Below are positions 1-64,000 of a DNA stretch of 64,000 nt, piece by piece (within the stretch, counting starts at the first letter, position 1; every line of letters begins with the position of its first letter). The notes under the pieces were generated by a model, which saw only the letters and a program-made list of their open reading frames with translations, ran no database searches and was not told the origin of the DNA. The DNA is from Chloroflexota bacterium (lineage in GTDB: Bacteria; Chloroflexota; Dehalococcoidia; JACQUA01). The DNA is taken from positions 1 through 64,000 of the forward strand of contig JACQUA010000173.1 in NCBI GenBank assembly GCA_016210565.1, given 5' to 3'. Both the position numbers and the translations under genes were made by a program.

Positions 1-86
1 ACCTCCTGCAGCAGGAAGAGACCCCCGCCCCCGGCCCCCCACCAGCAGCCGGCCCCTCCACCCCTGCCACCCCGCCCACCGCGTGA
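1..86 (+). CDS. C-terminal end of an unknown protein (partial)
   Basis: The window opens inside a reading frame whose codons begin at base 3 and end with TGA at 84-86. The visible 27 residues are rich in proline, alanine and threonine and begin LLQQEETPAPGPP. Such a tail is typical of a low-complexity C-terminal extension, but no domain is visible. The call rests only on an open frame of plausible composition running in from the left edge, so identity cannot be given. Confidence 0.4.
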   Translation, partial: LLQQEETPAPGPPPAAGPSTPATPPTA

Positions 87-129
87 CCGGCAGCCTGCGG
101 TCAGCAGCGAACGGAAGATCCCACTGGTG

Positions 130-151
130 GCACAGGCGAGGACGCCTGTGC
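130..151. repeat. Short hairpin repeat (cacaggcg/cgcctgtg type)
   Basis: A perfect 9-base inverted repeat, GCACAGGCG and CGCCTGTGC, is separated by 4 bases. The same hairpin core recurs in intergenic DNA at 26790-26808 and 45082-45100, so this is a dispersed repeat family rather than a gene-specific terminator. No T-tract follows. Confidence 0.6.
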
Positions 152-367
152 GGGCGGCTATTTTCATCCTTCATGGTGCTGGGCCAACGAAGCACGAATG
201 ATTGCACCGAAATTAGAGCTTTGGCCACTGAACCGGGTACGGCGAAAGCTCTCGCAGGCCTTCTCCTCGCATATGGATTCCCCACAACCGTTCAGCCGTC
301 CCGATTCCTTCGGAACAGACTGATCGCCACTCAGAAACGTGGTGCCAAATATCGTCTCCATGTTCCA

Positions 368-397
368 TTGACAACTATAGCTAACATCGGGTATACT
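368..397 (+). promoter_or_regulatory. Sigma70-type promoter of the first fusion regulator
   Basis: TTGACA at 368-373 and TATACT at 392-397 are separated by 18 bases. The expected transcript start near 404 gives a leader of about 20 bases carrying the ribosome site AAGGAGG at 410-416. The second regulator copy has the same TTGACA-N18 arrangement at 26952-26981. Confidence 0.7.
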
Positions 398-422
398 GAG
401 GATGTCCCTAAGGAGGTGTTGT

Positions 423-1487
423 ATGTTCGTTAGAGTCAAAGACACTGGTAGATACCGCTATCTCCAACTTGTGAGAAATCATCGCGAGGGATCGAGGTCT
501 GTGCAGCGCGTGCTGTGTACCCTCGGGCGTCTGGAAGAGCTTCAAGAACAGGGGCGCATCGATGTCCTCGTACGTTCTTTGGCGCGCTTTCGCAAGCCAC
601 CTGAGCCAAGCGATCTGAACGGGCCGTGTCGTCCCAGGTCGGGCAGGGCGGGCAAATTGAAACCTGACTATTCATCCGGGACGATCCCCCAACCCACGGC
701 TAGGATTACGTCACCGCCGCTGCGTCCGGGACCTTCGACGATCACCGAACCAAGAGATCCTTCCGAGGCAAATGACCTGGAACCACTGACATTCTCGGAG
801 ATTCATAAAAGTGCGGAAGTTCTCGGAAAGTCTCCCATGTTCTCGGATTTGGATAAGGCGCACCTTTTGGAGCTTTCCCGGTTCGCTCGACAACGTCACC
901 TGAAGGCCCGTGAGTTCTTGTTCTTTGCCGGTGACACGTTGGAATGTTGCTACTTGATAGCTTCCGGGAGAATCAAACTATTGAAGCATTCCTTTTCTGG
1001 GAAAGACTTCATCACGGGAGCTTACGGCGCCGGGGAAATGTTGAGTACCACACTGCTTTTTACCGGCAAGACGCACCCCTCTTCCGCCCAGGCCATGATC
1101 GATAGTAAGGTGCTGGTAATAAAGAATGATAGCTTTGTCTCTTTTCTTCACAGGTTTCCTGAGTTGGGCATTGGAATCGTGGCGAAAATTCTAGATGCTG
1201 TTGGCGGACGGCACCAGGCTGCGACAGTGCAGCTCAGCGAACTCGCGGCCGAGAGGGCCGAGTACCGACTGGCTCGGGTGTTGTCTACACTTAGCCTGAA
1301 GTTCGGTTCTAGCATACCTTTCTCCCGACACGAAATTGGAGAAATGGCCGGAACGAGCACCGAGACGGCCGCGCGATTTGTTGCCCGATTGAGCCGGGGA
1401 GGCGTGGTCCGATCAACCCGCGGAAGGATAGTGGTTATGCACCCGAACAAGCTCCGGCTTCTGGCCGAAGCTCAATTGTCGGCATAG
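423..1487 (+). CDS. Crp/Fnr-family regulator with transposase-like N-terminal segment (copy 1)
   Basis: The 354-residue protein starts at ATG 423, 6 bases after AAGGAGG; an in-frame ATG at 402 lies upstream of that site and is less likely. Residues 1-57 (MFVRVKDTGRYRYLQLV, then REGSRSVQRVLCTLGRLEEL) resemble the extreme N-terminus of IS1634/IS4-type transposases, by my recall of that family. A low-complexity linker spans about 58-125. Residues 128-245 form a cyclic-nucleotide-binding-like beta barrel (FLFFAGD, CYLIASGRIKLL). Residues 298-342 are the Crp-type winged helix, with HEIGEMAGTSTETAARF. No N-terminal cysteine cluster of the FNR kind is present, so the ligand is unknown. It is probably a cytoplasmic transcription factor. 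A paralogue with the same architecture lies at 27005-28057. The regulator call is strong; the origin of the N-terminus is inferred. Confidence 0.85.
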   Translation: MFVRVKDTGRYRYLQLVRNHREGSRSVQRVLCTLGRLEELQEQGRIDVLVRSLARFRKPPEPSDLNGPCRPRSGRAGKLKPDYSSGTIPQPTARITSPPLRPGPSTITEPRDPSEANDLEPLTFSEIHKSAEVLGKSPMFSDLDKAHLLELSRFARQRHLKAREFLFFAGDTLECCYLIASGRIKLLKHSFSGKDFITGAYGAGEMLSTTLLFTGKTHPSSAQAMIDSKVLVIKNDSFVSFLHRFPELGIGIVAKILDAVGGRHQAATVQLSELAAERAEYRLARVLSTLSLKFGSSIPFSRHEIGEMAGTSTETAARFVARLSRGGVVRSTRGRIVVMHPNKLRLLAEAQLSA

Positions 1488-1920
1488 AGGCCAGTACCCC
1501 CCGGTTGCGCATTGGAGGACCTAGATTTTCATCACGTTGCCCAATCTTTGAAGATCCTATCCAGTTGATTGAGCTACATCACAGACGTAGGGCTTGTTGA
1601 GCGGCTAAACTAACGCTTGACCTTTGTTTGCAGGATGACCGCGCCGGGTCCCAGCAGAATGCGTCGGGCGAAGCATTCCGCCCCTCGAACCATGTGGCCG
1701 CGGCCTCACTGCAAACCGGCGCACGTGTCGCAGGACCTAGATGCGGCGGCACAAATGACCGGCTCCGCTTCTTGCTACGGGAGATTAGCCCAGTTGGCGG
1801 CCGGGGAGTCCTATCAGCAGGGGATTACCCATCGGACAAACTTGCAGAAAGACTAATCGGGAACGGGGGATAGCGCCTTAGAAGAACTCACAGTACCCCA
1901 GCTAGAAGGAGGATAGAAAG
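1488..1920. other. Intergenic region without a recognised gene
   Basis: These 433 bases hold only short open frames with no family resemblance, and their codon use differs from the neighbours. I see no clear promoter or repeat. A ribosome site, AGAAGGAGG, near 1905-1913 serves the next gene. Confidence 0.5.
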
Positions 1921-3081
1921 ATGCAGCCCATACTGGCTATGACGCTCGCGGTTGCCTTATTCGCTTCGGTTGCTGGAGCCTGTGCCGCTAGACAGGAGCA
2001 AACCCTGGAGGCAAGACCAGGTATCGGATCCGGTGTCACTGCCAGCGCTGATAAGAAGAGTTTGGCATCGGAATGGGAGACACTGGTGGAGGCAGCTAGA
2101 CGGGAGGGTACAGTTAACCTGTACGATTCGTGGAACCCGGAAGTCCATATTGCTTTGCGGAGCAAGTTTGCCGAGAAGTTCGGCATAGAACTGACATTTA
2201 CTTCGGTACCTAAGGGCCAGGAACTGGTCCCAAAACTGGAGAGAGAGCGGATGGCGGGTCTGTATCTGGCAGATGTCGTCGGGAGCGCTTCAACAGTCGT
2301 CCTTGTCCTGATGAAACCGAAAGGAATGCTGGATCCCATCGAACCTATGCTCGTCCTGCCGGAGGCGAAGGACGCCAGCATTCGTGTTGGCGGCAAACTT
2401 TTCCTGGACATGGAGCAAAAGCTTTATGTTCCGTTGAGCGCCCAACTTGACCCGTTGCTATCTCGCAACACCGGACTCGTAAGGGATGGTGAGATAAAAT
2501 CCTTTTCGGATCTCTTGGACCCCAAATGGCGAGGCAAGATTGCCATGAACGACCCAACCAGTGTCGGTTCGGGTCTCAGTTTTGTAAACCTGATCGTAGA
2601 CAAATGGGGCAGGGACAAGGCCACAGATTACTTTCGGCAGTTCGTCAAGCAGGAGCCCCTTGTAGGCCGGGATTTCCGTATCCTTGTCGAGTGGCTGGGG
2701 AGGGGTAAGGTTGCACTAGGCGTTGGGTTGCCAGTCCGCGAAGTGATGGCGTTCAAGGACATGGGAGCGCCGGTAGCCTTTGTGAAAGCCGCGGAAGGGG
2801 GGGTGGTCGGTAACGGTCCGGGCGGTATCGCCAGACCCGCCGGAAAACTGCCACATCCCAACGCGGCTAAGCTGTTCGTTAACTGGCTCCTCACCAAGGA
2901 GGGCTCGAGCTTGTTTAGCAAGGGGAATTCGCAGCCGAGCGCACGGTTGGACGTGTCCACCGAAGGGTTTGAAGACGTGGCTGCCCGAGCCGGAGACGTG
3001 TTCGAAGATGAGGACGCGGTAAACAGAAAGGCTCAACTGATCGATTTCGCCAGAGAAATCTTTGCACCGATTTTGCAATGA
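1921..3081 (+). CDS. Extracellular solute-binding lipoprotein (COG1840-like) 1
   Basis: This 386-residue protein has a hydrophobic N-terminal segment ending in a probable lipobox cysteine (C21, VAGAC), so it should be anchored outside the cytoplasmic membrane. The signal lacks the usual basic residues. The mature part starts with the family signature EWETLVEAARREGTVNLYDS and carries DLLDPKWRGKIAMNDP and HPNAAKLFVNWLLTKEG. These are typical of iron(III)-type and related periplasmic binding proteins of class II fold. Five such proteins occur in this island (others at 4744, 5993, 7318 and 16525), but no ABC permease or ATPase is visible, so the transport partner and the ligand are unknown. A ribosome site (AGAAGGAGG) precedes the ATG. 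Confidence 0.85.
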   Translation: MQPILAMTLAVALFASVAGACAARQEQTLEARPGIGSGVTASADKKSLASEWETLVEAARREGTVNLYDSWNPEVHIALRSKFAEKFGIELTFTSVPKGQELVPKLERERMAGLYLADVVGSASTVVLVLMKPKGMLDPIEPMLVLPEAKDASIRVGGKLFLDMEQKLYVPLSAQLDPLLSRNTGLVRDGEIKSFSDLLDPKWRGKIAMNDPTSVGSGLSFVNLIVDKWGRDKATDYFRQFVKQEPLVGRDFRILVEWLGRGKVALGVGLPVREVMAFKDMGAPVAFVKAAEGGVVGNGPGGIARPAGKLPHPNAAKLFVNWLLTKEGSSLFSKGNSQPSARLDVSTEGFEDVAARAGDVFEDEDAVNRKAQLIDFAREIFAPILQ

Positions 3082-3304
3082 CACGCTTGTCACGACCGAT
3101 GTCCCGAACCTTATCCTGCAGAACCGGAGCGAATAGTTCGATCGTGAAAGAGCAGAGAGTTATCCCGTCAACCGCGAGCCAGCATGCGTATCAGGGAGTG
3201 TCCATATGGTGCACTTGATCGGCCGGCGAGGGTGCGGGCACGTTCCTAAGTTAGCGCGCTACCCCAATCCACGCCCGTTCTGATGAATAACCGGACAGCA
3301 ACTA

Positions 3305-4684
3305 ATGAAAGCGTCTAGCAACCCTACGGCGAGCCAGCAACTGGCCGAGTTCGTAACAACGGCAAGGTTCGAAGATCTTCCTGAAGAGGTAGTGGGTAGA
3401 GCCAAGGAACTCATCATAGACCATCTTGGCGTCTCAATCTACGGTTCCACTACGCCGTGGGCTCGGATGATGGTCAACCTTGTTGCCAATGAAAGAGCGA
3501 TCGGGGGGAGCTCCATATATTTGAGCAAAGTCAAGACCGTTCCGCGCAATGCGGCCCTGGTCAACGGCACAACCGCGCACGGCTTTGAACTTGATGACGT
3601 GTTGCACCCCGTTCATTCGGGAGCTGTTGTCATCCCAGCGGCCCTGGCCATTGGCGAGCAGGAGCGCGCGAGCGGAAAGGAACTTATCGCAGCAATTGTG
3701 CTGGGGTATGAGGTGATGGCCAGAATTGCCTCCGCGGTTCACGATTCTAAATTCCATGCCCTCGGACGCCATGGCACCGGGGTTCTTGGCGCCTTCGGAG
3801 CGGCGACAGCAGCGGGAAGACTCCTCAATCTTGATTGCAGGACGTTGGTGAGCGCCATAGGGCTTGCCGCCAATCAGCACACCGGGCTAATGGAATTTTT
3901 CCGAGAAGGTACCATGGAAAAGAGATTCTTCGCAGGCAAGGCATCCCATGACGGTGTGCTGGCAGCCACGATGGCCGCTTCGGGCTTTAGCGCGGCCACC
4001 ACATCGCTGGACGGTGAATACGGATTTTGCCGCGTCTTCGACAGAGAAGCGAATTTGACGACCATCGCAGAGAACCTCGGCGAGACCTTCCGCCTGATGG
4101 AGACTGAGATAAAGCCGTATCCGTGCTGTCGAGTGATACACGCCTTGGTCGACGCCGCTCTACGAATTGCGGAGACATATGACCTTCCGCCGCAGGATAT
4201 CAGGGAAGTGCTAATCCATGGTAGTAAGGGTCACGCCAGCAGTCGCCACGCCTACTACGAGATTCCCGATGTCATGGCAGCTCAATTCAGCATCCCGTAT
4301 TGCGTGGCCAGAGCCCTCGTGTACCACAAACTCTGGGTCGATGACTTCACTCCCGGGGCAATAAAAGACCCGCAGACGCTGGCGCTGATGCCCGTGATCA
4401 AGGTCATACCTGATGCGGAAATGGAACGAAACAGAGAAATGGCTACCTGGTCATTTCGTTCGTTGAGCGTCAAACTAGCCGACGGCAAGGTTATCGAAGA
4501 AACGGGACGCGAGGCGCGTGGATCCCCGGGGAGCACGCTCTTTACCGATGACCTTTACCGCAAATTTGGAAAGCTGGGTCTCATGGTGCTGCCCGGCGAG
4601 AAGGTCGACAACATCATGGGTCTCGTCCATAGCCTGCCTCAGATGGGAGACGTAGCTGAGCTGGCGAACGCGATGAGTTCTTGA
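3305..4684 (+). CDS. MmgE/PrpD family protein 1
   Basis: The 459-residue protein belongs to the 2-methylcitrate dehydratase / cis-aconitate decarboxylase fold. Signature stretches are NGTTAHGFELDDV, LGYEVMARIA, ASHDGVLAA, IKPYPCCRVIHALVDAAL and QFSIPYCVARALV. The length is normal for the family and no signal peptide is seen, so it should be cytoplasmic. Known members dehydrate or decarboxylate tricarboxylic acids, but most paralogues are uncharacterised and the substrate cannot be read from sequence. It sits between solute-binding protein genes, suggesting breakdown of an imported organic acid. The ribosome site is weak. Three more family members lie at 19888, 30166 and 31920. Confidence 0.88.
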   Translation: MKASSNPTASQQLAEFVTTARFEDLPEEVVGRAKELIIDHLGVSIYGSTTPWARMMVNLVANERAIGGSSIYLSKVKTVPRNAALVNGTTAHGFELDDVLHPVHSGAVVIPAALAIGEQERASGKELIAAIVLGYEVMARIASAVHDSKFHALGRHGTGVLGAFGAATAAGRLLNLDCRTLVSAIGLAANQHTGLMEFFREGTMEKRFFAGKASHDGVLAATMAASGFSAATTSLDGEYGFCRVFDREANLTTIAENLGETFRLMETEIKPYPCCRVIHALVDAALRIAETYDLPPQDIREVLIHGSKGHASSRHAYYEIPDVMAAQFSIPYCVARALVYHKLWVDDFTPGAIKDPQTLALMPVIKVIPDAEMERNREMATWSFRSLSVKLADGKVIEETGREARGSPGSTLFTDDLYRKFGKLGLMVLPGEKVDNIMGLVHSLPQMGDVAELANAMSS

Positions 4685-4743
4685 AAGTAGCTCTTGCGCG
4701 CTCAGGCATTGCATCACATATGTATCTGTATTGGAGGGAACCA

Positions 4744-5919
4744 ATGAAAAGGGGCATGACGGCAACAATCAGTCTTTTCCTTATCCTGTCGTTCACGCCG
4801 CTTGCTTGCGGCGGCAGCCCCCCACCGACCGGGCAGCCGCCAACGGCCGCAACGCCAACCGACTCGACAGCGGCAGGCAAACCCGCTTGGGAGCGAGACT
4901 GGGAGCAAACGCTCACCACTGCCAGAAAAGAAGGCTCGGTCACCATGTATACGACACAAGGAGCGGAGTTTCGAAACGCCTTGAACGAAGCCATGACCAA
5001 GAAGTATTCCATAGCCGTGGAATCGTTGACGGGGCGGTCGGATGAAATTGGGGAACGCATATTGAGGGAACAGAGGACCAGACTCAATAATGCGGATGTG
5101 CTGATCGCCATCTCAACCACCAATTTCGAAATGTATCAGCGCGAGGGCTTGCTTCAGCCCTTAGAAAAGACGCTCATCTTACCCGAGGTGCTGGATCTCA
5201 AGGCCTGGTACCGGGGCCAGTTTACGTGGCTCGACGTCGGACCGGGCGAAAAGACCACGCTGGCATTCCGCGAGAGTGTCAATCCGCCAATACTGATCAA
5301 TACAAGTCTGGTTAAGGCCGGAGAGTTGAAATCCTGGAACGATCTCTTGGACCGGAAATGGAAAGGTAAGATACTTATGACCGATCCGACCGTCGGCGGC
5401 GCCGGTCAGAAGACGATGACGACCCTTGCCTACGGCATAATGAACTGGGATTTCATCAAGGCGTTGTTGCAACAAGAACCAACCGTACTGAGAAATGATC
5501 GTCTGGCAACAGAGTGGATAGCCCAGGGAAAATTCCCTATTCTCATCGGTCCCATGAAAGGGATGGTGTTCCAATTCACGCAAGCGGGCGCTCCTATAGA
5601 ATACTTCACTCCTTCAGAGGGTACATACACGTCCCTCGGGGCCGGAACCATTGCCCTGGTCAAAGGCAACCCGCACCCCAATGCGGCTAAAATACTCCTT
5701 AACTACCTTCTCACGAAGGAAGGACAAACCATCACAGCAGAAACCACAGGTTATCAGAGCCTCAGGCTAGACGTCCCATCGGACAAAATTGATCCGGATA
5801 CAGTCCGGCAACCGGGGGCGAAATATTTTTCCCCGGACACCGACAAAGGTTTTCGAGAAAATCAGGACGACCTCGGAAGACAGGTGGTGAAGATTTTCCA
5901 GGATTACATGAAGAAATGA
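4744..5919 (+). CDS. Extracellular solute-binding lipoprotein 2
   Basis: The start at ATG 4744 is chosen because GGAGG at 4733-4737 lies just upstream; an earlier in-frame start at 4681 would add a non-signal-like tail. The 391-residue protein has a signal segment ending LSFTPLACGG, a probable lipoprotein cysteine, then a proline-rich linker. The binding domain follows, with WERDWEQTLTTARKEGSVTM, DLLDRKWKGKILMTDPT and HPNAAKILLNYLLTKEGQT. It is most like the next gene at 5993, and the two look like a tandem duplication. Its ligand is unknown and no transporter partner is present. Confidence 0.85.
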   Translation: MKRGMTATISLFLILSFTPLACGGSPPPTGQPPTAATPTDSTAAGKPAWERDWEQTLTTARKEGSVTMYTTQGAEFRNALNEAMTKKYSIAVESLTGRSDEIGERILREQRTRLNNADVLIAISTTNFEMYQREGLLQPLEKTLILPEVLDLKAWYRGQFTWLDVGPGEKTTLAFRESVNPPILINTSLVKAGELKSWNDLLDRKWKGKILMTDPTVGGAGQKTMTTLAYGIMNWDFIKALLQQEPTVLRNDRLATEWIAQGKFPILIGPMKGMVFQFTQAGAPIEYFTPSEGTYTSLGAGTIALVKGNPHPNAAKILLNYLLTKEGQTITAETTGYQSLRLDVPSDKIDPDTVRQPGAKYFSPDTDKGFRENQDDLGRQVVKIFQDYMKK

Positions 5920-5992
5920 GACCCCGCGCGACAAGTTGCAAGACATCTTGAAAACCTGCCGGCGTTACGTTCTCTAGTTCAGGAGGGATCAA

Positions 5993-7168
5993 ATGCGGAA
6001 CTCCATCAACGTGGCGATCGTAGGTCTCCTGTTGTTCGCCGTTTCGTTGCAGGGTTGCGGTAGCCAGCCGGAACTGACCCGGACGCCCGCCGCCGGACCG
6101 AAAGAGGGCACACCCGCGTTGTCAACGAAGCCAGCCTGGGAAAAGGAGTGGGAAGACACGCTCGGCGCAGCCAGAAAGGAAGGCGAGGTCACCGTCTACA
6201 CTACTTACGGACCTGCATGGCGCGTAGCTATGAGCGAGCTCATGTCAAAAGAATACGGTATTGTCTTCAATGTGCTATACGGAAGGTCTGACGAGCTGAT
6301 GGAACGCATATGGCGGGAGCAGCGCAACAAGCTATACCAAGTAGACGCCGTTCAAGCCATCAGCAGCAAGCGCTATATTGCCGAAGGGGAGCAACTGGCA
6401 ACAATCTTGCAACCCCTGGAACAGATGCTCGTCCTGCCCGAAGTCCTTGATCCCAAAGCCTGGGTAGTCGGTAAGATCCCCTGGGCCGACCCGGTGACCA
6501 AGAACATGTTGTTCTGGCGTGACGCCCTGGCCGTACCCCTGATGGTCAATACCGATATGGTCGGCCCTCAAGAGATCAAAGTCTGGGACGACCTTTTGAA
6601 TCCAAAGTGGAAAGGAAAGATAATCTTGAGCGACCCGACCATCGGGGGGAATGCAAACTCGGTTATGACGATGCTGGCCTGGAGCATAAAGGGTTGGGAT
6701 TTCGTGAATCGCTTGCTTCAACAAGAGCCTATTGTGTTAAGGGACTATCGCTTGATGGCAGAATGGGTAGCCAGGGCGAAGTACCCGATCATGATAGGTC
6801 CGCGGCAGGAAGAGGTGCAGGAATTCATTGGTCTCGGGGCCCCAGTCAAATACGTTAACTTTCAAGACGGCATCATAACAACCTATGGCGCTGGGACCAT
6901 AGCTGTGGTGAAGGGGAGCCCGCATCCGGCTGCCGCAAAAATCTTTCTCAATTTTCTCCTTAGCAAGGAGGGACAAACTCTTACTGCCAAACTCGGCGGT
7001 TATCCAAGCGCCAGGGTCGACGTACCCAACGCGGACTTTCTCGATCCCGCCACGCTACGGCAACCTGGGATGAAAGCTTTTTCTAGTGAGGATGTGGAGT
7101 ATATGCGGAACCTGGATCAAACAAACCAGAAACTCAAACAACTCCTGGCTCCCCTCATGAAATCCTAG
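5993..7168 (+). CDS. Extracellular solute-binding lipoprotein 3
   Basis: The 391-residue protein has a clear lipoprotein signal (LLLFAVSLQGC), a short spacer and the COG1840-like binding domain. Markers include WEKEWEDTLGAARKEGEVTV, DDLLNPKWKGKIILSDPTIG and HPAAAKIFLNFLLSKEGQT. The ribosome site is a clear AGGAGG a few bases before ATG. It closely parallels the protein encoded at 4744 in length and in spacing of motifs, so the pair probably arose by duplication. It is expected on the outer face of the membrane; the ligand is unknown. Confidence 0.86.
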   Translation: MRNSINVAIVGLLLFAVSLQGCGSQPELTRTPAAGPKEGTPALSTKPAWEKEWEDTLGAARKEGEVTVYTTYGPAWRVAMSELMSKEYGIVFNVLYGRSDELMERIWREQRNKLYQVDAVQAISSKRYIAEGEQLATILQPLEQMLVLPEVLDPKAWVVGKIPWADPVTKNMLFWRDALAVPLMVNTDMVGPQEIKVWDDLLNPKWKGKIILSDPTIGGNANSVMTMLAWSIKGWDFVNRLLQQEPIVLRDYRLMAEWVARAKYPIMIGPRQEEVQEFIGLGAPVKYVNFQDGIITTYGAGTIAVVKGSPHPAAAKIFLNFLLSKEGQTLTAKLGGYPSARVDVPNADFLDPATLRQPGMKAFSSEDVEYMRNLDQTNQKLKQLLAPLMKS

Positions 7169-7317
7169 AGGAAGCATCGTTTGGCAAATGAGTGGCCCCG
7201 CTGGGTGATAAGCTGAATGAAAGGAATGCGAGGTGAGGATAACGCGGTGAGGGGAGCTTCCGGACCAGGGTCTTCCAGCAAAAGGAAGCAGTAATCCGAG
7301 ACAGGAAGAAAAGCAAT

Positions 7318-8499
7318 ATGAAAAGTTTCTGGCGGCTAATAGCAGTTTCGATACTCGCGAGCTTGCTTCCGCTGGCGTGTAAACAACCTCAGGAGCCTGC
7401 CCCCACGCCGGGCGAAGTAAGAACTCCGGCCGGGGCACTGTCTACGTCTCCACCCAGGGCCGACCGGGCGCAAGACTGGGAAAGAACGGTGGCAGAAGCC
7501 AAGAAAGAGGGCAGAGTGACAATCTACAATATCCTGGGCCAAGAGCCAAGGATTGCAATTTCCCAGGCGTTCATGGCCAAATTTGGCATTGAAGCGGAAT
7601 TCGCGTCCTTCAGCAGGGCGGTAGAAGTTATGGCCAAAGTACAGGCGGAAAACAGAGCGGGATTGTTCTTAGCCGACCTTTTCTTTGTTGGTACGTCCAC
7701 CAACATAGCCAGCATGAAACCGGCAGGACTTCTTGGTGCCATGGAACCACTCCTAATGCTTCCCGAGGTGACAGACCCGCGGACCTGGACGGGTGGGAAA
7801 TTTCCCTTTGTAGATAAAGATAAGCAGGTGATCGCAATAAGTGCTGTTACAAGACGAAATATCGTTCACAATACTGACTTCATCAAGAAGGGCGAAATAA
7901 CTAGCTACAAGGACATGCTGAAACCCCAGTATAAGGGAAGAATCTCGCTCAATGATCCCACGATAAGTGGCTCTGGAGCAGCTTTTCTGGCTTTCTTAGC
8001 ATTGCGTGTCTGGAATCTTGACGAGGCAAGCGAGTTTCTAACACGATTAGTAAGGCAGCAAGAGGCGGTTATCCAGAGGGACCAACGCCAACAAGTGGAA
8101 TGGATTGCCCGGGGGAGATTGGCTATCGGCCTGGCGCCACACCCCGAAACCTTAGTTGAATTTGTTGGGGCTGGGGCACCCCTGAACGTGGCCACAATGA
8201 AAGAAGGCACTTATGGCATAGCTGGGACCGGGGCCTTTTCTGTACCCGACAAATTTGCTCACCCCAACGCTGCAAAAGTCTTTGTGAACTGGCTGCTTAC
8301 TAGGGAAGGACAAACCGTCTTTGCCCGGAGTTACGGCAGTCCGAGCATGCGCATCGATGTATCTGCAGAGGGAATTGACCCCATGTTTCTACAACAACCC
8401 GAAGAAAAGGTTTTCTTTGATGATGAAGAGATGATCCTTTTTCGGGCCAGGGTGCAGGACATTGCCAAGGAGATTATTGACAATGCTATGAGGAGGTAA
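7318..8499 (+). CDS. Extracellular solute-binding lipoprotein 4
   Basis: The 393-residue protein has a signal segment ending LLPLACK and a mature binding domain with AQDWERTVAEAKKEGRVTIY, DMLKPQYKGRISLNDPTISG and HPNAAKVFVNWLLTREGQT. The C-terminus ends with a segment beginning FFDDEEMILFRARVQDIAK, which is shared with the protein at 16525 but not with the other three. So 7318 and 16525 form a second subfamily. It is followed by an SDR gene 75 bases downstream. The mirror-image pair at 15738-17706 repeats this SBP-plus-SDR association on the other side of the CapA array. Confidence 0.86.
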   Translation: MKSFWRLIAVSILASLLPLACKQPQEPAPTPGEVRTPAGALSTSPPRADRAQDWERTVAEAKKEGRVTIYNILGQEPRIAISQAFMAKFGIEAEFASFSRAVEVMAKVQAENRAGLFLADLFFVGTSTNIASMKPAGLLGAMEPLLMLPEVTDPRTWTGGKFPFVDKDKQVIAISAVTRRNIVHNTDFIKKGEITSYKDMLKPQYKGRISLNDPTISGSGAAFLAFLALRVWNLDEASEFLTRLVRQQEAVIQRDQRQQVEWIARGRLAIGLAPHPETLVEFVGAGAPLNVATMKEGTYGIAGTGAFSVPDKFAHPNAAKVFVNWLLTREGQTVFARSYGSPSMRIDVSAEGIDPMFLQQPEEKVFFDDEEMILFRARVQDIAKEIIDNAMRR

Positions 8500-8574
8500 G
8501 GTTTTCGCACCTTTTTTAGACATCAACAGAGCCAAGAACTCGAACAAGCTTACGAGCTAATAAAAGGAGCTAGA

Positions 8575-9306
8575 ATGGAAAGGGCGGTCATTGTGACAGG
8601 AGCGGCAGGGTGGCTAGGTGGAGCTATCGCCAGGGCTTTCGGAAAGGCGGGGGATAAGGTGATGCTGAGCGACATTAATACGGCGCCCCTGGGAGAATTG
8701 GCCGCTGCTGTAAACAAGGGGCCGGGGCAAGCCCTTACCTGCGGTGCAGATACAAGGAATTACGACGAAGTAAAAGCACTGGTGGAGGAAACAATAAAAA
8801 GGTGGCAGAGAGTAGACGTCATGGCGTGCGTGGCCGGGGCAGGGCTTACACGACTCTCGGGGAGGCAACACAAGCTCCTTATTGAATGCACCGATGAAGA
8901 GTGGGACCTGGTAGTTGACTCAAACTTGAAGGGAACATTTCACAGCATCAAGGCGGTGGCAGAGCCGATGATGCGACAAAAAGACGGCCACATAATCATC
9001 ATGGGCTCGGGCACAGGCTCCAGAGGCAATAAAAGGCGTTCTGCCTACGCCTCAGCCAAAGCAGGCGTCTACGGCCTCATGAAATGCGCTGCCCTGGAAC
9101 TGGGCGGCCATAATATAAGAGTAAACGTGGTTAACCCCGGTCGGAATCTCCGACCGGGAGAAGCGATTGAGACAGAAATCGTAGAACAGAACATTCTGAA
9201 AAGAACAAATGATCCCGCCGAAGTGGCGGCTTTCTATGTGCATCTCTCTGGAATGCACAATGTCTCGGGGCAGATTTTTAACCTGGATAGTCGTATCCTG
9301 TTCTGA
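8575..9306 (+). CDS. Short-chain dehydrogenase/reductase (SDR) 1
   Basis: The 243-residue protein carries the Rossmann glycine motif TGAAGWLG near residues 8-15. The catalytic serine region is in GSGTGSRGN, followed by the Tyr-x3-Lys pair in SAYASAKAGVYGLMK. This is a classical NAD(P)-dependent oxidoreductase of cytoplasmic type. The usual NAG motif is replaced by VAGAG. AAAAGGAGC precedes ATG 8575. It is a paralogue of the SDR at 15738; the two flank the five CapA-like genes. The substrate is not predictable; oxidation or reduction of an alcohol or ketone in a catabolic pathway is the reasonable guess. Confidence 0.88.
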   Translation: MERAVIVTGAAGWLGGAIARAFGKAGDKVMLSDINTAPLGELAAAVNKGPGQALTCGADTRNYDEVKALVEETIKRWQRVDVMACVAGAGLTRLSGRQHKLLIECTDEEWDLVVDSNLKGTFHSIKAVAEPMMRQKDGHIIIMGSGTGSRGNKRRSAYASAKAGVYGLMKCAALELGGHNIRVNVVNPGRNLRPGEAIETEIVEQNILKRTNDPAEVAAFYVHLSGMHNVSGQIFNLDSRILF

Positions 9307-9368
9307 AGATTAGACATCAGGCGCCCAAGCGCAACGATAGACGCGCTACAACTAGGACACAGCGAGCC

Positions 9369-9440
9369 CCGTAGCGACGCCCCTCGCGGGCGTCGAAGCC
9401 CTGGCAGTCAAGCAATCGCGACGGGATGAGCCCTGTGGCC
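9369..9440. repeat. Dispersed GTAGCGACGCC...GGCGTCG hairpin repeat
   Basis: This intergenic element begins CCGTAGCGACGCCCCTCGCG and folds through GACGCCCCTCGCGGGCGTC. Related copies lie at 15632-15714, 24503-24562 and 58461-58493. Here it is placed between the SDR gene and the first CapA-like gene. Confidence 0.6.
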
Positions 9441-9531
9441 ATGGCTGTGGACAGCTTGCAGCGGCTGAGTTGCAGACACCGACACAGACCGCCGGCGCAT
9501 CGAAGACGGCCCCTGAAGAAAACGCGCGCAA

Positions 9532-10695
9532 ATGGACAGTAAATCTTTGCCAAATGAGACAATCATATTTCACGCCGTGGGCGATGTGGGTCCCAGGCGC
9601 ATCGAGTACGGGGAAACCCCCGAGTCCCTCTTCGCTATGGTGCATCAGAAAGTGAAAGAGGCGGACATATCTTTCTGTCAACTGGAAAGAAATTTCTCGA
9701 CCCGGGGCTGCTTTCAATACCGGAACCATCCGACCTGGTACGCCCGGGTTCATCCCGACAATGTCAAGTCTCTGGTCTTCGCCGGCTTCAACGTTGTCTC
9801 CAACGCCAGCAACCACTGCTTCGAGTACGGCCCCGAGGCCTTGCTAGAAAGCATCGATGTTCTGCGAGGCAACAACATTCAGGTCATCGGGGTCGGCAAG
9901 GACATCGCCGAAGCCAGGAAACCGGCCATCGTCGAGCGCAAGGGAATCAAGGTTGGCTTCCTGGCCTACAACGCCATACTCGCCACCGAGATCGAGGCCC
10001 GCGAAGACAAACCGGGATGCACTCCCATCCATGTGGACACCTACTATCAGTCCCAGGACTTCGCCCCGGGAATGCCGCCCAGGATAGTGACCATCCCGTT
10101 GGAAGGAGATGTGCGGGCAATGGAAGAGGATATTCGTAAATTGCGGAACCAGGTAGATGTGGTAGTCGTTTCCATGCACTGGGGAATATATTTCATACCT
10201 GGGGCAATAGCCATGTATCAACCAACCGTGGGACACCGGGCGATTGATGCGGGGGCGGATCTCATTGTGGGGCATCATGACCACATAATCAAGGGCATAG
10301 AGATATTCAGAGGAAGGGTGATCTTCTACGGACTGGGCAACTTTGCGGAAGAGACGCCATTTCAGGTAAAAGCACCGTCAGGAGTGCATGCTGGACGTCC
10401 TACCTACAAATATCGAAAATGGCAACCAGAACCGGGGTGGGAGCGATACAACGCGCCTGTCGATTGGCGTTACTCCATGATGGTCAGGTGCGTTATCACG
10501 AAGAAGGGGATTCAAAGAGTGTCATTCTTGCCAACGTGGATCAACGGGCGGGCGGAGCCTGAAGTACTGTCTGGAAAAGACCCCAGATTTCAGGAGGTTC
10601 TGAACTACGTTGAGCCGTGGTGCCGCGAACTGGGCACGGCTCTCCGGATAGAAGGGGATGAGGTGATTGTTTGGAAATCCCAGGAGCCGACTTAA
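9532..10695 (+). CDS. CapA-like metallophosphatase family protein, copy 1
   Basis: The 387-residue protein belongs to the CapA/PgsA group (PF09587), which has a calcineurin-like metallophosphatase fold. Metal-site-like motifs are HAVGDVGPRR, SNASNHCFEYG, VVSMHWGIYF, VGHHDHIIKGIE and FYGLGNF. Unlike classical CapA of poly-gamma-glutamate synthesis it has no N-terminal membrane anchor, so it should be cytoplasmic and probably does something else. It is the first of five tandem paralogues. Bases 9574-9689 are identical to 10774-10889 of the next copy, which points to gene conversion. Its real substrate is unknown. The ribosome site is weak (GAAGAAAA). Confidence 0.85.
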   Translation: MDSKSLPNETIIFHAVGDVGPRRIEYGETPESLFAMVHQKVKEADISFCQLERNFSTRGCFQYRNHPTWYARVHPDNVKSLVFAGFNVVSNASNHCFEYGPEALLESIDVLRGNNIQVIGVGKDIAEARKPAIVERKGIKVGFLAYNAILATEIEAREDKPGCTPIHVDTYYQSQDFAPGMPPRIVTIPLEGDVRAMEEDIRKLRNQVDVVVVSMHWGIYFIPGAIAMYQPTVGHRAIDAGADLIVGHHDHIIKGIEIFRGRVIFYGLGNFAEETPFQVKAPSGVHAGRPTYKYRKWQPEPGWERYNAPVDWRYSMMVRCVITKKGIQRVSFLPTWINGRAEPEVLSGKDPRFQEVLNYVEPWCRELGTALRIEGDEVIVWKSQEPT

Positions 10696-10731
10696 GCACC
10701 ATATCCTGATACACACTCCAAAAGGGAGACT

Positions 10732-11883
10732 ATGGATAACGAAGCAGCAGCAAAGGAAACAATTGTGCTCTGTGCCGTGGGCGATGTGGGTCCCAGGCGC
10801 ATCGAGTACGGGGAAACCCCCGAGTCCCTCTTCGCTATGGTGCATCAGAAAGTGAAAGAGGCGGACATATCTTTCTGTCAACTGGAAAGGAATTTTTCAA
10901 CTGCGGGTCATTTTCAATACAGAAATCATCCGACGTGGTACGCCCGGGTCCATCCGGACAATGTCAAATCACTGGTCTTTGGAGGGTTCAATGTAGTCTC
11001 CAATGCCAGCAATCACTGCTTTGATTATGGCCCCGAGGCGTTGCTGGAGAGTATCGACGTTCTACGGAAGAACAACATCCAGGTCATCGGCGTAGGTAAG
11101 GACATCGCCGAAGCCAGGAAACCGGCAATCATCGAGCGGAAGGGAATCAAGGTTGGATTCCTCGCCTATAACTCAATACTGGCCATGGAAATTGAGGCGC
11201 GTGAAGATAAGCCCGGATGCAGTCCTGTTCGCATTTCAACGTTCTACGAGGCGCAGGACTTTGCCCCGGGAACGCCCCCCAGGATAATCAGTTTTCCGCG
11301 CGAAGAGGACGTGATTGGCATGGAAGATGACATCCGTAAGCTGCGAAATCAAGCAGACGTGGTGATTGTTTCCATGCACTGGGGGATGTATTTCATGCGC
11401 GGCGCCTTAGCCATGTACCAGCCGATCGTCGGCCACCGGGCTATCGACGCCGGGGCGGACCTTGTCGTGGGGCATCATGACCACATAATCAAGGGCATAG
11501 AGGTATACAAGGGGCGGGCCATTTTCTACGGCCTGGGCAATTTTGCCGAGGAGACGCCAAACCACTTGAAGCCGCCGCCGGGAGCGTTTTCCAGGATCAG
11601 CATAGGAAAGTATCGCAAAGTGCACCAGGAGAAGGGATGGGAACGGTACGGCGGCCTGGTCGATAAACGATACTCCATGGTCGCCAGGTGCCTCGTCGGC
11701 AAAAAAGGGATTCAAAAGGTATCGTTCCTGCCCACGTGGATCAATCAACGCGCCGAGCCTGAGATACTCTCCCGCAAGGACCCGAGATTTCAGGAAGTGC
11801 TGGATTACGTCGAGCCGCAGTGCACAGACCTGGGAACGGCTCTTGAGCTTGAAGGGGATCAGGTGGTTGTTCGGAATTCGTAG
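10732..11883 (+). CDS. CapA-like metallophosphatase family protein, copy 2
   Basis: The 383-residue protein has the same motif set as copy 1: CAVGDVGPRR, SNASNHCFDYG, VSMHWGMYF, VGHHDHIIKG and FYGLGNF. It begins 36 bases after copy 1 with AAAGGGAG before the ATG, so the genes are likely cotranscribed. Its first 40 or so codons contain the 116-base block identical to copy 1, while the rest has diverged, mostly at third codon positions. No signal peptide or transmembrane segment is seen. Function is inferred only at family level (putative metal-dependent hydrolase). Confidence 0.85.
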   Translation: MDNEAAAKETIVLCAVGDVGPRRIEYGETPESLFAMVHQKVKEADISFCQLERNFSTAGHFQYRNHPTWYARVHPDNVKSLVFGGFNVVSNASNHCFDYGPEALLESIDVLRKNNIQVIGVGKDIAEARKPAIIERKGIKVGFLAYNSILAMEIEAREDKPGCSPVRISTFYEAQDFAPGTPPRIISFPREEDVIGMEDDIRKLRNQADVVIVSMHWGMYFMRGALAMYQPIVGHRAIDAGADLVVGHHDHIIKGIEVYKGRAIFYGLGNFAEETPNHLKPPPGAFSRISIGKYRKVHQEKGWERYGGLVDKRYSMVARCLVGKKGIQKVSFLPTWINQRAEPEILSRKDPRFQEVLDYVEPQCTDLGTALELEGDQVVVRNS

Positions 11884-11976
11884 AATCCACTCAATCGAGA
11901 ACGCCAATTTCTCACCTGCGGGTTGTCCAGACTGAGGACAACAAGACTATCATGCGGACCGTTTCGAGGAGAATAA

Positions 11977-13080
11977 ATGACTCAGCACAAGGTATCCTTA
12001 TATGCGGTAGGAGATGTTGCTGTCAGCCGTGAAGATCCTGAATCGATCTTCGCCCTGGCGGCGCCGACCCTCAAAGAGGCCGATATCCGCTTCGGACAAA
12101 TTGAAAATATCCTGTCCGAAAGGGGTATTCTTCAAGTTCACGTGTCCAGCCGGGCTGCTCACCCGAAGAATGTCGCTGCGCTCACCTACGCGGGATTCGA
12201 CGTCATGTCGGCGGCCAGCAACCATACCCTGGACTGGGGCTATGACGGCCTTTTTGACACCGTGGACCTTTTGAGAAACAATGGCATCACGGTGATTGGC
12301 GTGGGAAAGAATTCCGAAGAAGCCCGCCAACCGGCCATTGTTGAGCGCAAGGGTACCAGGGTGGCGTTTCTCGACTACTGCAGCGTCTTGCCCAAAGGCT
12401 ATGAAGCCACACCGGACAAACCTGGCGCATCGGCGATAAGAGTCTCCACAGCCTACGAGCAAATGGACTGGCAACCCGGAACGCCTCCCAGAGTCCTGTC
12501 TTTCGCCAACAAGCAAGACCTGGAAGCCATGGTGAACGACATCAAGAAGGTGAGGAGTCAGTCGGATATCGTAGTAATGTCAATTCACTGGGGCATCCAC
12601 TATGTCCCCTCTTTATTAGCCATGTACCAGAGGGAAGTCGCCTATGCCGCCATCGACGCCGGCGTCGACCTCATCCTGGGGCATCATGCCCACATTCTGA
12701 AAGGGATTGAGGTCTACAAGGGCAAGGTCATCTTTTACAGCCTCTGCAACTTTGCCTTCGACCTCGGCCCCATTGAAAGAATTCGGAAATTGATCTACTG
12801 GCAAGTCTACCGGTGGGAACTGGATCCGGACTATTCCGCCTATCCCTTCCCTCCGGATTCCAGAAAGACCACCATCGCCAAATGCATCATGTCCGACAGG
12901 AAAATCGAGAGGGTCTCTTTCTTACCCGTGATGATCAACAAGCGGGCGCAGCCCGAGGTTCTGGTACGTTCCGACCCCCGCAGCGACCAGGTCTTTGACT
13001 ACGTGGCGTGGCTCTGCAAGGACCAGCATCTGGATACCAGGTTCCGTAGGGAAGGTGACGAGGTAATCATCGGGGTTTGA
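11977..13080 (+). CDS. CapA-like metallophosphatase family protein, divergent copy 3
   Basis: The 367-residue protein is the most divergent of the five. It keeps YAVGDVAVSRED, ASNHTLDWG, MSIHWGIHY, LGHHAHILKGIEVYKG and FYSLCNFAFD, so the putative metal-binding residues remain. It lacks the PRR-x-EYG stretch that follows the first motif in the others and has a shorter N-terminus. ATG 11977 is preceded by CGAGGAG. Divergence in the middle of an otherwise homogeneous array suggests a distinct substrate or an older duplicate. Cytoplasmic; function unknown beyond the family. Confidence 0.83.
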   Translation: MTQHKVSLYAVGDVAVSREDPESIFALAAPTLKEADIRFGQIENILSERGILQVHVSSRAAHPKNVAALTYAGFDVMSAASNHTLDWGYDGLFDTVDLLRNNGITVIGVGKNSEEARQPAIVERKGTRVAFLDYCSVLPKGYEATPDKPGASAIRVSTAYEQMDWQPGTPPRVLSFANKQDLEAMVNDIKKVRSQSDIVVMSIHWGIHYVPSLLAMYQREVAYAAIDAGVDLILGHHAHILKGIEVYKGKVIFYSLCNFAFDLGPIERIRKLIYWQVYRWELDPDYSAYPFPPDSRKTTIAKCIMSDRKIERVSFLPVMINKRAQPEVLVRSDPRSDQVFDYVAWLCKDQHLDTRFRREGDEVIIGV

Positions 13081-13121
13081 ACCGATGGGAAACCCGGTTA
13101 AATTTTGAACGAAAAGTGGAC

Positions 13122-14276
13122 ATGAACAACCAATCCGCACCAGGCAATACCATCCTGTTTCACGCCGTGGGAGACGTCGGCCCCAGGCGAGTGGAATACG
13201 GCGAAGACCCCGAATCCCTTTTCGCCATGACGCACGAAAAGATCAAGGAAGCAGACATATCTTTTTGCCAGCTCGAGAAGAACCTTTCCACCAGGGGTTG
13301 CCTCCAGTGGGCCGATCGGGTTACGTGGTACGGACGTATCAGTCCGGAAAATGTCAAATCGCTGGTCTATGCCGGCTTCGACGTTATCTCTCACGCCAGC
13401 AATCATTGTTTTGATTATGGCCCGGAGTCGCTCCTTGAAACTATCGACGTCTTGCGCCACAACGATATCCAGGTCATCGGAGTGGGAAAAGATATCGCCG
13501 AAGCCAGAAAGCCGGCTATTGTTGAGCGGAAAGGGATCAAGGTTGGATTCCTGGCTTACTGCTCCGTGCTCCCTCCAGAAATCGAAGCCCGCGAAGAGAA
13601 ACCGGGATGTTGTCCCATCCGCGTTTCCACCTACTACGAGGCCCAGGATTTTGCCCCGGCCATGCCGCCGGTGGTGATCACCGTTCCCCGCCAGGAAGAT
13701 GTTCTGGACATGGAAGAAGATATTCGCAGTTTGCGAAAGCAGGTGGACATCGTGGTCGTTTCTATGCACTGGGGGATACATTTCGTCCCCGGGGCCCTCG
13801 CGATGTACCAGCCGGTCGTTGGCCACCGGGCGATCGATGCCGGCGCCGACCTCATTCTGGGCCATCATGACCACATCCTCAAGGGCATAGAAATATACAA
13901 AGGGCGGGCTATCTTCTACGGCCTGGGCAACTTTGCCGAAGAGACCCCCCAGCACGTTAAGCCTCCGCCTGGCGTGTACACCAAGCGCCTTTCGAATATG
14001 CACCGAAAATGGAAACTGGAGCCCGGGTGGGAGCGCTATGACGGCCCCACGGACAAACGGTACTCAATGATGGTCAGATGCGTGTTCGGGAGAAAGGGTA
14101 TTCAGGAAGTCTCCTTCTTGCCGGCGTGGATCAATCAGCGCGCTGAGGCCGAGATATTGTCCGGAAAAGACCCCAGGTTCCAACAGGTGCTGCAATACAT
14201 CCAGCCATGGTGCGACGAACGTGGCACTGCGTTGCACGTGAGGGGGCATAAGGTAGTTGTGCACTGTCAGGCTTGA
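13122..14276 (+). CDS. CapA-like metallophosphatase family protein, copy 4
   Basis: The start at ATG 13122 is chosen because MNNQSAPGNTILFHAVGDVG lines up with the N-termini of copies 1, 2 and 5. A TTG at 13077 overlapping the previous stop is an alternative. The 384-residue product carries the full motif set (HASNHCFDYG, VSMHWGIHFV, LGHHDHILKG, FYGLGNF). It follows copy 3 with a gap of 41 bases. The ribosome site is poor in sequence, so translation may be coupled to the upstream gene. Confidence 0.83.
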   Translation: MNNQSAPGNTILFHAVGDVGPRRVEYGEDPESLFAMTHEKIKEADISFCQLEKNLSTRGCLQWADRVTWYGRISPENVKSLVYAGFDVISHASNHCFDYGPESLLETIDVLRHNDIQVIGVGKDIAEARKPAIVERKGIKVGFLAYCSVLPPEIEAREEKPGCCPIRVSTYYEAQDFAPAMPPVVITVPRQEDVLDMEEDIRSLRKQVDIVVVSMHWGIHFVPGALAMYQPVVGHRAIDAGADLILGHHDHILKGIEIYKGRAIFYGLGNFAEETPQHVKPPPGVYTKRLSNMHRKWKLEPGWERYDGPTDKRYSMMVRCVFGRKGIQEVSFLPAWINQRAEAEILSGKDPRFQQVLQYIQPWCDERGTALHVRGHKVVVHCQA

Positions 14277-14438
14277 ACGGTATTGTGCGTGCCGCGGGCA
14301 GGGCGTAGCCCATGGCTTTAGCCTTGCGGGTTGGGGGGAGGTCAAGCGACCAGGTAGGTCATCCCACAAATGGGATTCGGGGACAAAAGCTCGGGGTCTC
14401 CGTCAGGCCTCGATCATTGATAAGAGAAAGGGACAGCA

Positions 14439-15599
14439 TTGAATACTAAAGCTACGCCAGATAGTTCGATCGTGCTTCATGCCGTGGGCGATGTGGGTCC
14501 GAGGCGGATCGAGTACGGGGAAACGCCTGAGTCCCTCTTCGCGATGGTGCATCAGAAAGTTAAGGAAGCGGATATATCTTTCTGCCAACTGGAAAGGAAT
14601 TTCTCCACCCGAGGTTGCTTTCAATTCCGAAACCATCCAACGTGGTATGCTCGAGTTCACCCCGACAACGTCAAATCGCTGGTATTCGCCGGCTTCAATG
14701 TTGTCTCCAATGCCAGCAATCACTGCTTTGAATACGGCCCCGAAGCGCTACTTGAAAGTATTGACATTCTCCGGAGCAACAACATCCAGGTCATCGGGGT
14801 GGGCAAAGACATCGCTGAAGCCAGGAAACCGGCCGTTTTGGAGCGAAAAGGGATCAAGGTTGGATTCCTGGCCTATAACGCCATACTCGCCGCCGAGATC
14901 GAGGCCCGTGAAGACAAACCGGGATGCACTCCTATCCATGTGGACACCTACTATCAGTCCCAGGACTTCGCCCCGGGGATGCCGCCCAGGATAGTGACCA
15001 TTCCGCTGGAAGAAGATGTTCGAGCCATGGAAGAGGACATCCGTAGGCTGCGGGACCGTGTGGACGCGCTGGTTGTGTCCATGCATTGGGGGATGTACTT
15101 CATACGCGGGGCCATAGCCATGTATCAACCAGCCGTCGGATACCGGGCAATTGATGCCGGGGCCGACCTCGTGGTAGGCCACCATGACCACATAATCAAG
15201 GGCATAGAGATATACAAAGAGCGTGCGATCTTTTACGGCCTAGGAAACTTCGCCGAAGAAGTCCCACATCACGTCAAAGCTCCTGCCGGCGTGCATTCCG
15301 CACGCACCTCACATAAGTACCAGAAGTGGCAGATGGAGCCCGGATGGGAGCGCTATAACTTCCCCGGCGATTACCGGTATTCTGTGATGGCCAGATGCGA
15401 GATCACCAGGGAGGGGATTCAACGGGTATCGTTCTTGCCGACGTGGATCAACCAGCGCGCCGAGCCCGAAATATTGTCCAGAAAAGACCCGCGGTTCCAG
15501 GAAGTACTGGAATACGTTCAGACCTGGAGCAAAGAGCTGGGGACCACCCTTACTCCGGAGGGAGACCAGGTGGTGGTCTACGATTCAAATACGAACTAA
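14439..15599 (+). CDS. CapA-like metallophosphatase family protein, copy 5
   Basis: The start is TTG 14439, preceded by GAAAGGGA at 14426-14433, and the N-terminus then aligns with the other copies. The 386-residue protein contains HAVGDVGPRR, SNASNHCFEYG, VSMHWGMYFI, VGHHDHIIKG and FYGLGNFAEE. A segment around 14945-14990 is identical over more than 40 bases with copy 1 (around 10027-10070), although the two genes differ elsewhere. This is a further sign of recombination within the array. The family assignment is sound; the biochemical role is not known. Confidence 0.84.
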   Translation: MNTKATPDSSIVLHAVGDVGPRRIEYGETPESLFAMVHQKVKEADISFCQLERNFSTRGCFQFRNHPTWYARVHPDNVKSLVFAGFNVVSNASNHCFEYGPEALLESIDILRSNNIQVIGVGKDIAEARKPAVLERKGIKVGFLAYNAILAAEIEAREDKPGCTPIHVDTYYQSQDFAPGMPPRIVTIPLEEDVRAMEEDIRRLRDRVDALVVSMHWGMYFIRGAIAMYQPAVGYRAIDAGADLVVGHHDHIIKGIEIYKERAIFYGLGNFAEEVPHHVKAPAGVHSARTSHKYQKWQMEPGWERYNFPGDYRYSVMARCEITREGIQRVSFLPTWINQRAEPEILSRKDPRFQEVLEYVQTWSKELGTTLTPEGDQVVVYDSNTN

Positions 15600-15631
15600 C
15601 CTCGGAACTGCAAATCAGACACCGGAACATC

Positions 15632-15714
15632 CCGTAGCGACACCCCTCGCGGGTGTCGAAGCCCTGGCGGGCAACCGGGTACGACAGGGGCAAGCCCTGT
15701 CGCTACGGCCGACC
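15632..15714. repeat. Dispersed GTAGCGACACC hairpin repeat, second copy
   Basis: CCCGTAGCGACACCCCTCGC at the left and GACAGGGGCAAGCCCTGTCG at the right form a compound inverted element related to 9369-9440. It lies between the last CapA-like gene and the second SDR gene. Both ends of the CapA array are therefore bordered by the same repeat type, which could have mediated its rearrangement. Confidence 0.6.
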
Positions 15715-15737
15715 ATGTCATAGAAGGAGACGGAACA

Positions 15738-16469
15738 ATGGAAAGAGTAGTTATCGTGACCGGCGCAGGCGGGGTGATAGGTAAAGAGATCGCGACGGCT
15801 TTCGCGAAGGAGGGAGACAAAGTCGTCCTCAACGATATCAGGATGGCGCCCGTGGCGGAGCAGGCCGTGGCCATAAACAAGGGCCCCGGGCAGGCCTTCC
15901 CCTACCAGGCAGACGTGCGGAATTATGAGCAGGTGAAAGCCATGGTGGACGAAACGGTAAGGCGCTGGGGCAGGGTAGATGTCGTCGCCTGTGTTGCGGG
16001 GGGAAGCTACGGCAGGGTCTCCGGGACCAACCGGCAGAAGCTTCTGGTTGAATACTCGGATGAGGATTGGGACCTTGTGCTGGACGTAAACCTGAAGGGG
16101 CCATTCCATTGCATAAAGGCGGCGGCAGCGCCGATGATGGCGCGCAAGTCCGGGAACATAATCATGATGGGTTCGAGACTCGGCACGAAGGGGAAAGTCG
16201 GGCGAGCCAACTACGCCTCCGCCAAAGCCGGCCTCTACGGTCTTATGAAGGTCGCTGCCCTGGAGTTGGGCCCGTACAACATCAAGGTAAATGTGGTTAT
16301 TCCAGGTCACATTCTGCATGCCGACGAGGCGCCGGATGACGAGCTTATGCAACAGAACACTCTCGGAAGAACCCAAACTCCCTCAGAAGTGGCCCGTTTC
16401 TACGTTTATCTTTCCCGAACGGAAAATGTTTCGGGGCAGATCTTTTACCTGGAGAGTCGCATCATATAG
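15738..16469 (+). CDS. Short-chain dehydrogenase/reductase (SDR) 2
   Basis: The 243-residue protein is a full-length paralogue of the SDR at 8575. It has TGAGGVIG for the dinucleotide-binding turn, CVAGGSYG in place of NNAG, and the catalytic Tyr-x3-Lys in NYASAKAGLYGLMK. AGAAGGAGA precedes ATG 15738. The first gene downstream, 55 bases later, encodes a solute-binding protein, mirroring the 7318-8575 pair. It is predicted to be an NAD(P)-dependent cytoplasmic oxidoreductase of unknown substrate. Confidence 0.88.
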   Translation: MERVVIVTGAGGVIGKEIATAFAKEGDKVVLNDIRMAPVAEQAVAINKGPGQAFPYQADVRNYEQVKAMVDETVRRWGRVDVVACVAGGSYGRVSGTNRQKLLVEYSDEDWDLVLDVNLKGPFHCIKAAAAPMMARKSGNIIMMGSRLGTKGKVGRANYASAKAGLYGLMKVAALELGPYNIKVNVVIPGHILHADEAPDDELMQQNTLGRTQTPSEVARFYVYLSRTENVSGQIFYLESRII

Positions 16470-16524
16470 CCGGCAGGGTAACCGGTTTCGATAACGCTCC
16501 TGCACAAATTAGGAGGGGGTAAAC

Positions 16525-17706
16525 ATGAACCAATCACTCTGGATACTGCTCGTCTTCTTGTCGTTCAGTTTGGTCTACGGGGGCTGCAGTCAGGTTGGCC
16601 CATCTTCCCCTCCTCCGATCGCAAAGGCGCCGGCGGTGGAATCGGCCCAGCCCGTTCCCGGAGCTTCCTGGCAGCGCAATTGGGAAAGCACCGTGGCTCA
16701 GGCGAAAAAGGAGGGCCTGGTCCGGGCCTACACCATTGTCGCTCCAGAGGCGCGGATAGCGTTGGCGGAGGCATTTAAGGAAAGATTCGGCATCGAGGTG
16801 GAGTTCATGCCGTTTGGCAGGGCGGCTGAGCTCATGACGAAGGTGCAAGCAGAGAAGACGGCCGGGCTGTATCTGGCCGATATTTTCTTTGCCGGCGTGT
16901 CCACAGCCACTACTCAAATGAAACCGGCTGGCCTTCTTGGACCTCTGGAGGTGCTTTTCATGCTGCCCGAGGCCACAGATCCTTCAGGCTGGATCGATGG
17001 AAAGTTCCCTTATGCCGATCAGGACCGCCGGGTCATTGCCTTTAGCGGCAGGGTGGCCCGGGACCTTTTCTACAACACTGACCTAATCAGGAAAGGGGAG
17101 ATCGCCAGCTACAAGGACCTGCTGAACCCCCAGTATAAAGGGAAAATCACTTTGAACGACCCTACGTTGGGCGGCTCGGGAGCACAGGTAATGGCCACGT
17201 TGGCCCTGCGTAGCTGGAGCATCGAGGAGGTCAGCGCTTTCCTGACCCAGCTAATCGAGCAGCAACAGGCGTTCATCCAGAGGGACAACCGCCTGCAGGT
17301 GGAATCCGTGGCGCGGGGGAAGTATGCGATTGGAATCGGGGCGCCCAGCGAGATGTTACCGCAGTTTCTCAAGGCCGGGGCGCCGCTAGAGATTGTCATG
17401 GTGAAAGAGGGTAGTCTGGTCAGCGCGGGGAATGGGGCTTTCAGCGTTCCTACCAAACTCGCCCATCCCAACGCGGCCAGGGTTTTTGCTAACTGGCTGC
17501 TGACTAGAGAGGGGCAGACTGCTTTTGCCCGCGGTTCTGGGCTCCCCAGCAGGCGCACCGACATCTCGACAGAAGGAACAAGTCCAATATTCCTGCCCCG
17601 ACCGGGAGAGAAGCTGTTCTTTGACGACGAAGAGATGATCATCTTTCGGACCGGCAAAATGATGGACGTTACCAAACAAATCATTGATCGGGCAACGAAG
17701 AAGTAG
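16525..17706 (+). CDS. Extracellular solute-binding lipoprotein 5
   Basis: The 393-residue protein has a signal segment ending LVYGGCS (lipobox cysteine) after a hydrophobic stretch. The binding domain contains WQRNWESTVAQAKKEGLVRA, DLLNPQYKGKITLNDPTLGG and HPNAARVFANWLLTREGQT. It is the closest relative of the protein at 7318 and shares its acidic FFDDEEMIIFR tail. AGGAGGGGG precedes the start. As with the other four binding proteins, no permease or ATPase gene is visible in the window. Confidence 0.86.
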   Translation: MNQSLWILLVFLSFSLVYGGCSQVGPSSPPPIAKAPAVESAQPVPGASWQRNWESTVAQAKKEGLVRAYTIVAPEARIALAEAFKERFGIEVEFMPFGRAAELMTKVQAEKTAGLYLADIFFAGVSTATTQMKPAGLLGPLEVLFMLPEATDPSGWIDGKFPYADQDRRVIAFSGRVARDLFYNTDLIRKGEIASYKDLLNPQYKGKITLNDPTLGGSGAQVMATLALRSWSIEEVSAFLTQLIEQQQAFIQRDNRLQVESVARGKYAIGIGAPSEMLPQFLKAGAPLEIVMVKEGSLVSAGNGAFSVPTKLAHPNAARVFANWLLTREGQTAFARGSGLPSRRTDISTEGTSPIFLPRPGEKLFFDDEEMIIFRTGKMMDVTKQIIDRATKK

Positions 17707-17726
17707 AGATGCAGTCTCTGAGCCGT

Positions 17727-17752
17727 ATTCGGGGTCGTCCCCGACCCCGAAT
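17727..17752. repeat. Strong 11-base-pair hairpin
   Basis: ATTCGGGGTCG and CGACCCCGAAT are perfectly complementary across a 4-base loop. It lies 20 bases after the solute-binding gene and could attenuate transcription. No run of T follows, so a typical intrinsic terminator is not supported. Confidence 0.5.
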
Positions 17753-17843
17753 TAGATGTGGGCGTCCGGATCAGGGACGAGCCCGACATGTGGATTTACT
17801 GCGTTCGTTTTAGAAACTGAGGCGCTATTTCGAGAGGCACCAT

Positions 17844-19805
17844 ATGACTATCTACGGATACGGAAAGATCCTGGCGGTGGATTTGTCAACGGGGCGCATC
17901 ACTCAGAGTGAAATTGCCCCCGAGTTTGCGCAAAAATATATCGGCGGTCTGGGTTTCGGTTCTAAAATCCTTTACGAAGAAGTGGGACCGGATGTCAATC
18001 CCTTCGGCCCCGACAACTTGGTGATTTTCGCCAGCGGTCCTCTAACTGCCACCGCTGCTCCCTGCGCTGGTAGGACTGAGATAACCACCAAATCTCCGTT
18101 AACCGGAAGTATTGGCACAGGGAACACCGGGGGGCTCTGGGGGGCCCAACTCAAGCAGGCTGGGTTTGACGTTATTGTCGTCAGAGGTGCGGCTGAGAGA
18201 CCTACCTACTTGTGGGTCGATAATGATATGTGCGAACTGAGGGACGCCAGCCATCTGTGGGGAAAGGACACGTGTCAGACATCTGATATTCTCCAAGGAG
18301 AATTGGGATCATCGTCCGTACCCGGGATTTCGGTGTTATGCATAGGGCCAGCCGGGGAGAACCTGGTTAGATATGCCTGTCCGGTCAACGACTATCATCA
18401 TGTCGCGGCCAGAGCCGGCGCCGGTGCCGTCATGGGAGCCAAGCGGCTGAAGGCCATAGCAGTACGGGGCACCGGACGGCTGCAGATGGCCCGCCCTGAA
18501 GAATTCAGCAAGGCAGCAAGAGAAGCCCGGGAATGCATACTGGCTGCCAAAGCCGCCAAACAGATGCCGGGCGCCCCAGCCGAAACAAGAAAAGCGTACC
18601 TCGAACGAGGCTGTCTCCCCGCTAAGAATTATCAAACAGGGGTTCTGCCGCGTTGGCTGGAGACCAGGGGCGTGGAAGTCGCCCGAAGATACGCGGCGCG
18701 AAAAGACGTTACCTGTCACGCCTGCCCGATATCATGCTTCAATCTGGTGGAGATCAACGAAGGCAAATACGCCGGCCTGAAAGTTAATAGGGCGTTCGCG
18801 CCCGGCCCGGTCACGGAATGGGGGGCAAAATGCGCCCTGGACAATTTGCCCGCCATCTGGAAGTGCAAGCAGCTATGTCACGAGCTGGGCATGGACTTCG
18901 TGTCAGCTTCTGGCGCTATTGCCTTTACCATGGAGCTATTCCAGAGGGGTATACTGACGGCGAAAGACACCGGGGGGTTGGAGTTGACCTGGGGCAACGA
19001 AGAGGCGGTCGTACGCATGCTGCACCAGATAGCGTCCAGAGAGGCCTTCGGCGATATTCTCGCCGAAGGAAGCGTGGCAGCAGCCGCCAGAATCGGGAAG
19101 GGCAGCGAACGGTATGTGATGGCCATCAAAGGTATGGAGATGATGTCGCAGGACCCGAGATCGGGCTACCGGGGGTACGTTCTCGGCACCCTGACTAACC
19201 CCCGAGGCGGAGACAACGTCAAGACCACTCACTGCCACGCCGACCGCTATAACCCTCACTGGTGGGTTGAGAGGTTCGACATATTTGAGGATGTGAAGGC
19301 AAAGATATACAGCATGCCTCCGGAACAGGTGGCCGATACCTGGGAAGGCAAACCGTTGATGTGCAAGTGGTACGAGGACCTGTACTCGGCGGTCAACGCC
19401 CTCGGCCTTTGCATTTTCGCCTCGGGCCACGAAACCTCCCTCGGACCAACCTACCTCTCCCGGCTGTTCTCGGCCTGCACCGGTTGGGACACAACCCCAG
19501 AGGACATTATGAGGTCTGGCGAAAGGATCTTTACCCTGATGAAGTCCTACGCCGTAAGGCAAGGTCTCACCAGGAAAGATGACGCTTGGCCGGAACGGTT
19601 TTACACGGAACCGATGCCGGAGGGTCCGGCGAGAGGCGCCGTGCTGGACCGGGAAACGACCGAACGGGTGCTCGATGAGTACTACGACGTGAGAGGCTGG
19701 GACAGGCAATCGGGAGCCCCCACCGCGGAGAGGCTGAACCAGCTTGGGCTGGGCGGTGTTGCCGACGACCTGTTGAAAATGGCTCTTATCCGACATCAGG
19801 GCTAG
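17844..19805 (+). CDS. Aldehyde ferredoxin oxidoreductase family protein
   Basis: The 653-residue protein has the length and N-terminus (GKILAVDLSTGRI) of the tungsten-pterin aldehyde:ferredoxin oxidoreductase family. The [4Fe-4S] ligands are C291, C294 and C298 in CHACPISC, with C523 in LGLCIFASG as the likely fourth. Pterin-binding glycine stretches such as TGNTGGLWG and ARAGAGAVMGAK are present. Family members oxidise aldehydes to acids with ferredoxin as acceptor, in the cytoplasm. It may act on an aldehyde from the adjacent SDR enzymes. It is followed by an MmgE/PrpD gene. A MoaD-like protein at 24117 could serve its cofactor. The substrate is unknown. Confidence 0.88.
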   Translation: MTIYGYGKILAVDLSTGRITQSEIAPEFAQKYIGGLGFGSKILYEEVGPDVNPFGPDNLVIFASGPLTATAAPCAGRTEITTKSPLTGSIGTGNTGGLWGAQLKQAGFDVIVVRGAAERPTYLWVDNDMCELRDASHLWGKDTCQTSDILQGELGSSSVPGISVLCIGPAGENLVRYACPVNDYHHVAARAGAGAVMGAKRLKAIAVRGTGRLQMARPEEFSKAAREARECILAAKAAKQMPGAPAETRKAYLERGCLPAKNYQTGVLPRWLETRGVEVARRYAARKDVTCHACPISCFNLVEINEGKYAGLKVNRAFAPGPVTEWGAKCALDNLPAIWKCKQLCHELGMDFVSASGAIAFTMELFQRGILTAKDTGGLELTWGNEEAVVRMLHQIASREAFGDILAEGSVAAAARIGKGSERYVMAIKGMEMMSQDPRSGYRGYVLGTLTNPRGGDNVKTTHCHADRYNPHWWVERFDIFEDVKAKIYSMPPEQVADTWEGKPLMCKWYEDLYSAVNALGLCIFASGHETSLGPTYLSRLFSACTGWDTTPEDIMRSGERIFTLMKSYAVRQGLTRKDDAWPERFYTEPMPEGPARGAVLDRETTERVLDEYYDVRGWDRQSGAPTAERLNQLGLGGVADDLLKMALIRHQG

Positions 19806-19887
19806 GAGGCAGGCCGTCGCTCAGGGCATTGACGAACCCTCACAGCCACGAGTTCTTCCAGGAAAATCATCAAGAAAGAGGAAAACC

Positions 19888-21291
19888 ATGCAAGCAACTG
19901 AACATGTAGCAAACTGGATCGTCAACACGAAGTATGAGGACATGCCCGCGGAGGCTAAGCGGGTTGCCCAGGACACCGCTTTTGATTGCCTCGGCGTGAC
20001 TCTGGCGGGCTCGGCCCAGCCTTTGGGTAGCATCATCCTGAGCTACGGCCAACAACTCGGAGGCGTGGCCGAGGCTACCATGATCCCGAACGGGCGGCGA
20101 ATAGCTGCAAGCAATGCCGCCCTGGTCAACGGGACACTGGCCCATGCTTTGGACTTCGATGACCGTAGCGGGTTTGCCCATTCGGCCTCCGTCCTTCTCC
20201 CGACCCTGTTAGCAATGGCCGAGAAGACGGGGGCTTCGGGGCGCGACTTTGTGGAGGCGTACATTGTAGGCCACGAGGTCGGCGAAGCACTGTCGCCGCG
20301 CGGCAAGACGGGCGAATATCCCTTCCAAAAACAGGCCGTAAGCGGCCGCATGGGCGCTACCGCGGCCTGCTCCAAGCTTCTCAAACTAGACCAGAGACAG
20401 ATTAGAGTGGCGCTGGGAATTGCCGGCTCCATGGCTTCAGGACTCGAACATAACCTGGGTACCATGACGAACCCTCTCCACGCTGGGTTGGCGGCGCGCG
20501 ATGGTGTCATGGCCACGGAATTGGCTGCCCGTGGGTGGACGGCCGGCGAACGCATCCTGGAACACCCTAACGGATTTATCAACGCCTTTCTTGGTCCGGC
20601 CTGGCTAGGCCAGCAGCAGGCAGGGCACCTCCTGGTCGAGCGCCTCGGAAATCCCTTCCGCATCCAGGACATGGTAATGATCAAGAAGTATCCTTGCGGC
20701 GGGTCGAACCATTTCACCATAGACGCCCTGTTGGAGTTGATGCGGGAGCATCACTTCGACTATCGCGATGTCGCTGAAGTAGAGGTGTCCCAGGCCTACT
20801 ATTCCCACTACATAGACCCCATAAACGAAAAACCCCGCACCGGGCTGCAGGGTAAATTCAGCATGGTCTACAACGCTGCTGCTGCGCTGGTGCTGGGAAA
20901 AGTGGATATCGATACTTTTACCGATGAACGTGTCAACGACCCTCGCATCCGGGAAACCATCGACAAGATTCGAATGCGGGTGTTGTCAAGATACGAGATA
21001 GCCTACGCCGACGAAGAGCGTCACTGGCCCGGCGGCGGGTCTACGGGAATGACCGGAAGGCCGATCGTAGTCCGGCTCAAGAGCGGAAAGGTCGTGAGCA
21101 AGCTCATCCCGCCTGACCACATACTGGGCGGACCAAAGAACCAATGGGGCTTTGACGGCATCCGCGCCAAGTTCGAAAGCAACGCGCGTCGGGTGCTCCC
21201 TGAACAGAAAGTTCAGGAGGCCGTGCGGGTGTGGTCTAAATTGGACGAAATACAAAGTATTCGCGAGGCTATCCCTTCCATCTTGGCGTGA
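19888..21291 (+). CDS. MmgE/PrpD family protein 2
   Basis: The 467-residue protein has the family signatures NGTLAHALDFDD, VGHEVGEALS, AARDGVMATELA, KKYPCGGSNHFTIDALLEL and KFSMVYNAAAALV. AAGAGGA precedes ATG 19888. It lies 82 bases after the aldehyde oxidoreductase gene and probably belongs to the same transcript. A dehydratase, decarboxylase or isomerase acting on a carboxylic acid is implied by the family only. The sequence is clearly distinct from the copies at 3305, 30166 and 31920. Confidence 0.87.
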   Translation: MQATEHVANWIVNTKYEDMPAEAKRVAQDTAFDCLGVTLAGSAQPLGSIILSYGQQLGGVAEATMIPNGRRIAASNAALVNGTLAHALDFDDRSGFAHSASVLLPTLLAMAEKTGASGRDFVEAYIVGHEVGEALSPRGKTGEYPFQKQAVSGRMGATAACSKLLKLDQRQIRVALGIAGSMASGLEHNLGTMTNPLHAGLAARDGVMATELAARGWTAGERILEHPNGFINAFLGPAWLGQQQAGHLLVERLGNPFRIQDMVMIKKYPCGGSNHFTIDALLELMREHHFDYRDVAEVEVSQAYYSHYIDPINEKPRTGLQGKFSMVYNAAAALVLGKVDIDTFTDERVNDPRIRETIDKIRMRVLSRYEIAYADEERHWPGGGSTGMTGRPIVVRLKSGKVVSKLIPPDHILGGPKNQWGFDGIRAKFESNARRVLPEQKVQEAVRVWSKLDEIQSIREAIPSILA

Positions 21292-21621
21292 GCGGCTGCG
21301 CCGCGATTTGACGGACAAGCCGCGGCCCGTTGGGTTCGTCGCCCGGGATCCGCGCGGCAACCGTCTATCGTGAGCCACGAACAAACTCTGGTCGCCTGCA
21401 AGGTTGGTAATTGACAGGCTGCAAATTGTGCCGGCGAACGTTTTTCCGCCGGGGGGAACAAACTGGCCTTATGGGCATAACTGACACCAAACCCGGTGGG
21501 TGAGTTATCGCCATTGACTTGCTGCCCCGAAGATCCCCTGCTGCACGAAACACGAATCGCCCGCGCCCAACCGGGCCATGCTGCTTGACAAGGAGACGTC
21601 CAGACGTCTATTATTCAGGGC
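21292..21621. other. Intergenic region, no gene recognised
   Basis: About 330 bases separate the MmgE/PrpD gene from the methyltransferase gene. Short open frames here show no family features. I see no clear promoter pair or terminator. This boundary probably marks the end of the catabolic island and the start of a restriction-modification cassette. Confidence 0.5.
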
Positions 21622-22785
21622 ATGAAGCCGGAGAAGGCGAATACAGAGAACGCCAGATACGCCCCGGGGCAGGTGCGAGACGCGATTATTCAGGTCCTGT
21701 CTCTGACATCGAAGCCGCTATCTGTCAGTGAAATCCAGGAACGTGTCTCCTGCATCATCGGGTCTACGCCCGACTCATCCGTTCGCTCGTATCTGCGCCT
21801 GAACACTCCCGACCTTTTCGTGCGGGAGACCCGCGGGATGTATGCGGTGCAAACAACACCCGGGGGAGTCCAGAAGGGCTTTCCTGATCTCCAGCCATGG
21901 CGTGAACCCGCCCGGTTTGGCAAATCTACCATTGTTCATGCTGACTGCTTCGACTGGATAGCACAACAACAGGATAACGCCTTTCACGCCGTTGTCACCG
22001 ACCCACCCTATGGTCTGTATGAGTATTCACCGGAACAACAGAATAAGCTCCGGAGCGGCAAAGGCGGCGTATGGCGAATTCCGCCGTCCTTCGACGGGCA
22101 CGATAGAAGCCCCCTACCGAGATTCACTACCCTAACCCCACAGCAACTCAGGGACCTCAGGACGTTCTTCTTCTACTGGGCGAGACTGCTTCTGCCCAAA
22201 ATAGTCCCCGGCGCACACGTCGTCGTTGCCTCCAGCCCGCTGGTGTCACACATAGTCTCGGGATCGTTGTCAGACGCCGGATTGGAACGGCGAGGGGAGA
22301 TCATCCGCCTGACCATGACCCTGCGAGGCGGCGATCGTCCGAAGGCCGCTCACAATGAGTTCCCCGGCGTCAGCGTCATGCCGCGCTCAATGTGGGAACC
22401 ATGGCTTGTCTACCGGAGACCAGTCGAAGGGAGAGTACAGGATAACCTGAGGAAATGGGCCACCGGAGGCTTTCGCCGGCCGTCTCCTGAGAAGCCTTTC
22501 GGGGATGTGATCGTATCGGCGCCGACCAGGAAAGCCGAACGCGCCCTGGCCCCACACCCGAGCCTAAAGCCCCAGGCGTTTCTCAGGCAGGTTGTCCGCG
22601 CGGTGCTGCCGCTGGGCCAGGGGACAATTCTCGACCCCTTCGCCGGAGCCGGGTCCACTCTGGCTGCAGCCGAGGCCGTCGGCTATCAGTGCACCGGAAT
22701 CGAGAAGGACGTACGTTTCTTTGACATGGCTTGCGATTCCATCCCCAGACTGATACGCTTCACGCCGAACGGGGAACGCCCGTGA
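21622..22785 (+). CDS. Beta-class DNA amino-methyltransferase with winged-helix N-terminus
   Basis: The 387-residue protein has a winged-helix-like N-terminal domain (about residues 15-80, with LSVSEIQERVS). The catalytic motif DPPY follows at 127-130, and near 341-360 comes the AdoMet-binding motif DPFAGAGSTLAAAEAVG. The order DPPY before FxGxG is that of beta-class enzymes making N6-methyladenine or N4-methylcytosine. A convergent gene at 22916-23602 encodes a probable endonuclease, so this is likely the modification half of a type II system. The fused helix-turn-helix could help DNA binding or control its own expression. Confidence 0.85.
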   Translation: MKPEKANTENARYAPGQVRDAIIQVLSLTSKPLSVSEIQERVSCIIGSTPDSSVRSYLRLNTPDLFVRETRGMYAVQTTPGGVQKGFPDLQPWREPARFGKSTIVHADCFDWIAQQQDNAFHAVVTDPPYGLYEYSPEQQNKLRSGKGGVWRIPPSFDGHDRSPLPRFTTLTPQQLRDLRTFFFYWARLLLPKIVPGAHVVVASSPLVSHIVSGSLSDAGLERRGEIIRLTMTLRGGDRPKAAHNEFPGVSVMPRSMWEPWLVYRRPVEGRVQDNLRKWATGGFRRPSPEKPFGDVIVSAPTRKAERALAPHPSLKPQAFLRQVVRAVLPLGQGTILDPFAGAGSTLAAAEAVGYQCTGIEKDVRFFDMACDSIPRLIRFTPNGERP

Positions 22786-22818
22786 CGAATTGCAGAAGAA
22801 ATCCGCTCTGCGAGAAAA

Positions 22819-22894
22819 GACCCTTCGAATGCGCTCAGGGTGACAGCCGCCCCTACCTGTCATTGTCATTCTGAGCGAAGCGAAGAATCTTTGC
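22819..22894. repeat. CTGAGCGAAG-type inverted repeat, copy 1
   Basis: GACCCTTCGAATGCGCTCAG at the left and CATTCTGAGCGAAGCGAAGA at the right are imperfect complements. They could form a bidirectional hairpin between the convergent methyltransferase and endonuclease genes. Related copies lie at 37483-37578 and 54792-54878. Confidence 0.65.
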
Positions 22895-22915
22895 CCCTGA
22901 TTCTGCGATTAAGCA

Positions 22916-23602
22916 CTAAGCACGGTATACCCAGTTTTGCCTCAGTTTCTGAATACCGTCCTTGTGAAGCGTGGCTGTTCGGGTGCCAAGTTCGCCCCTG
23001 GGGTTCCTCCTGAAATCTGATATCGTCACGTGTCCCAGGTATACCTCCGTGAACGCCAGGGGACGACGTTCCACAGCCGGTTCCGTTTCCGCGTCGAGTT
23101 CATACACAAAAACGCACATCCACTGGTCCCTCGCCCCGTGGGTGTCAACGGCGCCCCCGGCCTTCCTTGTCGTCTTGATCTCAACTCCCTCCGTTCCTGC
23201 TCTGACCGCATTCCCGGCATACAAGCCCTGCACAATCAGGTCGGGATGGCCGTTGAAATAACGGTTCTCGGTGAGAACACGTGAATGCCTGGCAAGAGCC
23301 ACGGTGAGCATATCTGAGAGAACGCCCGACATGATAGCGGGCCGCAGCATGTCATCCAGTCTCCCGAGCCCTTTGCCGGTCAGATACGAGTTGACGTCGT
23401 AGAAGAAGTCGTAGACATCCTGCATTGCCATCTGGAAGTCCTGCGGCCTTAATTCAAAGGGAAAGACCGCCGCAGGGTTGAACTTCCCTGGGTCGACCGT
23501 GTTTCGAGCAATCGTCACGGATGCCTCACCCGCACAGGAGAAGCGGAGACCGCAGTCACCTGGCGCGACGGCGCACCGAACCGACCTGCTTGTAAACCCC
23601 AC
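22916..23602 (-). CDS. Probable type II restriction endonuclease (PD-(D/E)xK)
   Basis: The protein is up to 228 residues from GTG 23602. That start overlaps the neighbouring gene by 47 bases, and GTG 23518 (200 residues) is an alternative that would avoid the overlap. The nuclease signature is seen as HPDLIVQG and GVEIKTTRK: the aspartate of PD (residue 121 in the longer form) and E141-I-K143. This fits a PD-(D/E)xK core. It is convergent with the methyltransferase gene and separated from it by a hairpin repeat. No family name is recognised, so the recognition site cannot be given. The assignment rests on motif and context. Confidence 0.65.
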   Translation of the reverse strand: MGFTSRSVRCAVAPGDCGLRFSCAGEASVTIARNTVDPGKFNPAAVFPFELRPQDFQMAMQDVYDFFYDVNSYLTGKGLGRLDDMLRPAIMSGVLSDMLTVALARHSRVLTENRYFNGHPDLIVQGLYAGNAVRAGTEGVEIKTTRKAGGAVDTHGARDQWMCVFVYELDAETEPAVERRPLAFTEVYLGHVTISDFRRNPRGELGTRTATLHKDGIQKLRQNWVYRA

Positions 23603-23894
23603 GCGATACCCTGACGGTCAGATTGCCGGCAATACGCCCCTCTGCCCTTTTCCTGTCCATGTTTTCGCTGTGTTTTTTCATCAGCGCAACTATGTCATCT
23701 GCCTCCATCTCATTGACGATAAGGAATTTCGCTTTCCCCCCGGAGGGTTCGGTATTCTCGTAGAGGGTCGACTTGAGGAAGCCCGGGGTCAGGAGTATGT
23801 CGGGCAAATGAATCCCGGTATACCATTCTTTTAGCTCGGCCTCCCGCGCCGGATCAGCCAGATTGGTCTCCACTACTAAAGCCCATTTTGCCAT
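23556..23894 (-). CDS. Small dimeric alpha-beta barrel protein (EthD/DUF4286-like)
   Basis: The 112-residue protein starts at ATG 23894, preceded by AAAGGGGG. The pattern of an initial strand (KWALVVETNL), a WYTGIHLPDIL helix region and GFLKSTLYENT resembles EthD-like dimeric ferredoxin-fold barrels. Members bind small hydrophobic or aromatic molecules or act as monooxygenases. No catalytic role can be read here. It overlaps the longest form of the endonuclease gene. Function unknown. Confidence 0.65.
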   Translation of the reverse strand: MAKWALVVETNLADPAREAELKEWYTGIHLPDILLTPGFLKSTLYENTEPSGGKAKFLIVNEMEADDIVALMKKHSENMDRKRAEGRIAGNLTVRVSRGVYKQVGSVRRRAR

Positions 23895-23989
23895 GTTTTG
23901 TTTTCCCCCTTTCGAGAATAGTTAAACCCCGATTACGCATGTGCTAATACCAACGCATTAATTCGCGAGGCATCGCCCAACCCTTAGGG

Positions 23990-24031
23990 GCTTGATTTAT
24001 CAAGCCTTACGCAGGTTTGATAAATCAAACC
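23990..24031. repeat. Two adjacent palindromes
   Basis: GCTTGATTTATCAAGC at 23990-24005 and GGTTTGATAAATCAAACC at 24014-24031 are both perfect palindromic hairpins. They share a TTGAT-N2-ATCAA core and are 8 bases apart. They lie between the MoaD-like gene and the alpha-beta-barrel gene, about 95 bases upstream of the latter's start. They may be an operator pair or a mobile palindromic repeat. Confidence 0.6.
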
Positions 24032-24116
24032 GCTGCGGGGTCGGAGCTGCGCCATCACGCTGCAAGTATTATTGCGTTTGTATTATTTGGCTTCATTCTT
24101 CCCCACCCCCCGCAGG

Positions 24117-24455
24117 CTAAAGGACCTGCGGCCACCCCCCACCCGGCGCAGGGATAACCCGGCCAGTTGCGCCGCCGGCCATGGGGGGCAGGAAGATGAT
24201 TTTGTCGCCATCGGATAGCTTCGTGTCCAGGCCCTGGAGGTGATAAACCGGCTGGCTGTTGACCATGACCAGCACCCCCAGGTTGAATTCCTTCCCCTCT
24301 TCATCCAGGACAGCTTCGACGAAGCCGCGGGACCAGCTCCGCTTCATCTCCGACACGAATCCTCCCACGGTACCGTCGGGGACCTCCACCACCCCCTTGC
24401 TCCGCCCGGCCAGGTCGGCGTAGTGGCCGTATATTTCTACATCAATGCGAGTCAA
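24117..24455 (-). CDS. MoaD/ThiS-like sulfur-carrier protein with C-terminal extension
   Basis: The 112-residue protein begins at TTG 24455 after AAGGAAC. It has the ubiquitin-like fold pattern of MoaD (MTRIDVEIYGHYADLAGR) and ends its core with the hallmark PPMAGG. In active sulfur carriers the two glycines are the last residues, because the C-terminal carboxyl is adenylated and thiocarboxylated. Here 17 further residues follow the glycines. Either the tail is removed by a protease or the protein is not a sulfur carrier. A link to tungsten/molybdenum cofactor supply for the aldehyde oxidoreductase or the molybdoenzymes is likely. Confidence 0.75.
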   Translation of the reverse strand: MTRIDVEIYGHYADLAGRSKGVVEVPDGTVGGFVSEMKRSWSRGFVEAVLDEEGKEFNLGVLVMVNSQPVYHLQGLDTKLSDGDKIIFLPPMAGGATGRVIPAPGGGWPQVL

Positions 24456-24465
24456 TGGTGCAGTT

Positions 24466-24690
24466 CCTTTCCGGTAGCTTTCAGCTATCAGCCTTCAGCA
24501 GCCGTAGCGATCCCGATGCATCGGGACGACGCGTCGGGACAAGGGGCGTCGCTACGGGGGTCCAGACTTCTTCCCGGCCCCACGAAGTGGTGGGTTGCGC
24601 TCGCGGAGTACGATACACCGGCAAAGGCGACTTAACCGGCAACTGGTGAAGGGCCTCCACTGGGCCGCCGGCTCGCTTCACCCACCCTGC
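24466..24690. repeat. Composite of dispersed intergenic repeats
   Basis: This gap between the MoaD-like gene and uvrB is almost entirely repeats. It holds an AGCTTTCAGCTATCAGCCTT element, a CGTAGCGATCCCGATGCATC hairpin element ending near 24562, and a GTGGGTTGCGC...GCTTCACCCACC element at 24590-24690. Each has relatives elsewhere in the window. I see no gene here. Confidence 0.55.
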
Positions 24691-24694
24691 ATCG

Positions 24695-26728
24695 CTATCT
24701 GGATCTCCCTCGGGCATGATGCTTCCCTCCGGCAACGGAAAGTCCTTCTTCCTCCAGATACAGGTCTCTCTTCAACTCCACGATGCGGTCGCGGAGCAGG
24801 GCCGCCTTCTCGAATTCCAGGTTCCGAGCCGCCCCCTTCATTTGGCCTTCCAGGTCTTTCACCAGCCGGAAGACCTCCTCCTTGCTTACCGGTTTGCCTC
24901 CGGCTTCGTACGGCGTCTTCGCCTCGGCCACCATTCTCACGCGCTCGGTGATATCCTTGATGGCCTTTTTGATTCCCTGGGGGGTGATGCCATGCTCTTT
25001 ATTGTAGGCGATCTGGATCTTGCGGCGGCGGTAGGTCTCCTCGACCGCCGCTTTCATGGAGCCGGTCATGCCGTCCGCATACATGATGACATGGCCCTCC
25101 ACGTGCCGGGCCGCCCGCCCCATGGTCTGGATCAGGGCTTCCTTAGAACGGAGATAGCCTTCCTTGTCGGCATCGAGAATGGCCACCAGGCTCACCTCCG
25201 GCAGGTCCAGGCCTTCCCGCAGCAGGTTGATGCCCACCACCACATCATAGACCCCCAGGCGCAGGTCTCTCAGGATTTCCACCCTTTCCAGGGTCTGTAT
25301 CTCGGAATGGAGATAGTGGGTGCGCACGCCCATTTCCTTCAGGTAATCGGCCAGCTCCTCGGCCAGCCGCTTGGTCATGGTGGTCACCAGGCACCGCTCC
25401 TTGCGCCCGGTGCGGACCTTTATCTGGTGCATCAGGTCGTCGATCTGCCCCTCGATGGGCTTGACCTCGATGGTGGGTTCCAGAAGACCGGTGGGCCGGA
25501 TGAGCTGCTCCACCACCTGCTGGCTTTTGTCGAATTCAAAAGGCCCCGGGGTGGCCGAGACATAGACTGTCTGGCGGGTCCGTTCCTCGAACTCGGCGAA
25601 GTTCAGAGGACGGTTGTCCAGCGCAGAGGGAAGGCGAAATCCGAAGTCTATCAGGGTTTTCTTCCGGGTCATGTCGCCGTTGTACATCCCGCGCACCTGG
25701 GGGAGGGTCATGTGCGACTCGTCGATGAAAAGCAGAAAGTCGTCGGGGAAATAGTCCAGCAGGGTCCACGGCGCGCTCCCAGGAGCGCGCCGTGAGATGT
25801 GCCGGGAATAGTTCTCGATGCCGTTGCAGTAACCCGTCTCCCGCAGCATTTCGATGTCGTAGTTGGTCCGCGACTCCAATCGGGCCGCTTCCAGCACCTT
25901 GCCCTGCTCCTTCAGATCGGCGACCCTTTGCTCCAGCTCGGCCTGAATATCAACTATGGCCTCGAACAGCTTCTCCTGGGAAGTGACAAAATGCTTGGCC
26001 GGGTAGATGTCGATGCAGCCGCTCTCGCCCAGTATTTCACCGGTCAACGGGTCGGTTTTCACGATGCGCTCCAGCTCGTCGCCCCACATCTCCAGGCGCA
26101 CGCCCGTCTCCTCGTAGGCCGGCAGGACCTCCAGCGTGTCTCCCCGGATGCGGAATTTCCCCCGGGAAAAGTCCACGTCATTGCGCTCGTACTGCATCTC
26201 CACCAGCCGCCGCACCAGGCGGTCGCGGTCGTATTTCTCGCCCTTCTTCAGCGAAAGCACGAACCGGTAGTATTCCTCGGGGGAACCCAGACCGTAGATG
26301 CACGAGACCGAGGCCACGATCAGCGTGTCCTTCCGCTCAAACAGCGCCCTGGTGGCGGCATGCCGGAGCTTATCGATTTCCTCGTTGATGTCGGTCTCTT
26401 TTTCGATGTAGGTATCGGTATGGGGGATGTAGGCTTCCGGCTGGTAATAATCGTAGTAGCTCACAAAGTATTCCACGGCGTTATCGGGAAAAAACTCCTT
26501 GAACTCCGTGTAAAGCTGGGCCGCCAGGGTCTTGTTGTGGCAAATGACCAGGGTGGGCCGCTGGACCTTCTCGACCACGTTGGCCACGGTGAAGGTCTTG
26601 CCGCTGCCGGTCACGCCCAGCAGCGTTTGCTTCTGGATCCCCCTGTTCAGGCCCTCCACCAGGCTAACAACGGCCTGGGGTTGGTCGCCGGTGGGTTGGA
26701 AATCAGAGACAATCTTGAAATCAGCCAT
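24695..26728 (-). CDS. uvrB: Excinuclease ABC subunit B
   Basis: The 677-residue protein starts at ATG 26728 ([20 protein letters not shown]); an in-frame upstream extension to 26764 is not family-like. It is the DNA helicase-like damage-verification subunit of nucleotide excision repair. Walker A lies at about residues 38-45 (GVTGSGKT). The beta-hairpin region contains [20 protein letters not shown], and the helicase motifs include DESHMTLPQ and GRAARH. The C-terminal UVR domain that contacts UvrC and UvrA contains [18 protein letters not shown]. Length is normal. uvrA and uvrC are not in this window. Confidence 0.98.
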
Positions 26729-26789
26729 GTCAGTCAGCACTCTATGATACCATACCCGCCCCAAACCGGTCTCATCGAGAAACCTGTAG

Positions 26790-26808
26790 CACAGGCTTCT
26801 CGCCTGTG
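26790..26808. repeat. Short cacaggc hairpin repeat
   Basis: CACAGGC and GCCTGTG flank a 5-base loop. It is a member of the same dispersed hairpin family as 130-151 and 45082-45100, here upstream of uvrB. Confidence 0.5.
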
Positions 26809-26951
26809 GCTTGAAGCACCCGGTAGCGGCACGCCGCCAGGCCGCGGCCGGCTTTGGCGGTCGTCACGCGACCGGTCCCGACGGGGTGGGGTGGGGGAAT
26901 CTTGAATCCTGGAATCCTTCTTGAAGTGCCAACACCGCTGGTGATTTCACA

Positions 26952-26981
26952 TTGACATCCCCCCGCTGCCGGATATATCAT
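26952..26981 (+). promoter_or_regulatory. Sigma70-type promoter of the second fusion regulator
   Basis: TTGACA at 26952-26957 is followed after 18 bases by TATCAT at 26976-26981. TATATC at 26974-26979 with a 16-base spacer is an alternative. The start codon at 27005 leaves a leader of under 20 bases with AAAGG at 26994-26998. The layout closely copies that of the paralogue at 368-423. Confidence 0.65.
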
Positions 26982-27004
26982 TGCGGTGTCCAGAAAGGCT
27001 AATC

Positions 27005-28057
27005 ATGTTCGTGAGAGTGAAGGGCGCCCGCAAATACCGGTACCTGCAACTGGTGGAAAATCGCCGCGAGGGAGACCGGACGGTGCAGCGTGTTCTCTGT
27101 ACCCTGGGCAGGGTGGAAGACCTCGAAACCCGCGGCGGCATCGATGTTCTTCTCCGGTCGCTCGGGCGGTTCGGCAGGTTGGTCACAGTGTGCACCCACA
27201 GCGGGGCGCAATGCCCGAAAGCAGAGGACCCGGAGTTGCCCGGACCGGACGCCAGGCCCGCGTCCGGTGGGCTGACGGCGTCCACCGGCGTCCTGCCGGT
27301 TTCCCCCCACATCGACGCCGCCCGGGCCAGACATATACCGTGGAGCTCCGGAAGTGTTTCCCCTTCGAATCGCGAAAAAGCCGTCGATATCCTCAGGAAG
27401 TCCTTCATCTTCTCGGGTCTAGACCAGAAACACCTGATCGAACTGTCCCGGCTGGTTGTTGAACGGGAGCTCAAGGCCGGCCAGTTCCTGTTTTTCGAAG
27501 GCCAACCGGTGGGATTCTGTCATCTGGTAGCCTCGGGGGTAATGAAGCTCGTCAAGCATTCGGCCTCGGGCGTAGATTTCATAATAGACGTATACGGCCG
27601 GGGTGAGATGATGGGCATCACGCTTCTGTTTGCCGCCGGCAAGCCACACACGGTGTCCGCCCAGGCGGTGCTCGACGCCCGCGTACTGTCTATCTCCAGC
27701 AGCGGCCTCATCCGCTTTCTCCACCGCTACCCGGCGTTCAGCACTGATATCCTGGGGAAGATGCTCACCCTTTCCGGCCAACGGTACCAGGCTGATACCT
27801 CACGGCTCACAGACGTTCCCGGGGAGAGGACCGAGTACCGCCTGGCCCGCGTCCTCTGGGTCCTGTGCCGGAGGCTGGGACCCGGGATTCCTCTAACACG
27901 CCGCGAGATCGCCGAGATGACAGGGACCACCATCGAGACGACATCCCGGTTCATAAGCCGGTTGAAGCGGGATGGAATCGTGCGCGCGCTTCGCGGCAAG
28001 GTAGTGATCGTGGACCACGACAAGCTTGGACAACTGGCAGGGACGGGCGGGGGTTAG
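27005..28057 (+). CDS. Crp/Fnr-family regulator with transposase-like N-terminal segment (copy 2)
   Basis: The 350-residue protein starts at ATG 27005 (AAAGG six bases before). Residues 1-57 (MFVRVKGARKYRYLQLV, then REGDRTVQRVLCTLGRVEDL) match copy 1 and resemble the N-terminus of IS1634-type transposases. A variable linker occupies 58-125. A cyclic-nucleotide-binding-like barrel covers about 127-240 (FLFFEGQP, CHLVASGVMKLVKH), and a Crp-type winged helix is at 298-342 with REIAEMTGTTIETTSRF. There is no FNR-type cysteine set near the N-terminus. A TTGAT-N4-ATCAT site 36 bases downstream of its stop could be a Crp/Fnr-type binding site for it or for a relative. Confidence 0.85.
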   Translation: MFVRVKGARKYRYLQLVENRREGDRTVQRVLCTLGRVEDLETRGGIDVLLRSLGRFGRLVTVCTHSGAQCPKAEDPELPGPDARPASGGLTASTGVLPVSPHIDAARARHIPWSSGSVSPSNREKAVDILRKSFIFSGLDQKHLIELSRLVVERELKAGQFLFFEGQPVGFCHLVASGVMKLVKHSASGVDFIIDVYGRGEMMGITLLFAAGKPHTVSAQAVLDARVLSISSSGLIRFLHRYPAFSTDILGKMLTLSGQRYQADTSRLTDVPGERTEYRLARVLWVLCRRLGPGIPLTRREIAEMTGTTIETTSRFISRLKRDGIVRALRGKVVIVDHDKLGQLAGTGGG

Positions 28058-28092
28058 AAGGTTAGAAGGTTCCCCACTCCCGCGCCGCATGT

Positions 28093-28106
28093 TTGATGCA
28101 AATCAT
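28093..28106 (+). promoter_or_regulatory. Candidate Crp/Fnr-type operator
   Basis: TTGAT at 28093-28097, GCAA, then ATCAT at 28102-28106 matches the FNR consensus half sites at 9 of 10 positions. A weak promoter-like pair follows (TTGCAG 28106-28111, TAAACT 28129-28134). If real, the site is centred about 41 bases before the transcript start, the class II activation position. The next gene, at 28366, would then have a leader of about 225 bases. Confidence 0.4.
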
Positions 28107-28365
28107 TGCAGTCCCCTTCCGGACGGACTAAACTCCTTCTGCCCGACAACAAGGGACGTGCATGGAGATGCGCCGGCAAATGCCCGGAAGCAAGACTCCT
28201 GTCGATTGCTCCCGCCTACCCGAGTCGGTCCACCGCGGCCTGGAACCACCGGGGGGGACGGTGAATGTTGGCCTGAAGCCGCTCCCTTGCCTTCAATCCC
28301 CGGCCACAAGGGGGAAAGGACATCTATTCCGCGGGCCGTTTTGGTCCAGGGTCAAGAGCTGAATA

Positions 28366-29904
28366 ATGCGTAAGACTATTCCGCAAAAATGGGATATTGA
28401 GACCGACGTCGTTGTTGTGGGATACGGGTGCGCCGGCGCAACCGCCGCCATAACGGCCAGCGATGAGGGCGCCGCTGTCACCATCCTGGAGAAGATGCCC
28501 GCCGGCGGCGGCAATACGCGGATATCCGGCGGCGGCTGGCTGACGCCCACAGACGTGGGGTTTGCCGAATACGTAGAGACCCTCTGCGGTGGCCTTACAG
28601 AACGTGAGGTGATCAGAACGTTCGTGAAGAAGGCTATGGGCATCGGGGAGTGGGTCAAAAGCGTGGGCGGAGAAGCCCGTGTTTTCAAGCCCGCGCAGGT
28701 CTCGTATGTTGCGGGTCCGTTCCCTGGAGCCAGTTTTCCCTGGCTTCCCGGCTCGCAGCATATGCTAAAGATGAAACTCAAGGAACCCGCCGATGATGGC
28801 GAAGGACTCTGGAAGTTCTTTACCGATACAGTGGAGAAAAGGCCCATCAGAGTCATGCTCAACACGCGGGCGGAGGAGTTGATTCTCAACGAAAAGGGTG
28901 AAGTGGCCGGCGTCATGGCGCGCAAGGAAGGCGGGCAGCTCTTCATCAAGGCCAGGAGGGGAGTTATCCTGACAACCGGGGGCTTCGGACGCGACGAAGA
29001 GGCCAAGCGCGACTTCCTGCCCTGCCGGCCCTTCTTTGATTTCGGGAATCCGGCCAATACCGGGGACGGCATCAGACTGGCCCAAAAGGTTGGCGCCGCA
29101 CTGTGGCACATGCCGGCCACTTCAGCAGCCCTTGGCTTCAAGACCCCCGAATATGACGCCGCCTTTTGCATCAGTTTCAAGACCGAAAGGTTCATTTTTG
29201 TTAACCGGGACTGCCGGCGATTTGTGGATGAAACGGGACTGGAGGACCACGAGATCGCCGCCATCGTCTCCACGTTTGACGCCCGCCGGTGGTCTTATCC
29301 CAATATTCCGGCCTATGGCATTTTCGATGAAACAGGCAGAAAGAAGGCCCCCTTATTTGAAGGGAACAGCGGCTTTAACCGCACCCTGTATAAGTGGAGC
29401 CCGGATAGCTCCATCGAAATCGAAAAGGGATGGGTGATCAAAGGAAACACGATAGCTGAGCTGGCCCGCAAGATCAAGCTAAACGAGGCCGGGTTGGAGC
29501 AGGGTCTCTCGCAGTACGCGGGATACTGCCGGACCGGCAAGGACGAGGACTTCGGGCGGGCCGGTGAAACCCTGGTCCCCCTCGACACGCCACCCTATTA
29601 CGCCATCGAGCTTTATCCCTGCCTGTGCAACACCCAGGGCGGGCCGCGCCGCGATAGTGAGTCCCGGGTGCTGGACCCCGACGGCGAACCCATTCCAAGA
29701 CTCTATGCCGCCGGGGAGCTGGGGTCCATCTGGGGTTTCATCTACCAGGGCGGCGGTAACAATGCGGAATGCATCGTTTTCGGCCAGATAGCGGGAAGCA
29801 ACGCCGCAGCGGAAAAGCCGTGGGACGACTCAAAGGGAAACGCCAGGCGTGTGGTGAGCTGCATCGGAGACAGGATTGACGGCCCCAACGCAAGAGCTGG
29901 TTGA
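28366..29904 (+). CDS. FAD-dependent dehydrogenase (fumarate reductase/ketosteroid dehydrogenase type)
   Basis: The 512-residue protein begins with the FAD-binding Rossmann motif VVVGYGCAGATAA near residues 13-25, followed by GGNTRISGGGW. The C-terminal FAD stretch includes RLYAAGELGS and GGGNNAECIVFGQIAG. This is the flavoprotein family that includes fumarate reductase, urocanate reductase and 3-oxosteroid dehydrogenases. Members oxidise or reduce carbon-carbon bonds next to a carbonyl group. No signal peptide is visible, so it is probably cytoplasmic. Two MmgE/PrpD genes follow on the same strand, suggesting one organic acid pathway. The exact substrate is unknown. Confidence 0.85.
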   Translation: MRKTIPQKWDIETDVVVVGYGCAGATAAITASDEGAAVTILEKMPAGGGNTRISGGGWLTPTDVGFAEYVETLCGGLTEREVIRTFVKKAMGIGEWVKSVGGEARVFKPAQVSYVAGPFPGASFPWLPGSQHMLKMKLKEPADDGEGLWKFFTDTVEKRPIRVMLNTRAEELILNEKGEVAGVMARKEGGQLFIKARRGVILTTGGFGRDEEAKRDFLPCRPFFDFGNPANTGDGIRLAQKVGAALWHMPATSAALGFKTPEYDAAFCISFKTERFIFVNRDCRRFVDETGLEDHEIAAIVSTFDARRWSYPNIPAYGIFDETGRKKAPLFEGNSGFNRTLYKWSPDSSIEIEKGWVIKGNTIAELARKIKLNEAGLEQGLSQYAGYCRTGKDEDFGRAGETLVPLDTPPYYAIELYPCLCNTQGGPRRDSESRVLDPDGEPIPRLYAAGELGSIWGFIYQGGGNNAECIVFGQIAGSNAAAEKPWDDSKGNARRVVSCIGDRIDGPNARAG

Positions 29905-29999
29905 TTTCATGCTGACGGTGGAGTTCCCCGACGCGGGGGAATTGATGCGCCTTCTATCTCCCCTTTTGAAAAAGGGGATAAGTGCATGAATAGCATAAT

Positions 30000-30057
30000 G
30001 GTGGGTTCGCGCAACCACCCCTGCCACTCCACCCCATTGCGCTTAACCCACCCTACG
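30000..30057. repeat. GGTGGGTTCGCG...GCTTAACCCACC repeat
   Basis: The element starts GGTGGGTTCGCGCAACC and ends TGCGCTTAACCCACCCTACG, forming long complementary arms. It belongs to the most frequent repeat family of the window. Other copies are at 31572-31630, 31843-31890, 33309-33366, 39134-39192 and 39355-39412. A CCCCTTTTGAAAAAGGGG hairpin lies just upstream at 29961-29978. Confidence 0.7.
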
Positions 30058-30165
30058 CCTGCTAAATAATGACGAATAGTCTCACACAAAGACACGAAGG
30101 GCACAAAGGGATCCCCTGGCAGGGGGATTCAAGAAAACGCTCATCATGATTCAGGAGTTAACCCG

Positions 30166-31539
30166 ATGGATGCATCCGCAGTCTTTGCCCACCACATAGC
30201 GAACATTTCATTCGATGATATTCCCGCCGCGGTTGTAAGCATCGCCAAAACCGATGTCCTGGACACGCTGGGCACGACCTTGGCGGCCACGACCCAGGCG
30301 CCCGGATGTCGGGAGGTCGTCGACCTGGTGAAAGAGGGCGGCGGGAAAGAAGAGAGCACCATAATCGGCTTTGGCGGCAAGACGCTGGCATGGATGGCGG
30401 CGTTGGCCAACAGTACCATGGCCCATTCCCTGGAGTACGATGACAACCACGACGGCGCCAGGATGCACAGCGGCGCCGTGGATGTCCCGGCCTGCTTCGC
30501 CGTCGCCGAGCGGGTGGGGAAGGTGGATGGTAAGAGGTTCCTGACAGCCCTGATCACCGGCATGGACCTCGGCATCCGGCTGTCGCTGGTCGCCCCCGAA
30601 GAACCCAGATGCTGGCACCAGACCACGCTCTACGGCTTTTTCGGCGCCGCGGCCGCCGCCAGCAAGATTCTCGGGTTGAATGAGCAGGAAGTACAAAACG
30701 CCCTGGGTATAGCCTTTGCCCAGGCGGCCGGCAATAACCAGGGCATTAACGATGGGGCCCTGACAAAACGAGTGCAGGCCGGCTTTGCCTCCAAAGGCGG
30801 AGTCCTGTCGGCGCTGCTGGCGCAGAGGGGTATCACCGGAGCTGTGAACAGCCTGGAAGGCGAGTTCGGACTTTACAAAGTGTATCACGGCGGCAAGTAC
30901 AGCCGGGAGGCCCTGCTGGCTGATCTCGGCAAGAAGTTCGAGGTCAGCAATCTCACATTCAAACCTTATCCGTCCCCCCGGGGCACCCACTCTTCCATCG
31001 ATGCCACGCTCGCCATCGTGCGGGAGCATGATATCAAGCCCGAAGACGTCGAGAGCATCACGGTGCACAAGAGCGCCATCGCCGTCCGCGTCCTCGGGGA
31101 GCCCATAGAAAGAAAGCGGCGACCCCCGAATGTCGTGGATGCGCAATTCAGCGTACCGTACACGGTGGCGACCGCCGTGGTCAAGAGAGGGGTCGGCCTC
31201 CGCGATTTTACCCCTGAGGCAATGAAAGACCCCGCCGTGCTGCAGATGGCGGATAAGGTGAATGTAAAACTGAACCCGGATTTCAACCCGTCGAACTACC
31301 ATCCCGGCATAACCGAGATAACGACGAAAGCGGGGAAGACATACTCGAAACGGGTGGACGTGCCCAGCGGCAGCCCCAAAAACCCTATTTCTAAAGAAGA
31401 CCTGATGCAGAAGTTCCTGGATTGCGCTTCCTATTCCAGAAGACCCCTGACGCAGCAAGACATCAAGAAAATAGTCGACATGGTGACGAACCTGGAGAAG
31501 CTGGATGACGTGGCTGACATCGTCCGCATGCTTGGCTGA
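30166..31539 (+). CDS. MmgE/PrpD family protein 3
   Basis: The 457-residue protein has NSTMAHSLEYDDNHDG, ITGMDLGIRLSLV, KPYPSPRGTHSSIDATL and QFSVPYTVATAVV, the usual landmarks of the family. CAGGAG precedes ATG 30166. It is very similar throughout to the next gene at 31920, so the two are tandem duplicates that differ in detail, for example HDGARMHSG against HEKAQTHGG in the presumed active-site loop. It is predicted to be a cytoplasmic dehydratase or decarboxylase of a carboxylic acid; the substrate is not known. Confidence 0.88.
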   Translation: MDASAVFAHHIANISFDDIPAAVVSIAKTDVLDTLGTTLAATTQAPGCREVVDLVKEGGGKEESTIIGFGGKTLAWMAALANSTMAHSLEYDDNHDGARMHSGAVDVPACFAVAERVGKVDGKRFLTALITGMDLGIRLSLVAPEEPRCWHQTTLYGFFGAAAAASKILGLNEQEVQNALGIAFAQAAGNNQGINDGALTKRVQAGFASKGGVLSALLAQRGITGAVNSLEGEFGLYKVYHGGKYSREALLADLGKKFEVSNLTFKPYPSPRGTHSSIDATLAIVREHDIKPEDVESITVHKSAIAVRVLGEPIERKRRPPNVVDAQFSVPYTVATAVVKRGVGLRDFTPEAMKDPAVLQMADKVNVKLNPDFNPSNYHPGITEITTKAGKTYSKRVDVPSGSPKNPISKEDLMQKFLDCASYSRRPLTQQDIKKIVDMVTNLEKLDDVADIVRMLG

Positions 31540-31571
31540 CCGACCCCGTTTGCAGCCGCAGGGGCAGCCAC

Positions 31572-31630
31572 GTAGGGTGGGTTAAGCACGGAGGGGTGTC
31601 CGGGAAGGAGGATGGCCGTGCGAACCCACC
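31572..31630. repeat. GTAGGGTGGGTTAAGC repeat
   Basis: CGTAGGGTGGGTTAAGCACG at the left and GCGAACCCACC at the right form complementary arms. It is a copy of the dispersed family described at 30000-30057, in the opposite orientation. It is in the 380-base gap between the tandem MmgE/PrpD genes. Confidence 0.7.
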
Positions 31631-31842
31631 AGGAGATGGACGCCAGGCAAAGCTGCCCGACGGCGCGCGCAGGGACAACCTTATTGCCGTGTATCAAATT
31701 CGAAGTTGGAGGAAAACACCAATCATTGGCAAATGTTCCGTAACATGACCCTGATAAGGCTGGCCTGCTTCGCCCTGGTCTTTGCATCCCTCAGGGAATA
31801 GAACACGCCGCACATCTTTTCCCACTTCGAAAAGGCCGCAAA

Positions 31843-31890
31843 GGGTGGGTCCGCGTCCCGATTGAATCGGGGCGCTTAACCCACCCTACT
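31843..31890. repeat. GGTGGGT...GCTTAACCCACC repeat
   Basis: This second copy in the same gap runs from GGGTGGGTCCGCG to GCGCTTAACCCACCCTACT, with an internal TCCCGATTGAATCGGG hairpin. The rest of the gap (31540-31919) shows no gene. Confidence 0.65.
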
Positions 31891-31919
31891 GCTTTGCATT
31901 AGAAAGGATATGCCAACCT

Positions 31920-33299
31920 ATGGATGCCTCATTCGCCTTTGCCCGTAACGTCGCCGGCGTCAAGTTCGAAGACATCCCCGCCGACGCCGTAAACATCGCC
32001 AAGATGTCTGTCCTGGATACCCTGGGGACCACCCTGGCCGCGACCACCCTGGACCATGGATGCCGCCAGATCGTCGAGTTCGTCAAGGAATCGGCCGGGA
32101 AAGAGGAGGCCACCATCCTGGGTTTTGGCGGCAAGGTCCCCTCGTGGATGGCCGCATTCGCCAATGGCACGGTAGCCCATTCCCTGGACTACGACGACTC
32201 CCACGAAAAGGCGCAGACCCACGGCGGTATCACCCACGTGCCCACCGCCTTCGCCGTGGCGGAGCGGGCCGGGAAAGTGAATGGAAAGGCGTTTGTCACG
32301 GCCGTGGTCCTCGGCATGGACGTGGCCTTCCGGCTGTCGCTGGTGACGCCCAAAGAGCCGCAGGACTGGTCGCCGACCAGTCTCTATGGATTCTTTGGCG
32401 CCGCCGCCACCGCCGGCAGGATTCTGGGATTGGATGAAAAACAGGTGCAGCATGCCCTGGGTATCGCCTACTCCCAGGCGGCAGGCACGCGCCAGGCCAT
32501 CGCCGACTCGGCCCTGACGAAGCGCCTGGAGCCCGGATTTGCCGCGATGGGCGGTATTCTCTCCGCGCTGCTGGCGCAAAAAGGCATTACCGGGGCCACC
32601 AACAGCCTGGAAGGCGAGTTCGGGCTATACAAGGTGTATCACAGCGGTAAGTACGACCCGGCGGCCCTGACGGCTGACCTGGGAAAGCGGTTTGAGGTCA
32701 GCAATCTCAGCTTCAAGCCGTATCCCTCCGGTCGCGGCACCCACTCTTCTATCGACGCTACGCTGCAAATAGTCCGCGAAAACCATCTCCGGCCTCAAGA
32801 CGTTGAGAGCATCAGGGTGTTCAAGAGCCGCACTGCAACGGAGACCCTCGCCCGGCCCGTAGAGGGCAAGCTGCGCCCCAAAAACCCGGTGGATGCCCAG
32901 TTCAGCATACCGTTCACCGTAGCCGCGGCCCTGGTAAAGGAACACGTCGGCCTCAGGGATTTCACGGCGCAGGGCATCGCGGACCCGGCCGTCCTCGAGG
33001 CGGCGCAAAAGGTGACCGTTCAGGAGTACCCGGAATTCAACACCGCCAGAAACACCTATCTTCCGGGAATAACCGAGATCCGCACCAGAGACGGGAAGCT
33101 CTATTCAAAGCGCATAGACATACCCTACGGCACTGCCCTGAACCCGATTCCCAGAGAACGGCTCGTGGAGAAGTTTACCGACTGCGCTTCCTATGCCATC
33201 AAGCCATTGACGAAAAAGAATCTCGATAGCTTGATCGATATGGTCATGAATCTCGAAAAAGTAGACGATGTGGCCTCGATTGTCCGGCTCCTGGCCTGA
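31920..33299 (+). CDS. MmgE/PrpD family protein 4
   Basis: The 459-residue protein is the tandem partner of the gene at 30166. Landmarks are NGTVAHSLDYDDSHE, VLGMDVAFRLSLV, KPYPSGRGTHSSIDATL and QFSIPFTVAAALV. ATG 31920 has only a weak ribosome site (AAAGGAT). The two copies are separated by two dispersed repeats, which may have helped the duplication or separated their expression. Function as for copy 3: an uncharacterised member of the 2-methylcitrate dehydratase superfamily. Confidence 0.88.
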   Translation: MDASFAFARNVAGVKFEDIPADAVNIAKMSVLDTLGTTLAATTLDHGCRQIVEFVKESAGKEEATILGFGGKVPSWMAAFANGTVAHSLDYDDSHEKAQTHGGITHVPTAFAVAERAGKVNGKAFVTAVVLGMDVAFRLSLVTPKEPQDWSPTSLYGFFGAAATAGRILGLDEKQVQHALGIAYSQAAGTRQAIADSALTKRLEPGFAAMGGILSALLAQKGITGATNSLEGEFGLYKVYHSGKYDPAALTADLGKRFEVSNLSFKPYPSGRGTHSSIDATLQIVRENHLRPQDVESIRVFKSRTATETLARPVEGKLRPKNPVDAQFSIPFTVAAALVKEHVGLRDFTAQGIADPAVLEAAQKVTVQEYPEFNTARNTYLPGITEIRTRDGKLYSKRIDIPYGTALNPIPRERLVEKFTDCASYAIKPLTKKNLDSLIDMVMNLEKVDDVASIVRLLA

Positions 33300-33308
33300 T
33301 GGCCTGCA

Positions 33309-33366
33309 GTAGGGTGGGTTAAGCACCGGGGGGAAGGGGGGACGAGGTTGGCTGTGCGAACCCGCC
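33309..33366. repeat. GTAGGGTGGGTTAAGC repeat
   Basis: AGTAGGGTGGGTTAAGCACC and GTGCGAACCCGCC mark the ends. The copy directly follows the fourth MmgE/PrpD gene. Confidence 0.65.
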
Positions 33367-33460
33367 AGGTGAAATGACGAATAGTTGATACGGTTATGAG
33401 ACTACTGGAAACATTGTACGATGTGGGACCCATCCCCCGGCTGCCGGCTTAGAATAGCAT

Positions 33461-34864
33461 ATGGTTGCGTGGTTTCAGATGGCTGCGCGTATGCGCAAAT
33501 ACCTCATTGTCGCCGTAGTGGCGATCCCGGCATTCATGGGCAACCTGGACGCCACCGTTGTTGCCGTTGCCTTCCCCACGCTGGTGTCCGAGTTCGGAAG
33601 CTCGCTGGTACTGGCCGGGTGGGTGATGAGCGTCTATACTCTGGTCAGCATTGGAGCGATACCGGTCGCTTCAAGACTAAGTGATACCCACGGGCGAAAA
33701 TCGACGTTCGTCGTTTCCCTGGCCCTGTTCACTGTCGGGTCTTTCCTGTGCGCCGTTGCTCCCAGCATTGGCTGGCTGATCTTCTTCAGGGCAATACAGG
33801 CCGCCGGCGGCGGGGCCTTTCTTTCGGTGGCGACCGGCATCACCAGCGATATGTTTTCTGCCTCGCGGCAGCGATTGATAGGTTTGATCGTGAGTATCGC
33901 CAATTTCGGATCGGTTGCAGGACCGAACATCGGTGGCGTCATGGTGGCGCACCTGGGCTGGAGGTCCATCTTCTGGGTCAACGTCCCCATCGGTATTGTC
34001 GCCCTGATTCTTTGCCTGTGGTTAATCAAGGCTGACGTCAGAAAAGCGATTCACAGTGAAGTGGACCTCCCGGGGATTGGGCTGCTCATGGGCTTCGTTT
34101 CGGCGCTAATGATTTCCTTCACCCTGGTGGGCCACGACTACGGCGTCCCGCTGTTTGTTGTCCCTCTAACGATAATGTTTGGCCTTCTTCTTCTGGTCCT
34201 GTTCATTTACCGGTGCAAAAGACGTCCCGGTGGTCTCATCAGCCCGGAAGTACTCTCCGGCCGACCCTTCATGGCCGCCAACCTGTTCAATTTCGTCTAC
34301 GGGACCTGCTCCCAGAGCGGTGTGCTATCGCTGGTCCCTCTTTATGCAGTATCGGTCTACGGCATGACTGTGATAGAAAGCGGACTGGTGGTCACTCCCC
34401 GGTCATTGGGGCTCATTGCCGCCTCGGTAGTCGCCAGCCTTTTCATTTTGAAGTGGGGATACCGCCGCCCGTTGGTCGCGGGAACCCTGGGGAGTGCGTT
34501 CGGATTCGCCGCGTTAGCCCTTGAGCCGGGCGGGATCAGCCTGGGCGCTGCGTGGATAAGTCCAGCCATACTGGTGATGCTCTTGAGCCTCGTTGTTGGC
34601 ATCGGGGCAGGAGTGGTCATTCCAGCATCGACCAATGCCTGTATCGACCTCATGCCTGACAAAGTTGCCAGTATCGTGGGGTTCCGGCAGTTGGTTGCTC
34701 GAATCGGCGGTTCGTTTGCCATTGCCGTGAGTACCCTGGTCCTGCAATCGGGCGCCGACATGGCCAGGGGGTTTACCTGGGTATTCATGGGCGCCAGCGC
34801 ACTGCTATTGCTGTCCATCGCCGCTGCGTTCGTCATGCCGGCAGGGCCCGGACGCCAAACATGA
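33461..34864 (+). CDS. MFS transporter, DHA2 (14-helix) drug exporter type
   Basis: The protein is up to 467 residues; ATG 33479 or 33491 are alternative starts and none has a good ribosome site. It is almost wholly hydrophobic with about 14 membrane segments. The DHA2 loop signature RLSDTHGRKSTF occurs after the second helix, and NLDATVVAVAFPTL in helix 1 is typical of EmrB/QacA exporters. It should use the proton gradient to export small organic compounds. No membrane-fusion partner or TetR/MarR regulator is adjacent. Its neighbours suggest export of an organic acid or toxic intermediate, but this is inference. Confidence 0.85.
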   Translation: MVAWFQMAARMRKYLIVAVVAIPAFMGNLDATVVAVAFPTLVSEFGSSLVLAGWVMSVYTLVSIGAIPVASRLSDTHGRKSTFVVSLALFTVGSFLCAVAPSIGWLIFFRAIQAAGGGAFLSVATGITSDMFSASRQRLIGLIVSIANFGSVAGPNIGGVMVAHLGWRSIFWVNVPIGIVALILCLWLIKADVRKAIHSEVDLPGIGLLMGFVSALMISFTLVGHDYGVPLFVVPLTIMFGLLLLVLFIYRCKRRPGGLISPEVLSGRPFMAANLFNFVYGTCSQSGVLSLVPLYAVSVYGMTVIESGLVVTPRSLGLIAASVVASLFILKWGYRRPLVAGTLGSAFGFAALALEPGGISLGAAWISPAILVMLLSLVVGIGAGVVIPASTNACIDLMPDKVASIVGFRQLVARIGGSFAIAVSTLVLQSGADMARGFTWVFMGASALLLLSIAAAFVMPAGPGRQT

Positions 34865-34952
34865 AACCATTGTCCCGACTGCCCGTTCATCGGGCCGGAC
34901 ATCCCTTACACCCGGGAGGTCCCTTGTGCGAAACCATCACCTGCCCTTTCAT

Positions 34953-35399
34953 ATGAGGCGGAAAGACAGAGAGATTAACGACCGGGAGCAAATCGACCGC
35001 ATTATTCGGTGAGCCGCGATATGCCACCTGGGCTTGATAGACGAAGATGAGCCATACGTAGTCCCGGTGAACTTTGGCTATGAAGAAGGACACATCTACT
35101 TTCACTCGGCGCCCGAAGGTCGAAAGATCAACATCATCAAGAAGAATGGCCGGGTCTGCTTCAACGTGGTGACAGATGTGCAAATAGACGACGAAAACGG
35201 CTGCAAGGTAAAATACCAGAGTGTCACGGGGGCAGGCCTGGCGCACATCGTGGAAGACCCTGAAGAAAAGGTGCGAGGCGTGAAGGCGCTCATGCGCCAC
35301 ACTCTCGGACATGAGTATGATTTCCCGTTGAAAAAGATGGACTCGGTCCTGGTGGTGAGAATCGACATTCGAGACATCAAGGCCAAACACGGGCGCTGA
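34953..35399 (+). pseudogene. Pyridoxamine 5'-phosphate oxidase-like flavin-barrel protein with in-frame TGA
   Basis: From ATG 34953 the frame reads MRRKDREINDREQIDRIIR, then TGA at 35010-35012, then AAICHLGLIDEDEPYVVPVN and so on to a stop at 35397-35399. The whole 148-codon frame matches the NimA-like/Pyridox_ox_2 family (FMN split barrel). In that family the residue at the stop is usually basic, so CGA to TGA is the simplest explanation. A shorter product from TTG 35034 (121 residues) would lack the N-terminal helix. So the gene is probably inactivated, unless the TGA is read through or is a sequence error. Family members reduce or bind small electrophiles with flavin. Confidence 0.75.
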
Positions 35400-35572
35400 C
35401 GCCAGCGGGCGTAGTGCACAGCTTCAGCTCTGCGGGCGGGGACGTCGACCACTCCGGCAAGCCCCCGACCTGGTCGAGGGCATGCACTACACCCCACCCC
35501 GTTATACGTGATCCGGGACAATCCAAACCGCGAATCGCTAGTTAGTGCTTCCGTATCAGGAGGGAAACAGAT

Positions 35573-36754
35573 ATGAGGCCAGAGACCGAACAGAAGGCTA
35601 AGAGATGGCAGGAACAAAGATGGATTCTCGACAACATGGTCCGCTCATTCGGCATCGACTGGGACCAGACCAGAAGCGCGCGGATAATGCGGGCCTGCGG
35701 CCCGATGGTGGGGCCGGACCTCCAGTTCCTGAGTCGCACCATCAAGAAATTCGATGACATACCCACCCAACTGGCCGCGGTCGCTTCAAAATGGGAAGCC
35801 CTCGCCGGGGAAGAAGAACGCCGGGAACACCGCGAGACTGCCTGCCAGTATTACTACATTGCCACGGTCTTCTACTCCCACGCCCAGTGGGCATTCTTTG
35901 AAGACGACAACGAGGACAAGATCAGGTACAACCAGCGCAAGAACGCCTGTTACGACAAGATGGTCGCCCACGCGCCCCGCCGCATCGAGCGGGTCGAGAT
36001 TCCATTTGAGGGCAAGTCTCTGGCAGGGGCTTTGCACTTGCCGCGCGGCTTCGACCCGCCTTATCCCGTGGTACTGTCTATTTCCGGGATGGATGCCGGC
36101 GAGAGGGAGATTTGCCTGTACGACGAGCCTTTGCTGGAGCGCGGCGTCGCCATGTTCCGAATCGAGGGACCGGGACAGTGTGAAAGCAACTTGAGGAAGA
36201 TCCGGGCAACGGCTGACAACTGGGAGCGGGCAGGGAGGAATGCGATAGACTATCTGGTGAGCCGGAAAGACATCAGGGGCGATTCCATCGCCCTGCACGG
36301 CAACAGCATGGGGAGCTATTGGGGCTTTCGAGTGGCGTCCGCCGACCACCGTCTGGGGGCCTGCGTTCTGTCTTCGAACTGTTTCGAGCCCGGGATGACC
36401 AGCCTGCTGAATGCGGCCTCGCCGACATTCAAGCTGAACCTCATGTACATGACCGGCTACACGAATGAGCGGGAGTTCGATGAATTCGCCCGCGGGTTGA
36501 CCTTGAAGGGGCTGGGAAGCAAGATACGGTGCCCCATGTTCATTCTGGCCGGCGAACGCGATGAGCTGAGCCCCCTGGCCTGCACCTTCGAGCTGTTCGA
36601 AGAGGTCAAGACCCCGAAGAAACTGCGTATTTACAAAGGGGACACGCACAGCATCGCCGATCCGATGAAGTTCAACGTGATAGCCGACTGGATCGTGGAC
36701 CGGCTGAAAGGGAAAGCCATCGGACCCGGGGAGAAACAAATCGAGTATGTGTGA
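35573..36754 (+). CDS. Alpha/beta hydrolase (FrsA / dihydropseudooxynicotine hydrolase-like)
   Basis: The 393-residue protein has a helical N-terminal region of about 130 residues, then an alpha/beta hydrolase core. The nucleophile elbow is GNSMG in LHGNSMGSYWGF. The likely acid is in AGERDELSPL and the histidine in GDTHSIADP. The extended N-terminal helical part and the spacing resemble esterase FrsA and 2,6-dihydropseudooxynicotine hydrolase, which cleaves carbon-carbon bonds. A ribosome site AGGAGGG precedes ATG 35573. It is probably a cytoplasmic hydrolase acting on an aromatic or diketone intermediate; substrate unknown. Confidence 0.8.
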   Translation: MRPETEQKAKRWQEQRWILDNMVRSFGIDWDQTRSARIMRACGPMVGPDLQFLSRTIKKFDDIPTQLAAVASKWEALAGEEERREHRETACQYYYIATVFYSHAQWAFFEDDNEDKIRYNQRKNACYDKMVAHAPRRIERVEIPFEGKSLAGALHLPRGFDPPYPVVLSISGMDAGEREICLYDEPLLERGVAMFRIEGPGQCESNLRKIRATADNWERAGRNAIDYLVSRKDIRGDSIALHGNSMGSYWGFRVASADHRLGACVLSSNCFEPGMTSLLNAASPTFKLNLMYMTGYTNEREFDEFARGLTLKGLGSKIRCPMFILAGERDELSPLACTFELFEEVKTPKKLRIYKGDTHSIADPMKFNVIADWIVDRLKGKAIGPGEKQIEYV

Positions 36755-36901
36755 CCGGCGGACGGGGAGATGACCGGCGATGCGCGGTTCCGGCTTTGTC
36801 ATTTGCATGTCTATCCCTGCTGGCTCGTGGTCGAACCGGGCCGGCATTACAAACTCCTGCAACCCATTCGGGCAAAGCTGCGCACAAAGCTGAACAACCT
36901 A

Positions 36902-36941
36902 TTGACAAAACCCGTTTTGGTGATAAACTTATACACCAAAA
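36902..36941 (+). promoter_or_regulatory. Promoter with overlapping inverted repeat
   Basis: TTGACA at 36902-36907 is followed after 16 bases by TAAACT (36924-36929). The -10 lies inside a perfect inverted repeat, TTTTGGTG at 36915-36922 and CACCAAAA at 36934-36941, with 11 bases between. This arrangement is typical of a repressor operator blocking a promoter. The downstream gene is the small membrane protein at 37022. Confidence 0.5.
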
Positions 36942-37021
36942 GGGAAAAGGCATTGCCCGGTCGTCCCCAATAAAAACATCTCACCGTGGCAAGAATTCCG
37001 TAACATAAAGGAGGTTTTTCT

Positions 37022-37417
37022 ATGTCAGAACCCAGGACAAAGACCGCGGGTCAGCGAGGCAGTGGCATGCTGGCCACCATCGGTGCCATTGCATTCTACA
37101 TCGGGTTCCTGCTGGCCGTCATCGGGGGCATCTTCTTCCCGGCGGCGGGATGGGCCATACTCATCCTGTTCATCATCGGGATCATCGTCGGCCTGCTCAA
37201 CATCACCGCCAAAGAGGCCATGCCCTTCGTTGTCGCCGCCATCGCCCTGGTGGTGGCAGGCACCGCCAGCTTCGCCGCCCTGGACAAGATCATACCCGGC
37301 GTGGGTACGAGGCTGGACTACATGGTAGACTATATTTCCAGCATGATGGTCCCGGCCGCCATTATCAACGCCATCAGGATCGTCTACAACCTGGCCAAGC
37401 CGGGCGAACAGGCCTGA
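37022..37417 (+). CDS. Small four-helix membrane protein of unknown function
   Basis: The 131-residue protein has a polar N-terminus of about 15 residues and then four probable membrane helices: GAIAFYIGFLLAVIGGIFF, WAILILFIIGIIVGLL, MPFVVAAIALVVAGTASFAAL and a final segment around MVPAAIINAIRIVY. AAAGGAGG lies directly before the ATG, a very strong ribosome site, which together with the promoter/operator upstream suggests regulated, high expression. No family is recognised. Confidence 0.75.
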   Translation: MSEPRTKTAGQRGSGMLATIGAIAFYIGFLLAVIGGIFFPAAGWAILILFIIGIIVGLLNITAKEAMPFVVAAIALVVAGTASFAALDKIIPGVGTRLDYMVDYISSMMVPAAIINAIRIVYNLAKPGEQA

Positions 37418-37482
37418 CCCAAAATAACGAATGACGAAATAATCATCCATCCCGACGAGTCGGTACCATGAAGGATGAAAAT

Positions 37483-37578
37483 GTCTTTCTGAGCGAAGAC
37501 CAGCGTAAGCGAGTCGGAGTCGAAGAATCTTTCCCGAGCGGGGAGAGCAAAGACCCTTCGACTTCGCTCAGGGTGACA
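37483..37578. repeat. CTGAGCGAAG-type inverted repeat, copy 2
   Basis: TTTCTGAGCGAAGACCAGCG and GACCCTTCGACTTCGCTCAG are the imperfectly complementary ends. Between the membrane protein gene and ruvA, bases 37418-37984 contain this and further repeats but no gene. Confidence 0.65.
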
Positions 37579-37682
37579 CTTTTGCCGCATACTTGTGTCA
37601 TTGGTCATGGGAATCCGGCTCCTCATCCGGACTTCCGGTTTCGTCATTTCTCGCGCCATTTTAGAGTCGCCGGGTCAGCCAC

Positions 37683-37830
37683 GCAGGGTGGGAATCGCAA
37701 CCACCCTCTGCCGGCTCCACGCCATCGCCCACCCGACGCACTACGTAGTTCACCACAGAGACATAGAGAGTACAGAGGGAATTGCCCATCCCGTCTCCTC
37801 TGTGTTCTCAGCGTCTCCGGTGAGAGCTAT
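37683..37830. repeat. GCAGGGTGGG element followed by CACCACAGAGACA element
   Basis: A degraded member of the GTAGGGTGGG family (37683-37745) adjoins a TTCACCACAGAGACATAGAG segment with a partial inverted counterpart, CGTCTCCGGTGAGAGCT. A better preserved form of the second element is at 47519-47666. Confidence 0.5.
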
Positions 37831-37984
37831 GGATTTGCCATCCACTGCCGCCGGCGCATCCGTTGGGGCAAGCATACCGGCAGGGATGCAACCATCCGTG
37901 AGCAGTTGCAGCGCTCCCACGAAGCATCAAACCAACCCCGCAGGCACGGAGGCCTGCGCCACCCTGCCAGTAACTTACCGCGAG

Positions 37985-38569
37985 TCAGCGCGTGGATAGC
38001 CGCTGCAGGGCCAGCTTTACTTTCTCTTCCGTGGACAGAGACGGCTCGGGCTGGAGGCTGGCCAGGGCCTGGTTGATTTCGGAGGAGTTGTATCCGAGGG
38101 CGGACAGGGCAGCCGCCACTTCCGCGTCCTGCTGCACGGCCTCCCCCACCGGCATCCCCAGCTTGCCCTTTTCCAGCTCGCTTTTCAGCTCCAGCACCAG
38201 ACGGGAAGCCGTTTTCTTGCCGAAGCCGGGTACCCGCGTAAAATAGCTCACGTTGTCCGTCGCCACCGCCGCCACTATCTGGTCCGGGCTTACGCTGGAG
38301 AGGAGCGAAAGGGCCAGTTTGGGACCGATGCCCGTAACCCCGAGCAGCGTGTGAAAAATGGAGCGTTCTTCGGCAGAGGAAAAACCATAAAGCGATACCT
38401 GGTCGGTCCTGAAGTGCAGGTAGGTATGAAGCTGGACCCTGCCCCCCAGCGGCCCCAGCTTATCGAGGGTTGAAGTGGGAACGAATACCTGGAAGCTGAC
38501 GCTCCCGACATTGACAAAAACCTGGTCGGTCCCCTTCCATTCCAGAAGGCCGCGCACCGAGGTTATCAC
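37985..38569 (-). CDS. ruvA: Holliday junction branch migration protein RuvA
   Basis: The 194-residue protein has the OB-fold N-terminal domain (MITSVRGLLEWKGTDQVFVN), the helix-hairpin-helix region (TGIGPKLALSLLS, VPGFGKKTASRLVLELK) and the short C-terminal domain that contacts RuvB. RuvA binds four-way DNA junctions and loads the RuvB motor. Its start overlaps the ruvC stop by 4 bases, so the two are translationally coupled. ruvB is not in the window. Confidence 0.97.
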   Translation of the reverse strand: MITSVRGLLEWKGTDQVFVNVGSVSFQVFVPTSTLDKLGPLGGRVQLHTYLHFRTDQVSLYGFSSAEERSIFHTLLGVTGIGPKLALSLLSSVSPDQIVAAVATDNVSYFTRVPGFGKKTASRLVLELKSELEKGKLGMPVGEAVQQDAEVAAALSALGYNSSEINQALASLQPEPSLSTEEKVKLALQRLSTR

Positions 38570-39081
38570 AGGGCTTTCCTGTCGGCCATCATCCTGGCCA
38601 CGCGGCTTTCTTGCAAGTGACAGAGGGCAATGGCCAGGGCATCGGCCGCGTCGGGCTGCGGCGCCTGGGGCAACTTCAAAATCACCTTCACCATCTCCTG
38701 CACCTGCTCTTTGCTGGAGGTCCCATGGCTGGTAACCGCCTGCTTCACCTTGGCGGGGGAGTACTGATAGACGGCTATGCCCTGGTTGGCGGCCGCCAGA
38801 ATGGCAATGGCCTGGGCGCGCCCGACGGCCAGGGCGGCCTGGACGTTCTGCCCGACAAACGGCTCTTCGATGGCTACCGCATCCGGGCGATACTTATCGA
38901 TGAGCTGGACCAGGCCGAGATAGATGTTCCTCAGGCGCTGGCCCAGGGGGGCTGAGGCCGAAGCGGTCAGTACCCCGCTGGCCACAGCGGTGGTCCGGCT
39001 GTTCCAGTCATGGACCAGCCCGTAGCCCATATTGACAGTGCCGGGATCGATTCCCAGGACCGTGATGTCGTCATCTCTCAT
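38566..39081 (-). CDS. ruvC: Holliday junction resolvase RuvC
   Basis: The 171-residue protein has the RNase H-like fold with the catalytic aspartate in VLGIDPGTVNMGYG, the glutamate in AIEEPFVGQN and a C-terminal DAADALAIALCH motif. It cuts the Holliday junctions held by RuvA. The gene overlaps ruvA by 4 bases and lies downstream of yebC, an order seen in many bacteria. Confidence 0.97.
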   Translation of the reverse strand: MRDDDITVLGIDPGTVNMGYGLVHDWNSRTTAVASGVLTASASAPLGQRLRNIYLGLVQLIDKYRPDAVAIEEPFVGQNVQAALAVGRAQAIAILAAANQGIAVYQYSPAKVKQAVTSHGTSSKEQVQEMVKVILKLPQAPQPDAADALAIALCHLQESRVARMMADRKAL

Positions 39082-39086
39082 AGCAG

Positions 39087-39440
39087 CTATCAGCTTTCAG
39101 CGGTCAGCGCCAAATCAATAATCAAAAAGCCCCGTAGGGTGGGTTAAGCACAGCGGGGTGGCAGGGCAGGAGGATGGCTGTGCGAACCCACCACCAGCAG
39201 TAAATTCCAAATGCCACGCACCAAATTCCAAACAACATCCAAATCCCAATGATCAAATGCCAAGACAGGTCCCGCCGGTTTGTTCATTTGGAATTTCGTC
39301 ATTGGAATTTGTTTGGAATTTGGAATTTGACCATTGGAATTTGTTCAGATCGCTGGTGGGTTCGCGCCACTAACCCCGTCAGCACCGCCCATTTGCGCTT
39401 AACCCACCCTACATGCTGGCTCACAGGCACGGTGGCCTGT
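39087..39440. repeat. Repeat-filled gap between yebC and ruvC
   Basis: This region holds two copies of the GTAGGGTGGGTTAAGC family (39134-39192 and, inverted, 39355-39412). It also holds a run of TTGGAATTTG units near 39285-39350, an AGCTATCAGCTTTCAGC element near 39087 and an ACAGGCACGGTGGCCTGT hairpin at its right end. No gene is seen. Confidence 0.65.
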
Positions 39441-39454
39441 GATACCGGGTTGCG

Positions 39455-40210
39455 TCACGCGACCGCTTTCAGCGCCTCCAGCACCTCATCCGAGAATTCC
39501 GCGTTGGAAGAGACTTTCTGGACATCGTCCATTTCTTCCAGCTTGTCCAGCAGCTTCATCGCACTGACGGCGCTTTTTTCATCCAGCTTCACCGTGGCCT
39601 GGGGCACCAGGGACACTTCAGCGGAGATGATCTTGACCCCTTTCGGTTCCAGCGCCTTGCGGACGAGTTCCAGGTCCTTGCCGTCAGTAATGATCTCCAC
39701 GTAGCCCTTCTCGATCTTCACGTCTTCGGCGCCGCTGTCGATGGCGTAGAGACCAAGCTCCTCGGGGTCCATGCTGCCCGGTTCAGCCGTGATCAGGCCC
39801 TTCGACCTGAACTGCCAGGAGACCGACCCGGCCTCCGCCAGACTGCCACCCCCCCGGGTAAAGACGGTGCGAATCTCCTGGAGGGTCCGCATGCGGTTAT
39901 CCGTCAGCGTATTGACCAGGATGCCAGTACCCCCGGCCCCGTAGCCCTCGTAGGTCACTTCCTGCAAGGCGGAGCCTTCTCCCCCACCCATCGCCTTCTT
40001 GATGGCCCGGTCGATGTTGTCGTAGGGCATACTGCTATCTTTGGCCTTCTGGATGGCCAGGCGCAGACGGAAGTTGGCTTCGGGGTCCGCCCCACCAGAA
40101 CGCACTGCCACCATTATTTCCCGGGTCAGTTTCGTAAAAATCTGGCCCTTCTTCGCATCTGCTACGCCCTTGGATCTCTTTATCTGTGACCACTTTGAAT
40201 GTCCTGACAT
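39455..40210 (-). CDS. yebC: YebC/PmpR family protein
   Basis: The 251-residue protein starts at ATG 40210, preceded by GGAAGGAG. A longer open frame to 40387 is rejected because MSGHSKWSQIKRSKG is the canonical N-terminus. Other landmarks are KLTREIMVAVRSGG, NPDNIDRAIKKA-like MPYDNIDRAIKKAMGGG, and the acidic C-terminal domain. Members act as DNA-binding regulators or as translation factors that relieve ribosome stalling at proline stretches (TACO1-like). The position next to ruvCA is widely conserved. Confidence 0.95.
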   Translation of the reverse strand: MSGHSKWSQIKRSKGVADAKKGQIFTKLTREIMVAVRSGGADPEANFRLRLAIQKAKDSSMPYDNIDRAIKKAMGGGEGSALQEVTYEGYGAGGTGILVNTLTDNRMRTLQEIRTVFTRGGGSLAEAGSVSWQFRSKGLITAEPGSMDPEELGLYAIDSGAEDVKIEKGYVEIITDGKDLELVRKALEPKGVKIISAEVSLVPQATVKLDEKSAVSAMKLLDKLEEMDDVQKVSSNAEFSDEVLEALKAVA

Positions 40211-40353
40211 AGCTTTTACTCCTTCCGCACCGTCAATTTTACCATAACCCGGACAAGCGGGAAATGCCAGCTTCCAAGCATCAAGCTCCAAACGACTGGA
40301 AATATCTCCGCCGGAGATACAGCGCGGCGCCGGCGACGCCCGTCTATCCACGC

Positions 40354-43300
40354 CTATTCCTCGTCGCCCGCCTCGTCTTTCTCGCAATCGATTGGCTCGC
40401 CGGCGGGGCTTGTTGGCCTGATGAAGCTAAGATAATCATCTATCGCCCGGACGTGCATAGGGCTGAGGCCGTACAGACCGGCTACCGTCCTGTCCAACTC
40501 GGCTTCCAGATCCCGGAGCTTCTTCCCCGCAGGCGACCCGTGCAGGCGGCGCGAGATCTCGAACAGCGGCGCGAGTTCGGCTGGGACGGGATCGTTGGGC
40601 TGCGTCATAAGAGCCAGTAGCGCCTCCGGCACGGGTACCAGGCCCAGTACCCACGAATCGAAGTGCCTGTAGGCGCCGCGGTCCCTGCGAGAGAATGATA
40701 GACAAAAAAGCCGGACGGCGCTGGCGCTAAGGAAGCCGGCGAGGCACTCCCCCGTGGCCCTGTCGGGTACCGGGATCAAATACGCAGTGTCCAGGGCAAC
40801 CGTCAGACGTCGGCCACGCCCCGCGGGGAGGTACACACACCCCAGATCATCAGAGATCCGTTGCCAGACAACTTTGTGGCCAAGCTTCTCCGGCGAAACC
40901 CGGAAGATCTGCCAGATCGGCATGCCATCCCTGTAGTCGGACCGGCGGCGTAGGGCCGCCTCATGCCGGCTGAAGTACTCGCGGGCGCGAGGCGGCAGCT
41001 CTCTCCTTGGCTCCCCGGTGACATCATCGTGCGTCCAAATAAGATGGTCCCTTACTTCGTAGCCCCAGGCGTGGATGTTTTCTCCGCGGATGAGGGGCCT
41101 CAGAAGTTCTCTTTCGATGCGCGCCCGGAAGCCAGCGCGGTCGCTTTCCGGCAGACGGGCATCGTAGTACCCTTCGGCGTAAACTATTGCTTCGCCGGCG
41201 TTTTCGGTCGCCTCAACTCGCTTCACAACGAAGACATCGTTGAGCGATGTCTTGACCCCCATCATGGCATTGAAACCGGGGATCTCCCCGAGCAGCCGCC
41301 TCGCCCTGGGCGCGCCATTCGCCGAGGTCCTCCGGGCAGTCTGCATCAGCAGGATAGCTTCCCTGACCTCGGGCGGCGCCAGCGCCCAGGGGGACTCTTC
41401 GGTCTGGTTTAAGGGTCCGGTTTCCAGCGCGGGGGAAAGAATGGGGAGGTCCTTCTGCTGGGTTTGCCAGCTTTTGAAGGAGGCGGAGGGGCCGGCGACC
41501 GTAACCTGGACCTCGTGGCTTGCGGGAGCCTGGCCCTGTTCGAAGGCCAATATCAGGGGATAGTTGGTAGCGTCCTCGAACAATGTCCGAGCATGCAGGG
41601 AATAGTCGTGCAGCGCCAGTATCCTGGTATCCTTAACCAGGCTCTTGCGCAGGGCGTTGCCGTACAGGGCATGGATGACTTTGGACGTTATGACGAAGCT
41701 CAGTCTGCCATTTGGCTTGAGGAATTCCCGGCCGCGTTCCACGAAAGCAATGGAATAGTCCACCTGCCTGCCGAATCCCCTACCGATACCCCCGAGCGCC
41801 GCCCCCCGTTTCCATCCCGCGTCAACACAGACCTGATATTCGCTGAACAGCCGCGCCCTTATCTCAGGGGCGATATTGTGAATCCGCACCCACGGGGGAT
41901 TGCCCACGACAAAATCACATGATTGCCGCAGACCGTCCAGGCTCAGGGCGTTTCGCAGCAGCGGCAGCCAGCGCATGTCGCGCCTCCGGTTGTGGCGCTC
42001 GGCGATTCCGGCGAGAAAACTATTGATCGTTGTTTCATAGGCCAGGTAGTTTCTGGCGGAAACACCCTCCCAGAAGCGCGCCTTCACCGCCTCCGGGTCA
42101 ATGGGCGGGCGGAACAGGCTTAAGGTCTGACCCACCCGGTTCAGAAGGCCGTTCCAGTCGACGTCGCGGTGGTCCGGAAGCACGAACTCGCCCAGACCCG
42201 CTATGGCTACCTTGATGACCGGCCTCGCACCGGGAGCAGACAGGGCGCCGCGCGCCCTTCCCGAGCGCGCCCCCGGCATACGCGTGAGCGTCGGCGCCAG
42301 CCTGAGCAGAGAATCGGCCCAATACACGGGAATCTCGACCCGGCTGTCCGGGGACACCAGGTCGGCTATGGCCAGAATGTAGTTCACCCGGGCCATGGCC
42401 ACGGCAAAGGGGTGAATGTCCACGCCAATGATATTCCGGGTGATAAGACTCAGGGACTCGGACGTTCTCCCGCCCCGGCGAGCCCTGGCAATGGCGCGCA
42501 TAAGAAACGTCCCGGACCCGCAGGTTATGTCAGCCAGACGTTTGTCCGGGTCCCCCCGGTATTCCACGGCGTCCAGCGCCTCATCGACAACATCTGGCCG
42601 GGTGTAGAATTCGCCGAGCGCCCGGCGGGTGACCGGGTCAAAGAAACGCTGATAGACCAACCTCAAGAAATCCTCGGAGGCACCGAGCAGGTCAACGTCA
42701 TCCACGCCATCGGCGATGTCCAGCAACGCCGGACTCAGCGATGCTTCGGCGCTGCCGCTGTGCGCGGCGGCCTCAACGGGCCACAGGAAAACGTCTTCTT
42801 CGAAAACGCCCACCACTCCCGGCACGTAATGCTGCATCTCCCTCAGGGCCAGAACCGGGTGGCCGGATTTCTTGAGCACGTCCGTGACGCTGGCGTAGGG
42901 GGTGAGGCGCGTTTGAACGGCAACCCTGGTGAGCAGCAGTCGAAGAAGAAGAGAAAGGTAGGTCTCTATGATGAAAAGATATTGCTCGGTGTCCGATTCA
43001 TTTTCCCTGATGGTTATCCCCAGGGAAGCCGCAGAGCGACGCAGGTTGGCGCGAGCTTCACTGCTGACATTCGTCGCAGTGCTGTACAGACCCCGCCACA
43101 CCACGAAGGCTTCATCGATGATGCCGACAGCGACGCGAAAACTGGTGAACGCTTTCCACAGTTCAGCTACCATCTGGCCGGCGACTTCAGAGGCAGGACC
43201 CAGGCGATCGACAAAATCCTCGGGCGAGATCACGGCGCCCGCCAGCGACACAAGCCACGCTTCCAGGCGCGGCGCCGCAGCCGCCGCCGGTCCCCGGTGA

Positions 43301-43674
43301 AGAACAGACCCGTCTTCCGCCAGGAGTGCCAGTTCGCGGCCGTCGTAGGCCACTCCCCGGGCGGGTTTGCCGTCATGGCTGGCAGGGAACTCCAGGACAT
43401 ATCTGCGACACTGGGTGACGGCATCTTCAATCCCCGCGCCCCCTGGCGGGGGCAGCTTTACCTCAAATACGATGGCGCCAACTCTGGCATCTGGTATCCC
43501 GCGAACCAGGCGGTATTCGGACGCGACCCGCACCCCGCGCTCACGTAGCTGCTTGGACTCGAGGAACCGGTTGATAGCCTCGACAAAGTCCCCGCGCAGC
43601 GTGGCTTCATTCAGCCCGGCAGAGGCGGTTTCCAACTCCTTCAGAGGGCGGCTAAGTCGATAGTCGTCAAGCAT
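40354..43674 (-). CDS. Single-chain restriction-modification enzyme (nuclease + N6-adenine methyltransferase)
   Basis: The protein is 1106 residues from ATG 43674; GTG 43686 is an alternative. The N-terminal part shows a PD-(D/E)xK nuclease core (IPDARVGAIVFEVK, with D62, E71 and K73). In the middle lie GEFYTRPDVVD, the AdoMet motif ADITCGSGTFLMRAIARA at about 381-398, and NPPW at 592-595, in the gamma-class order for N6-adenine methylation. The C-terminal 400 residues probably form the target recognition domain. This is the layout of type IIG/IIL enzymes, in which one chain cuts and methylates. No partner subunit gene is adjacent. Confidence 0.8.
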   Translation of the reverse strand: MLDDYRLSRPLKELETASAGLNEATLRGDFVEAINRFLESKQLRERGVRVASEYRLVRGIPDARVGAIVFEVKLPPPGGAGIEDAVTQCRRYVLEFPASHDGKPARGVAYDGRELALLAEDGSVLHRGPAAAAAPRLEAWLVSLAGAVISPEDFVDRLGPASEVAGQMVAELWKAFTSFRVAVGIIDEAFVVWRGLYSTATNVSSEARANLRRSAASLGITIRENESDTEQYLFIIETYLSLLLRLLLTRVAVQTRLTPYASVTDVLKKSGHPVLALREMQHYVPGVVGVFEEDVFLWPVEAAAHSGSAEASLSPALLDIADGVDDVDLLGASEDFLRLVYQRFFDPVTRRALGEFYTRPDVVDEALDAVEYRGDPDKRLADITCGSGTFLMRAIARARRGGRTSESLSLITRNIIGVDIHPFAVAMARVNYILAIADLVSPDSRVEIPVYWADSLLRLAPTLTRMPGARSGRARGALSAPGARPVIKVAIAGLGEFVLPDHRDVDWNGLLNRVGQTLSLFRPPIDPEAVKARFWEGVSARNYLAYETTINSFLAGIAERHNRRRDMRWLPLLRNALSLDGLRQSCDFVVGNPPWVRIHNIAPEIRARLFSEYQVCVDAGWKRGAALGGIGRGFGRQVDYSIAFVERGREFLKPNGRLSFVITSKVIHALYGNALRKSLVKDTRILALHDYSLHARTLFEDATNYPLILAFEQGQAPASHEVQVTVAGPSASFKSWQTQQKDLPILSPALETGPLNQTEESPWALAPPEVREAILLMQTARRTSANGAPRARRLLGEIPGFNAMMGVKTSLNDVFVVKRVEATENAGEAIVYAEGYYDARLPESDRAGFRARIERELLRPLIRGENIHAWGYEVRDHLIWTHDDVTGEPRRELPPRAREYFSRHEAALRRRSDYRDGMPIWQIFRVSPEKLGHKVVWQRISDDLGCVYLPAGRGRRLTVALDTAYLIPVPDRATGECLAGFLSASAVRLFCLSFSRRDRGAYRHFDSWVLGLVPVPEALLALMTQPNDPVPAELAPLFEISRRLHGSPAGKKLRDLEAELDRTVAGLYGLSPMHVRAIDDYLSFIRPTSPAGEPIDCEKDEAGDEE

Positions 43675-43707
43675 GAATGGGACCACATGATTTCACGAGA
43701 TTGCTTA

Positions 43708-43737
43708 ATCTTAACACCGTGCCGGGAGAGTTGGCAA
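43708..43737 (-). promoter_or_regulatory. Possible promoter of the restriction-modification gene
   Basis: On the - strand TTGCCA (43737-43732) is followed after 18 bases by TAAGAT (43713-43708), about 34 bases before ATG 43674. The match is moderate. The rest of 43741-43984 contains degraded repeat copies of the type ATTCGTGTGAATTCGTGG and no gene. Confidence 0.4.
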
Positions 43738-43984
43738 CGGGGTTGGCAGCATCTTTCGTGTCTATTCGTGTGAATTCGTGGTTAGGGACCCTCTCCGGAT
43801 AGCCTGAACAAGTGAACCACGAGATTGACACAAGAATTTTCACGAGATTGCTCTGTTATTTCCAGACCTGGTCAAGCTTTTCTACGGCCAGTTCATTTCC
43901 TCGCATCTGGTGTTCATCTCGTGAAATCTTGTGGTTTATTGTCCGACCTTGGAGACGACTGCTTGGCGTCGCATTTTTTTATTG

Positions 43985-45049
43985 TCAGTCGCCGCCGCCA
44001 AAATACCTTCGCCGGAAGTACAACGCCACGTTCACCAGGCCGATGAGCGCCGGCACTTCCACCAGGGGACCTATCACCGCCGCAAAGGCCTGCCCCGACC
44101 CGATGCCGAAGACGGCCACCGCCACCGCAATCGCCAGCTCGAAGTTGTTGCTGGCGGCAGTGAAGGCGATGGTCGCCGTCCGGGGATAATCGGCGCCGAT
44201 TCTTTTGCCCATGTAGAAAGCTACCAGGAACATAGCCACGAAATAGATTAACAGGGGTATGGCGATACGGACCACGTCGAGGGGTAGCTGGACGATAAAC
44301 TCGCCTTTCAGCGAGAACATCACGATGATGGTAAAGAGGAGAGCGATCAGGGTGATGGGGCTGATTTTGGGGATGAACCGGGTCTCATACCATTGTTTGC
44401 CCTTAGCCCTGATCAACGTGAACCGCGTTATCATCCCGCCGAAGAAAGGGATACCCAGGTAGATGAACACACTCTGGGCGATCTGCCCGATGGTCACGTG
44501 GACCTCCGTGCCCCGGAGCCCGAACCATACCGGGACCACGGTTATGAAAACATAGGCAAAGATAGAGTAGAAGACCATCTGGAAGATGGAGTTGAAGGCG
44601 ACCAGCCCGGCGGCGTACTCCCGGTCGCCCTGCGCCAGGTCATTCCACACGATAACCATGGCGATGCACCGGGCCAGGCCGATCATGATGAGCCCTTCCA
44701 TGTACGCCGGGAAGGCGCGGAGGAATACGATGGCCAGGATGAACATCAGGATGGGGCCGATGACCCAGTTCTGTACCAGCGACAGCCCCAGTATACGAAA
44801 ATCGCGGAAGACCGGGCCCATTTCCTCGTATTTGACCTTGGCCAGGGGCGGGTACATCATGAGGATGAGGCCGATGGCGATGGGAATTGAGGTAGTATCC
44901 ACCTGCAACAGGGTGATGACCTTCGCCACCTGGGGGAAGAAATAGCCCAGACCGACTCCGATCGACATGGCCAGGAAGATCCACAGGGTGAGGAGGCGGT
45001 CAAGCCAAGCCAGCCGCCTCGGTGAATCACAGGGCTGTGACGTGCACAT
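43985..45049 (-). CDS. acr3: Arsenite efflux transporter ACR3
   Basis: The 354-residue protein has ten predicted membrane helices and ACR3 signatures: [15 protein letters not shown], a conserved transport cysteine in [19 protein letters not shown], and [10 protein letters not shown]. It extrudes As(III) across the cytoplasmic membrane using the ion gradient. GAGGAG precedes ATG 45049. It is the last gene of the arsR-led operon, after arsC, so arsenate reduced by ArsC can be exported. Confidence 0.95.
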
Positions 45050-45081
45050 GGATTAGTCTCCTCGTCCGTAAGCTCCGGTGC

Positions 45082-45100
45082 CACAGGCGTCCCGCCTGTG
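45082..45100. repeat. cacaggcg hairpin repeat
   Basis: CACAGGCG and CGCCTGTG flank 3 bases. Its place between arsC and acr3 means that it lies inside the arsenic operon, where it could modulate the acr3 transcript level. It belongs to the family at 130-151. Confidence 0.55.
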
Positions 45101-45108
45101 AGCGGTTG

Positions 45109-45495
45109 TCAGCAATCCAGCAACCTGACCACCCTGGCCCGGATCTCGTCCCGAATTTCCCGCACCCTGTCGAGGGGTTTTCCTTTCGGGTCTTCCAGCC
45201 CCCAGTCTTCAGCCGGAACCAGGCTTGCCGGGCACACCCCTTCCACCCCGCACCCCATGGTGATGACCCTGGAAGCAGAATCGAGCGTGTCCTGAGTTAG
45301 CGATTTGGGCTTGTTCCCGCTTATGTCTATGCCCGCTTCGGCCATCACCGTGGCGACGGTTGGATCAACCCTGTCCGCGGGATCCGTTCCGGCCGAAATC
45401 GCTTTCGCGTTTCCCCGCGCAAGCTGATTGAAAAAAGCCTCCGCCATCTGGCTCCGCCCCGAGTTATGCACGCAGACAAACAGGACCGTTTTCAT
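45109..45495 (-). CDS. arsC: Arsenate reductase ArsC (low-molecular-weight phosphatase type)
   Basis: The 128-residue protein has the P-loop CVHNSGRS with C8 and R14, and a redox pair C82 and C88 in MGCGVEGVCP. This matches the thioredoxin-coupled ArsC type in which three cysteines act in turn. It reduces cytoplasmic arsenate to arsenite. The small thioredoxin-like gene 11 bases upstream is a likely electron donor and acr3 downstream exports the product. Confidence 0.95.
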   Translation of the reverse strand: MKTVLFVCVHNSGRSQMAEAFFNQLARGNAKAISAGTDPADRVDPTVATVMAEAGIDISGNKPKSLTQDTLDSASRVITMGCGVEGVCPASLVPAEDWGLEDPKGKPLDRVREIRDEIRARVVRLLDC

Positions 45496-45506
45496 CTCTG
45501 CTCCTG

Positions 45507-45773
45507 CTATGTCCTCCTGAACCTTTCTTCCTTATCCAGGGCATTTACGACGAAAGTGGTCACTTCCGCCTTATTCGGGACTCTGCCCGAGCAGACCAGT
45601 TCTTCGTTGATGACAATGCCGGGTGTAGCCAGGAGCGGGTAACTCATTATCTTCTTTATGTCCCTGACTTCTTCGATGCGAGCCTCTACCGCCAGATCTG
45701 TGATCACCTCTCTGATCGTCTGTTCTACCTGGCGGCAACGGGAACAACCCGGTCCCAAAACTTTGATATCCAT
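45507..45773 (-). CDS. Thioredoxin-like small redox protein
   Basis: The 88-residue protein has the active-site motif GCSRC (C10 and C13) and the cis-proline region LLATPGIVIN. This is the pattern of 'redox-active disulfide protein 2', a glutaredoxin-sized thioredoxin-fold family often found with arsenic or metal genes. AAGGAGC precedes ATG 45773. It probably recycles ArsC or serves the upstream permease. Confidence 0.88.
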   Translation of the reverse strand: MDIKVLGPGCSRCRQVEQTIREVITDLAVEARIEEVRDIKKIMSYPLLATPGIVINEELVCSGRVPNKAEVTTFVVNALDKEERFRRT

Positions 45774-45891
45774 TTGATCAGCTCCTTTTTGTTCAGGTTA
45801 TGCACTAACCGGGCGGGGCGTGGCCCATGCCCCCGACTCGATCGGCGGCTTGCGGGGTGGGGAAAAGTAATAGCCCGTGCACAAACTGGAC

Positions 45892-46107
45892 CTATTCCTT
45901 TCTGGTTGTCTTGAAGCCTTCGACCGGACTGCTGCCGGTATCCAGGTGACTCTTCAGCCGTCCTTGCTGGGAGCGCACCGCTTTGTCATAAACCGACTTC
46001 TTTAGAAATACCATTGCCGCCTCCTGGTCCCGGTCAATCATCACCCTTTCCAGTTCCAGCAGTTCTTCTTCGTCCAGGAAGATGGCCGTCTTCCTGATTT
46101 CCAGCAT
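45892..46107 (-). CDS. Small uncharacterised protein B of the arsenic operon
   Basis: The 71-residue protein begins at ATG 46107 (AAGGAG nearby): MLEIRKTAIFLDEEELLELE, then a charged helix, FLKKSVYDKAV and a polar tail. It is a paralogue of the 50-residue protein encoded just upstream at 46216-46368. It is mostly helical and acidic/basic with no cysteines, membrane segment or known domain. Tandem duplication inside an arsenic operon suggests a real role, for example as a small partner of the permease. The function is unknown. Confidence 0.65.
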   Translation of the reverse strand: MLEIRKTAIFLDEEELLELERVMIDRDQEAAMVFLKKSVYDKAVRSQQGRLKSHLDTGSSPVEGFKTTRKE

Positions 46108-46215
46108 TTTGATCTCCTTCTCCCTCTGTGAAAAAGGGCACTGCCAACTTTTCAAGCTTTGGCGAAAGTACGAGGGAATGCAGCCTGGCCGCGACTACGG
46201 CCGCAGCATGAGATG

Positions 46216-46368
46216 TCAAAGGCTCCGCTGGTATCTTGATACCCTGTCATATATGAACTTCTTGAGATAATCAATCGCCGTTTCCTTGTTCCAGTCAACA
46301 ATAATCCGTTCCAGAGCCTCCACCTCTTCTGCCTCCAGAAAGATGGCGGTCTTTTTGATCTCCAGCAT
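46216..46368 (-). CDS. Small uncharacterised protein A of the arsenic operon (50 residues)
   Basis: ATG 46368 follows the permease stop by 9 bases and is preceded by AGGAG. The product starts MLEIKKTAIFLEAEEVEALE and ends KKFIYDRVSRYQRSL before TGA at 46218-46216. It aligns along its length with the 71-residue neighbour (MLEIRKTAIFLDEEELLELE). Both share the MLEI-(K/R)-KTAIFL start and a later YLKKF/FLKKS helix. The good ribosome site and the paralogy make it a real gene despite its size. No known family is recognised. Confidence 0.7.
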   Translation of the reverse strand: MLEIKKTAIFLEAEEVEALERIIVDWNKETAIDYLKKFIYDRVSRYQRSL

Positions 46369-46377
46369 TGGCGTCTC

Positions 46378-47409
46378 CTATGTTAGTGCTCCAAACAGGT
46401 AGCCGGACACGGTGGCCATGACCACCACGAGACCAACATAAGTTAGAGCTTTCTTCGTTCCCATGATGTTGCGGACGACGAGCATGCTCGGCAGGGACAG
46501 GCTCGGACCCGCCAGCAACAACGCCAGGGCAGGGCCCCTGCCCATGCCCAGGTCCAGGAAAGCCTTGACTATTGGTACCTCTGTCAGCGTGGCAAAGTAC
46601 ATCAGCGCCCCGAAGAAAGATGCGATGAAATTGGCGGACAGGCTGTTGCCCCCCACAAAGCCGGTCACCGAGGACTCCGGGATGACCGCCTCAATAATTC
46701 CGGCGGCAAATACCCCGATTAGAAGCCAGGGCGTTATGAGGCGCACGAAATGCCAGGTCTCTTTCATCCAGTCCCGTAACTCGCCCCCGGTGAACCAGCG
46801 CCACAGCATGACCACGAGAATGCCCAGTAGGCCACCCGTGACAACCCATCTCTGCGCAGCGGCAGCGACCAGGATTCCCACCAGAACGGCAAAGAAACCA
46901 GCCTGCCGCCACAGGCTCTTGCTCTGGTCGGTCGCCAGTATGGCAAAGGCTCTGGCGTCCTTCAGCGACTCGTCCTTGCGATAAATGGCAGCCATCAACA
47001 GACCGATGAGCACGGAGAAGACGATAGCTCCTGCGGCCCGGGCGATGCCCAGGTCATAGCCCAACAAATTGGCCGAATATACAATTGCCAGCACGTTGAT
47101 GGCCGGGCCCGAGTAAAGAAAGGCGACCGCCGGGCCTAACCCCGCGCCCCTTTTATAGATGCCGCCGAAAAGCGGCAGCACCGTGCAGGAGCAGACGGCC
47201 AGGATCGCCCCGGAAACCGAGGCCACGCTATAGGAAAGGTATTTCCTCGCCTGGGGACCGAAATACTTCAGAACCGCCCCCTGCGAGATGAATGCAGCAA
47301 TGGCGCCGGCTATAAAGAAGGCAGGCACGAGACAGGTAAGCGCGTGCGCCGACAGGTATTCTTCCAGGGCGTTGAGTCCAGGGCGAAAGAGTCCGTTGAT
47401 GATGCCCAA
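46378..47409 (-). CDS. Permease of the ArsP/SO_0444 (DUF318) family
   Basis: The 343-residue protein (TTG start) has about nine membrane helices. The CSCTVLPLFGGIYKRGAGLG segment contains the paired cysteines C73 and C75 expected for metalloid-binding permeases. A second glycine-rich repeat, TEVPIVKAFLDLGMGRGPAL, follows. Family members export trivalent organoarsenicals (ArsP) or metal ions. Context (arsR upstream, arsC and acr3 downstream) favours an arsenic compound. The start codon is uncertain because no good ribosome site is visible. Confidence 0.88.
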   Translation of the reverse strand: MGIINGLFRPGLNALEEYLSAHALTCLVPAFFIAGAIAAFISQGAVLKYFGPQARKYLSYSVASVSGAILAVCSCTVLPLFGGIYKRGAGLGPAVAFLYSGPAINVLAIVYSANLLGYDLGIARAAGAIVFSVLIGLLMAAIYRKDESLKDARAFAILATDQSKSLWRQAGFFAVLVGILVAAAAQRWVVTGGLLGILVVMLWRWFTGGELRDWMKETWHFVRLITPWLLIGVFAAGIIEAVIPESSVTGFVGGNSLSANFIASFFGALMYFATLTEVPIVKAFLDLGMGRGPALALLLAGPSLSLPSMLVVRNIMGTKKALTYVGLVVVMATVSGYLFGALT

Positions 47410-47518
47410 AGGGTTATCCGGTTATGCGCATTATCGCATATAGCCCAAAAAAGATATAGACCAATGCAAAAGCACTAATGGCGATTACATCGCTACAGTG
47501 AGACGAAAACGGGGGCTT

Positions 47519-47666
47519 TCACCACAGAGACACGGAGAACACAGAGAAGAACCAGTCAGCCGTCAGCTATCAGCTTTCAGCCCCACCTGCCCCGGCGGGG
47601 CGGTCCGACTGCTGATGGCTGAAAGCTGAGAGCTACCTCCGTGCCCTCGGTGTCTCTGTGGTGAAC
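47519..47666. repeat. Nested inverted repeat (CACCACAGAGACA / AGCTATCAGCTTTCAG)
   Basis: TTCACCACAGAGACACGGAG pairs with CGGTGTCTCTGTGGTGAA at the outside, and CAGCTATCAGCTTTCAG pairs with CTGAAAGCTGAGAGCT inside, giving one large nested hairpin. It fills the gap between arsR and the permease gene on the - strand and may separate their expression. No gene is seen in 47410-47695. Confidence 0.7.
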
Positions 47667-47695
47667 ATAATGCCCCGTTCCTTAACGCGCCTGCA

Positions 47696-48067
47696 TTAGC
47701 TTTTTCGCCCTGAACGCATTCTTTCGGCGCAGCCCGGACCCACCCGCTCGGCTTTTCTGAGCCGCTCCAGGTCCGCCCTGGCCACCGGGTTCCTTTCGAT
47801 GGCGGCGGCCAGAGTCTCCACCAGGCGCACCGCGTGGCTTTCCATCTCATCCTTGCTAACGGAGTACAGGGCCCAGGAACCCACTTTCCTCAGCCGCAGG
47901 AAGCCGGCGTCGTACAGGATATTCAGGTTCCGGGAAGCCCTGGTCTGAGAGATATCCAGCGCCTGCATGACCTCGCAGACGCAGCACTCCCTTTCCAGCA
48001 GAACGTTCAGAATTCTGAGCCTGGTTTCATCTGACAGCGCCTTGAAATTGTTTACCAGGTTGCGCAT
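47696..48067 (-). CDS. arsR: ArsR-family transcriptional repressor
   Basis: The 123-residue protein has the ArsR winged helix (FKALSDETRLRILNVL, then DISQTRASRNLNILYDAG). The arsenite-sensing cysteines are in ECCVCEV (C28, C29, C31). As(III) binding there releases the repressor from DNA. It heads the operon that continues with the permease, the two small proteins, the redox protein, ArsC and ACR3. An inverted repeat overlapping its own promoter lies at 48088-48113. It is divergent from the molybdoenzyme locus, so it may control both directions. Confidence 0.95.
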   Translation of the reverse strand: MRNLVNNFKALSDETRLRILNVLLERECCVCEVMQALDISQTRASRNLNILYDAGFLRLRKVGSWALYSVSKDEMESHAVRLVETLAAAIERNPVARADLERLRKAERVGPGCAERMRSGRKS

Positions 48068-48087
48068 TTAGTACGGCCTCAGTAATT

Positions 48088-48113
48088 TATATATGCACAT
48101 ACGCGCATATATA
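48088..48113 (-). promoter_or_regulatory. Probable ArsR operator
   Basis: TATATATGC at 48088-48096 and GCATATATA at 48105-48113 form a perfect inverted repeat with an 8-base centre. AT-rich dyads of this spacing are typical ArsR/SmtB sites. It starts about 20 bases upstream of arsR and touches the -10 of its promoter. Confidence 0.7.
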
Positions 48114-48139
48114 TTACACCAAATGCAAACCATTGTCAA
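48111..48139 (-). promoter_or_regulatory. arsR promoter
   Basis: On the - strand TTGACA (48139-48134) and TAATAT (48116-48111) are 17 bases apart. The -10 overlaps the dyad at 48088-48113, so bound ArsR would block it. Confidence 0.6.
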
Positions 48140-48161
48140 TAGTCTTCCCGGGTCGCCGGAA

Positions 48162-48215
48162 GGGTCAATTTTTCATTGATTATTCATTGACCCGGTACTA
48201 TCGGATGGGTAGAAT
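48162..48215 (+). promoter_or_regulatory. Promoter and dyad of the molybdoenzyme locus
   Basis: TTGACC at 48187-48192 and TAGAAT at 48210-48215 are 17 bases apart, a good sigma70 promoter divergent from arsR. The -35 is inside an inverted repeat, GGGTCAAT at 48162-48169 and ATTGACCC at 48186-48193, which could bind a regulator. The leader to the ATG at 48404 would be about 180 bases, which is long. Confidence 0.6.
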
Positions 48216-48403
48216 ATGCTAGTCTATTGTAAGTATACTGTAAGGAACAAGCTCATCGACCCTTCCGCTTCTTCAATTTCATGCGGGTCTGAGGATGTGG
48301 CCGCAGGATGCCAAGTGGCTTCCCTCCCTTCACCGCTGCTGCGTTACAGAGGGCGGGAAGGCCGCCCCGCCACCGGGAATTTCAGCCATACGAGGAGGTA
48401 CTC

Positions 48404-48877
48404 ATGAAAATCGCCTGTCTTCATGTCGCCGTGGGAAGAAGCCGCCTGGTATTTTATTCCGCGGCCATCCTGTCAACCATTCTTCTCCTGACAGCGGTGG
48501 GCTGTGAAAAAGAGCCGCCTCCGACGCCCTCCGCCACGGCCCAGGTCCGTTTGCCCACCACCCCGGCCACAACGCCAACTCCGGTCGCCACACCAAAGCC
48601 CCCAGCCGTATCGACGCCAGCTCCTACGGTGGCGCCCAAGCCGGCGCCCGTGCTCCAGATAGGAATGGGCGTAAACGAACGCTTCCATGAAATACATACC
48701 AAGAAGCTCAACCTGGCCTGTGATTTCTGCCACTCGGCAACCTCTCAAACTTACAAAGATCCCCTGGCTCAGGCGACCAACCCGGCGGACCCCCGCTCAT
48801 GCCTGGGCTGTCACAAAGAGGGCGGCGCCCAGCCATTCTATGGCGACAACTGGCAGAAGGCAAAGGTAAGTAAATAA
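48404..48877 (+). CDS. Diheme c-type cytochrome lipoprotein
   Basis: The start at ATG 48404 follows GAGGAGG. The 157-residue protein has a signal with lipobox LTAVGC (C34), then a Pro/Thr/Ala-rich linker to about residue 83. A small heme domain follows with CDFCH (C106, C109, H110) and CLGCH (C133, C136, H137). It should be an exported, membrane-tethered diheme electron carrier. It is 12 bases upstream of the molybdopterin enzyme and so is likely its redox partner, linking it to the membrane electron pool in place of an NrfD or NrfH subunit. Confidence 0.88.
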   Translation: MKIACLHVAVGRSRLVFYSAAILSTILLLTAVGCEKEPPPTPSATAQVRLPTTPATTPTPVATPKPPAVSTPAPTVAPKPAPVLQIGMGVNERFHEIHTKKLNLACDFCHSATSQTYKDPLAQATNPADPRSCLGCHKEGGAQPFYGDNWQKAKVSK

Positions 48878-48889
48878 GGAGAACCTCGA

Positions 48890-51310
48890 ATGGAAATAAC
48901 CCGACGGGAATTCATCAAATCTGCCGGAACTTCGGCCACCGCCCTGGCTGTTATCGGGCCGAACATGGAATTCAGGGCCATCAAGGATTCTCAGATCGGC
49001 CGTCAAGAAGGCGAAAAATGGGTCGCCACGGGTTGCACGGGCTGCGTCGGCTGGTGTCCCCTGATGGTGAAGGTAGTGAATGGTAAGGCAGTGCGGATCA
49101 AAGGTAATCCCAATTCCAACTGGACGCAAGGAAAACTGTGTCCCCGCGGCTTGCTGAATTTGCAGGTCACCTATGACCCGGACAGGGTCAAGAAGCCACT
49201 CAGGCGCACCAATCCGGTCAAAGGCAGGGACGAGGACCCTAAATGGATCGAGATAAGCTGGGATGAGGCGATCGGCGCCATTGCCCAGAAAATGAGGGAA
49301 CTCAGGGACAGGGGCACGCCCGAGAGGTTCGCCCTGTTCCGCGGCCGGTACAATCCCATGGACGCGGATATCCTCTATGGGAGACTGGTCAAAGCCTACG
49401 GCAGCCCCAATTCCATATCCCACAGCGCCCTTTGCGCCGAGACCACGAAATCCGGTTACTGGTATGCGGCCGGCCGGTACGCCTACAACTCCTTTGACTT
49501 CGCCAACACCAACTATATTTTGAGTTTTGGGGTCAACTTCCTCGAGGCCCATCGTCCGGTCACCGGACTGTTAGCCAGTTGGGCCAAAGGCCGCAGGGGA
49601 AGGGCTATCCGGCCCAAGACGGTGGTCATCGATCCCAGATACTCCGTTACGGCCTCCCGGGCCGACGAATGGCTTCCGATAAATCCGGGGACGGATGGCG
49701 CTCTGGCCCTGGGAATCGCTCACACGATACTGGTGGACGGCCTGTGGGATAGAAAATTCGTCGGGGATTTCAAAGAGGCTTCTGGCAAGTTCGTTGCCGG
49801 CAAGGTGGTAGACGATAAAGACTGGGAGGATGCCAGCACCACGGGCCTGGTGAAATGGTGGAACCTGTTCCTCAAGGATTTTGCTGCGGAAAGGGCCGCC
49901 CAAATCACCGGAATCCCCGCCTCCACTATCACCCGGCTGGCCCGGGAATTCGCCACCACGAAACCCGCCGTGACGCTCCGAAGCCGCGGCAGTGAAGCCT
50001 GGCCGGGAAACGGCACGTACAACTCCTATGCCATCTATTCATTGAACGGGCTGGTGGGGAGTGTGGAGGTAAAAGGCGGCATTAACCATAGCGCCAGCGT
50101 CAGTTATTCGCCGGAACCGATCAAGCTGGAGCTTGATGCGGTGGCAGAAACCGGGGGGAAGAAGCCGCGCATCGACGAAAAAGGCACCAAGAAATTCCCC
50201 CAGGCTGACGTCATCACGAACAACGCGGCGGATAACATTATCAGAGAGTTCCCCTACCCTATCGAGATGGCGCTTGGCTACTGGAACAACTTTACTTTTT
50301 CCGCCCCGGGGAGCAAACGCTGGGAAGAAGCCCTCAAGAAGATTCCTTTCCTGGTGCATCACACTACCCACATCAGTGAATGGAGCCAGTATGCCGACAT
50401 CGTTCTCCCCGCCAGAACGTACATCGAAAAGTGGAGCGCGGGGAACCCGGCGGGCGGCTCCAGCGTGGAGAACGGAGTGACGCTTTATCAGCCGGTGATA
50501 GATCCTCTCTACGATACAAAATGCGAGGTAGACATCGCCATCGCTCTCGGCAAAGAGCTGGGGAAATACTACCCATCCATCAAGCGGTCCTTCGATGGCA
50601 TAGGCGGGACCTACGGTGACACGCCCGAGGGGTATGCCAGGGTTCGGACTAAGGCTTTCTGGGAGAAGCTCCCGGGAGGCTGGGACGAGTTCAAAGCCAG
50701 AGGAACGGTGAACGTAAGCCCCTACAAATTCACCTGGCAGTTTCCCACGCCCTCGAAGAAGTTTGAGTTCTACTCAGGGACCCTGAAGAAGCTGTTTACG
50801 GACAAGAAGGTGACGGACAGCGACCTGGCGACCTACAACATCAAGGCCCGCGGCGACCTGGTGTATGTGCCGCATCACGAAGACCCCATCTTCATCGGGG
50901 ACGCTGCTGAGTTCCCTCTGGTCCTGATAACTTATAAGAATGCTTTGAGCCAGGAGGGCAGAAGCGCCAATACCCCCTGGGCCCAGGAAATGTACCTGAA
51001 CCCCCTGTACGGGCAGGGATGGATGAACCTGGCGGAAATCAACCCTGAGACGGCAAAAAGATTTGGCGTCAACGACGGGGAGGCGGTCTTCGTCGAATCG
51101 GTGGTCGGTAAAATCAAAGCTACAGCCAGGGTTTTCGAAGGGATACACCCCGACGTCGTTGCCATGTGCTACGGCCAGGGGCACTGGGCCTACGGCAAAT
51201 GGGCGAAGGACAAAGGGGCCAATCCCAACGAAATTACCGGGGTCATGTACGAGAATATCACGGGGATGGCGGCCTATTTCAATACCAGGGTAAAGGTCTA
51301 CAAAGCATAA
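48890..51310 (+). CDS. Molybdopterin oxidoreductase, candidate respiratory arsenate reductase (ArrA-like)
   Basis: The 806-residue DMSO-reductase-family protein has a twin-arginine signal (TRREFIK) for folded export. The [4Fe-4S] ligands are spaced C49-x2-C52-x3-C56-x27-C84, the spacing I recall for ArrA. Residues matching the ArrA active site as I remember it are RGRY at 151-154, H178, S179, the molybdenum ligand C182 in HSALCAETTK, K187 and Y199. Context supports arsenate respiration: a divergent arsenic operon, a ferredoxin subunit, a TorD chaperone and a downstream PhnD/kinase/regulator set. Alternatives are an ArxA-like arsenite oxidase or another reductase of the polysulfide/arsenate lineage. 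The family is certain; the substrate is inferred. Confidence 0.9.
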   Translation: MEITRREFIKSAGTSATALAVIGPNMEFRAIKDSQIGRQEGEKWVATGCTGCVGWCPLMVKVVNGKAVRIKGNPNSNWTQGKLCPRGLLNLQVTYDPDRVKKPLRRTNPVKGRDEDPKWIEISWDEAIGAIAQKMRELRDRGTPERFALFRGRYNPMDADILYGRLVKAYGSPNSISHSALCAETTKSGYWYAAGRYAYNSFDFANTNYILSFGVNFLEAHRPVTGLLASWAKGRRGRAIRPKTVVIDPRYSVTASRADEWLPINPGTDGALALGIAHTILVDGLWDRKFVGDFKEASGKFVAGKVVDDKDWEDASTTGLVKWWNLFLKDFAAERAAQITGIPASTITRLAREFATTKPAVTLRSRGSEAWPGNGTYNSYAIYSLNGLVGSVEVKGGINHSASVSYSPEPIKLELDAVAETGGKKPRIDEKGTKKFPQADVITNNAADNIIREFPYPIEMALGYWNNFTFSAPGSKRWEEALKKIPFLVHHTTHISEWSQYADIVLPARTYIEKWSAGNPAGGSSVENGVTLYQPVIDPLYDTKCEVDIAIALGKELGKYYPSIKRSFDGIGGTYGDTPEGYARVRTKAFWEKLPGGWDEFKARGTVNVSPYKFTWQFPTPSKKFEFYSGTLKKLFTDKKVTDSDLATYNIKARGDLVYVPHHEDPIFIGDAAEFPLVLITYKNALSQEGRSANTPWAQEMYLNPLYGQGWMNLAEINPETAKRFGVNDGEAVFVESVVGKIKATARVFEGIHPDVVAMCYGQGHWAYGKWAKDKGANPNEITGVMYENITGMAAYFNTRVKVYKA

Positions 51311-51323
51311 GGAGGTATATGAC

Positions 51324-51968
51324 ATGGCCAAATACGCAATGTTAATCGACCTCGACCGGTGTCTGGCGTGTCAGGCCTGCGTCATCGCCTGCAAGACGGA
51401 AAACAACGTGCCCGATTCAACCCCCGACACCTTCAAGGGGCGCAAGGCCAACTTTCGGACCAGGGTGGTGCCCCTGGCCCACTCGGGAAAATACCCCAAC
51501 CCCGCCGTCCAGATCTTCCCTGTGCTTTGTAATCAGTGTGAGAATCCGCCCTGCGTGGCCGCCTGCCCCACCGGGGCAACCTATCAGCGGGATGACGGTA
51601 TCGTCCTGGTAGACTGGGAGAAATGCATGGGCTGCAAGTATTGCATGGCGGTATGTCCCTACGGGCAAAGAGGCTTTGTTCAACTGGATGAAGCCAGGGA
51701 CTATCACAACCCCGAAGCGATTCCCCCGGGCAACCAGCAGTCCCGGCCCCCCAAAGGCAAGGTAGATAAGTGCACTTTTTGCGCCCACCTGGTAGAGCGT
51801 GGCGAGCTTCCCGCCTGCGTTACCGCCTGCCCGGCCGACGCCCGGGTATTCGGGGATGCGACCCAGGTTGGCGGGGTAATAGCCGGTTTGCTGGCCAGCC
51901 GCAACAGCCAGGTCCTGAGACCGGACTTCGGCACCCAACCCCGCGTCTTCTATCTTCTGAAGGGATAA
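51324..51968 (+). CDS. Four-cluster ferredoxin subunit (DmsB/ArrB-like)
   Basis: The 214-residue protein has four cysteine groups for [4Fe-4S] clusters: CLACQACVIAC, CNQCENPPCVAAC, CMGCKYCMAVC and CTFCAHLVERG...CVTAC. This is the standard electron-transfer subunit of DMSO-reductase-type enzymes, passing electrons between the diheme cytochrome and the catalytic subunit. It begins 13 bases after the catalytic gene, with AAGGAGG before it. There is no signal peptide, so it would be co-exported with its TAT partner. Length fits ArrB. Confidence 0.92.
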   Translation: MAKYAMLIDLDRCLACQACVIACKTENNVPDSTPDTFKGRKANFRTRVVPLAHSGKYPNPAVQIFPVLCNQCENPPCVAACPTGATYQRDDGIVLVDWEKCMGCKYCMAVCPYGQRGFVQLDEARDYHNPEAIPPGNQQSRPPKGKVDKCTFCAHLVERGELPACVTACPADARVFGDATQVGGVIAGLLASRNSQVLRPDFGTQPRVFYLLKG

Positions 51969-51971
51969 CCC

Positions 51972-52621
51972 GTGAAGCAGTATCTGGAAAGACTGGCCGC
52001 GACCGCTGACATCTGCGGGTTGCTTTCACTGTGCTACGCCTCACCGGCAGATGAGGCGTTCAACGACGAGTTGCCAGCGCGGCTGACGCGTGCTCTTCGA
52101 GCCGCTGGTTTCCTGCACATTGAGGATGAAGCCGCCCGGATGAGTCGCTGCTTCGGCGACAGCAAAGACGATCTGGACCTGAAGCTGGAATACACTCGCC
52201 TGTTCAGGGGACCGGTGAAAGCGGCGGCCTATCCTTACGAATCCATGAATGTTGAAGGCGAGGTAATGGCTAAGTCGACGTTGAGCGTGCTGGACTGCTA
52301 CAGGGAAGTTGGAGTGGCGGTGAGCGAGTCATTCAACGACTTGCCCGATCACATAACCGTGGAACTCGAGTTTGTCCGGTACCTCTGCCTGAAAGAGATG
52401 GCCGCCATCAAAGGCGGCAACGTCGAAGACGCCTGTCCTTCAGGAAAGCCCGCCACTCCTTCGCCCGGGACCATCTTCTGAAGTGGGCGCACCGGTTCAC
52501 CGGCCAGATAGAACACAACACAACTGCCCCTTTCTATCTCGCCCTGGCCAGGATCACCCACGCTTTCCTTCTTTCCGACTTCAGCATAGCAACGGAAAGC
52601 CAGACTGCCCCGGCCTGCTGA
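51972..52621 (+). pseudogene. TorD/DmsD-family chaperone with a frameshift
   Basis: From GTG 51972 the frame encodes a TorD-like helical chaperone (LDLKLEYTRLFRGP, DLPDHITVELEFVRYLCLKE) but diverges after NVEDA near 52431 and stops at 52481. In the -1 register the sequence continues as LSFRKARHSFARDHLLKWAH and ends APFYLALARITHAFLLSDF... at TGA 52619-52621. That matches the C-terminus of the second TorD here (61008-61736). One missing C in a GCC(C)TG context explains it. TorD proteins hold the apo-molybdoenzyme until cofactor insertion and guard its TAT signal. The gene is either recently inactivated or the base is a sequence error. Confidence 0.85.
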
Positions 52622-52624
52622 CAC

Positions 52625-53785
52625 ATGGTTTTTGGTACACATCTGCTCACAAAGGCTTTTGAAAGCCTCCACGGTGGGGGCATAACCTGGAACAAGTTCC
52701 TGTGCTCCCGCTACCGTTGGCGCCGTTCCACCTGCCGTTCCTGCGTGCAGGCGTGTCCTGAAAAAGCCCTGGCCTTCAACGGCACTCTCGCTATTGACAC
52801 GGAGAGGTGCAACGGTTGCGGTGTATGCCTGGCCCAATGTCCCAACGGGGCGCTGCACAGCGCCAGGGTCGGAGACCATGCCCTGCTGACCAGGATGACA
52901 CTTTTCCTGTCCGAGAACCCGCAAGTCACCTTGCGTCTGGCGTGCCGGGAGCGGCCTCCAGACCAGAATACGTTCACCTTATCCTGCCTGTCGCGGGTAA
53001 CCACCCCCCTGCTTGCCGGCCCGTTTTGTGCCGCCGTGCGCCAGGTAGAAATAGCCAGACCACATTGCGAAGGTTGCCACGGCCGCCTGGACAGCTACAG
53101 CCTGGAAAAGACCGTTTCCCTGGCACAGGGCATCTGCGAGATGGCCGGCCTCGGCAACCGGGCCATAGCCCTCGGCGTTGAGTGGCCAGGCGGCCACGAA
53201 ACGCCAAAAGAAAGGGCAATCTCGCGGCGCGGGGCAGTGAGAATCCTCAGAACCGAGATCTTGAATACGTTGTCCTCGATCTTCGTCCGGCCCGGGGACG
53301 GAAAGAATCTGCCCCATTGGTCCCGGCAGGCAAATGTCTCAAGGGACCTGCTGTTAGCGCTGGTGCAGGCTCTCGGCTGCCGGAGGCCCGTAACCGTAGA
53401 CCGGGAGGGGTTGCCCCTTGCCGAGGTCGAGATATCCCCCGCTTGCGTCGGCTGCACCGTCTGCTCCACCCTGTGCCCTGCGGGGGCCATCGAGCTGCTC
53501 GAACAAGAGAATTCCATCTTTCTATCTTTCCTTCCTCACCTCTGTACCGCCTGCGGTATTTGTATTGAGGCCTGCTTGCCAAAAGCCATTTCTTTCAAGC
53601 CCCAGTTTGATCTCGGGAAACTGGCCAGCCGCCAAACAGTGTCACTGGGCCGTTTGCCCCGGGTGAAATGCACCGGCTGCCAGGCTGACTTCTATTCCGC
53701 CGGGGACGAACTCTGCCTGGCCTGCCGCGCACAGAACGGCGCTCGCCCTCGTTTGCTGTGGGAATCTCATCGGTCGAAGGGTTAG
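52625..53785 (+). CDS. Multi-cluster Fe-S protein with C-terminal cysteine ribbon
   Basis: The 386-residue protein has an N-terminal two-cluster ferredoxin domain (CRSCVQACPEKAL, CNGCGVCLAQCP). A middle domain with CEGCHGRL follows, then a second two-cluster domain (CVGCTVCSTLCPAGAIEL, CTACGICIEACLPKA). A C-terminal zinc-ribbon-like pair, CTGC and CLAC, ends the protein. No signal is seen, so it is likely cytoplasmic. It is placed between TorD and MobB, and an analogous Fe-S protein with a cysteine ribbon sits between TorD and MobB in the second locus (59386-61011). It may deliver electrons or sulfur in enzyme maturation. No named family is recognised. Confidence 0.8.
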   Translation: MVFGTHLLTKAFESLHGGGITWNKFLCSRYRWRRSTCRSCVQACPEKALAFNGTLAIDTERCNGCGVCLAQCPNGALHSARVGDHALLTRMTLFLSENPQVTLRLACRERPPDQNTFTLSCLSRVTTPLLAGPFCAAVRQVEIARPHCEGCHGRLDSYSLEKTVSLAQGICEMAGLGNRAIALGVEWPGGHETPKERAISRRGAVRILRTEILNTLSSIFVRPGDGKNLPHWSRQANVSRDLLLALVQALGCRRPVTVDREGLPLAEVEISPACVGCTVCSTLCPAGAIELLEQENSIFLSFLPHLCTACGICIEACLPKAISFKPQFDLGKLASRQTVSLGRLPRVKCTGCQADFYSAGDELCLACRAQNGARPRLLWESHRSKG

Positions 53786-54361
53786 ATGGTTCCGGCTATT
53801 TGTTTCACCGGCAAGTCGGGATCCGGCAAGACGACGCTCATCGTCCGCGTCGTTGAAGAGTTGAAACGCCGGAGGTTCCGGGTAGCCGTCATCAAGCACG
53901 CTCCCCATGGCTTTGAGCTAGACAAGCCTGGCAAAGATAGCTGGCGCTTCTCGTCGGCCGGCAGCGACACCGTAGCCCTGGTGTCTCCCGGGGGAATCGC
54001 CGTGATGGCCCGCCTGGACGGTGACAGGTATTTACAGACCGTCATCTGCCAGATGTCCCTGAGTAATGACATAGTCCTCATTGAAGGTTGTAAGGGGTTC
54101 CACCTCCCCAAGGTCCTGGTGTCCTGCGGAGAGGAGGGCTCGCCCCTGTCGAATCCGGGAGATAATCTCATCGCGATTGTGTCGGACAGAGTGTACGACT
54201 ACCCTGTTCCCCGCTTCAGTCCCGCCGAAGCGGGACGCCTGGTTGAACTACTGGAGAGCCTTATTCATGCCTCGAAAGACCAGGGAAACGGCGGGGCACC
54301 TCACCCCATGGCGCAACTGCGGGAAACCACCGGGCAGCCCGAAGAACTGGCGCCCTTCTGA
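53786..54361 (+). CDS. mobB: Molybdopterin-guanine dinucleotide biosynthesis protein MobB (copy 1)
   Basis: The 191-residue protein has the P-loop TGKSGSGKTTL near the N-terminus, the MobB stretch VAVIKHAPHGFELDKPGKDS and the DIVLIEGCKGF motif. MobB binds GTP and helps MobA make the guanine dinucleotide form of the cofactor used by DMSO-reductase-family enzymes. Its ATG directly abuts the stop of the Fe-S protein gene, so the two are translationally linked. A second mobB lies at 58713-59228. Confidence 0.92.
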   Translation: MVPAICFTGKSGSGKTTLIVRVVEELKRRRFRVAVIKHAPHGFELDKPGKDSWRFSSAGSDTVALVSPGGIAVMARLDGDRYLQTVICQMSLSNDIVLIEGCKGFHLPKVLVSCGEEGSPLSNPGDNLIAIVSDRVYDYPVPRFSPAEAGRLVELLESLIHASKDQGNGGAPHPMAQLRETTGQPEELAPF

Positions 54362-54526
54362 GACACCCCCTTCACCCATTCCAAACTGCTTTCAGAATCC
54401 CATCGCATCTAACTGCCCTACCACGGTAACCACAGGCCCGTGCCCCGGTGGTGCTTCACAACCACCGCGCTCCGGGACGCTCCGCACCACGGACAACATG
54501 CCGGTACCTCGGGACTCGCAGGCCCG

Positions 54527-54642
54527 TCATTGCGAGTCCCGATTTCGTCGGGACGAAGCAATCCCCTGGTCGGCGGTCATCCGGTCCGCCGTGCGGACTC
54601 TCGCAAAGCGGAGGAGATTGCCGCGCTTCGCTCGCAATGACA
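54527..54642. repeat. CATTGCGAG...CTCGCAATGAC repeat, copy 1
   Basis: The ends GTCATTGCGAGTCCCGA and CGCTTCGCTCGCAATGAC are inverted complements enclosing a GGACGAAGCAATCCCC core. A related copy is at 61775-61882, so one copy lies near each molybdoenzyme cassette. Confidence 0.65.
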
Positions 54643-54700
54643 TTTTCCGAGCAATGCCTTCGGATAAGTCTGTTTGTCGCTGCAGTCTCAGTGTGTTATG

Positions 54701-54730
54701 TTGACCACCCCTTTCCGGTTCTTCTATAAT
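54701..54730 (+). promoter_or_regulatory. Sigma70 promoter of the binding protein/kinase/regulator operon
   Basis: TTGACC at 54701-54706 and a perfect TATAAT at 54725-54730 are 18 bases apart. The transcript would start near 54737 and run through the repeat at 54792-54878 before the first start codon at 54905. Confidence 0.7.
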
Positions 54731-54791
54731 ATGGATGCAATCATCCATGCGCCTGGAGGCGCGCCATGAAGAATGAAAACGCCGGGGTCAT

Positions 54792-54878
54792 CTGTCATTC
54801 TGAGCGAAGCGAGCGTAGTCGAAGAATCCTTTGGGGGGGGGTGAGACGAAAGACCCTTCGACTGCGCTCAGGGTGACA
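54792..54878. repeat. CTGAGCGAAG-type inverted repeat, copy 3
   Basis: TGTCATTCTGAGCGAAGCGA and TGCGCTCAGGGTGACA are the complementary ends. It lies between the TATAAT promoter and the PhnD-like gene, so the hairpin would be in the 5' leader of that message. Confidence 0.65.
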
Positions 54879-54904
54879 TTTTCGTAGCAAACAGAAAGAA
54901 GCTC

Positions 54905-55870
54905 ATGCCCATGACGAAGCCTCCTCGAACGTACCGGGTCCTGCTGATACTTGCTCTGCTGGCCATCATTTCGGTCTTGGCCGGCTCAGGCTGCGGCGGA
55001 GACACCTACACGCGGGTCAACCTGCAGAAGAAGTACCCCCGCGAACCTGTCTCCGGTTTGACCGGCGCCGCCATTACTACCGGCCAACCGGCGCTCCGGG
55101 TGGGCATAGCCGGGGTGATTTCCCCGGCCATGACCCTGGAAAGCTACCAGCAACTGCTCCAGTACATGGGCAAGACGCTGGGCCGGCCGGTGCAACTGGT
55201 ACAACGCCCGACCTACAGTGAGATGAACGAGCTGATAAAGAACCGGCAGGTGGAAGTGGCTTTTGTCTGCAGCCTGGCCTACGTGGAAGGCAAGTCCGAC
55301 TTCGATATGGAGCTGCTGGCGGCGCCCCAGGTGAGAGGGGCAATAACTTACAATTCGTACCTCATCGTTCCCGCCGACAGCACCGCGGCCCAGCTTGAAG
55401 ACCTGAGGGGCAAGGTCTTCGCCTTCACCGATCCCCTTTCCAACAGCGGCCGGCTGGCGCCTACCTATGAGCTGGCCAGGATTCGTGAAAAGCCGGAGAC
55501 CTTCTTCAGGAACTACATCTTCACCTACAACCACGACTATTCGATCCAGGCAGTCGCCGACAGGCTTGTGGACGGGGCGGCGGTGGATAGCCTGATCTAT
55601 GACTATCTGGCCTCGGTAAACAGCCCCCTTATCAGGAAGACAAAAGTCATCGCTTCCTGGGGACCCTACGGCATACCCCCCGTCGTGGTCCACCCCGGTC
55701 TGGACATCTCGCTGAAGACTGAATTGAAGGAGTTCTTCCTCAGTCTCCATACCGAGGCGGAGGGACTGAACATACTGGATTCCCTGCTCATCGACCGCTT
55801 TGTGGAAGTGAGTGACGGGATTTTCGACTCACTTCGTCAGATGAAGCAGCGGCTTGCCGGAGCCCAATGA
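54905..55870 (+). CDS. PhnD-like phosphate/oxyanion-binding lipoprotein
   Basis: The 321-residue protein (ATG 54905; 54911 is an alternative) has a signal ending LAGSGCGG (probable lipoprotein C30). It is a PhnD/TransferrinBP-like type II binding domain: ALRVGIAGVISPAMTLESY, NRQVEVAFVCSLAYVEG and VFAFTDPLSNSGRL. PhnD relatives bind phosphonate, phosphite or other oxyanions; AioX and similar proteins of this fold bind arsenite for a sensor kinase. It overlaps the kinase gene by 4 bases (ATGA), so it is most likely the sensing subunit rather than part of a transporter. Confidence 0.87.
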   Translation: MPMTKPPRTYRVLLILALLAIISVLAGSGCGGDTYTRVNLQKKYPREPVSGLTGAAITTGQPALRVGIAGVISPAMTLESYQQLLQYMGKTLGRPVQLVQRPTYSEMNELIKNRQVEVAFVCSLAYVEGKSDFDMELLAAPQVRGAITYNSYLIVPADSTAAQLEDLRGKVFAFTDPLSNSGRLAPTYELARIREKPETFFRNYIFTYNHDYSIQAVADRLVDGAAVDSLIYDYLASVNSPLIRKTKVIASWGPYGIPPVVVHPGLDISLKTELKEFFLSLHTEAEGLNILDSLLIDRFVEVSDGIFDSLRQMKQRLAGAQ

Positions 55871-57825
55871 AACCCAAACAGGTCTGGTCTGGATTCTGGG
55901 ACGTCGCCGGTTCGGTGAGCATTCGGACCAAGATAATGGGCATCGTGGCTTCCCTGGTGCTCGGCTTCGGCCTGTTTGTCGGCTGGTACATCCCTCGCAG
56001 CGAGACCCGGTATTTGACCGAGCAACTGGAGGAAAGGGGCCTGACCATTGCCAGGAGCGTCGCCGCCGTGGGACAGGACATGGCGCTAACCAACAACCAG
56101 TTCGGACTCTACATGCTGGCCAGGAACACCCTGGCCAGCAATAAAGACGTTCTTTATGTTTTCATTACGGACAGCGAGGGAGACCCCCTGGTGCATACTT
56201 TCGAAGGAGGATTCCCGGTCGACCTCCTGGAATTGAGCCGTTCGCACCGCAGCGAGAACCCCCGTGTTCTGCCCCTGGTCACCGAAACGCGCAAGATCAG
56301 AGACATAGCCGTCCCCATCCTGGGCAGCCGGGTAGGAGTAGTGCACGTAGGGCTGGACGAGTCCGCCCTCTTCGCTTACAGCACGGAACATTCGCGGCAT
56401 ATACTGACCTTCACCCTCATCGCTCTCCTTCTCGGCGGCGCCTTCGCTTACTGGCTGGCGACGATCCTTACCCGGCCCATCCTCAGCCTGGAACAGGCTA
56501 CCAGGATGGTCGCCAGCAACAGCGACTTTCCCTGGCAAGCCCCCCCCTGGGCGAGGGACGAAATAGGCCGCCTGGGGTCATCTTTCAACGAGATGACCCG
56601 GAAAGTGGCGGAAAGGACCCGGGAGATCATCGAGAAGAACAAGGAGTTGACCACCCTCAACGCCCTGTCCCAGGCCATCAGCCGTCCCCTGGACCTGGGG
56701 GAAAAGGCATCCTCGGCGTTGAAGTCCATCTCGGAAGGCCTGGAACTCAAAGCCGCCTGGTTCTTTCTCCTCAATCCCCAGAGTCAGAAGCTGGAACTGC
56801 TGTGCCAGGAAGGGGTCCGCATCCCCATCACACCCGGCGCGGCTGAAGAACTCGCCGGGGAGCTGGAAAAAGGCAGCCCGGCGATCCTGGAGAAAGTTGG
56901 AGACGGCCGCCTTCCTTTGAGCGGGCCGCTTCTGGTGCAGGAGGGGCTGGTCCCGGTGGCCCTGGTGGCTCTCAGGTCGGGGCGCCGTTTTCTCGGGTTC
57001 CTGGCGCTGTCCCGGGCCGGCAAACCCTTTGCCTCCAGCGAAGTCCATCTCCTCAGGGCCATCGGAGAGCAACTCGGCGTGGCGGTGGAGAACTTCATTC
57101 TGTGGCAGGAACTGAAGCATAAGGAGAACCTGCGGACGCAGTTGCTGGCCAAGGTGATATCGGCCCAGGAGGAGGAGCGGAAGCGCATCGCCCGGGAGTT
57201 GCACGACCAGACCAGCCAGTCCATCACCTCGCTCATGGTGGGGCTCAAGGTCACCGAGGAATCCGGCGACGTCGGTGTGATAAAGCAGAGAATAGGCGAA
57301 CTGAGGACGCTGGCATCCGATACCCTGGAAAAGGTGCGCGACCTGTCTATCGGGCTCCGGCCCAGCGTCCTCGACGACCTCGGACTGGCTCCGGCCCTGA
57401 ACCGCTACATAAAAGACTATGCCCGCAAGACCGGTCTTTCCACCCAGTTCCAGAGCGTGGGCCTCGACGGCCTGCGCCTCCGGCCCGAGGTGGAAACAGC
57501 CATCTACCGCGTGGTGCAGGAAGCCCTCACCAACGTGGCCCGGCACGCCGCGGCAAAACACGTCGGCGTCATCCTGGAGCGGTCCCGGAAGAAGCTGCGG
57601 GCCATAACCGAGGATGACGGCAAAGGCTTCGACGTCGGCAGGATCATGTCCAGTCCCAACCTGGAAATGAGATTGGGCCTCTTTGGAATGGAGGAACGCA
57701 TCTCCTTGATCGGTGGCAGCCTGACCATCGAATCAGCGCCGGGAAAAGGGACCACGGTCTACGTCGAGGTCCCCCTCGAAGAAAACAGAGCCTCAGATGA
57801 ACAAAACCAGGATACTGCTGGTTGA
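55867..57825 (+). CDS. Sensor histidine kinase (NarX-like, HAMP-GAF-HisKA_3)
   Basis: The 652-residue protein has a first membrane helix at about 20-40, an extracytoplasmic sensor region to about 175, a second helix (LTFTLIALLLGGAFAYWLAT) and a HAMP linker. A GAF-like domain follows at about 275-405. The HisKA_3 dimerisation domain has H446 in RIARELHDQTSQS, and the C-terminal ATPase has EDDGKGFDV. This architecture is that of NarL-partner kinases. The gene overlaps both the PhnD-like gene upstream and the regulator downstream, so all three are coupled. The stimulus is probably carried by the bound PhnD-like protein. Confidence 0.93.
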   Translation: MKPKQVWSGFWDVAGSVSIRTKIMGIVASLVLGFGLFVGWYIPRSETRYLTEQLEERGLTIARSVAAVGQDMALTNNQFGLYMLARNTLASNKDVLYVFITDSEGDPLVHTFEGGFPVDLLELSRSHRSENPRVLPLVTETRKIRDIAVPILGSRVGVVHVGLDESALFAYSTEHSRHILTFTLIALLLGGAFAYWLATILTRPILSLEQATRMVASNSDFPWQAPPWARDEIGRLGSSFNEMTRKVAERTREIIEKNKELTTLNALSQAISRPLDLGEKASSALKSISEGLELKAAWFFLLNPQSQKLELLCQEGVRIPITPGAAEELAGELEKGSPAILEKVGDGRLPLSGPLLVQEGLVPVALVALRSGRRFLGFLALSRAGKPFASSEVHLLRAIGEQLGVAVENFILWQELKHKENLRTQLLAKVISAQEEERKRIARELHDQTSQSITSLMVGLKVTEESGDVGVIKQRIGELRTLASDTLEKVRDLSIGLRPSVLDDLGLAPALNRYIKDYARKTGLSTQFQSVGLDGLRLRPEVETAIYRVVQEALTNVARHAAAKHVGVILERSRKKLRAITEDDGKGFDVGRIMSSPNLEMRLGLFGMEERISLIGGSLTIESAPGKGTTVYVEVPLEENRASDEQNQDTAG

Positions 57826-58456
57826 CGACCACGCCGTCCTGCGGGCCGGCTTGAGATTGCTGCTGGACAACCAGCCTGACATGGAGGTAATCGGTGAAGC
57901 CGGGGACCCGGCTGATGGCATCGCGCAGGCTAAAGCCGACAAACCGGATATCGTCCTCATGGACCTGAGTTTCCCCCGCGGCGATGGCATAGCAGCGATC
58001 AAGACCATACGAGAAACCCAACCCGAGGTGAAAGTCATCGCCCTGACCATGCACGAAGACGAAAGCTACCTCCGGCCCGTTTTGCAGGCCGGCGCCTCGG
58101 GTTACGTACTGAAACGCGCCGCCGACACCGAACTCATCAGCGCCATCAGGGCAGCCGTCAGGGGCGAGGTCTTTATCTACCCATCTCTGACCAGGATCCT
58201 TCTGGAGGATACCCTGGGGAAGCCGAAGAAGCCCTCCCCTGAAGAAGCAGTGGATATGGACCTTCTGAGCCAGCGGGAAAAAGAGGTCCTCAAGCTCATC
58301 GCCCGGGGGCACTCCAACCGGGAGGTGGCCGAGATGCTCTTCCTCAGCGTCAAGACGGTGGACACCTACAAAGCCCGCCTCATGGAGAAACTCGGGCTCG
58401 AAAGCCGGGTTGACCTGGTAAAATACGCCCTGGAACACGGCCTCCTCGAACGGTAG
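57797..58456 (+). CDS. NarL/LuxR-family response regulator
   Basis: The 219-residue protein has a receiver domain with acidic pocket (LLVDDHAVLR) and phosphorylated D56 in IVLMDLSFPRGDG. The NarL-type helix-turn-helix contains LSQREKEVLKLIARGHSNRE and LSVKTVDTYKARLMEKLG. It overlaps the kinase gene by 29 bases. It should activate the neighbouring molybdoenzyme genes; the dyad at 48162-48193 is a candidate target. Confidence 0.95.
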   Translation: MNKTRILLVDDHAVLRAGLRLLLDNQPDMEVIGEAGDPADGIAQAKADKPDIVLMDLSFPRGDGIAAIKTIRETQPEVKVIALTMHEDESYLRPVLQAGASGYVLKRAADTELISAIRAAVRGEVFIYPSLTRILLEDTLGKPKKPSPEEAVDMDLLSQREKEVLKLIARGHSNREVAEMLFLSVKTVDTYKARLMEKLGLESRVDLVKYALEHGLLER

Positions 58457-58460
58457 AAGC

Positions 58461-58690
58461 CCGTAGCGACACCCGCAAAGGGTGTCGCAAACAGCATCGA
58501 CTTCCCACAACAACACGACCCCGACAAGCCCGGGTAGGGTGGGTGAAGCGAGCAAGACAGGCCACTCCCCGCCTGCCCGGCCATCGACCGCTAAGACGCA
58601 GGAGCGGGCATACCTCCACGTCGCGAGCGGAACCCACCATTCTGTGGCGGCGACAGGCTGGAAAGCCTGTCGTACCATGCGGGGGAAACA
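58461..58690. repeat. Repeat-filled gap at a convergent gene junction
   Basis: The gap contains CCGTAGCGACACC...GGGTGTCGC (58461-58493), a GTAGGGTGGGTGAAGCGAGC...GCGAGCGGAACCCACC element (58535-58640) and a GCGACAGGCTGG...CCTGTCGTACC hairpin. It separates the regulator gene (+) from the second mobB (-) and probably terminates both. Confidence 0.6.
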
Positions 58691-58712
58691 CGACCCCGAC
58701 GAGTCGGGGTGG

Positions 58713-59228
58713 CTACGGGGCAGGTTGGTTGCGCAACGACCGGCCGGCCATGGCCGTCAGCCGCCTCACCAGGGCGGCAACGTCCTCGGCGTTAAAACGG
58801 GTCGCCTTCCCCGGGACCGGCTCTCCGGTGATGATGGCTATGAGGTCCTCCTCGGAACACGGAATCCCCGGGCTGTCCGGCCCACACCGCACTTCCACTT
58901 TAGGCAGCCTGGCCCTCTTGTACCCCTCCACCAGGACGATGTCCACTTTCAGGGTGACACTCTCCAGCACCGCGCCCAGGTCAGGCTCCCCCGGTGTCTC
59001 CTCCATACAAACCACCCGCCCCGGAGAAGTCAACACCACTATGTCACTCCCCGATTCGCGGTGCCTCCTGCTATCCGTGCCCGGGCTGTCCATGCAGAAC
59101 CCGTGGGCGGCGTGCTTTATCACCGCCACCCTCAGCCCCGCCTGCTTCAGTTTGGGGACTATCCGCTCCAGAAGGCTCGTTTTACCCGAGCCAGAATAAC
59201 CGACAAAACTTACGATCGGGACCGGCAT
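58713..59228 (-). CDS. mobB: Molybdopterin-guanine dinucleotide biosynthesis protein MobB (copy 2)
   Basis: The start at ATG 59228 (MPVPIVSFVGYSGSGKTSLL) follows GGGAGGAAGG. The 171-residue protein has the P-loop GYSGSGKT, VAVIKHAAHGFCMDSPGTDS and VDIVLVEGYKR. It is a paralogue of the protein at 53786. Each molybdoenzyme locus in the window thus has its own mobB, suggesting dedicated cofactor maturation. Confidence 0.92.
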   Translation of the reverse strand: MPVPIVSFVGYSGSGKTSLLERIVPKLKQAGLRVAVIKHAAHGFCMDSPGTDSRRHRESGSDIVVLTSPGRVVCMEETPGEPDLGAVLESVTLKVDIVLVEGYKRARLPKVEVRCGPDSPGIPCSEEDLIAIITGEPVPGKATRFNAEDVAALVRRLTAMAGRSLRNQPAP

Positions 59229-59242
59229 GGTAGTTCCTTCCT

Positions 59243-59366
59243 CCCCCTTTCGCAAAAGGGGAGAGAAATGCCTTCCCCTTTGAAAAAGGGGGACTGAGGG
59301 GGATTCCCTCTGGCGCCAAAGGCCTTTTCAAATCCCCCTTAATCCCCCTTTTTCAAAGGGGAAGAG
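59243..59366. repeat. CCCCCTTT...AAAGGGG hairpin cluster
   Basis: Two or three related hairpins (CCCCCTTTCGCAAAAGGGG, CCCCTTTGAAAAAGGGGG and CCCCCTTTTTCAAAGGGG) are packed in 124 bases between mobB copy 2 and the HdrA-like gene. A single copy occurs at 29961-29978. Confidence 0.65.
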
Positions 59367-59385
59367 GGACTGCAGCTTGGCCGCC

Positions 59386-61011
59386 TTACTTAACAGTTGT
59401 TCCTCCCCGGCCGGCAGGAAGCCCCCGACGCGGCAACCGCTTCAGCCGGCAAGCCGGACAAAGAAGAAGAGCGCCCTGTATTACCTCCTCGGGCGCCTGC
59501 AACTTCTGGTGCAAAATCTTCATCAGCGGCGCAGGAGCGACCTCCCCCCCACAGTCCGGACAGCTAACCACGCCGACCCGCAGGAGCAACAGCGACAGTC
59601 CTACGAGGCTGCCTTTGAGCGCCCGTTTGACGTGCAGCGCCCTGGTGGGGCAGACCCTCACACATTCGCCGCAGGCATAACACTGCGAGTGCCGGAACAT
59701 GAGTCCCAGCTCCGTCCCGCTTCTTTCAAAGGCCAGAGCCCCGGACCGGCAGACGCTGGTGCAGAGCCGGCACACGGTGCAGAGTTCTGAATTGATGTCA
59801 ACCAACCCGAAGGGCACGTCATTTCCCTCAATAACAAAGGAGTTCCCAGACTTCTCCACCAGCCCGGCCAGGACCAGAGGCGAAAACGGCGAGGCCGGAT
59901 GCCCATCCCTCGTCCCCGGCATTGGTCGCGGACCCAACTTCTGAATTTCCTCGGCCATCTTCGTCAGTTGGTCACCCACGGACGGCAGGTCCCCATCCAA
60001 TACCCGAAGCAGTCTTTCCCGGCCCAAACCCAGATGAGGCATTAGCCGGTGAACAAAGCCCAGGGCCCGCCTCATTTTGACAAGCTCAAGGCCGTGCAGG
60101 CACTCGTTCTGGCAAGGCAGGACAGCCACGCCTTCGGCCCCCAGCTGGAAGGCCCGCAACACCAGAAAAGGAGAAAGGGTAGCCAGGCAGGGCAAATAAT
60201 AAGGGATGACCGACGCAGGATAGCGAATCCCGGCGGCGCCCATTCTATTGAGGATGCTCTCGCTGCCCCGGCAGTGGACCAGCAAGATGCGCGGTGAAAG
60301 TCCGTCGGGTTTATCGCTGGCAAGGTGGGCCATCCGCTCTTCCGCAATATCCGGCGTGAAGGGGGGAAAATGAATGGCGCCCCACGGACAGGCCGGAACA
60401 CAGGCGCCGCAGCCGTCACAGCCAGCTTTCTCGACCGTGACCGTTCCGCTCTCCCCTTTGATGCTGCCCGAAGGACATGATGAAAGGCACAGCCGGCAGC
60501 CCCACTTGCCGGTGCAGAGGTCGCTTCTTATGCTGGGGACGACCACATACCGTGGCTGCTTCAAGATGTTGAACAATTCCCTGCGCGTGGCGCCCTCCGG
60601 GGGCACTCCAAAGCCAACTTTCAGGTTTTCCGGTCCGACCTCACCCCTCGTTAGGCAGCCCTCCGTTCCGAGCAACAGCATGGCTTTGGCTGTCGCCTCA
60701 TCACGAGAGTGCGCCATGGCGCACTGCTCCCTGAGGTTCACCGGGTGCACCTGGAAAGGCGACGCGCTCGCCTCTCTGGCTGCCTTCCTGAATAACTCGA
60801 GATAGTCTGGTATCGAGCAAGCCCCTATGACCACCGAGCGCACCTTCCTGGCATTCAAGAAGGCCGGAATCTCACCAGGCTCGTCGCAAAGGGCCTCAGC
60901 CATACCCACCGGGAAGTGACGAGATAATGAAGATACTACCTCGTCCAGGTTTATGCCGCTGGCGATTCTTCCCTGACACCGACAGATGATGATTCCCCGG
61001 TCCATTTTCAT
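59386..61011 (-). CDS. HdrA/MvhD-like multi-domain Fe-S protein
   Basis: The 541-residue protein begins like the HdrA N-terminal domain (IIICRCQGRI; VVIGACSIPDYLELFRKA; NLREQCAMAH) but lacks HdrA's FAD domain. A two-cluster ferredoxin domain follows at about 165-215 (CRLCLSSCPSGSI, CDGCGACVPACPWGA). An MvhD-like domain lies at about 240-345 (ILLVHCRGSESILNR, VLPCQNECLHGLE). A second ferredoxin domain at about 425-475 (CTVCRLCTSVC, CYACGECVRVCP) and a C-terminal cysteine ribbon (CPDC, CPAC) complete it. It is likely a cytoplasmic electron-transfer protein. It overlaps torD by 4 bases and parallels the Fe-S protein at 52625 in position. Confidence 0.85.
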   Translation of the reverse strand: MKMDRGIIICRCQGRIASGINLDEVVSSLSRHFPVGMAEALCDEPGEIPAFLNARKVRSVVIGACSIPDYLELFRKAAREASASPFQVHPVNLREQCAMAHSRDEATAKAMLLLGTEGCLTRGEVGPENLKVGFGVPPEGATRRELFNILKQPRYVVVPSIRSDLCTGKWGCRLCLSSCPSGSIKGESGTVTVEKAGCDGCGACVPACPWGAIHFPPFTPDIAEERMAHLASDKPDGLSPRILLVHCRGSESILNRMGAAGIRYPASVIPYYLPCLATLSPFLVLRAFQLGAEGVAVLPCQNECLHGLELVKMRRALGFVHRLMPHLGLGRERLLRVLDGDLPSVGDQLTKMAEEIQKLGPRPMPGTRDGHPASPFSPLVLAGLVEKSGNSFVIEGNDVPFGLVDINSELCTVCRLCTSVCRSGALAFERSGTELGLMFRHSQCYACGECVRVCPTRALHVKRALKGSLVGLSLLLLRVGVVSCPDCGGEVAPAPLMKILHQKLQAPEEVIQGALLLCPACRLKRLPRRGLPAGRGGTTVK

Positions 61012-61736
61012 CCTGGACCGTACCCTGCGGCAGACAAGCTTCGCCGCAGCGCCGAAAGCCGCAGCAGGTCGACCCGGGCGAAACTATCGGTAATCCTGCC
61101 CACGGCTGAATAGAAAGGCTCTCCTGCCTTTTCCAGCCGCCTGGAAAAATCAGTCAGCCAGAGACAAACGTGTTCCCTCAAGAAAGCCTCTTCTCTGGCT
61201 ATTTGCTCGATGGCGGCAGGTACACTCCAGTCCCAGCAGGCTGCTTCTTTCCGCGAGAGGAAGGCCATGAATTCCAGCTCGACAGCGATATGGTCGGGAA
61301 GATCCTTGAAACAAGGAGAAAGGTCCAGACTCTCCCGGGAGTACTCGTGGCTCACCTTGACCGCGGTTTCCCCCATCACAAACCCTCCCTCGACGTATAC
61401 CGATTCGTAAGGCGGCGCGACGAAATGGGGCGAGGCGAAGAACAGCCTCACGTAGGTGTGGGATAACTCCTCCAGCAACCCTTCTTCCCCCTGCTCGCGC
61501 CCCACAAAAGATTTCATTTCTTCCCAACCGGGGCACTCAACCGGCAGCAAGTCCTCTTCCCCGAAAAGCGAAGCGGCTGCATCCACATCCATCCACACCC
61601 TCACCAGGTCCCTGGTGGGCATGGAAAAGGAAGCGGAGAGCAGAGAATAGCAGCGGCTGCGCGCCTCCGCCAGCCCTGCGATTTCCGGGCAGGTTCCCGT
61701 ACTGGCCACTTCAGCAGAACCCCTGGAGGAAAGCAT
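61008..61736 (-). CDS. TorD/DmsD-family molybdoenzyme chaperone (intact copy)
   Basis: The 242-residue protein (ATG 61736 preferred; a longer frame runs into a repeat) is mostly helical. It has the TorD landmarks YESVYVEGGFVMGETAVKVS and LPDHIAVELEFMAFLSRKE, ending APFYxAxxRIT-like EPFYSAVGRITDSFARVDL. It should escort the second locus's catalytic subunit during cofactor insertion. Its start lacks an obvious ribosome site. The stop overlaps the start of the HdrA-like Fe-S gene by 4 bases, so these two proteins are probably made together. Confidence 0.87.
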   Translation of the reverse strand: MLSSRGSAEVASTGTCPEIAGLAEARSRCYSLLSASFSMPTRDLVRVWMDVDAAASLFGEEDLLPVECPGWEEMKSFVGREQGEEGLLEELSHTYVRLFFASPHFVAPPYESVYVEGGFVMGETAVKVSHEYSRESLDLSPCFKDLPDHIAVELEFMAFLSRKEAACWDWSVPAAIEQIAREEAFLREHVCLWLTDFSRRLEKAGEPFYSAVGRITDSFARVDLLRLSALRRSLSAAGYGPG

Positions 61737-61774
61737 TGACCAATACAAACCGATTAGATGGAGCCGGATCGGGC

Positions 61775-61882
61775 TGTCATTGCGAGCGAAGCGAAGCAAT
61801 CTCCCGGACGCTCCAGACCAACGGGGGGATTGCTTCGTCACCCCGACAAGTCGTCCCGAAGAAATCGGGACTCGCAATGACA
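61775..61882. repeat. CATTGCGAG...CTCGCAATGAC repeat, copy 2
   Basis: The ends TGTCATTGCGAGCGAAGCGA and GGGACTCGCAATGACA are inverted complements. It sits inside the second molybdoenzyme gene set, between the small membrane protein gene and torD. Confidence 0.65.
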
Positions 61883-61932
61883 GATTATGCGTCGTCTCTT
61901 ATCGCGTTTGTACTGGAGGGCCTTTCCCCGGA

Positions 61933-62211
61933 TCAAGCAGCCGCGGAGCGCCGCTTGATAACGCAGATTTCCAGAGGGATGAGGAAAAGGCTGACCAGCC
62001 CCAGTATCCAGAGCAATGCCGACCAGGGGTGTTCTACCCCTACGCCGCGGTTGGCGGTCAGCATCCCGACGGCCCCGGCGGCCACCAGAGACATGCTGAA
62101 CAAGACATTGGCCCCGATGATGACCGACCTGGTAGTGGCAGATACCCCGGCCACTGGCCGGGCAATAGCCTGCCGTTCCGCGACCCGGGTGATAGTTGTG
62201 GTCTTTTCCAT
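61933..62211 (-). CDS. Small two-helix membrane protein of the NrfD locus
   Basis: The 92-residue protein has a basic/polar N-terminal 27 residues, then two membrane helices (SVIIGANVLFSMSLVAAGAV and ALLWILGLVSLFLIPLEICV) and a short basic tail. AAGGGAGG precedes ATG 62211. It starts 14 bases after the NrfD stop, so it is probably a small accessory subunit of that membrane complex. No known family is recognised. Confidence 0.75.
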   Translation of the reverse strand: MEKTTTITRVAERQAIARPVAGVSATTRSVIIGANVLFSMSLVAAGAVGMLTANRGVGVEHPWSALLWILGLVSLFLIPLEICVIKRRSAAA

Positions 62212-62225
62212 GACGGACCTCCCTT

Positions 62226-63506
62226 TCAGTTGGCCTTTTCAGGCAGTTCTACAATGGGAAATAGTTTCATGAACACAACGTAGGCCAGGATAGCAAAAGT
62301 GAAAATCCCGACGATGAGGGACCATTCGGCAAAGGTCGGCGTGTAACTACCCGGAGAGTAGGGAAGCAGCGGGTGCAGCAGGGACGGAACGACGATCAGA
62401 TAGCGTGTTACATATAGCACCACGTTGATCATCAGAGCACCTATGACGGTATATCTGAGTCTGAAACTCTTCCTGAAAATAGTCTGATTCAATAGCAGCA
62501 CAAAATACCCGACCACCAGCGCAACCATGCCCGTCCAGAAAATCTGCGCGAACTCCCCGGTCATTATCGAACGCCCTACGGTGCTTTCAGCGGCGGGAGG
62601 GTTATAGCTAAACGTAAGATACTCGGCAAAGCTGAAATAGATATAGAGAACAGTCATCCAGCTCAGGAACCTACCCAGACTTCTGATAGCTTCGGCGGGC
62701 ATATGCTGCTGCCAGCGAAATAGCCAGCGTAAGAAGACAATAACGAGAATTAAGGTGGCAAATCCAGAAACAATCGCCCCCAGCACGAAATAGGGCGCCT
62801 GGAAAGGATTGAACCAGCCGGGCCGTCCTCCCTGCAAACCGAAAATGAAGCCGTACACCGAGTGTACCGAGATCATGATGGGCAGTATGACAAGAGCCAG
62901 CCACCAGAGCACCTTTTCGTGGACCCTTTTGGATTCCTCGGTATCCTCGTACCCCAGAGAGATAGCTCGATAAAACCCGGCCCTCTTGGGCACCTTCCGG
63001 GCGCAGGCAGCGATATCCCGCCGCATGGAAAGATAAAGGTAAACGCTGCTGGCCACAAAGTAGACCGAGATCACGGTTGCCGACCACAGCATGGGAGACC
63101 GGTACTGGCCAAACTGCATCACGGACCACAAGAAACGCTCTGTGCGGCCCAAGTCCAGGGCGATCGTTATCACCGCCGCGGGCAGGCACACCATCGTAAG
63201 GAGCTCGGCGATGCGGACATAGGGTCGCAGGTAATGAAGGTTCAGCAGCCGGGTAGCCGCGGATACACCGATGCCCACGTGGCTGACGCCTATGAAGAAG
63301 ATGATGTTCGCCACCGCGATACCCCAGGCGGCGCCCACGGGGGTAGATAACCCGCTCTCACCGTGCCCTTCTATTTGCAGCTTCACCGCATTGACCAGAA
63401 ACCAGGCGAAAAGTCCGGCGAGGACCAGTAGTAACACGTAGAACCCTCTCCCCGTAGTGGTTACCGGGGCCAGAAGGTTGGGCACAGTCTCGGCTTTGCT
63501 CCTCAT
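62226..63506 (-). CDS. NrfD/PsrC-family membrane subunit
   Basis: The 426-residue protein starts at ATG 63506 (AAGGAGCGG just before). It has about ten membrane helices with family landmarks IGVSHVGIGVSAATRLLN, DLGRTERFLW and SPMLWSATVISVYFVASS. NrfD-type subunits exchange electrons and protons with the quinone pool in complexes with a ferredoxin subunit and a molybdopterin enzyme. It is 10 bases downstream of the ferredoxin gene and forms the membrane part of a second respiratory complex, whose catalytic gene is expected beyond the right edge. Confidence 0.92.
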   Translation of the reverse strand: MRSKAETVPNLLAPVTTTGRGFYVLLLVLAGLFAWFLVNAVKLQIEGHGESGLSTPVGAAWGIAVANIIFFIGVSHVGIGVSAATRLLNLHYLRPYVRIAELLTMVCLPAAVITIALDLGRTERFLWSVMQFGQYRSPMLWSATVISVYFVASSVYLYLSMRRDIAACARKVPKRAGFYRAISLGYEDTEESKRVHEKVLWWLALVILPIMISVHSVYGFIFGLQGGRPGWFNPFQAPYFVLGAIVSGFATLILVIVFLRWLFRWQQHMPAEAIRSLGRFLSWMTVLYIYFSFAEYLTFSYNPPAAESTVGRSIMTGEFAQIFWTGMVALVVGYFVLLLNQTIFRKSFRLRYTVIGALMINVVLYVTRYLIVVPSLLHPLLPYSPGSYTPTFAEWSLIVGIFTFAILAYVVFMKLFPIVELPEKAN

Positions 63507-63516
63507 TGACCGCTCC

Positions 63517-64000
63517 TTATAAAATGTCACCCTGCTTGAGATAGTAGACCTTTGGCAGTGTGCCTACCTCTTCCAGGAGCCGGAAAGACCTGGCGCTGTG
63601 GATGAGCTTGTAAACGTGACTCCTGGGGTCTGACATGTCGCCGAAAATGGTAGCTCCCGCCGGGCAGGCCTGCGTACAGGCGGTGGTCCAATCGCCATCC
63701 CTGACTTCTCTTCCCTCGGCTCTTGCCTTCTGCACGGCCTTTTCCAGCCGGTGCTCACAGAAAACACACTTTTCCACGACGCCCTTGGGCCGCACACGGA
63801 CGTCCGGGTTCAAGGCGTTGGCCAGCGTGTCCGGGTAGCTGGGTACCCGCCAGTTGAAATAGCGCCTTGAATAAGGGCAGGCCACCACACAGAAGCGGCA
63901 CCCGATACACCGGTCGTAATCCACCTTGACGATTCCCCCGGCCAGATCGTCCTTGTAAGTAGCGGCCACAGGGCATACCCTGGCGCAAAACGGGTTCTCA
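63517..64000 (-). CDS. Four-cluster ferredoxin subunit (NrfC/PsrB-like), 5' part outside the window
   Basis: The reading frame is open to the right edge. The visible 160 residues include NPFCARVCP, CIGCRFCVVACPYSRR, CVFCEHRLEKA and CTQACPAGATIFGD, cysteine groups of the NrfC/PsrB/DsrO-like ferredoxins, and end LPKVYYLKQGDIL. The longest internal start, GTG 63969, is not the true start because CARVCP lies upstream in frame. It transfers electrons between the NrfD subunit and the off-window catalytic subunit. Confidence 0.9.
   Translation of the reverse strand, partial: ENPFCARVCPVAATYKDDLAGGIVKVDYDRCIGCRFCVVACPYSRRYFNWRVPSYPDTLANALNPDVRVRPKGVVEKCVFCEHRLEKAVQKARAEGREVRDGDWTTACTQACPAGATIFGDMSDPRSHVYKLIHSARSFRLLEEVGTLPKVYYLKQGDIL

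Follow-up and report, generated by a model that had tools for sequence, protein, structure and literature searches.

A Crp/Fnr regulator encoded in a genome of the class Dehalococcoidia (Chloroflexota) begins with the N-terminal domain of an IS1634 transposase, and it is likely to be a two-headed local regulator, in which the transposase head would act at the promoter of its own gene and the Crp body at that of the neighbouring catabolic operon. The head is assigned to the own promoter because candidate sites bracket that promoter, and the body to the operon because a candidate operator is centred at about −41.5. As far as can be judged from sequence, the head, the promoter, and the sites would all come from the left end of an IS1634 element, with binding predicted for both parts. 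The window analysed is the whole stretch of 64,000 nucleotides, in which two genes of this kind occur with the following features.

341–350, plus strand: GGTGCCAAAT, candidate site 1 of the transposase head, ahead of the own promoter (19.2 bits with a matrix made from IS sites only; 0 of 300 shuffles as high)
368–397, plus strand: own promoter of regulator copy 1, −35 TTGACA at 368–373 and −10 TATACT at 392–397 (read directly; alignment with seven sister genes and with the left ends of IS1634 elements)
401–406, plus strand: candidate site 2, GATGTC (GGTGTC in most sister genes), between the −10 hexamer and the ribosome site (position fixed in genes with this head; weak here, 3.4 bits)
423–1487, plus strand: Crp/Fnr regulator, copy 1, intact open reading frame of 354 aa
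423–593, plus strand: transposase head, the IS1634 transposase N-terminal domain, residues 1–57 (63–70% identity to IS1634 transposases)
594–800, plus strand: low-complexity linker rich in Pro, Gly, and Arg (linkers of the paralogs cannot be aligned with each other)
801–1487, plus strand: Crp/Fnr body, a cNMP-binding-like sensor domain and a Crp-type HTH, including the stop codon
1569–1582, plus strand: candidate FNR-like operator TTGAGCTACATCAC before the downstream operon
1606–1611, plus strand: −10 hexamer TAAACT of the downstream operon
1921–9306, plus strand: putative controlled operon with solute-binding proteins, an MmgE/PrpD-like protein, and an SDR (ORF reading, names given by eye)
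26925–26934, plus strand: second copy, site 1 (AGTGCCAACA)
26985–26990, plus strand: second copy, site 2 (GGTGTC)
27005–28057, plus strand: second transposase-headed Crp/Fnr regulator, 48% identical
28093–28106, plus strand: candidate FNR-like operator TTGATGCAAATCAT belonging to the second copy, with −10 TAAACT at 28129–28134

Translation of copy 1 likely starts at the ATG at 423, behind the ribosome site AGGAGG at 411–416, since the other in-frame ATG, at 402, lies just five bases past the −10 hexamer. The Crp/Fnr part is complete and fills the C-terminal two thirds of the protein (residues ~155–345), with cNMP_binding (PF00027) scoring 59 bits at a cut-off of 27.5 and HTH_Crp_2 (PF13545) scoring 42.9 bits at a cut-off of 27. 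Inspection of this body by eye revealed no N-terminal Cys cluster, and SSA stands in place of the cAMP-site RSA. In the Pfam and NCBIfam profile scan, no DDE domain was matched in copy 1, where the Crp domains come after the linker, nor did HTH_3 match its N-terminus, unlike those of other, sister paralogs. The IS terminal repeat CCGAAGTTCTACAGT, taken from the intact element L065 and sought with up to three substitutions, was not found in the window or in the scanned loci with transposase heads. An earlier note, made from the sequence alone, had described this gene as copy 1, with 57 IS1634-like residues joined by a low-complexity linker to a complete Crp/Fnr protein and with neither a catalytic core nor inverted terminal repeats, and all these points have been borne out. 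Its proposal that the mobile-element domain was captured as a new input or DNA-binding module stands in its DNA-binding part, for which homology, the interchange with HTH heads, and co-captured sites argue, with binding itself predicted; the input part found no support.

Residues 1–56 of the head are 63% identical to the N-terminus of the intact 522-residue IS1634 transposase L065 from another Chloroflexota MAG, which is recognised by NF033559 (374 bits, cut-off 100) and by Pfam DDE_Tnp_1; identity to other IS1634 copies reaches 68–70%. Among 84,980 species genomes, the head alignment matched six loci, all of them IS1634 transposase ORFs or truncated ends. In viral contigs, no relative of the head, of the transposase, or of the fusion was found. 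The check suggested in the earlier note, a profile search with the isolated N-terminal domain, returned no IS1634 match and nothing meaningful in Pfam and NCBIfam, as NF033559 does not match the transposase before residue 27. AlphaFold2 predicts a three-stranded sheet followed by two helices for the head (b-b-b-a-a; mean pLDDT 82.6). A search with this fold gave no significant match, the best Z of 3.6 being shared with unrelated folds; the arm-type integrase DNA-binding domains 3jtz, 3rmp, and 3ju0 were among the top rows, at non-significant Z and tied with unrelated folds. A full-length structure prediction from six sequences was poor (pLDDT 48.7) and was set aside. A head tree based on 60 columns does not tell single from repeated capture (p-AU 0.376). 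Capture of the IS1634 transposase N-terminus as a module predicted to bind DNA is well supported.

In IS1634 elements, the transposase promoter is bracketed by two sites, e.g., ATGTGGTGCCAAATA and ATGTGGTGTCTAATT in L062, and L065 bears a third copy (GTGGTGCCAAA) at its right end, within the terminal repeat. The own promoters of the eight transposase-headed genes of the genome are likewise bracketed by two GGTGYCAAA-type sites, which are absent upstream of the other 15 paralogs. A weight matrix made solely from the sites of IS1634 elements and then run on the upstream regions of all 23 regulators separates the eight genes from the remaining 15 (p=2e-6). Their summed site score is 140.5 against −1.2 for shuffled sequences (SD 12.8, i.e., 11 SD above), the two position windows of this test having been set after the sites had been seen; the best single site gives a shuffle p below 0.05 in six genes and of about 0.06 in the other two. 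The spacing between the two sites is 58–62 bp in six of the eight genes and 60–70 in the IS. Pairwise identity is 71% within site 1 compared with 23–31% in the flanking blocks, which are no more alike than chance, in a comparison whose site positions were picked knowing the matrix matches, so that the summed-score shuffle test is the fairer one. In L006, site 2 was not recognisable, and the degenerate two-site pattern is not specific genome-wide (34 matches versus 27 for the control). It is thus supported, by likeness to the element, that the transposon's own binding-site-like sequences came along in the capture. The head would bind the two sites around the regulator's own promoter and, given their bracketing position and the analogy with transposase autorepression, would most likely autoregulate its gene.

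For the Xre heads, a corresponding upstream site emerged only partially and post hoc. The two genes with diverged IS1634-like heads, L052 and L054, have an exact TAGTGTAAATCA in common, which stands at −67 relative to the start codon and precedes the −35 hexamer by 28 bp; this is only suggestive, as a 12-mer common to both members was likewise found in an unrelated pair. Xre heads with Arg at position two of the recognition helix have GTAACA/TGTTAC upstream (5/5 versus 0/7 for the rest, a post hoc comparison; L044, L045, L047, L048, and L051), and k-mer enrichment upstream of Xre-headed genes was not significant.

TGA-N6-TCA occurs in 19 of the 23 spacers between a regulator and its operon, against a mean of 1.46 and a maximum of 5 in shuffled spacers, with the counted matches in L041 and L049 differing from the consensus one. 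A TANNNT −10 hexamer follows at an offset of 37–39 in 18 of 19 curated operators, a set to which the variant site of L049 and a site of L042 overlapping the stop codon were added by eye. This fixed offset places the operator centre near −41.5, where CRP and FNR sit as class II activators. No clear downstream operator was seen for L050, L005, and L007. Genome-wide, the extended operator has 26 matches compared with 3 for the reversed control. This FNR-like box (TTGA-N6-TCA), lying at about −41.5 of the neighbouring catabolic operon, would be bound by the Crp/Fnr body, which, judging from the position, would most likely serve as a class II activator. The genes downstream of the paralogs, named by eye, encode mostly solute-binding proteins, MmgE/PrpD, FAD-dependent reductases, CoA enzymes, and CapA-like proteins, and these adjacent food-utilisation genes are probably under the control of the Crp/Fnr body.

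Several further observations concern the surroundings of these genes. Orphan TTGA-N6-TCATNGAC sites adjoining none of the examined paralogs were noted at L110, L115, L116/L117, and L131/L132, two of them identical and on opposite strands in contig C401; they are possible further members of the regulon. In the window, five consecutive CapA-like ORFs (HAVGDVGPRRIEYGE...) occupy 9532–15599, and similar ORFs lie beside L043, L045, and L049. An arsenic-resistance-like cluster (ACR3-like permease, ArsC-like protein, second permease, and ArsR-like protein) was read by eye at 43985–48067.

The 23 Crp/Fnr paralogs analysed in the host genome each consist of an N-terminal head, a linker rich in Pro, Gly, and Arg, and the Crp body, the N-terminal extension amounting to roughly 85–150 aa. 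Eight heads are of the IS1634 type, two are diverged IS1634-like (33–35% identity), twelve are Xre-type HTH, and one is a winged helix. Profiles matched among the scanned heads were HTH_3/HTH_31, HTH_34 (winged helix), and an IS630-type HTH; HTH_3 was over the cut-off in most Xre-type heads scanned and just under it in L042, while the Xre heads of L045, L046, L047, L048, L051, and L055 were recognised by eye, outside the profile scan. At L049 (G000:C29), positions 3548–4735 counted on the reverse strand hold a second, damaged Crp copy next to the Xre-headed one, with an N-terminus of the IS630-transposase HTH type and the frame lost before the C-terminal HTH.

A tree built on the Crp part unites the 23 paralogs in one clade (100/100), on which the transposase head requires 7 changes (7–8 in bootstrap replicates) against a mean of 7.6 when heads are shuffled. 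Several groups mixing transposase and Xre heads are strongly supported, e.g., L006 (transposase) with L053 (Xre) at 99/83 within a mostly Xre group. The heads are scattered across the Crp tree and have, therefore, been exchanged repeatedly among the paralogs. What moved among the ~23 paralogs may have been cassettes of head plus promoter, with heads of the Xre, winged-helix, and other HTH types circulating as well. That the promoter, its operator sites, and the cognate head (one kind domesticated from an IS) were swapped as a unit between Crp/Fnr bodies, rewiring self-regulation while the body HTH and its operator stayed constant, has about an even chance of being right. The homology, the swapping of heads, the conserved sites with their spacing, and the operator position come directly out of the computations; we infer physical binding, the direction of regulation, exchange as one cassette, and the effector.

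The survey of genomes for the fusion, also suggested in the earlier note, confirmed it in eight genes here and found it nowhere else: with the best five candidates per genome scored, a fused head–Crp protein was absent from 392 other genomes of the class and from a 400-genome sample of the phylum. Among the same best five candidates, relatives match from about residue 77 onward, mostly from about 130, and most are headless proteins of ~230 aa. The family appears to be a lineage-specific modular Crp/Fnr radiation with swapped heads, one of them captured from an IS together with its sites. A partial check of the literature, mostly outside subscription journals, did not find such fusions reported.

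The head might be a passive relic left by an inserted IS from which the gene gained a promoter and a start codon, with every function resting on the Crp part. IS-supplied promoters are common, and the regulator promoter region does resemble the IS left end in the alignment of the eight genes with IS1634 left ends; the upstream sites could also have been inherited as promoter sequence without being bound by the head. Against the relic stand the coding sequences: across the paralogs, head dN is 0.17–0.37 while dS, often saturated, is at least 1.16, and the heads are kept by purifying selection. The eight heads also average 79% column identity, whereas the alignment of the 23-protein family averages 39%; moreover, the two upstream sites are conserved islands, and HTH heads sit in the same place. 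On balance, a relic is unlikely. It is likewise improbable that the head serves in protein interaction or oligomerisation instead of binding DNA, a reading favoured by a literature search that gave no direct DNA-binding evidence for the IS1634 N-terminus and opposed by the exchange of this head with HTH heads and by its association with a specific upstream DNA motif common to the transposon.

Joint binding of the head and the Crp HTH at the target operon, each head type creating a different composite operator, would explain why the Crp recognition-helix positions are nearly invariant across the paralogs, target discrimination having then to come from elsewhere. We regard it as rather unlikely: head sites were located at the promoter of the regulator gene itself, and the intergenic regions downstream show no enrichment for them (p=0.51), which suggests different targets for the two heads; in addition, the downstream operator is alike for transposase- and Xre-headed paralogs. 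An assembly chimera or contamination, to which the fragmented assembly (419 contigs, 6.4% estimated contamination) might point, is extremely improbable, and misassembly, named in the earlier note as a possible refutation, is ruled out by the eight divergent, in-frame, stop-free copies spread over seven contigs with a common regulatory architecture. The two-headed local regulator is, therefore, the reading we retain.

Transposase DNA-binding domains are known from animals as raw material for transcription factors; if our reading is true, bacteria provide a case as well, one that has spread through a single gene family and in which the binding sites were captured together with the domain. It would also offer a direct route to what the poorly characterised IS1634 N-terminus binds and show how the exchange of self-regulatory heads can rewire a family of paralogous regulators that retains a common target operator.

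Like other Crp/Fnr regulators, the proteins described here have a cNMP-binding-like domain, a Crp HTH, and an FNR-like box at the class II position near −41.5, but they carry an extra N-terminal head of DNA-binding type, of several origins, and number ~23 in one genome, where a putative catabolic operon adjoins most of them. The transposase-headed members agree with the IS1634 transposase (NF033559) in their first 57 residues and in the flanking promoter, which has two subterminal-type sites, whereas the catalytic DDE domain and terminal repeats are missing and the domain is fused to a regulator. In vertebrate transcription factors that arose by transposase capture (host–transposase fusions), a transposase DNA-binding domain is joined to a host regulatory domain; the present case differs in being bacterial, in having spread inside one paralog family, and in that the cis sites would travel with the head at its own promoter. 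In SAR202 and Dehalococcoidia studies, lineage-specific paralog expansions are tied to organic matter breakdown and concern catabolic enzymes (PMC5395668, PMC10444878), whereas here it is the regulators that have expanded. What is new is that the eight transposase-headed genes keep the transposon's promoter-bracketing sites and that an FNR-like operator lies between most regulators and the downstream operon.

Follow-up and report, generated by a model that had tools for sequence, protein, structure and literature searches.

In eukaryotes, many transcription factors are known to have arisen from the DNA-binding domains of transposases. The bacterial cases that we found involve mainly XRE and antitoxin helix-turn-helix (HTH) domains (PMC8987985), and the regulators described here resemble those host-co-opted XRE/HigA regulators and antitoxins in that HTHs from mobile elements are reused (the XRE-type front of one copy, C366, is a HigA homologue), but differ in that the HTH forms the front of a fusion with an entire Crp regulator, where other fronts can take its place. 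On the evidence of their sequences, they belong to the Crp/Fnr regulators and are HcpR-like: they share with the HcpR/FNR-like branch (PMC1274295) the Crp fold and an FNR-like site. The HcpR1 consensus is TTGACnnnnGTCAA, set against TTGAYnnnnRTCAT here, and a recognition helix of the GTTTETASRF type, without Arg180 and with Glu181 kept, fits TTGA rather than TGTGA half-sites (PMC1274295). In four of six relatives examined, the single copy is followed by a gene whose predicted start resembles that of a 4Fe-4S ferredoxin, reminiscent of ‘hcpR-frdX’. Unlike HcpR, however, the present family has a second, N-terminal module that is predicted to bind DNA, is amplified 24-fold in one genome (G000), where its copies precede other genes, and has predominantly catabolic predicted targets. 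The third point of reference is provided by IS1634 elements (DDE_Tnp_1), matched by the first 56 residues and by some 100 nt upstream in the order of boxes and promoter, but differing from the genes described here, which have neither the catalytic domain nor the terminal inverted repeat GTTCTACAGT. No report of a transposase-Crp fusion came up in a search of the literature.

Two members of the family, copies A and B, lie in the window, by which we mean the whole stretch of 64,000 nucleotides that was analysed (Table 1). They are paralogues with 46% protein identity over their whole length, distributed unevenly: 71% in the N-terminal domain (N-domain), 49% in the Crp body, and 23% in the linker, where shuffled linkers give a mean of 26%. 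The first-pass annotation had described copy B as a second fusion with the same layout, its linker strongly diverged between conserved ends, and both descriptions hold; N-domain, linker, Crp body and promoter layout are common to the two genes. Its starting point, position 26952, is the -35 hexamer of the copy B promoter; the ORF caller places the start at a TTG (26981) upstream of the ATG that we prefer. With start codons chosen by homology of the front domain, the distance from promoter end to ATG is 25 nt for copy A and 23 nt for copy B. A Pfam scan found PF00027 and PF13545 above the cut-off in both proteins. By inspection, neither has an arginine at the position of CRP Arg82, which makes cAMP an unlikely effector.

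Table 1. Coordinates of features of copies A and B in the window
Feature	Position	Strand	Remarks
Copy A outer IS1634-type box CGTGGTGCCAAATATC	338..353	+	PWM 14.4, p 0.001
Copy A promoter TTGACA-N18-TATACT	368..397	+	
Copy A weak inner box TGAGGATGTCCCTAAG	397..412	+	read by position; not found by PWM
Copy A gene	423..1487	+	same plan as copy B
Copy A front module, IS1634 transposase N-domain	423..590	+	
Copy A linker	591..791	+	67 aa
Copy A Crp body	792..1487	+	
Crp/Fnr-type palindrome TGAGCTACATCA after copy A	1570..1581	+	-10 TAAACT at 1606-1611
Probable target of copy A: gene for an extracellular solute-binding protein (SBP_bac_8)	1921..3081	+	
Copy B outer IS1634-type box TGAAGTGCCAACACCG	26922..26937	+	second-best PWM match, 7.6, p 0.002, at -83
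Copy B promoter TTGACA-N18-TATCAT	26952..26981	+	sigma-70-type
Copy B inner IS1634-type box TGCGGTGTCCAGAAAG	26982..26997	+	PWM 11.6, p 0.006
Copy B gene	27005..28057	+	ATG at 27005, stop ends at 28057; 350 aa
Copy B front module, IS1634 transposase N-domain	27005..27172	+	56 aa; tblastn, class transposases, AF2
Copy B linker	27173..27358	+	62 aa; disorder predicted; no better conserved than shuffled sequence
Copy B Crp body	27359..28057	+	cNMP_binding (PF00027) and HTH_Crp_2 (PF13545)
Crp/Fnr-type palindrome TGATGCAAATCA after copy B	28094..28105	+	
Predicted class II promoter of next gene, TTGCAG-N17-TAAACT	28106..28134	+	palindrome centre near -41.5
Probable target of copy B: gene for a FAD_binding_2 flavoprotein	28366..29904	+	

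The front part had been called a transposase fragment, and this identification stands: in tblastn searches the N-domain of copy B aligns with the start of IS1634 family transposases, the closest of which in the class are 60-66% identical to copy B over 62 residues. The IS1634-type transposase of genome G078 has 523 aa and carries PF01609; in the window copies the DDE catalytic domain is absent, and only Crp domains follow the N-domain. No Pfam family exists for the IS1634 N-domain, which AlphaFold2 (AF2) predicts as a beta-beta-beta-alpha-alpha fold (pLDDT 85), followed by a linker (residues 54-119) predicted to be disordered. Fold searches with the N-domain gave no confident match: Foldseek reached E 1.1 at best and VIA-align no more than Z 4.0. 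The top VIA-align matches, to Pur-alpha, PC4 and integrase arm-binding domains, are a lead only.

Across the eight close copies of the N-domain, identity at the three codon positions is 0.73/0.84/0.42, compared with 0.62/0.72/0.40 for the body and 0.41/0.46/0.30 for the linker. Third positions are diverged to a similar degree in N-domain and body, so it is constraint, and not recent copying, that keeps the N-domain protein better conserved; this domain is under strong purifying selection. The comparison of substitution rates between regions that the first-pass annotation proposed therefore gives a constrained N-domain, and neutral evolution is not borne out. Together with the presence of the domain in ten copies, this selection rules out an accidental read-through fusion, against which the first-pass annotation had also argued.

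Both genes are preceded, as had been noted, by the same TTGACA-N18-TATxxT layout. Matches to it number three in the window, against 0.02 expected, and 67 in the whole genome, which means that the layout alone is nothing unusual. Relatives' IS1634 elements offer an origin for it: here the order is a box (TGTRGTGCCAAAT), the -35 and -10 elements, a further box (TGTGGTGTCYAAT), a Shine-Dalgarno sequence and the ATG, with a third box, in the same orientation, 3' of the transposase gene. The G078 element is flanked by GTTCTACAGT/ACTGTAGAAC repeats, and the window contains no copy of the terminal inverted repeat (TTCTACAGT/ACTGTAGAA). A position weight matrix (PWM) made only from ten transposase boxes, scanned over 150 nt upstream of all 24 family genes, gave best scores of 7.2-19.0 in nine of the ten copies with an IS1634-type front, and no more than 6.1 in the 14 others, none of which reached that range. 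Scores are weak in several copies (p 0.11 in C28; no box found in C242), and only a minority have two significant boxes. The separation by score nonetheless indicates that promoter layout, boxes and N-domain were derived together from an IS1634-type left end, descent from which would account for the layout shared by the window copies. Nine related XRE-type copies have an upstream palindrome of their own, GTAACA-NN-TGTTAC, with a log-likelihood of 34.0 against 20.5 for dinucleotide shuffles (sd 1.8, max 24.5) and leave-one-out p<=0.025 in six of the nine; it is weak in IS1634-type upstream regions. This specificity implies that the upstream element goes with the front domain and not with the body.

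A search for further copies, which the first-pass annotation had suggested, expanded the pair to a family: at E<=1e-20 for the Crp body, G000 (6.53 Mb in 419 contigs) contains 24 copies, the two window genes among them, all with an N-terminal extension of 79-175 aa. The IS1634-type N-domain heads ten of these, both window genes included (eight close to one another, and C242 and C389 diverged), and the fronts of the remaining copies match Pfam HTHs: XRE-type in 12, an IS630-like HTH in C29b, whose Crp HTH is missing, and a winged helix (PF13601) in C207. Nine of the XRE heads form a single family that, one weak match aside, occurs in G000 exclusively as part of fusions. Contamination was considered as a source of the copies and is ruled out, as all family loci match the tetranucleotide profile of the window (r 0.86-0.94, against 0.50-0.73 for relatives); the presence of two copies on this one contig also speaks against it. 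No family copies were found in viral contigs, nor any plasmid matches covering 80% of the protein.

Outside this genome, the Crp body (E<=1e-42) occurs in 44 others among 393 of the class, as a single copy in all except one, which has two; at E<=1e-20 none was found in one other genome of the same order. The listed open frames of these relatives span 134-307 aa, against 339-391 aa for the G000 copies listed with them, and neither N-extension nor amplification was found in the class relatives that carry the body. The fusion had been judged old enough to have been duplicated; these mostly single-copy bodies without N-extension indicate that extension and amplification are, as far as sampled, specific to the G000 lineage, and that the extension is not old in the class. 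In five of the six single-head relatives examined, the downstream palindrome lies just after the gene, and in four (G051, G012, G039 and G035) a downstream gene has a ferredoxin-like start, CxxCxxC...C; the one such gene scanned had no Pfam match. Being common to single-head relatives, the rear half, that is the Crp gene with its outward class II promoter, is probably ancestral.

In G000, exactly one TGA-N6-TCA occurs within 450 nt downstream of the stop codon in 20 of the 24 genes, against a null of 2.3 (max 8) from shuffles that keep dinucleotides but not ancestry, the 20 sites being partly inherited with the gene and not independent. When the spacing is changed to 2-5 or 7-12, only 0-7 genes have a site, and TGA-N6-TCA stands within the 200 nt upstream of 3 of the 24 genes. 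The persistence of these sites beside diverged flanks argues for their function. Their consensus is TTGAY-N4-RTCAT, and a TTGACN-like -35 adjoins the palindrome, with TAxxxT at an offset of 23 or 24 in 16 of the 20, which places the palindrome centre near -41.5, where CRP/FNR proteins sit as class II activators. Of the copies with an altered DNA-binding region, C285 has lost the recognition-helix glutamate (GTATGTATRF) and C29b the HTH, and no site follows either gene; in C22 and C370 the glutamate is retained, yet an exact TGA-N6-TCA site is missing. A same-orientation gene of at least 200 codons follows within ~520 nt in 21 of 24 cases, and the promoter at the site usually faces a catabolic operon; the downstream products scanned include solute-binding proteins, MmgE/PrpD, FAD_binding_2, an AMP-binding (acyl-CoA synthetase-type) enzyme, ATP-grasp (succinyl-CoA-synthetase-like), HGD-D, CoA-transferase III, and members of the PGA_cap, cupin and L-PSP families.

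The class II motif together with its promoter has 23 matches genome-wide, against 2 for a reversed control. Sites without an adjoining family regulator are found at L185, L188, L189, L184 and L187 (contigs C37, C253, C340, C36 and C247), and the genes behind them encode solute-binding or CapA-like proteins. As these sites stand before operons that have no family gene, some Crp heads probably act in trans; the sharing of TGACCCAAATCATTGA between the sites after some copies suggests that heads of different copies may also cross-talk.

Synthesising these observations, we consider it likely that these proteins are ‘two-headed’ local regulators, in which the front head would bind its own promoter and the Crp head would activate the next operon. 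The Crp/Fnr body would bind the TTGAY-N4-RTCAT palindrome near -41.5 of the neighbouring promoter and, as a class II activator, switch on a catabolic or transport operon. The N-terminal head would act as a separate DNA-binding module on a disordered tether, engaging the operator boxes at its own promoter and thereby controlling the level of the regulator. A single-head regulator was amplified, we suggest, and its copies exchanged front cassettes with one another or captured such cassettes repeatedly. The sequences themselves show the family, what its modules are, their incongruent histories, the boxes, the downstream palindromes with their geometry, and purifying selection; from these we infer DNA binding by the IS1634 head, autoregulation, activation and the mechanism of exchange.

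The first-pass annotation had pictured a single transposase-Crp fusion that was duplicated as a unit and kept, an explanation that would account for the promoter layout and N-domain being the same in both window copies, and for the N-domain recurring in ten. The bodies tell a different story: in a maximum-likelihood tree built on trimmed bodies, IS1634-type and XRE-type copies are interleaved, and monophyly is rejected, be it of the ten IS1634-type bodies (p-AU 1e-52), of the eight close ones among them (3e-6) or of the XRE-type bodies (1e-6). Copy B groups with the XRE-type C103, C198 and C366 plus the IS1634-type C104 (support 100/99), copy A groups with C230, and N-domain and body distances are uncorrelated (r = -0.20, p 0.75). 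Duplication of one fusion as a unit is thus very improbable. Non-monophyletic bodies and varied front modules indicate that fronts and bodies have separate histories, the fronts having been exchanged or captured repeatedly; one fusion may have been followed by repeated loss and replacement of its front, which would itself amount to module exchange.

The role of the front head invites two further alternatives. It might not bind DNA at all, serving instead for dimerisation or protein contact, with the boxes as inherited ‘baggage’ of the IS end; the disordered linker and the want of a Pfam family or confident structural match for the IS1634 N-domain are compatible with this, which we nevertheless regard as unlikely, given that every identifiable alternative front is a DNA-binding HTH, that the boxes remain recognisable despite a saturation-like third-position identity (0.42), and that the XRE copies have their own shared palindrome. 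Alternatively, the head might bring the Crp protein to other loci of the genome, in the manner of a regulon, and not mainly to its own promoter. Class II sites of the Crp type with no family gene alongside, and the likely action of the Crp head in trans, lend something to this proposal; against it, the genome as a whole shows no excess of IS1634 boxes (27 against 37), which rules out a large IS1634-box regulon, and near family genes the strongest box matches of most IS1634-type copies lie at their own promoters. We therefore hold it to be quite improbable, and favour the reading in which the front head would act at its own promoter.

What sets this family apart is the apparent acquisition of a transposase N-domain along with its boxes and promoter, in a genome where sibling genes carry alternative front cassettes before the same Crp body. 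These natural replicates in one genome make it testable how paralogous regulators gain separate specificity and insulation, and DNA binding becomes the predicted function of an IS1634 domain that Pfam does not cover. The arrangement suggests that bacteria can build new gene circuits out of transposon parts. More tentatively, and with somewhat less than even confidence, we speculate that front cassettes (operator, promoter and DNA-binding domain) from self-controlled mobile genes, IS ends and XRE genes among them, may join a rear Crp cassette that feeds into catabolic operons, yielding private autoregulatory loops, with transposon ends as a recurrent source of operator-domain pairs.

Several minor observations accompany these results. 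No full-length IS1634 transposase was found in the G000 assembly, which contains only fragments of the N-domain, a single C-terminal piece and contig ends that resemble IS ends. The ends of contigs C85, C218, C390 and C292 (L110, L111, L112 and L113) share near-identical sequence with a GTAGTGCCAAAAA box near the contig end, and this is probably the right end of an IS1634-type element collapsed in the assembly. On contig C409 (L078, 4835-5108), a stand-alone IS1634-type N-domain ORF of ~90 aa, with the inverted repeat GGGAACAA/TTGTTCCC upstream, may be either a free single-head version or a remnant. Upstream of C366 (L064) lie two near-palindromes, ATAATYCTGGATWAT, with no toxin gene alongside; HigA relatives of its front adjoin a toxin-like gene, and inheritance of the operator from higBA is ruled out, as that gene lies upstream in the relatives and the palindromes do not match.

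Within the window, a third TTGACA-N18-TATxxT match (21585-21614) stands directly before a DNA methyltransferase-like gene (22785 being the last position of a frame that begins at 21622) and has no connection with the Crp family. A row of five genes, much alike in size, occupies 9532-15599, four of them with DNA blocks 69-86% identical; both genes scanned are PGA_cap (CapA-like), and relatives of these genes also adjoin other family regulators in G000. Dispersed repeats with GTAGGGTGGGTTAAGC, 73-89% alike and in direct and inverted orientation, lie at 31566-31631, 39128-39193, 33309-33368 and 39353-39412.

Follow-up and report, generated by a model that had tools for sequence, protein, structure and literature searches.

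A candidate arsenate respiration island in a Dehalococcoidia genome, with a predicted reductase from a sister clade of canonical ArrA

The stretch of DNA analysed here (64,000 nucleotides, hereafter the window) derives from a Dehalococcoidia metagenome-assembled genome (MAG) with an estimated contamination of 6.4%. Open reading frames for a cytochrome lipoprotein, a catalytic molybdopterin subunit and a ferredoxin, all on the forward strand and separated by gaps of 12–13 bases, lie where the original prediction placed them (Table 1). The divergent arsR, arsC and acr3 operon that it described is also present, with the fuller gene order arsR, permease, ArsE-like thioredoxin, arsC and acr3. The genes named earlier stand, and the locus proves to be larger: it continues to position 58456 with genes for a chaperone, an FeS protein and MobB, then for a sensor of the ArrX type with its kinase and regulator.

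Table 1. Features of the locus, with positions in the window.
Feature	Position	Strand	Evidence or remark
acr3, arsenite efflux transporter	43985..45049	-	TIGR00832 462 bits, over cut-off of 282.8
arsC, cytoplasmic arsenate reductase (detoxification)	45109..45495	-	TIGR02689 95 bits, below cut-off
ArsE/MTH895-family thioredoxin-like protein	45507..45773	-	TIGR00412 90 bits, over cut-off of 62
SO_0444/SaoE-type permease	46378..47409	-	NF033936 120 bits, below cut-off; homologues at other arr loci
arsR, metalloregulator	47696..48067	-	NF033788 80 bits, over cut-off of 55
Inverted repeat TATATATGC-N8-GCATATATA	48088..48113	.	adjoins arsR
Inverted repeat GGGTCAAT-N16-ATTGACCC	48162..48193	.	overlaps rightward sigma-70-like promoter 48187-48215
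Dihaem c-type cytochrome lipoprotein	48404..48877	+	Cytochrome_C7 23.6 bits, slightly below cut-off
Catalytic molybdopterin subunit (A), 806 aa, ArrA sister clade	48890..51310	+	motifs, tree, fold
ArrB-like subunit (B), 214 aa, four 4Fe-4S motifs	51324..51968	+	homologue in 80/80 related loci
TorD/NarJ-family chaperone (ArrD-like; D)	51972..52481	+	PF02613 79 bits; homologue in 69/80 related loci
Multi-4Fe-4S protein, 386 aa, distantly ArxB'/B2-like	52625..53785	+	
mobB, molybdopterin-guanine dinucleotide biosynthesis	53786..54361	+	TIGR00176 113 bits, over cut-off of 76
ArrX-like periplasmic oxyanion-binding lipoprotein (X)	54905..55870	+	best PDB match ArrX 6x6b
Sensor histidine kinase, ArrS-like (S)	55867..57825	+	sCache-HAMP-GAF-HisKA_3-HATPase
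NarL/FixJ-type response regulator, ArrR-like, without AAA+ domain (R)	57797..58456	+	PF00072 + PF00196

The catalytic subunit begins with a Tat signal (TRREFIK), followed by the 4Fe-4S motif C49-x2-C52-x3-C56-x27-C84, RGRY at 151-154, and H178, S179, C182, K187 and Y199. The cluster spacing and residues listed in the original prediction are exact. Its proposal that they line up with the arsenate pocket of Shewanella ArrA is borne out by alignment to the ANA-3 structure (6cz7_A; chain index + 40 gives the ANA-3 ArrA residue number). All seven pocket residues coincide with R165/Y166, H189, S190, C193, K198 and Y210 and are identical; the predicted one-residue offset is caused by one additional residue between RGRY and the histidine (NPMDAD vs SHIN-D). 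Almost every ArrA row of the alignment has these pocket residues unchanged, whereas they are unconserved in PhsA, DmsA and the genome's own paralogues, and RGRY is also unconserved in ArxA. Thus, the match is not due to chance.

Comparisons of the whole protein point the same way. The best PDB match is ANA-3 ArrA (2e-179), with polysulfide reductase next (6e-58), and the NCBIfam profile scores are 669 bits for ArrA and 305 for PhsA. The predicted (AF2) model, with a pLDDT of 86, superposes on ANA-3 ArrA with a TM of 0.91 vs 0.74 on polysulfide reductase. ANA-3 ArrA is the nearest solved relative in both sequence and predicted fold. The score does not reach the 1600-bit cut-off of the ArrA equivalog NF041714. 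A protein of the canonical ArrA clade from the same class (G039) is likewise under this cut-off, at 1131 bits. The genome carries many further MopB enzymes. Its two nearest paralogues were rejected as extra arsenate reductases, as they lack RGRY and the pocket lysine: one (C113:64225-66651) has GRN for RGRY and proline for the lysine, and the other (the C390 copy) has lost most pocket residues.

In the maximum-likelihood tree, which was built without the DEH-C11 protein and without the deep ASW-3/Acetothermum branch of Leu et al., the window protein falls within a clade (support 100/100) of other Dehalococcoidia/Chloroflexi MAGs and Methanoperedens. This clade and canonical ArrA form a group that leaves out ArxA (100/100), and joining the clade to ArxA is rejected by the AU test (p-AU 4e-6). 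The protein is therefore not placed outside ArrA/ArxA, and its assignment to ArrA holds as far as the side of the ArrA/ArxA split is concerned. It does not hold for the characterised ArrA clade, which is a separate 100/100 group with a stem length of 1.1 substitutions per site; the window protein lies outside, as a long-stem sister. The AU test neither favours nor rejects (p-AU 0.27) a topology in which the window clade is directly sister to canonical ArrA, leaving L025 and the L027 group outside. E. coli PhsA groups with L004, one of the genome's own paralogues, at a great distance from the window protein, which does not belong to the PhsA/PsrA clade. Polysulfide or thiosulfate reductase identity was ruled out by score, tree and fold.

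The branch is deep, sharing about 42% identity with canonical ArrA, and this could be taken to indicate an ArrA-like scaffold that reduces another oxyanion or a sulfur compound, such as antimonate, selenate, polysulfide or thiosulfate. Use of the scaffold has indeed changed in three proteins of the same larger group (L027, L103 and L104), since they have lost the pocket, and the other MopB enzymes of the genome add to this case. However, the full arsenate pocket occurs in all checkable members of the window clade, and ars genes, an ArrX-type sensor and arr-type neighbours are found at several loci, so that we consider another substrate very unlikely.

The ferredoxin that follows the catalytic gene is ArrB-sized, as originally described, and its sequence reads as 16 cysteines in four groups, as in ArrB. 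By score (DsrO 192, TtrB 164 and ArrB 161 bits) it is a generic CISM beta subunit. The 386-aa FeS protein matches the Sulfuricella arxB2 region at 62 bits and has homologues at 20/80 related loci.

The cytochrome encoded before the catalytic subunit has a lipobox (TAVGC), a Pro/Thr linker, the haem motifs CDFCH and CLGCH, and invariant His95 and His98. The original prediction identified it as a dihaem lipoprotein standing in place of an NrfD/CymA partner. This arrangement recurs: of the Chloroflexota clade members that could be read, 6/6 have the gene immediately upstream of the enzyme gene, whereas the canonical arr loci examined all lack it there. The surroundings of the window locus contain no NrfD gene, and the operon itself has no gene for a quinol oxidase; NrfD and NapC/NrfH-family genes are present elsewhere in the genome. 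The lack of a quinol-oxidising membrane subunit, together with cytoplasmic arsC and acr3, would fit an enzyme that reduces arsenate on the cell surface incidentally or to detoxify it, with no energy conserved. We regard this as very improbable, since Tat export, a sensor system of the ArrX type and a cytochrome of its own are features typical of respiration, and since NrfD and NapC/NrfH-family genes exist at other places in the genome.

The downstream arrXSR module, overlooked in the original prediction, is the strongest element of the genomic context. The best PDB match of the binding protein is ArrX (6x6b, 8.7e-57), followed by AioX (3.6e-40) and PhnD (2e-9). Its pocket is conserved at 7/7 positions (Y104/C122/Y149/S179/S181/H210/D228, corresponding to AioX-family Y88/C106/Y131/S161/S163/H192/D210). 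The ArrX loop lacks the Val-Phe-Leu found in AioX and ArxX (PMC5908839), and the window loop is of the ArrX type (VGIAGVISP, compared with VAVSSMISP in ArrX and LTPVFLDHD in ArxX). Homologues of the histidine kinase adjoin canonical arr loci. The regulator has no AAA+ domain, as is the case for ArrR of Firmicutes and Chrysiogenes; the module is reportedly missing from gammaproteobacterial arr (PMC5908839).

These data also bear on the alternative of an Arx-like arsenite oxidase, for which the dihaem cytochrome would take up the electrons from arsenite. After ArrA, the closest group is ArxA, which has similar genes, including XSR, B', D and ars; the cytochrome could accept electrons; and the sensor pocket residues are identical in AioX, ArxX and ArrX. 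However, (R/K)GRY marks ArrA and XGRGWG marks ArxA (PMC6549141); the ArxA alignment rows show GRGWG, and the window protein has RGRY. ArxA identity was ruled out by this motif, the tree and the AU test. In addition, the sensor has the ArrX-type loop and ArrX as its best match, the regulator lacks the AAA+ domain of ArxR/AioR, and no NrfD subunit adjoins, unlike at Arx loci. Thus, there is little probability that the system oxidises arsenite. The ArxA loci of Cereibacter azotoformans ORIO and Sulfuricella denitrificans skB26 (L131, L132) share with the window a MopB enzyme with B, B', D, XSR and ars genes, but have XGRGWG, an NrfD subunit, 32-39% identity and a separate clade.

Other known systems resemble the locus in part. 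ANA-3 Arr is supplied by the quinol dehydrogenase CymA. ANA-3 ArrAB has the same fold, RGRY, pocket residues and FeS motif and a B subunit with four cluster motifs, but identity is about 38-42%, and the window differs in its sister-clade placement, the dihaem lipoprotein gene before A and the XSR module. Three Bacillota loci, that of Mesobacillus selenatarsenatis SF-1 (L041), L032 and L043, share A-B-D, arsR, the thioredoxin-like protein, the permease, and ArrX with a kinase and NarL/FixJ-type regulator; L041 and L032 also share the FeS protein. Unlike the window, all three have canonical-clade ArrA and no dihaem cytochrome upstream. The ArrA-like proteins of Ca. Methanoperedens nitroreducens (MAG L024) and of a near relative (L158) belong to the sister clade (60% identity) and have the full pocket. 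The L024 locus, ordered acr3-A-B-NrfD-D, has acr3 and XSR alongside. The Methanoperedens arrangement differs in the NrfD subunit between B and D, the lack of a dihaem cytochrome, two XSR sets and a second, ArxA-side MopB downstream. Homologues of acr3, the thioredoxin-like protein, the permease and arsR adjoin a clade member in another genome (L021).

On the basis of RGRY and the pocket, the ArrA-side tree position, the fold, the ArrX-type sensor and the arr-type neighbours, we conclude, with a probability of roughly 80%, that this is a Dehalococcoidia arsenate respiration island encoding a deep-branching respiratory arsenate reductase, sister to canonical ArrA. The candidate reductase of the original prediction is thus supported by pocket alignment, tree and fold, with its activity predicted. 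The analysis shows which genes are present and in what order, the pocket, the tree position, the similarity of fold, the sensor of the ArrX type and the conservation of the cytochrome gene. We infer which substrate the enzyme uses and in which direction, how electrons reach it, how it is regulated and that energy is gained, the direction because ArrA-type enzymes can work both ways in vitro.

Lipoprotein sensor X would bind arsenate outside the membrane and, via kinase S and regulator R, turn on the operon cytLP-A-B-D. Subunit A, carrying Mo-bis-MGD and one 4Fe-4S cluster, would be exported with B by the Tat route after maturation by chaperone D (and MobB). An unlinked quinol oxidase may relay electrons from the quinol pool to the membrane-anchored dihaem cytochrome, from which they would reach the four 4Fe-4S clusters of B and then Mo in A, where arsenate in the R153/Y154/H178/S179/C182/K187/Y199 pocket would be reduced to arsenite. 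ArsR, Acr3 and ArsC would handle arsenite and arsenate entering the cell.

We suggest tentatively, at less than even odds, that the clade is a separate arsenate respiration complex with an anchored dihaem cytochrome, rather than NrfD or CymA, as dedicated partner, drawing on a surface cytochrome pool, and that Dehalococcoidia and Methanoperedens exchanged it with a change of partner.

The original prediction held arsenate respiration to be little described in such organisms. It had already been predicted for Dehalococcoidia, from the single cell DEH-C11 in 2016 (PMC4959651), and for other Chloroflexota (PMC10060404), so at the level of the organism the finding is less new than was suggested. 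The putative DEH-C11 reductase, compared here by its published description, is likewise a Tat MopB, encoded next to arsR and a gene for an arsenite transporter; beta and gamma subunits are reported for it, whereas the window has no gamma subunit (PMC4959651). New here are the sister clade and its cytochrome wiring. Arsenate respiration mobilises arsenic into groundwater. Surveys of arrA are based on canonical sequences and profile cut-offs, below which the window clade falls; thus, they probably under-count arsenate reducers in Chloroflexota and methane-oxidising archaea. As a near outgroup of canonical ArrA with an intact pocket, the clade is also useful for study of the split between arsenate reduction and arsenite oxidation.

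Two inverted repeats were identified upstream of the cytochrome gene. The longer-spaced GGGTCAAT-N16-ATTGACCC, a possible regulator site, is the sole site of its type within the window, and a search at related loci found none. The repeat TATATATGC-N8-GCATATATA is a possible ArsR operator and lies by a leftward sigma-70-like promoter at 48139-48111.

The operon in which the original prediction placed a candidate respiratory arsenate reductase continues past the ferredoxin gene with genes for a TorD-family chaperone, an FeS protein with distant likeness to ArxB2, MobB, a PhnD-family lipoprotein, a histidine kinase and a NarL-type regulator. The best PDB match of the lipoprotein is ArrX (8.7e-57), with AioX at 3.6e-40 and PhnD at 2e-9. 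It keeps 7/7 AioX-family pocket residues and has an ArrX-type loop without the Val-Phe-Leu of AioX and ArxX. ArrX binds arsenate; AioX and ArxX bind arsenite (PMC5908839). The regulator lacks an AAA+ domain, as is reported for ArrR of Firmicutes and Chrysiogenes (PMC5908839). In Mesobacillus selenatarsenatis SF-1 (L041) and further Bacillota, canonical arrA is surrounded by this set of genes. This set and its ArrX-like sensor, which lie outside the region originally delimited, are the strongest evidence that the system may sense and handle arsenate.

The cytochrome, catalytic and ferredoxin genes were found where predicted, in the same direction, with 12-13 bases between neighbours. The catalytic protein carries a Tat signal (TRREFIK) and has the predicted cluster spacing (C49-x2-C52-x3-C56-x27-C84) and pocket residues (RGRY 151-154, H178, S179, C182, K187, Y199). 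Its best PDB match is 6cz7_A, the solved ArrA of Shewanella ANA-3 (2e-179), where these residues align with chain positions 125/126, 149, 150, 153, 158 and 170. In ANA-3 ArrA numbering (chain position + 40) these are R165, Y166, H189, S190, C193, K198 and Y210, in agreement with the predicted positions; the noted one-residue offset reflects one additional residue that the window protein has past RGRY. The motif (R/K)GRY is reported to mark ArrA, and XGRGWG ArxA (PMC6549141). In our alignment, RGRY-H-S-C-K-Y occurs in the window clade, in L025 (a Firmicutes MAG) and in canonical ArrA rows (Lys is Asn in one), ArxA rows carry GRGWG at the RGRY position, and the full pocket is absent from the L027 group and from paralogues in the host genome. 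An AF2 model of the protein alone (pLDDT 86) is nearer to ArrA (TM 0.91, rmsd 2.2) than to polysulfide reductase (TM 0.74).

Coordinates of the features discussed
Feature	Location	Strand	Length
Dihaem cytochrome lipoprotein	window 48404-48877	+	
Catalytic protein	window 48890-51310	+	806 aa
Ferredoxin	window 51324-51968	+	
Second molybdoenzyme island (L010)	window 58713-64000, on to contig C113:74937	-	
NPPW-motif protein	window 40354-43686	-	1110 aa
Row of ORFs	window 1921-22785	+	360-400 aa each
Ca. Methanoperedens nitroreducens island	L024:8299-22442		
Anaerolineae MAG arr locus	L035:6207-7890		

Trees were built from 69 MopB proteins (80 named relatives, thinned, plus genome paralogues, ArxA, PhsA, DmsA and others; quick tree) and from 46 rows (careful tree), with ArxA from Cereibacter and Sulfuricella plasmids. 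In the careful tree, the window protein, L020, L021, L022 and Methanoperedens L024 form one group (100/100), which L023 and L026 also join in the quick tree. Consistent with the prediction, this clade, L025, the L027/L103/L104 group and canonical ArrA are united at 100/100, with ArxA outside. A constraint that ties the window clade to ArxA lowers the log-likelihood by 165 units and is rejected (p-AU 4e-6). Canonical ArrA is a separate 100/100 clade on a long stem in the careful tree; a tree with the window clade as its direct sister, to the exclusion of L025 and the L027 group, is neither favoured nor rejected (p-AU 0.27). The Chloroflexota proteins L027, L103 and L104, on the ArrA side, have lost nearly all pocket residues and have probably changed substrate.

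The window protein scores below the curated ArrA cut-off and lies outside the characterised clade, so we class it as a variant from a sister clade of ArrA. We consider it likely (probability about 0.8) that it works like ArrA. Earlier reports describe a putative respiratory arsenate reductase of the Dehalococcoidia single cell DEH-C11 (2016, PMC4959651), four arrA of cold-seep Chloroflexota (2023, PMC10060404), and ArrA and ArxA relatives of Methanoperedenaceae together with a deep branch adjoining ArrA/ArxA (2020, PMC7327174). New here are a delimited sister clade with an intact pocket, its arr-type neighbourhood and a conserved cytochrome.

A dihaem c-type cytochrome gene lies immediately 5' of the catalytic gene in 6/6 Chloroflexota clade members with readable upstream DNA (window, L020, L021 (also L100), L022, L102 in G041, L126 in G399); L023 starts within the catalytic gene and is outside this count. 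No two-CxxCH ORF occupies that position in the canonical arr loci scanned. Four aligned dihaem cytochromes conserve both CxxCH motifs and two upstream histidines, H95 and H98, which are plausible distal haem ligands. No NrfD homologue was found near Chloroflexota clade members, unlike in Methanoperedens L024, where NrfD lies between the ferredoxin and chaperone genes, and at many canonical arr loci. NapC/NrfH- and NrfD-family genes are present elsewhere in the host genome and might provide a quinol oxidase in trans. Clade member L026 has a decahaem cytochrome downstream. In the canonical-clade locus of the Anaerolineae MAG (L035), a dihaem cytochrome related to that of the window is encoded between the ferredoxin and chaperone genes.

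Among 393 genomes drawn from the host's class, taken to be Dehalococcoidia, the window clade occurs in four (G000, G010, G027, G041) and canonical-clade ArrA in one (G039); in the Methanoperedens family it occurs in 2/34 (G397, G773). This rare, scattered distribution suggests horizontal transfer. The host genome, G000 (6.53 Mb, 419 contigs, completeness 94, contamination 6.4), has 97 segments that match the query, distributed over dozens of MopB genes; this is an unusually large set for a single genome, to be read with the 6.4% contamination in mind.

The Methanoperedens region, an arsenic island in an archaeon, carries two sensors. It comprises ArsR, acr3, catalytic and ferredoxin genes, NrfD and chaperone, two successive sensor-kinase-regulator sets, and a second MopB (L125) that falls on the ArxA side and has GRNRG with H/S/C/K/Y. 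The second island of the window ends about 260 bases past arrR. Its first set comprises MobB, a 541-aa FeS protein, a TorD-like protein, NrfD, an FeS subunit and a MopB paralogue that keeps the pocket His, Ser, Cys and Tyr, with Lys replaced by Pro and RY by RN; the next comprises another MobB, FeS, TorD, NrfD, FeS and an 866-aa MopB. Its MopB type also occurs in other Dehalococcoidia (L105, L106, L111). Elsewhere in the window, the NPPW-motif protein resembles, by eye, a large restriction-modification methyltransferase, and about a dozen ORFs lie in a row in one direction.

Follow-up and report, generated by a model that had tools for sequence, protein, structure and literature searches.

Chaperones of the NarJ/TorD type are needed for insertion of the FS0 cluster, and then of Moco, into the catalytic subunits of molybdoenzymes; FS0 enters before Moco, and NarJ is required for both steps (PMC10609526). 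The protein that donates the cluster is proposed for one enzyme only, NapA, where NapF, itself a carrier of four [4Fe-4S] clusters, binds the enzyme, whose cluster cannot be reconstituted without it; the donors for other enzymes are not known (PMC10609526). Ferredoxin genes near the chaperone have been recorded before. Bay, Chan and Turner reported in 2015 unnamed 'fer4' or 'hypothetical ferredoxin' genes beside TorD in formate dehydrogenase operons (PMC4464133), in a survey that lists operon neighbours only, without architecture, family, wider distribution or role.

The window of 64,000 nucleotides analysed here comes from a Chloroflexota contig of 81.9 kb that carries three molybdoenzyme loci. 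On the forward strand, locus 1 has the gene order A-B-TorD-FS1-MobB, as assigned from open reading frames and Pfam, and no NrfD gene. Its catalytic molybdopterin subunit, A1 (48890..51310, +; Pfam PF00384/PF01568/PF04879), carries the Tat motif TRREFI and, in a motif scan, an N-terminal FS0-type CxxCxxxC; the best NCBIfam model is ArrA, at 669 bits under a cut-off of 1600. B1 (51324..51968, +; Pfam Fer4_11) is a four-cluster Fe-S beta subunit of the DsrO/TtrB/ArrB-like kind, with 192 bits to the NCBIfam DsrO model, under the cut-off of 200. The next gene encodes TorD (51972..52481, +; 169 aa; PF02613, 79.1 bits). Its frame is broken near 52430, and three-frame translation places the C-terminal half in another frame up to ~52623; either a genuine frameshift or a fault in the assembly could explain the break. 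The TorD-linked Fe-S protein FS1 (52625..53785, +; 386 aa; Pfam Fer4 and hhalign), of the subtype called FSa, is followed by MobB (53786..54361, +; PF03205, 118.6 bits; TIGR00176, 112.7 bits with a cut-off of 76.2).

Locus 2, on the reverse strand, is ordered A-B-NrfD-TorD-FS2-MobB. Read from its far end, it comprises MobB (58713..59255, -; Pfam and NCBIfam), the Fe-S protein FS2 of subtype FSb (59386..61011, -; 541 aa; Pfam, NCBIfam and profile match), TorD (61008..61877, -; PF02613, 86.5 bits), the NrfD/PsrC-type membrane subunit C2 (62226..63530, -; PF03916, 100 bits) and the QrcC/DsrO-like Fe-S beta subunit B2 (63517..64000, -; NCBIfam), which is cut by the end of the window. The coordinate 61877 is the maximum given by the longest reading frame, and the true start of this TorD probably lies downstream, near 61736. 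The whole of B2 and the catalytic subunit A2 occupy contig positions 63517-66657. Directly behind, just beyond the window edge, a search of the genome with TorD and FS2 located locus 3 (contig 67015-74937) with the same layout as locus 2, A3-B3-NrfD-TorD-FS3-MobB: MobB at 67015-67557, FS3 (392 aa) at 67741-68919 and TorD at 68926-69633, then NrfD, B and A. An earlier note on this DNA had described two loci with TorD, an Fe-S protein and MobB in the same order. Coordinates and Pfam matches (PF02613, PF03205 and Fer4) bear this out, and with the third copy all three molybdoenzyme loci of the contig end in TorD - Fe-S protein - MobB.

FS2 runs from an HdrA-N-like domain through a TRR/SRR motif (T/SRRxLL), Fer4x2, a FlpD/MvhD domain and a second Fer4x2 to a C-terminal CxxC/CxxC ribbon. 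FS1 is ordered Fer4x2, degenerate MvhD-like domain, SRR motif, Fer4x2 and ribbon, so that in the FSa subtype the SRR segment is placed between the two halves of the protein; FS3 lacks the N-terminal HdrA-N-like domain. Fer4 is detected by Pfam in both FS1 and FS2, and no Pfam or NCBIfam model spans the whole protein. The earlier note had credited HdrA/MvhD-likeness to the 541-residue protein. For FS2 this stands (PF02662, 49.5 bits, above the gathering score of 22.3), and it extends to the 386-residue protein, whose middle region is below Pfam detection and matches real MvhD proteins in hhalign (83.5%, E=8e-6). AlphaFold models, built from alignments of 3-4 sequences only, are poor, with a mean pLDDT of 54.7 for FS2 and 50.1 for FS1.

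Profile-profile comparison of the FS1 group (n=22 sequences) with the FS2 group (n=7) gave a probability of 100% and E=4.8e-44 over 333 columns, ribbon included. Judged from these profiles, FS1 and FS2 are homologous end to end and belong to one common family, as the earlier note had supposed. The possibility that they resemble each other through generic Fer4 repeats only was rejected: the match covers the MvhD-like part and the ribbon, and all four MvhD-region cysteines are invariant within FSa. Across 24 mixed relatives, the 16 ferredoxin cysteines and the four ribbon cysteines are invariant (24/24), and those of the MvhD region are invariant or nearly so. The Cys-x2-Cys ribbon that the note had pointed out in both proteins is real. 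The FSa alignment (n=22, mean column identity ~28%) shows no variation at any of the 24 cysteines or at Arg201 of the SRR motif. The SRR segment is conserved and twin-arginine-like, with the consensus SRRx[FL][FL]. FS1-3 show no N-terminal Tat or export signal and no obvious membrane segment (maximum 19-residue hydropathy 1.4-1.8).

Among described proteins, NapF (TIGR00402) is like the family in several respects: four tetra-cysteine [4Fe-4S] motifs, an SRRx[ILF] segment, the lack of an export signal and a profile match of 96.7% at the level of Fer4. In E. coli, the SRR motif stands at the very start of NapF (ASRRGIL). The NapF gene lies with those for NapD, a chaperone of the Tat signal, and for the catalytic subunit, an arrangement like FS-TorD-A. 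NapF is, however, only 164 aa long and has neither the MvhD-like domain nor the ribbon, and the FS genes are not in nap operons with NapD and NapA; their neighbours are TorD and the A, B and NrfD genes of the DMSO-reductase family. The fusions of HdrA2 and MvhD share with FSb the HdrA-N-like part, the Fer4 clusters and the FlpD/MvhD domain. They differ in that a Pfam scan found no FAD domain of HdrA in FS1-3, while the FS proteins have an extra second Fer4 pair, the ribbon and a TorD/Moco context. That the family is simply NapF or HdrA was rejected on scores, which stay below the TIGR00402 cut-off of 102.2 bits (FS2 53.3 and, for two relatives, L138 54.1 and L190 39.3) and below that of HdrA2 (best score 140 vs. 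1100). The third likeness is with HycF/HyfH, subunit 6 of formate hydrogenlyase, in which a C-terminal Fer4x2 also precedes a CxxC ribbon. The C-terminal half of FS is HycF-like by hhalign (98.2%, E=6e-14), with a match that runs through the first CxxC, and a PDB profile match to HycF (E=2.6e-20) spans FS positions 394-516. HycF itself is short, serves as a structural subunit in a hydrogenase complex and has no counterpart to the N-terminal half of FS. From these matches, the Fe-S protein is a composite of HdrA-, MvhD- and HycF-type parts, in some members with an HdrA-like N-terminal domain.

The gene neighbourhood was analysed for 64 genes with full or nearly full architecture, a set that includes near-duplicates (L188/L189 and L196/L197), with the neighbours labelled by purpose-built HMMs. 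TorD is the immediate neighbour in 35/64 and lies in the same run in 42/64, with one Armatimonadota locus (L145) scored as lacking TorD even if TorD directly precedes the FS gene there. Control loci with other Fer4 or HdrA proteins had TorD in 0/78 (1.14 Mb); they come from the same three-sequence scan in other genomes, are mostly HdrA and simple ferredoxin loci, and are thus an unmatched control for context. The recurrence of TorD with the Fe-S protein is far beyond chance, because TorD is adjacent in 35/64 relatives and present anywhere in none of the 78 controls. In the reverse direction, an FS gene was found beside TorD/NarJ in 9/32 Chloroflexota loci examined, and many of the remaining loci look like NarJ beside NarH.

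Altogether, 56 of the 64 relatives stand in a same-strand run with TorD, A/B, MobB, MobA, MoeA, ModA or TatC; the Fe-S genes are therefore not found mostly away from molybdoenzyme genes, the outcome that would have spoken against the earlier note. The co-occurrence of torD, the Fe-S gene and mobB proposed there holds for TorD; it does not hold for MobB as a constant member. MobB is the next gene downstream of FS in 5/64 only, three of these being the loci of this contig, and is elsewhere replaced by MobA, MoeA, MoaA, ModA or TatC. MobB was hence rejected as an obligate member, and the core is TorD plus the Fe-S protein, with Moco genes as changing partners.

These partners can be numerous. Several FSa genes close long Moco operons, for example one in which ModA and transporter genes (ModABC-type) are followed by TatC-MobA-MoeA-MoeA-MobB-MoaA-MOSC-FS (L200; MoaA and MOSC confirmed by Pfam) and another ordered TorD-FS-TatC-MoeA-MoeA-MobB-MoaA-MOSC-like-FS (L204). 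Other members sit between TorD and MoeA, ModA, MobA or TatC; in three loci (L141-L143) a radical-SAM protein follows FS, with TatC next in L141 and L142. The frequent operons with MobB, MobA, MoeA, MoaA and MOSC would fit a factor that handles Moco itself: ribbon and SRR motif would bind Moco enzymes or the Tat signal, and the protein would link TorD to the attachment of the cofactor nucleotide or to sulfuration (MobA/MobB/MoeA/MOSC), with clusters that are mainly structural or sensing. A factor outside the NarJ family has a precedent in FdhE, an accessory protein that binds iron and has CxxC motifs (PMC10609526). However, 16 invariant ferredoxin cysteines exceed a structural need, and Pfam and NCBIfam scans found no Moco- or nucleotide-binding domain in the FS proteins; Moco handling is thus improbable.

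A dedicated cytoplasmic maturation factor for exported Mo/W enzymes, acting in a NapF-like manner as a different, composite protein, is the reading that we consider somewhat better than even, at a rough probability of 0.55. The earlier note had suggested a cytoplasmic Fe-S factor for maturation or electron delivery, and the analysis supports that interpretation. Almost all partner catalytic subunits have Tat motifs, and FS1-3 have neither an export signal nor a clear membrane segment; together with the NapF precedent, this favours a NapF-like role with TorD. In the proposed sequence, TorD would hold the catalytic subunit in its apo form, along with the Tat signal, and the Fe-S protein, predicted to be cytoplasmic, would join this complex through contact with TorD or the apoenzyme. 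There it would equip the catalytic subunit (FS0), the beta subunit or both with [4Fe-4S] clusters, or supply the electrons for their assembly or insertion. The cluster step would precede or accompany insertion of the cofactor, whose nucleotide form would come from MobB, MobA, MoeA and others, and the loaded enzyme would then be released to Tat. For NapF, binding of the apo catalytic subunit and the need for its Fe-S cluster are described (PMC10609526); for FS, both would apply by analogy.

Some observations run against the maturation reading. FSb operons are present in two 95%-complete genomes (G018 and G051) that lack any TorD-family gene. In Chloroflexota, three FSa genes are isolated, in genomes that do have molybdoenzymes and a PF02613 match. 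The MvhD domain, normally an electron-exchange domain, suggests redox traffic, and the FS proteins fall short of the cut-off of the NapF model. Moreover, in a motif scan the canonical FS0 cysteine motif is absent from A3-type catalytic subunits, which excludes a role as FS0 donor there unless the client is the beta subunit.

The main rival to the maturation reading is an electron-delivery factor, which would take up electrons from a cytoplasmic HdrA, hydrogenase or ferredoxin partner via the MvhD domain. It would pass them on either in maturation, to reduce the nascent cofactor, or to the NrfD side of the respiratory complex, at the membrane. The HdrA-N-like and FlpD/MvhD domains are related by profile to HdrA/MvhD, and one FSb operon (L013) has Hdr-like genes behind it, one of them HdrA-like. 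The operons of G018 and G051 without TorD, the catalytic subunits without an FS0 motif and the redox hint of the MvhD domain keep this rival in play, even if we hold it to be rather unlikely: FS1-3 lack the FAD domain, NrfD is missing from locus 1 and from many FSa operons, and many members have genes for Moco synthesis and Tat around them and no enzyme gene next to them.

Phylogenetic trees bear on a further alternative. In these, A3 and B3 fall with a second enzyme type, found in L015, L016, L114 and other loci (100/100 and 99/99). FS3, in turn, is sister to FS2 (100/97), in a clade whose members with a known catalytic gene serve the A1/A2 type. The TorD of locus 3 (D3) groups with D1/D2 at 94/91, below the mark for strong support, and MobB2 and MobB3 share 81% protein identity and a DNA block of ~600 bp that is 86% identical. 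The trees suggest that TorD-FS-MobB has been exchanged between enzyme types as a block; the simplest reading suggested by them is that these genes of locus 3 were replaced by, or copied from, the neighbouring locus, with the structural genes kept. Such block exchange favours an accessory role over a fixed enzyme subunit. If FS were instead built into the enzyme complexes as a structural subunit, bound to NrfD from the cytoplasmic side, this would agree with the position of FSb, nearly always after NrfD and TorD in the same operon. FSa members, however, also occur in cofactor operons and in places where NrfD or an adjacent enzyme is missing, and FS3 was apparently exchanged between enzyme types; we regard a structural subunit as the least probable of the alternatives, and very unlikely.

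Relatives occur in Chloroflexota, an Armatimonadota bin, a Clostridia-related phylum, Desulfobacterota, Pseudomonadota and one haloarchaeon. Counts in the genome samples are lower bounds, as few top candidates were scored per genome: FSb in at least 12/400 and FSa in at least 7/301 Chloroflexota genomes, relatives in at least 25/249 genomes of the phylum of a Clostridia bin, and matches, some of them plain HdrA, in 23/198 of the phylum of a Desulfobacterales bin. In one Armatimonadota bin, the order is A-B-NrfD-TorD-FSb. All four named plasmid records that were opened (4/4) have the gene at a molybdoenzyme locus: FS-A-B-NrfD-TorD-MoaA in Sulfuricella denitrificans, B-NrfD-A-TorD-x3-FS in Azoarcus KH32C, FS-TorD beside formate dehydrogenase in the archaeon Haladaptatus salinisoli, and FS within the FDH3 cluster with TorD, DUF3305 and DUF3306 in Sulfitobacter dubius. 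These four proteins match the family models via the shared core; the Sulfitobacter member lacks the usual MvhD-region cysteines and the Sulfuricella member one Fer4 CxxC. Their current annotation is only '4Fe-4S dicluster domain-containing protein' or 'hydrogenase iron-sulfur subunit'.

The earlier note had called the factor undescribed. No named description of the family was found in the open-access papers searched; unnamed fer4 genes beside TorD have nevertheless been on record since 2015 (PMC4464133). Those genes share the same kind of neighbourhood with FS and are likened to it by neighbourhood, not by gene-by-gene homology. The link to TorD is thus partly known, and the family, its architecture and its wider distribution are newly drawn here.

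A broader role can be put forward more tentatively, with the odds against it: the family may be a general Fe-S delivery protein, so far overlooked, that serves exported Mo/W enzymes of bacteria as well as archaea. It would dock on TorD or at the Tat-signal site via its internal twin-arginine-like motif, pass on [4Fe-4S] clusters and so be the missing FS0 or beta-cluster donor of TorD-dependent maturation. FS0 lies beside the molybdenum site, and within the superfamily a donor has been proposed for NapA only. The FS family, which accompanies TorD, Moco and Tat genes in several bacterial phyla and one archaeon, is a concrete candidate donor.

Shortly past the window end, in neighbourhood L011 (contig 61001-81000), the same contig carries a third locus ordered A-B-NrfD-TorD-FeS-MobB, A being the catalytic and B the Fe-S beta subunit. 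Its TorD lies at 68926-69633, its Fe-S protein at 67741-68919 and its MobB at 67015-67557. The TorD of locus 1 (51972-52623) is divided by a frame change near 52430, which is either a true frameshift or an assembly error.

Locus 1 may encode an arsenate or arsenite enzyme: the top-scoring match of its catalytic subunit is ArrA (669 bits, under the cut-off), and an arsenic-like cluster, recognized by eye, lies immediately upstream (43985-48067), with genes for an ACR3-like permease, an ArsC-like phosphatase-type reductase, a small thioredoxin-like protein, a permease and an ArsR-like regulator. ACR3-like genes also occur in the vicinity of the enzymes in neighbourhoods L013 and L138. Loci 1 and 2 are separated by a PhnD-type binding protein (PF12974), a sensor kinase and a response regulator (54905-58456). 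Comparable genes seem to adjoin the loci of the TorD-linked Fe-S family (FS) in L015, L188 and the Sulfuricella denitrificans plasmid; such genes are reminiscent of AioXSR/ArxXSR-type oxyanion sensing.

The FS proteins share a conserved twin-arginine-like segment, S/T-RR-x-[LF], placed ahead of the first Fer4 pair in subtype FSb (FS2 of locus 2, residues 142-146) and mid-protein in FSa (FS1 of locus 1, residues 200-202). E. coli NapF carries this same motif at its very start. The C-terminal Fer4x2-ribbon module is mobile, because a membrane protein of a Desulfobacterales bin (L144:9255-10283) bears a matching one at its C-terminus.

At L198:9373-11457, an FSa gene is close to a TatC gene and an aldehyde:ferredoxin oxidoreductase-type (tungsten) enzyme, not of the DMSO-reductase family. 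Elsewhere, FS is followed by a 441-residue radical SAM protein (PF04055; L141:7036-8358, L142:9590-10915, L143:7364-8689), and in L141 as well as L142 TatC comes next. A relative (L202:13265-14590) is close to another FS gene. The radical SAM protein may be a further maturation factor.
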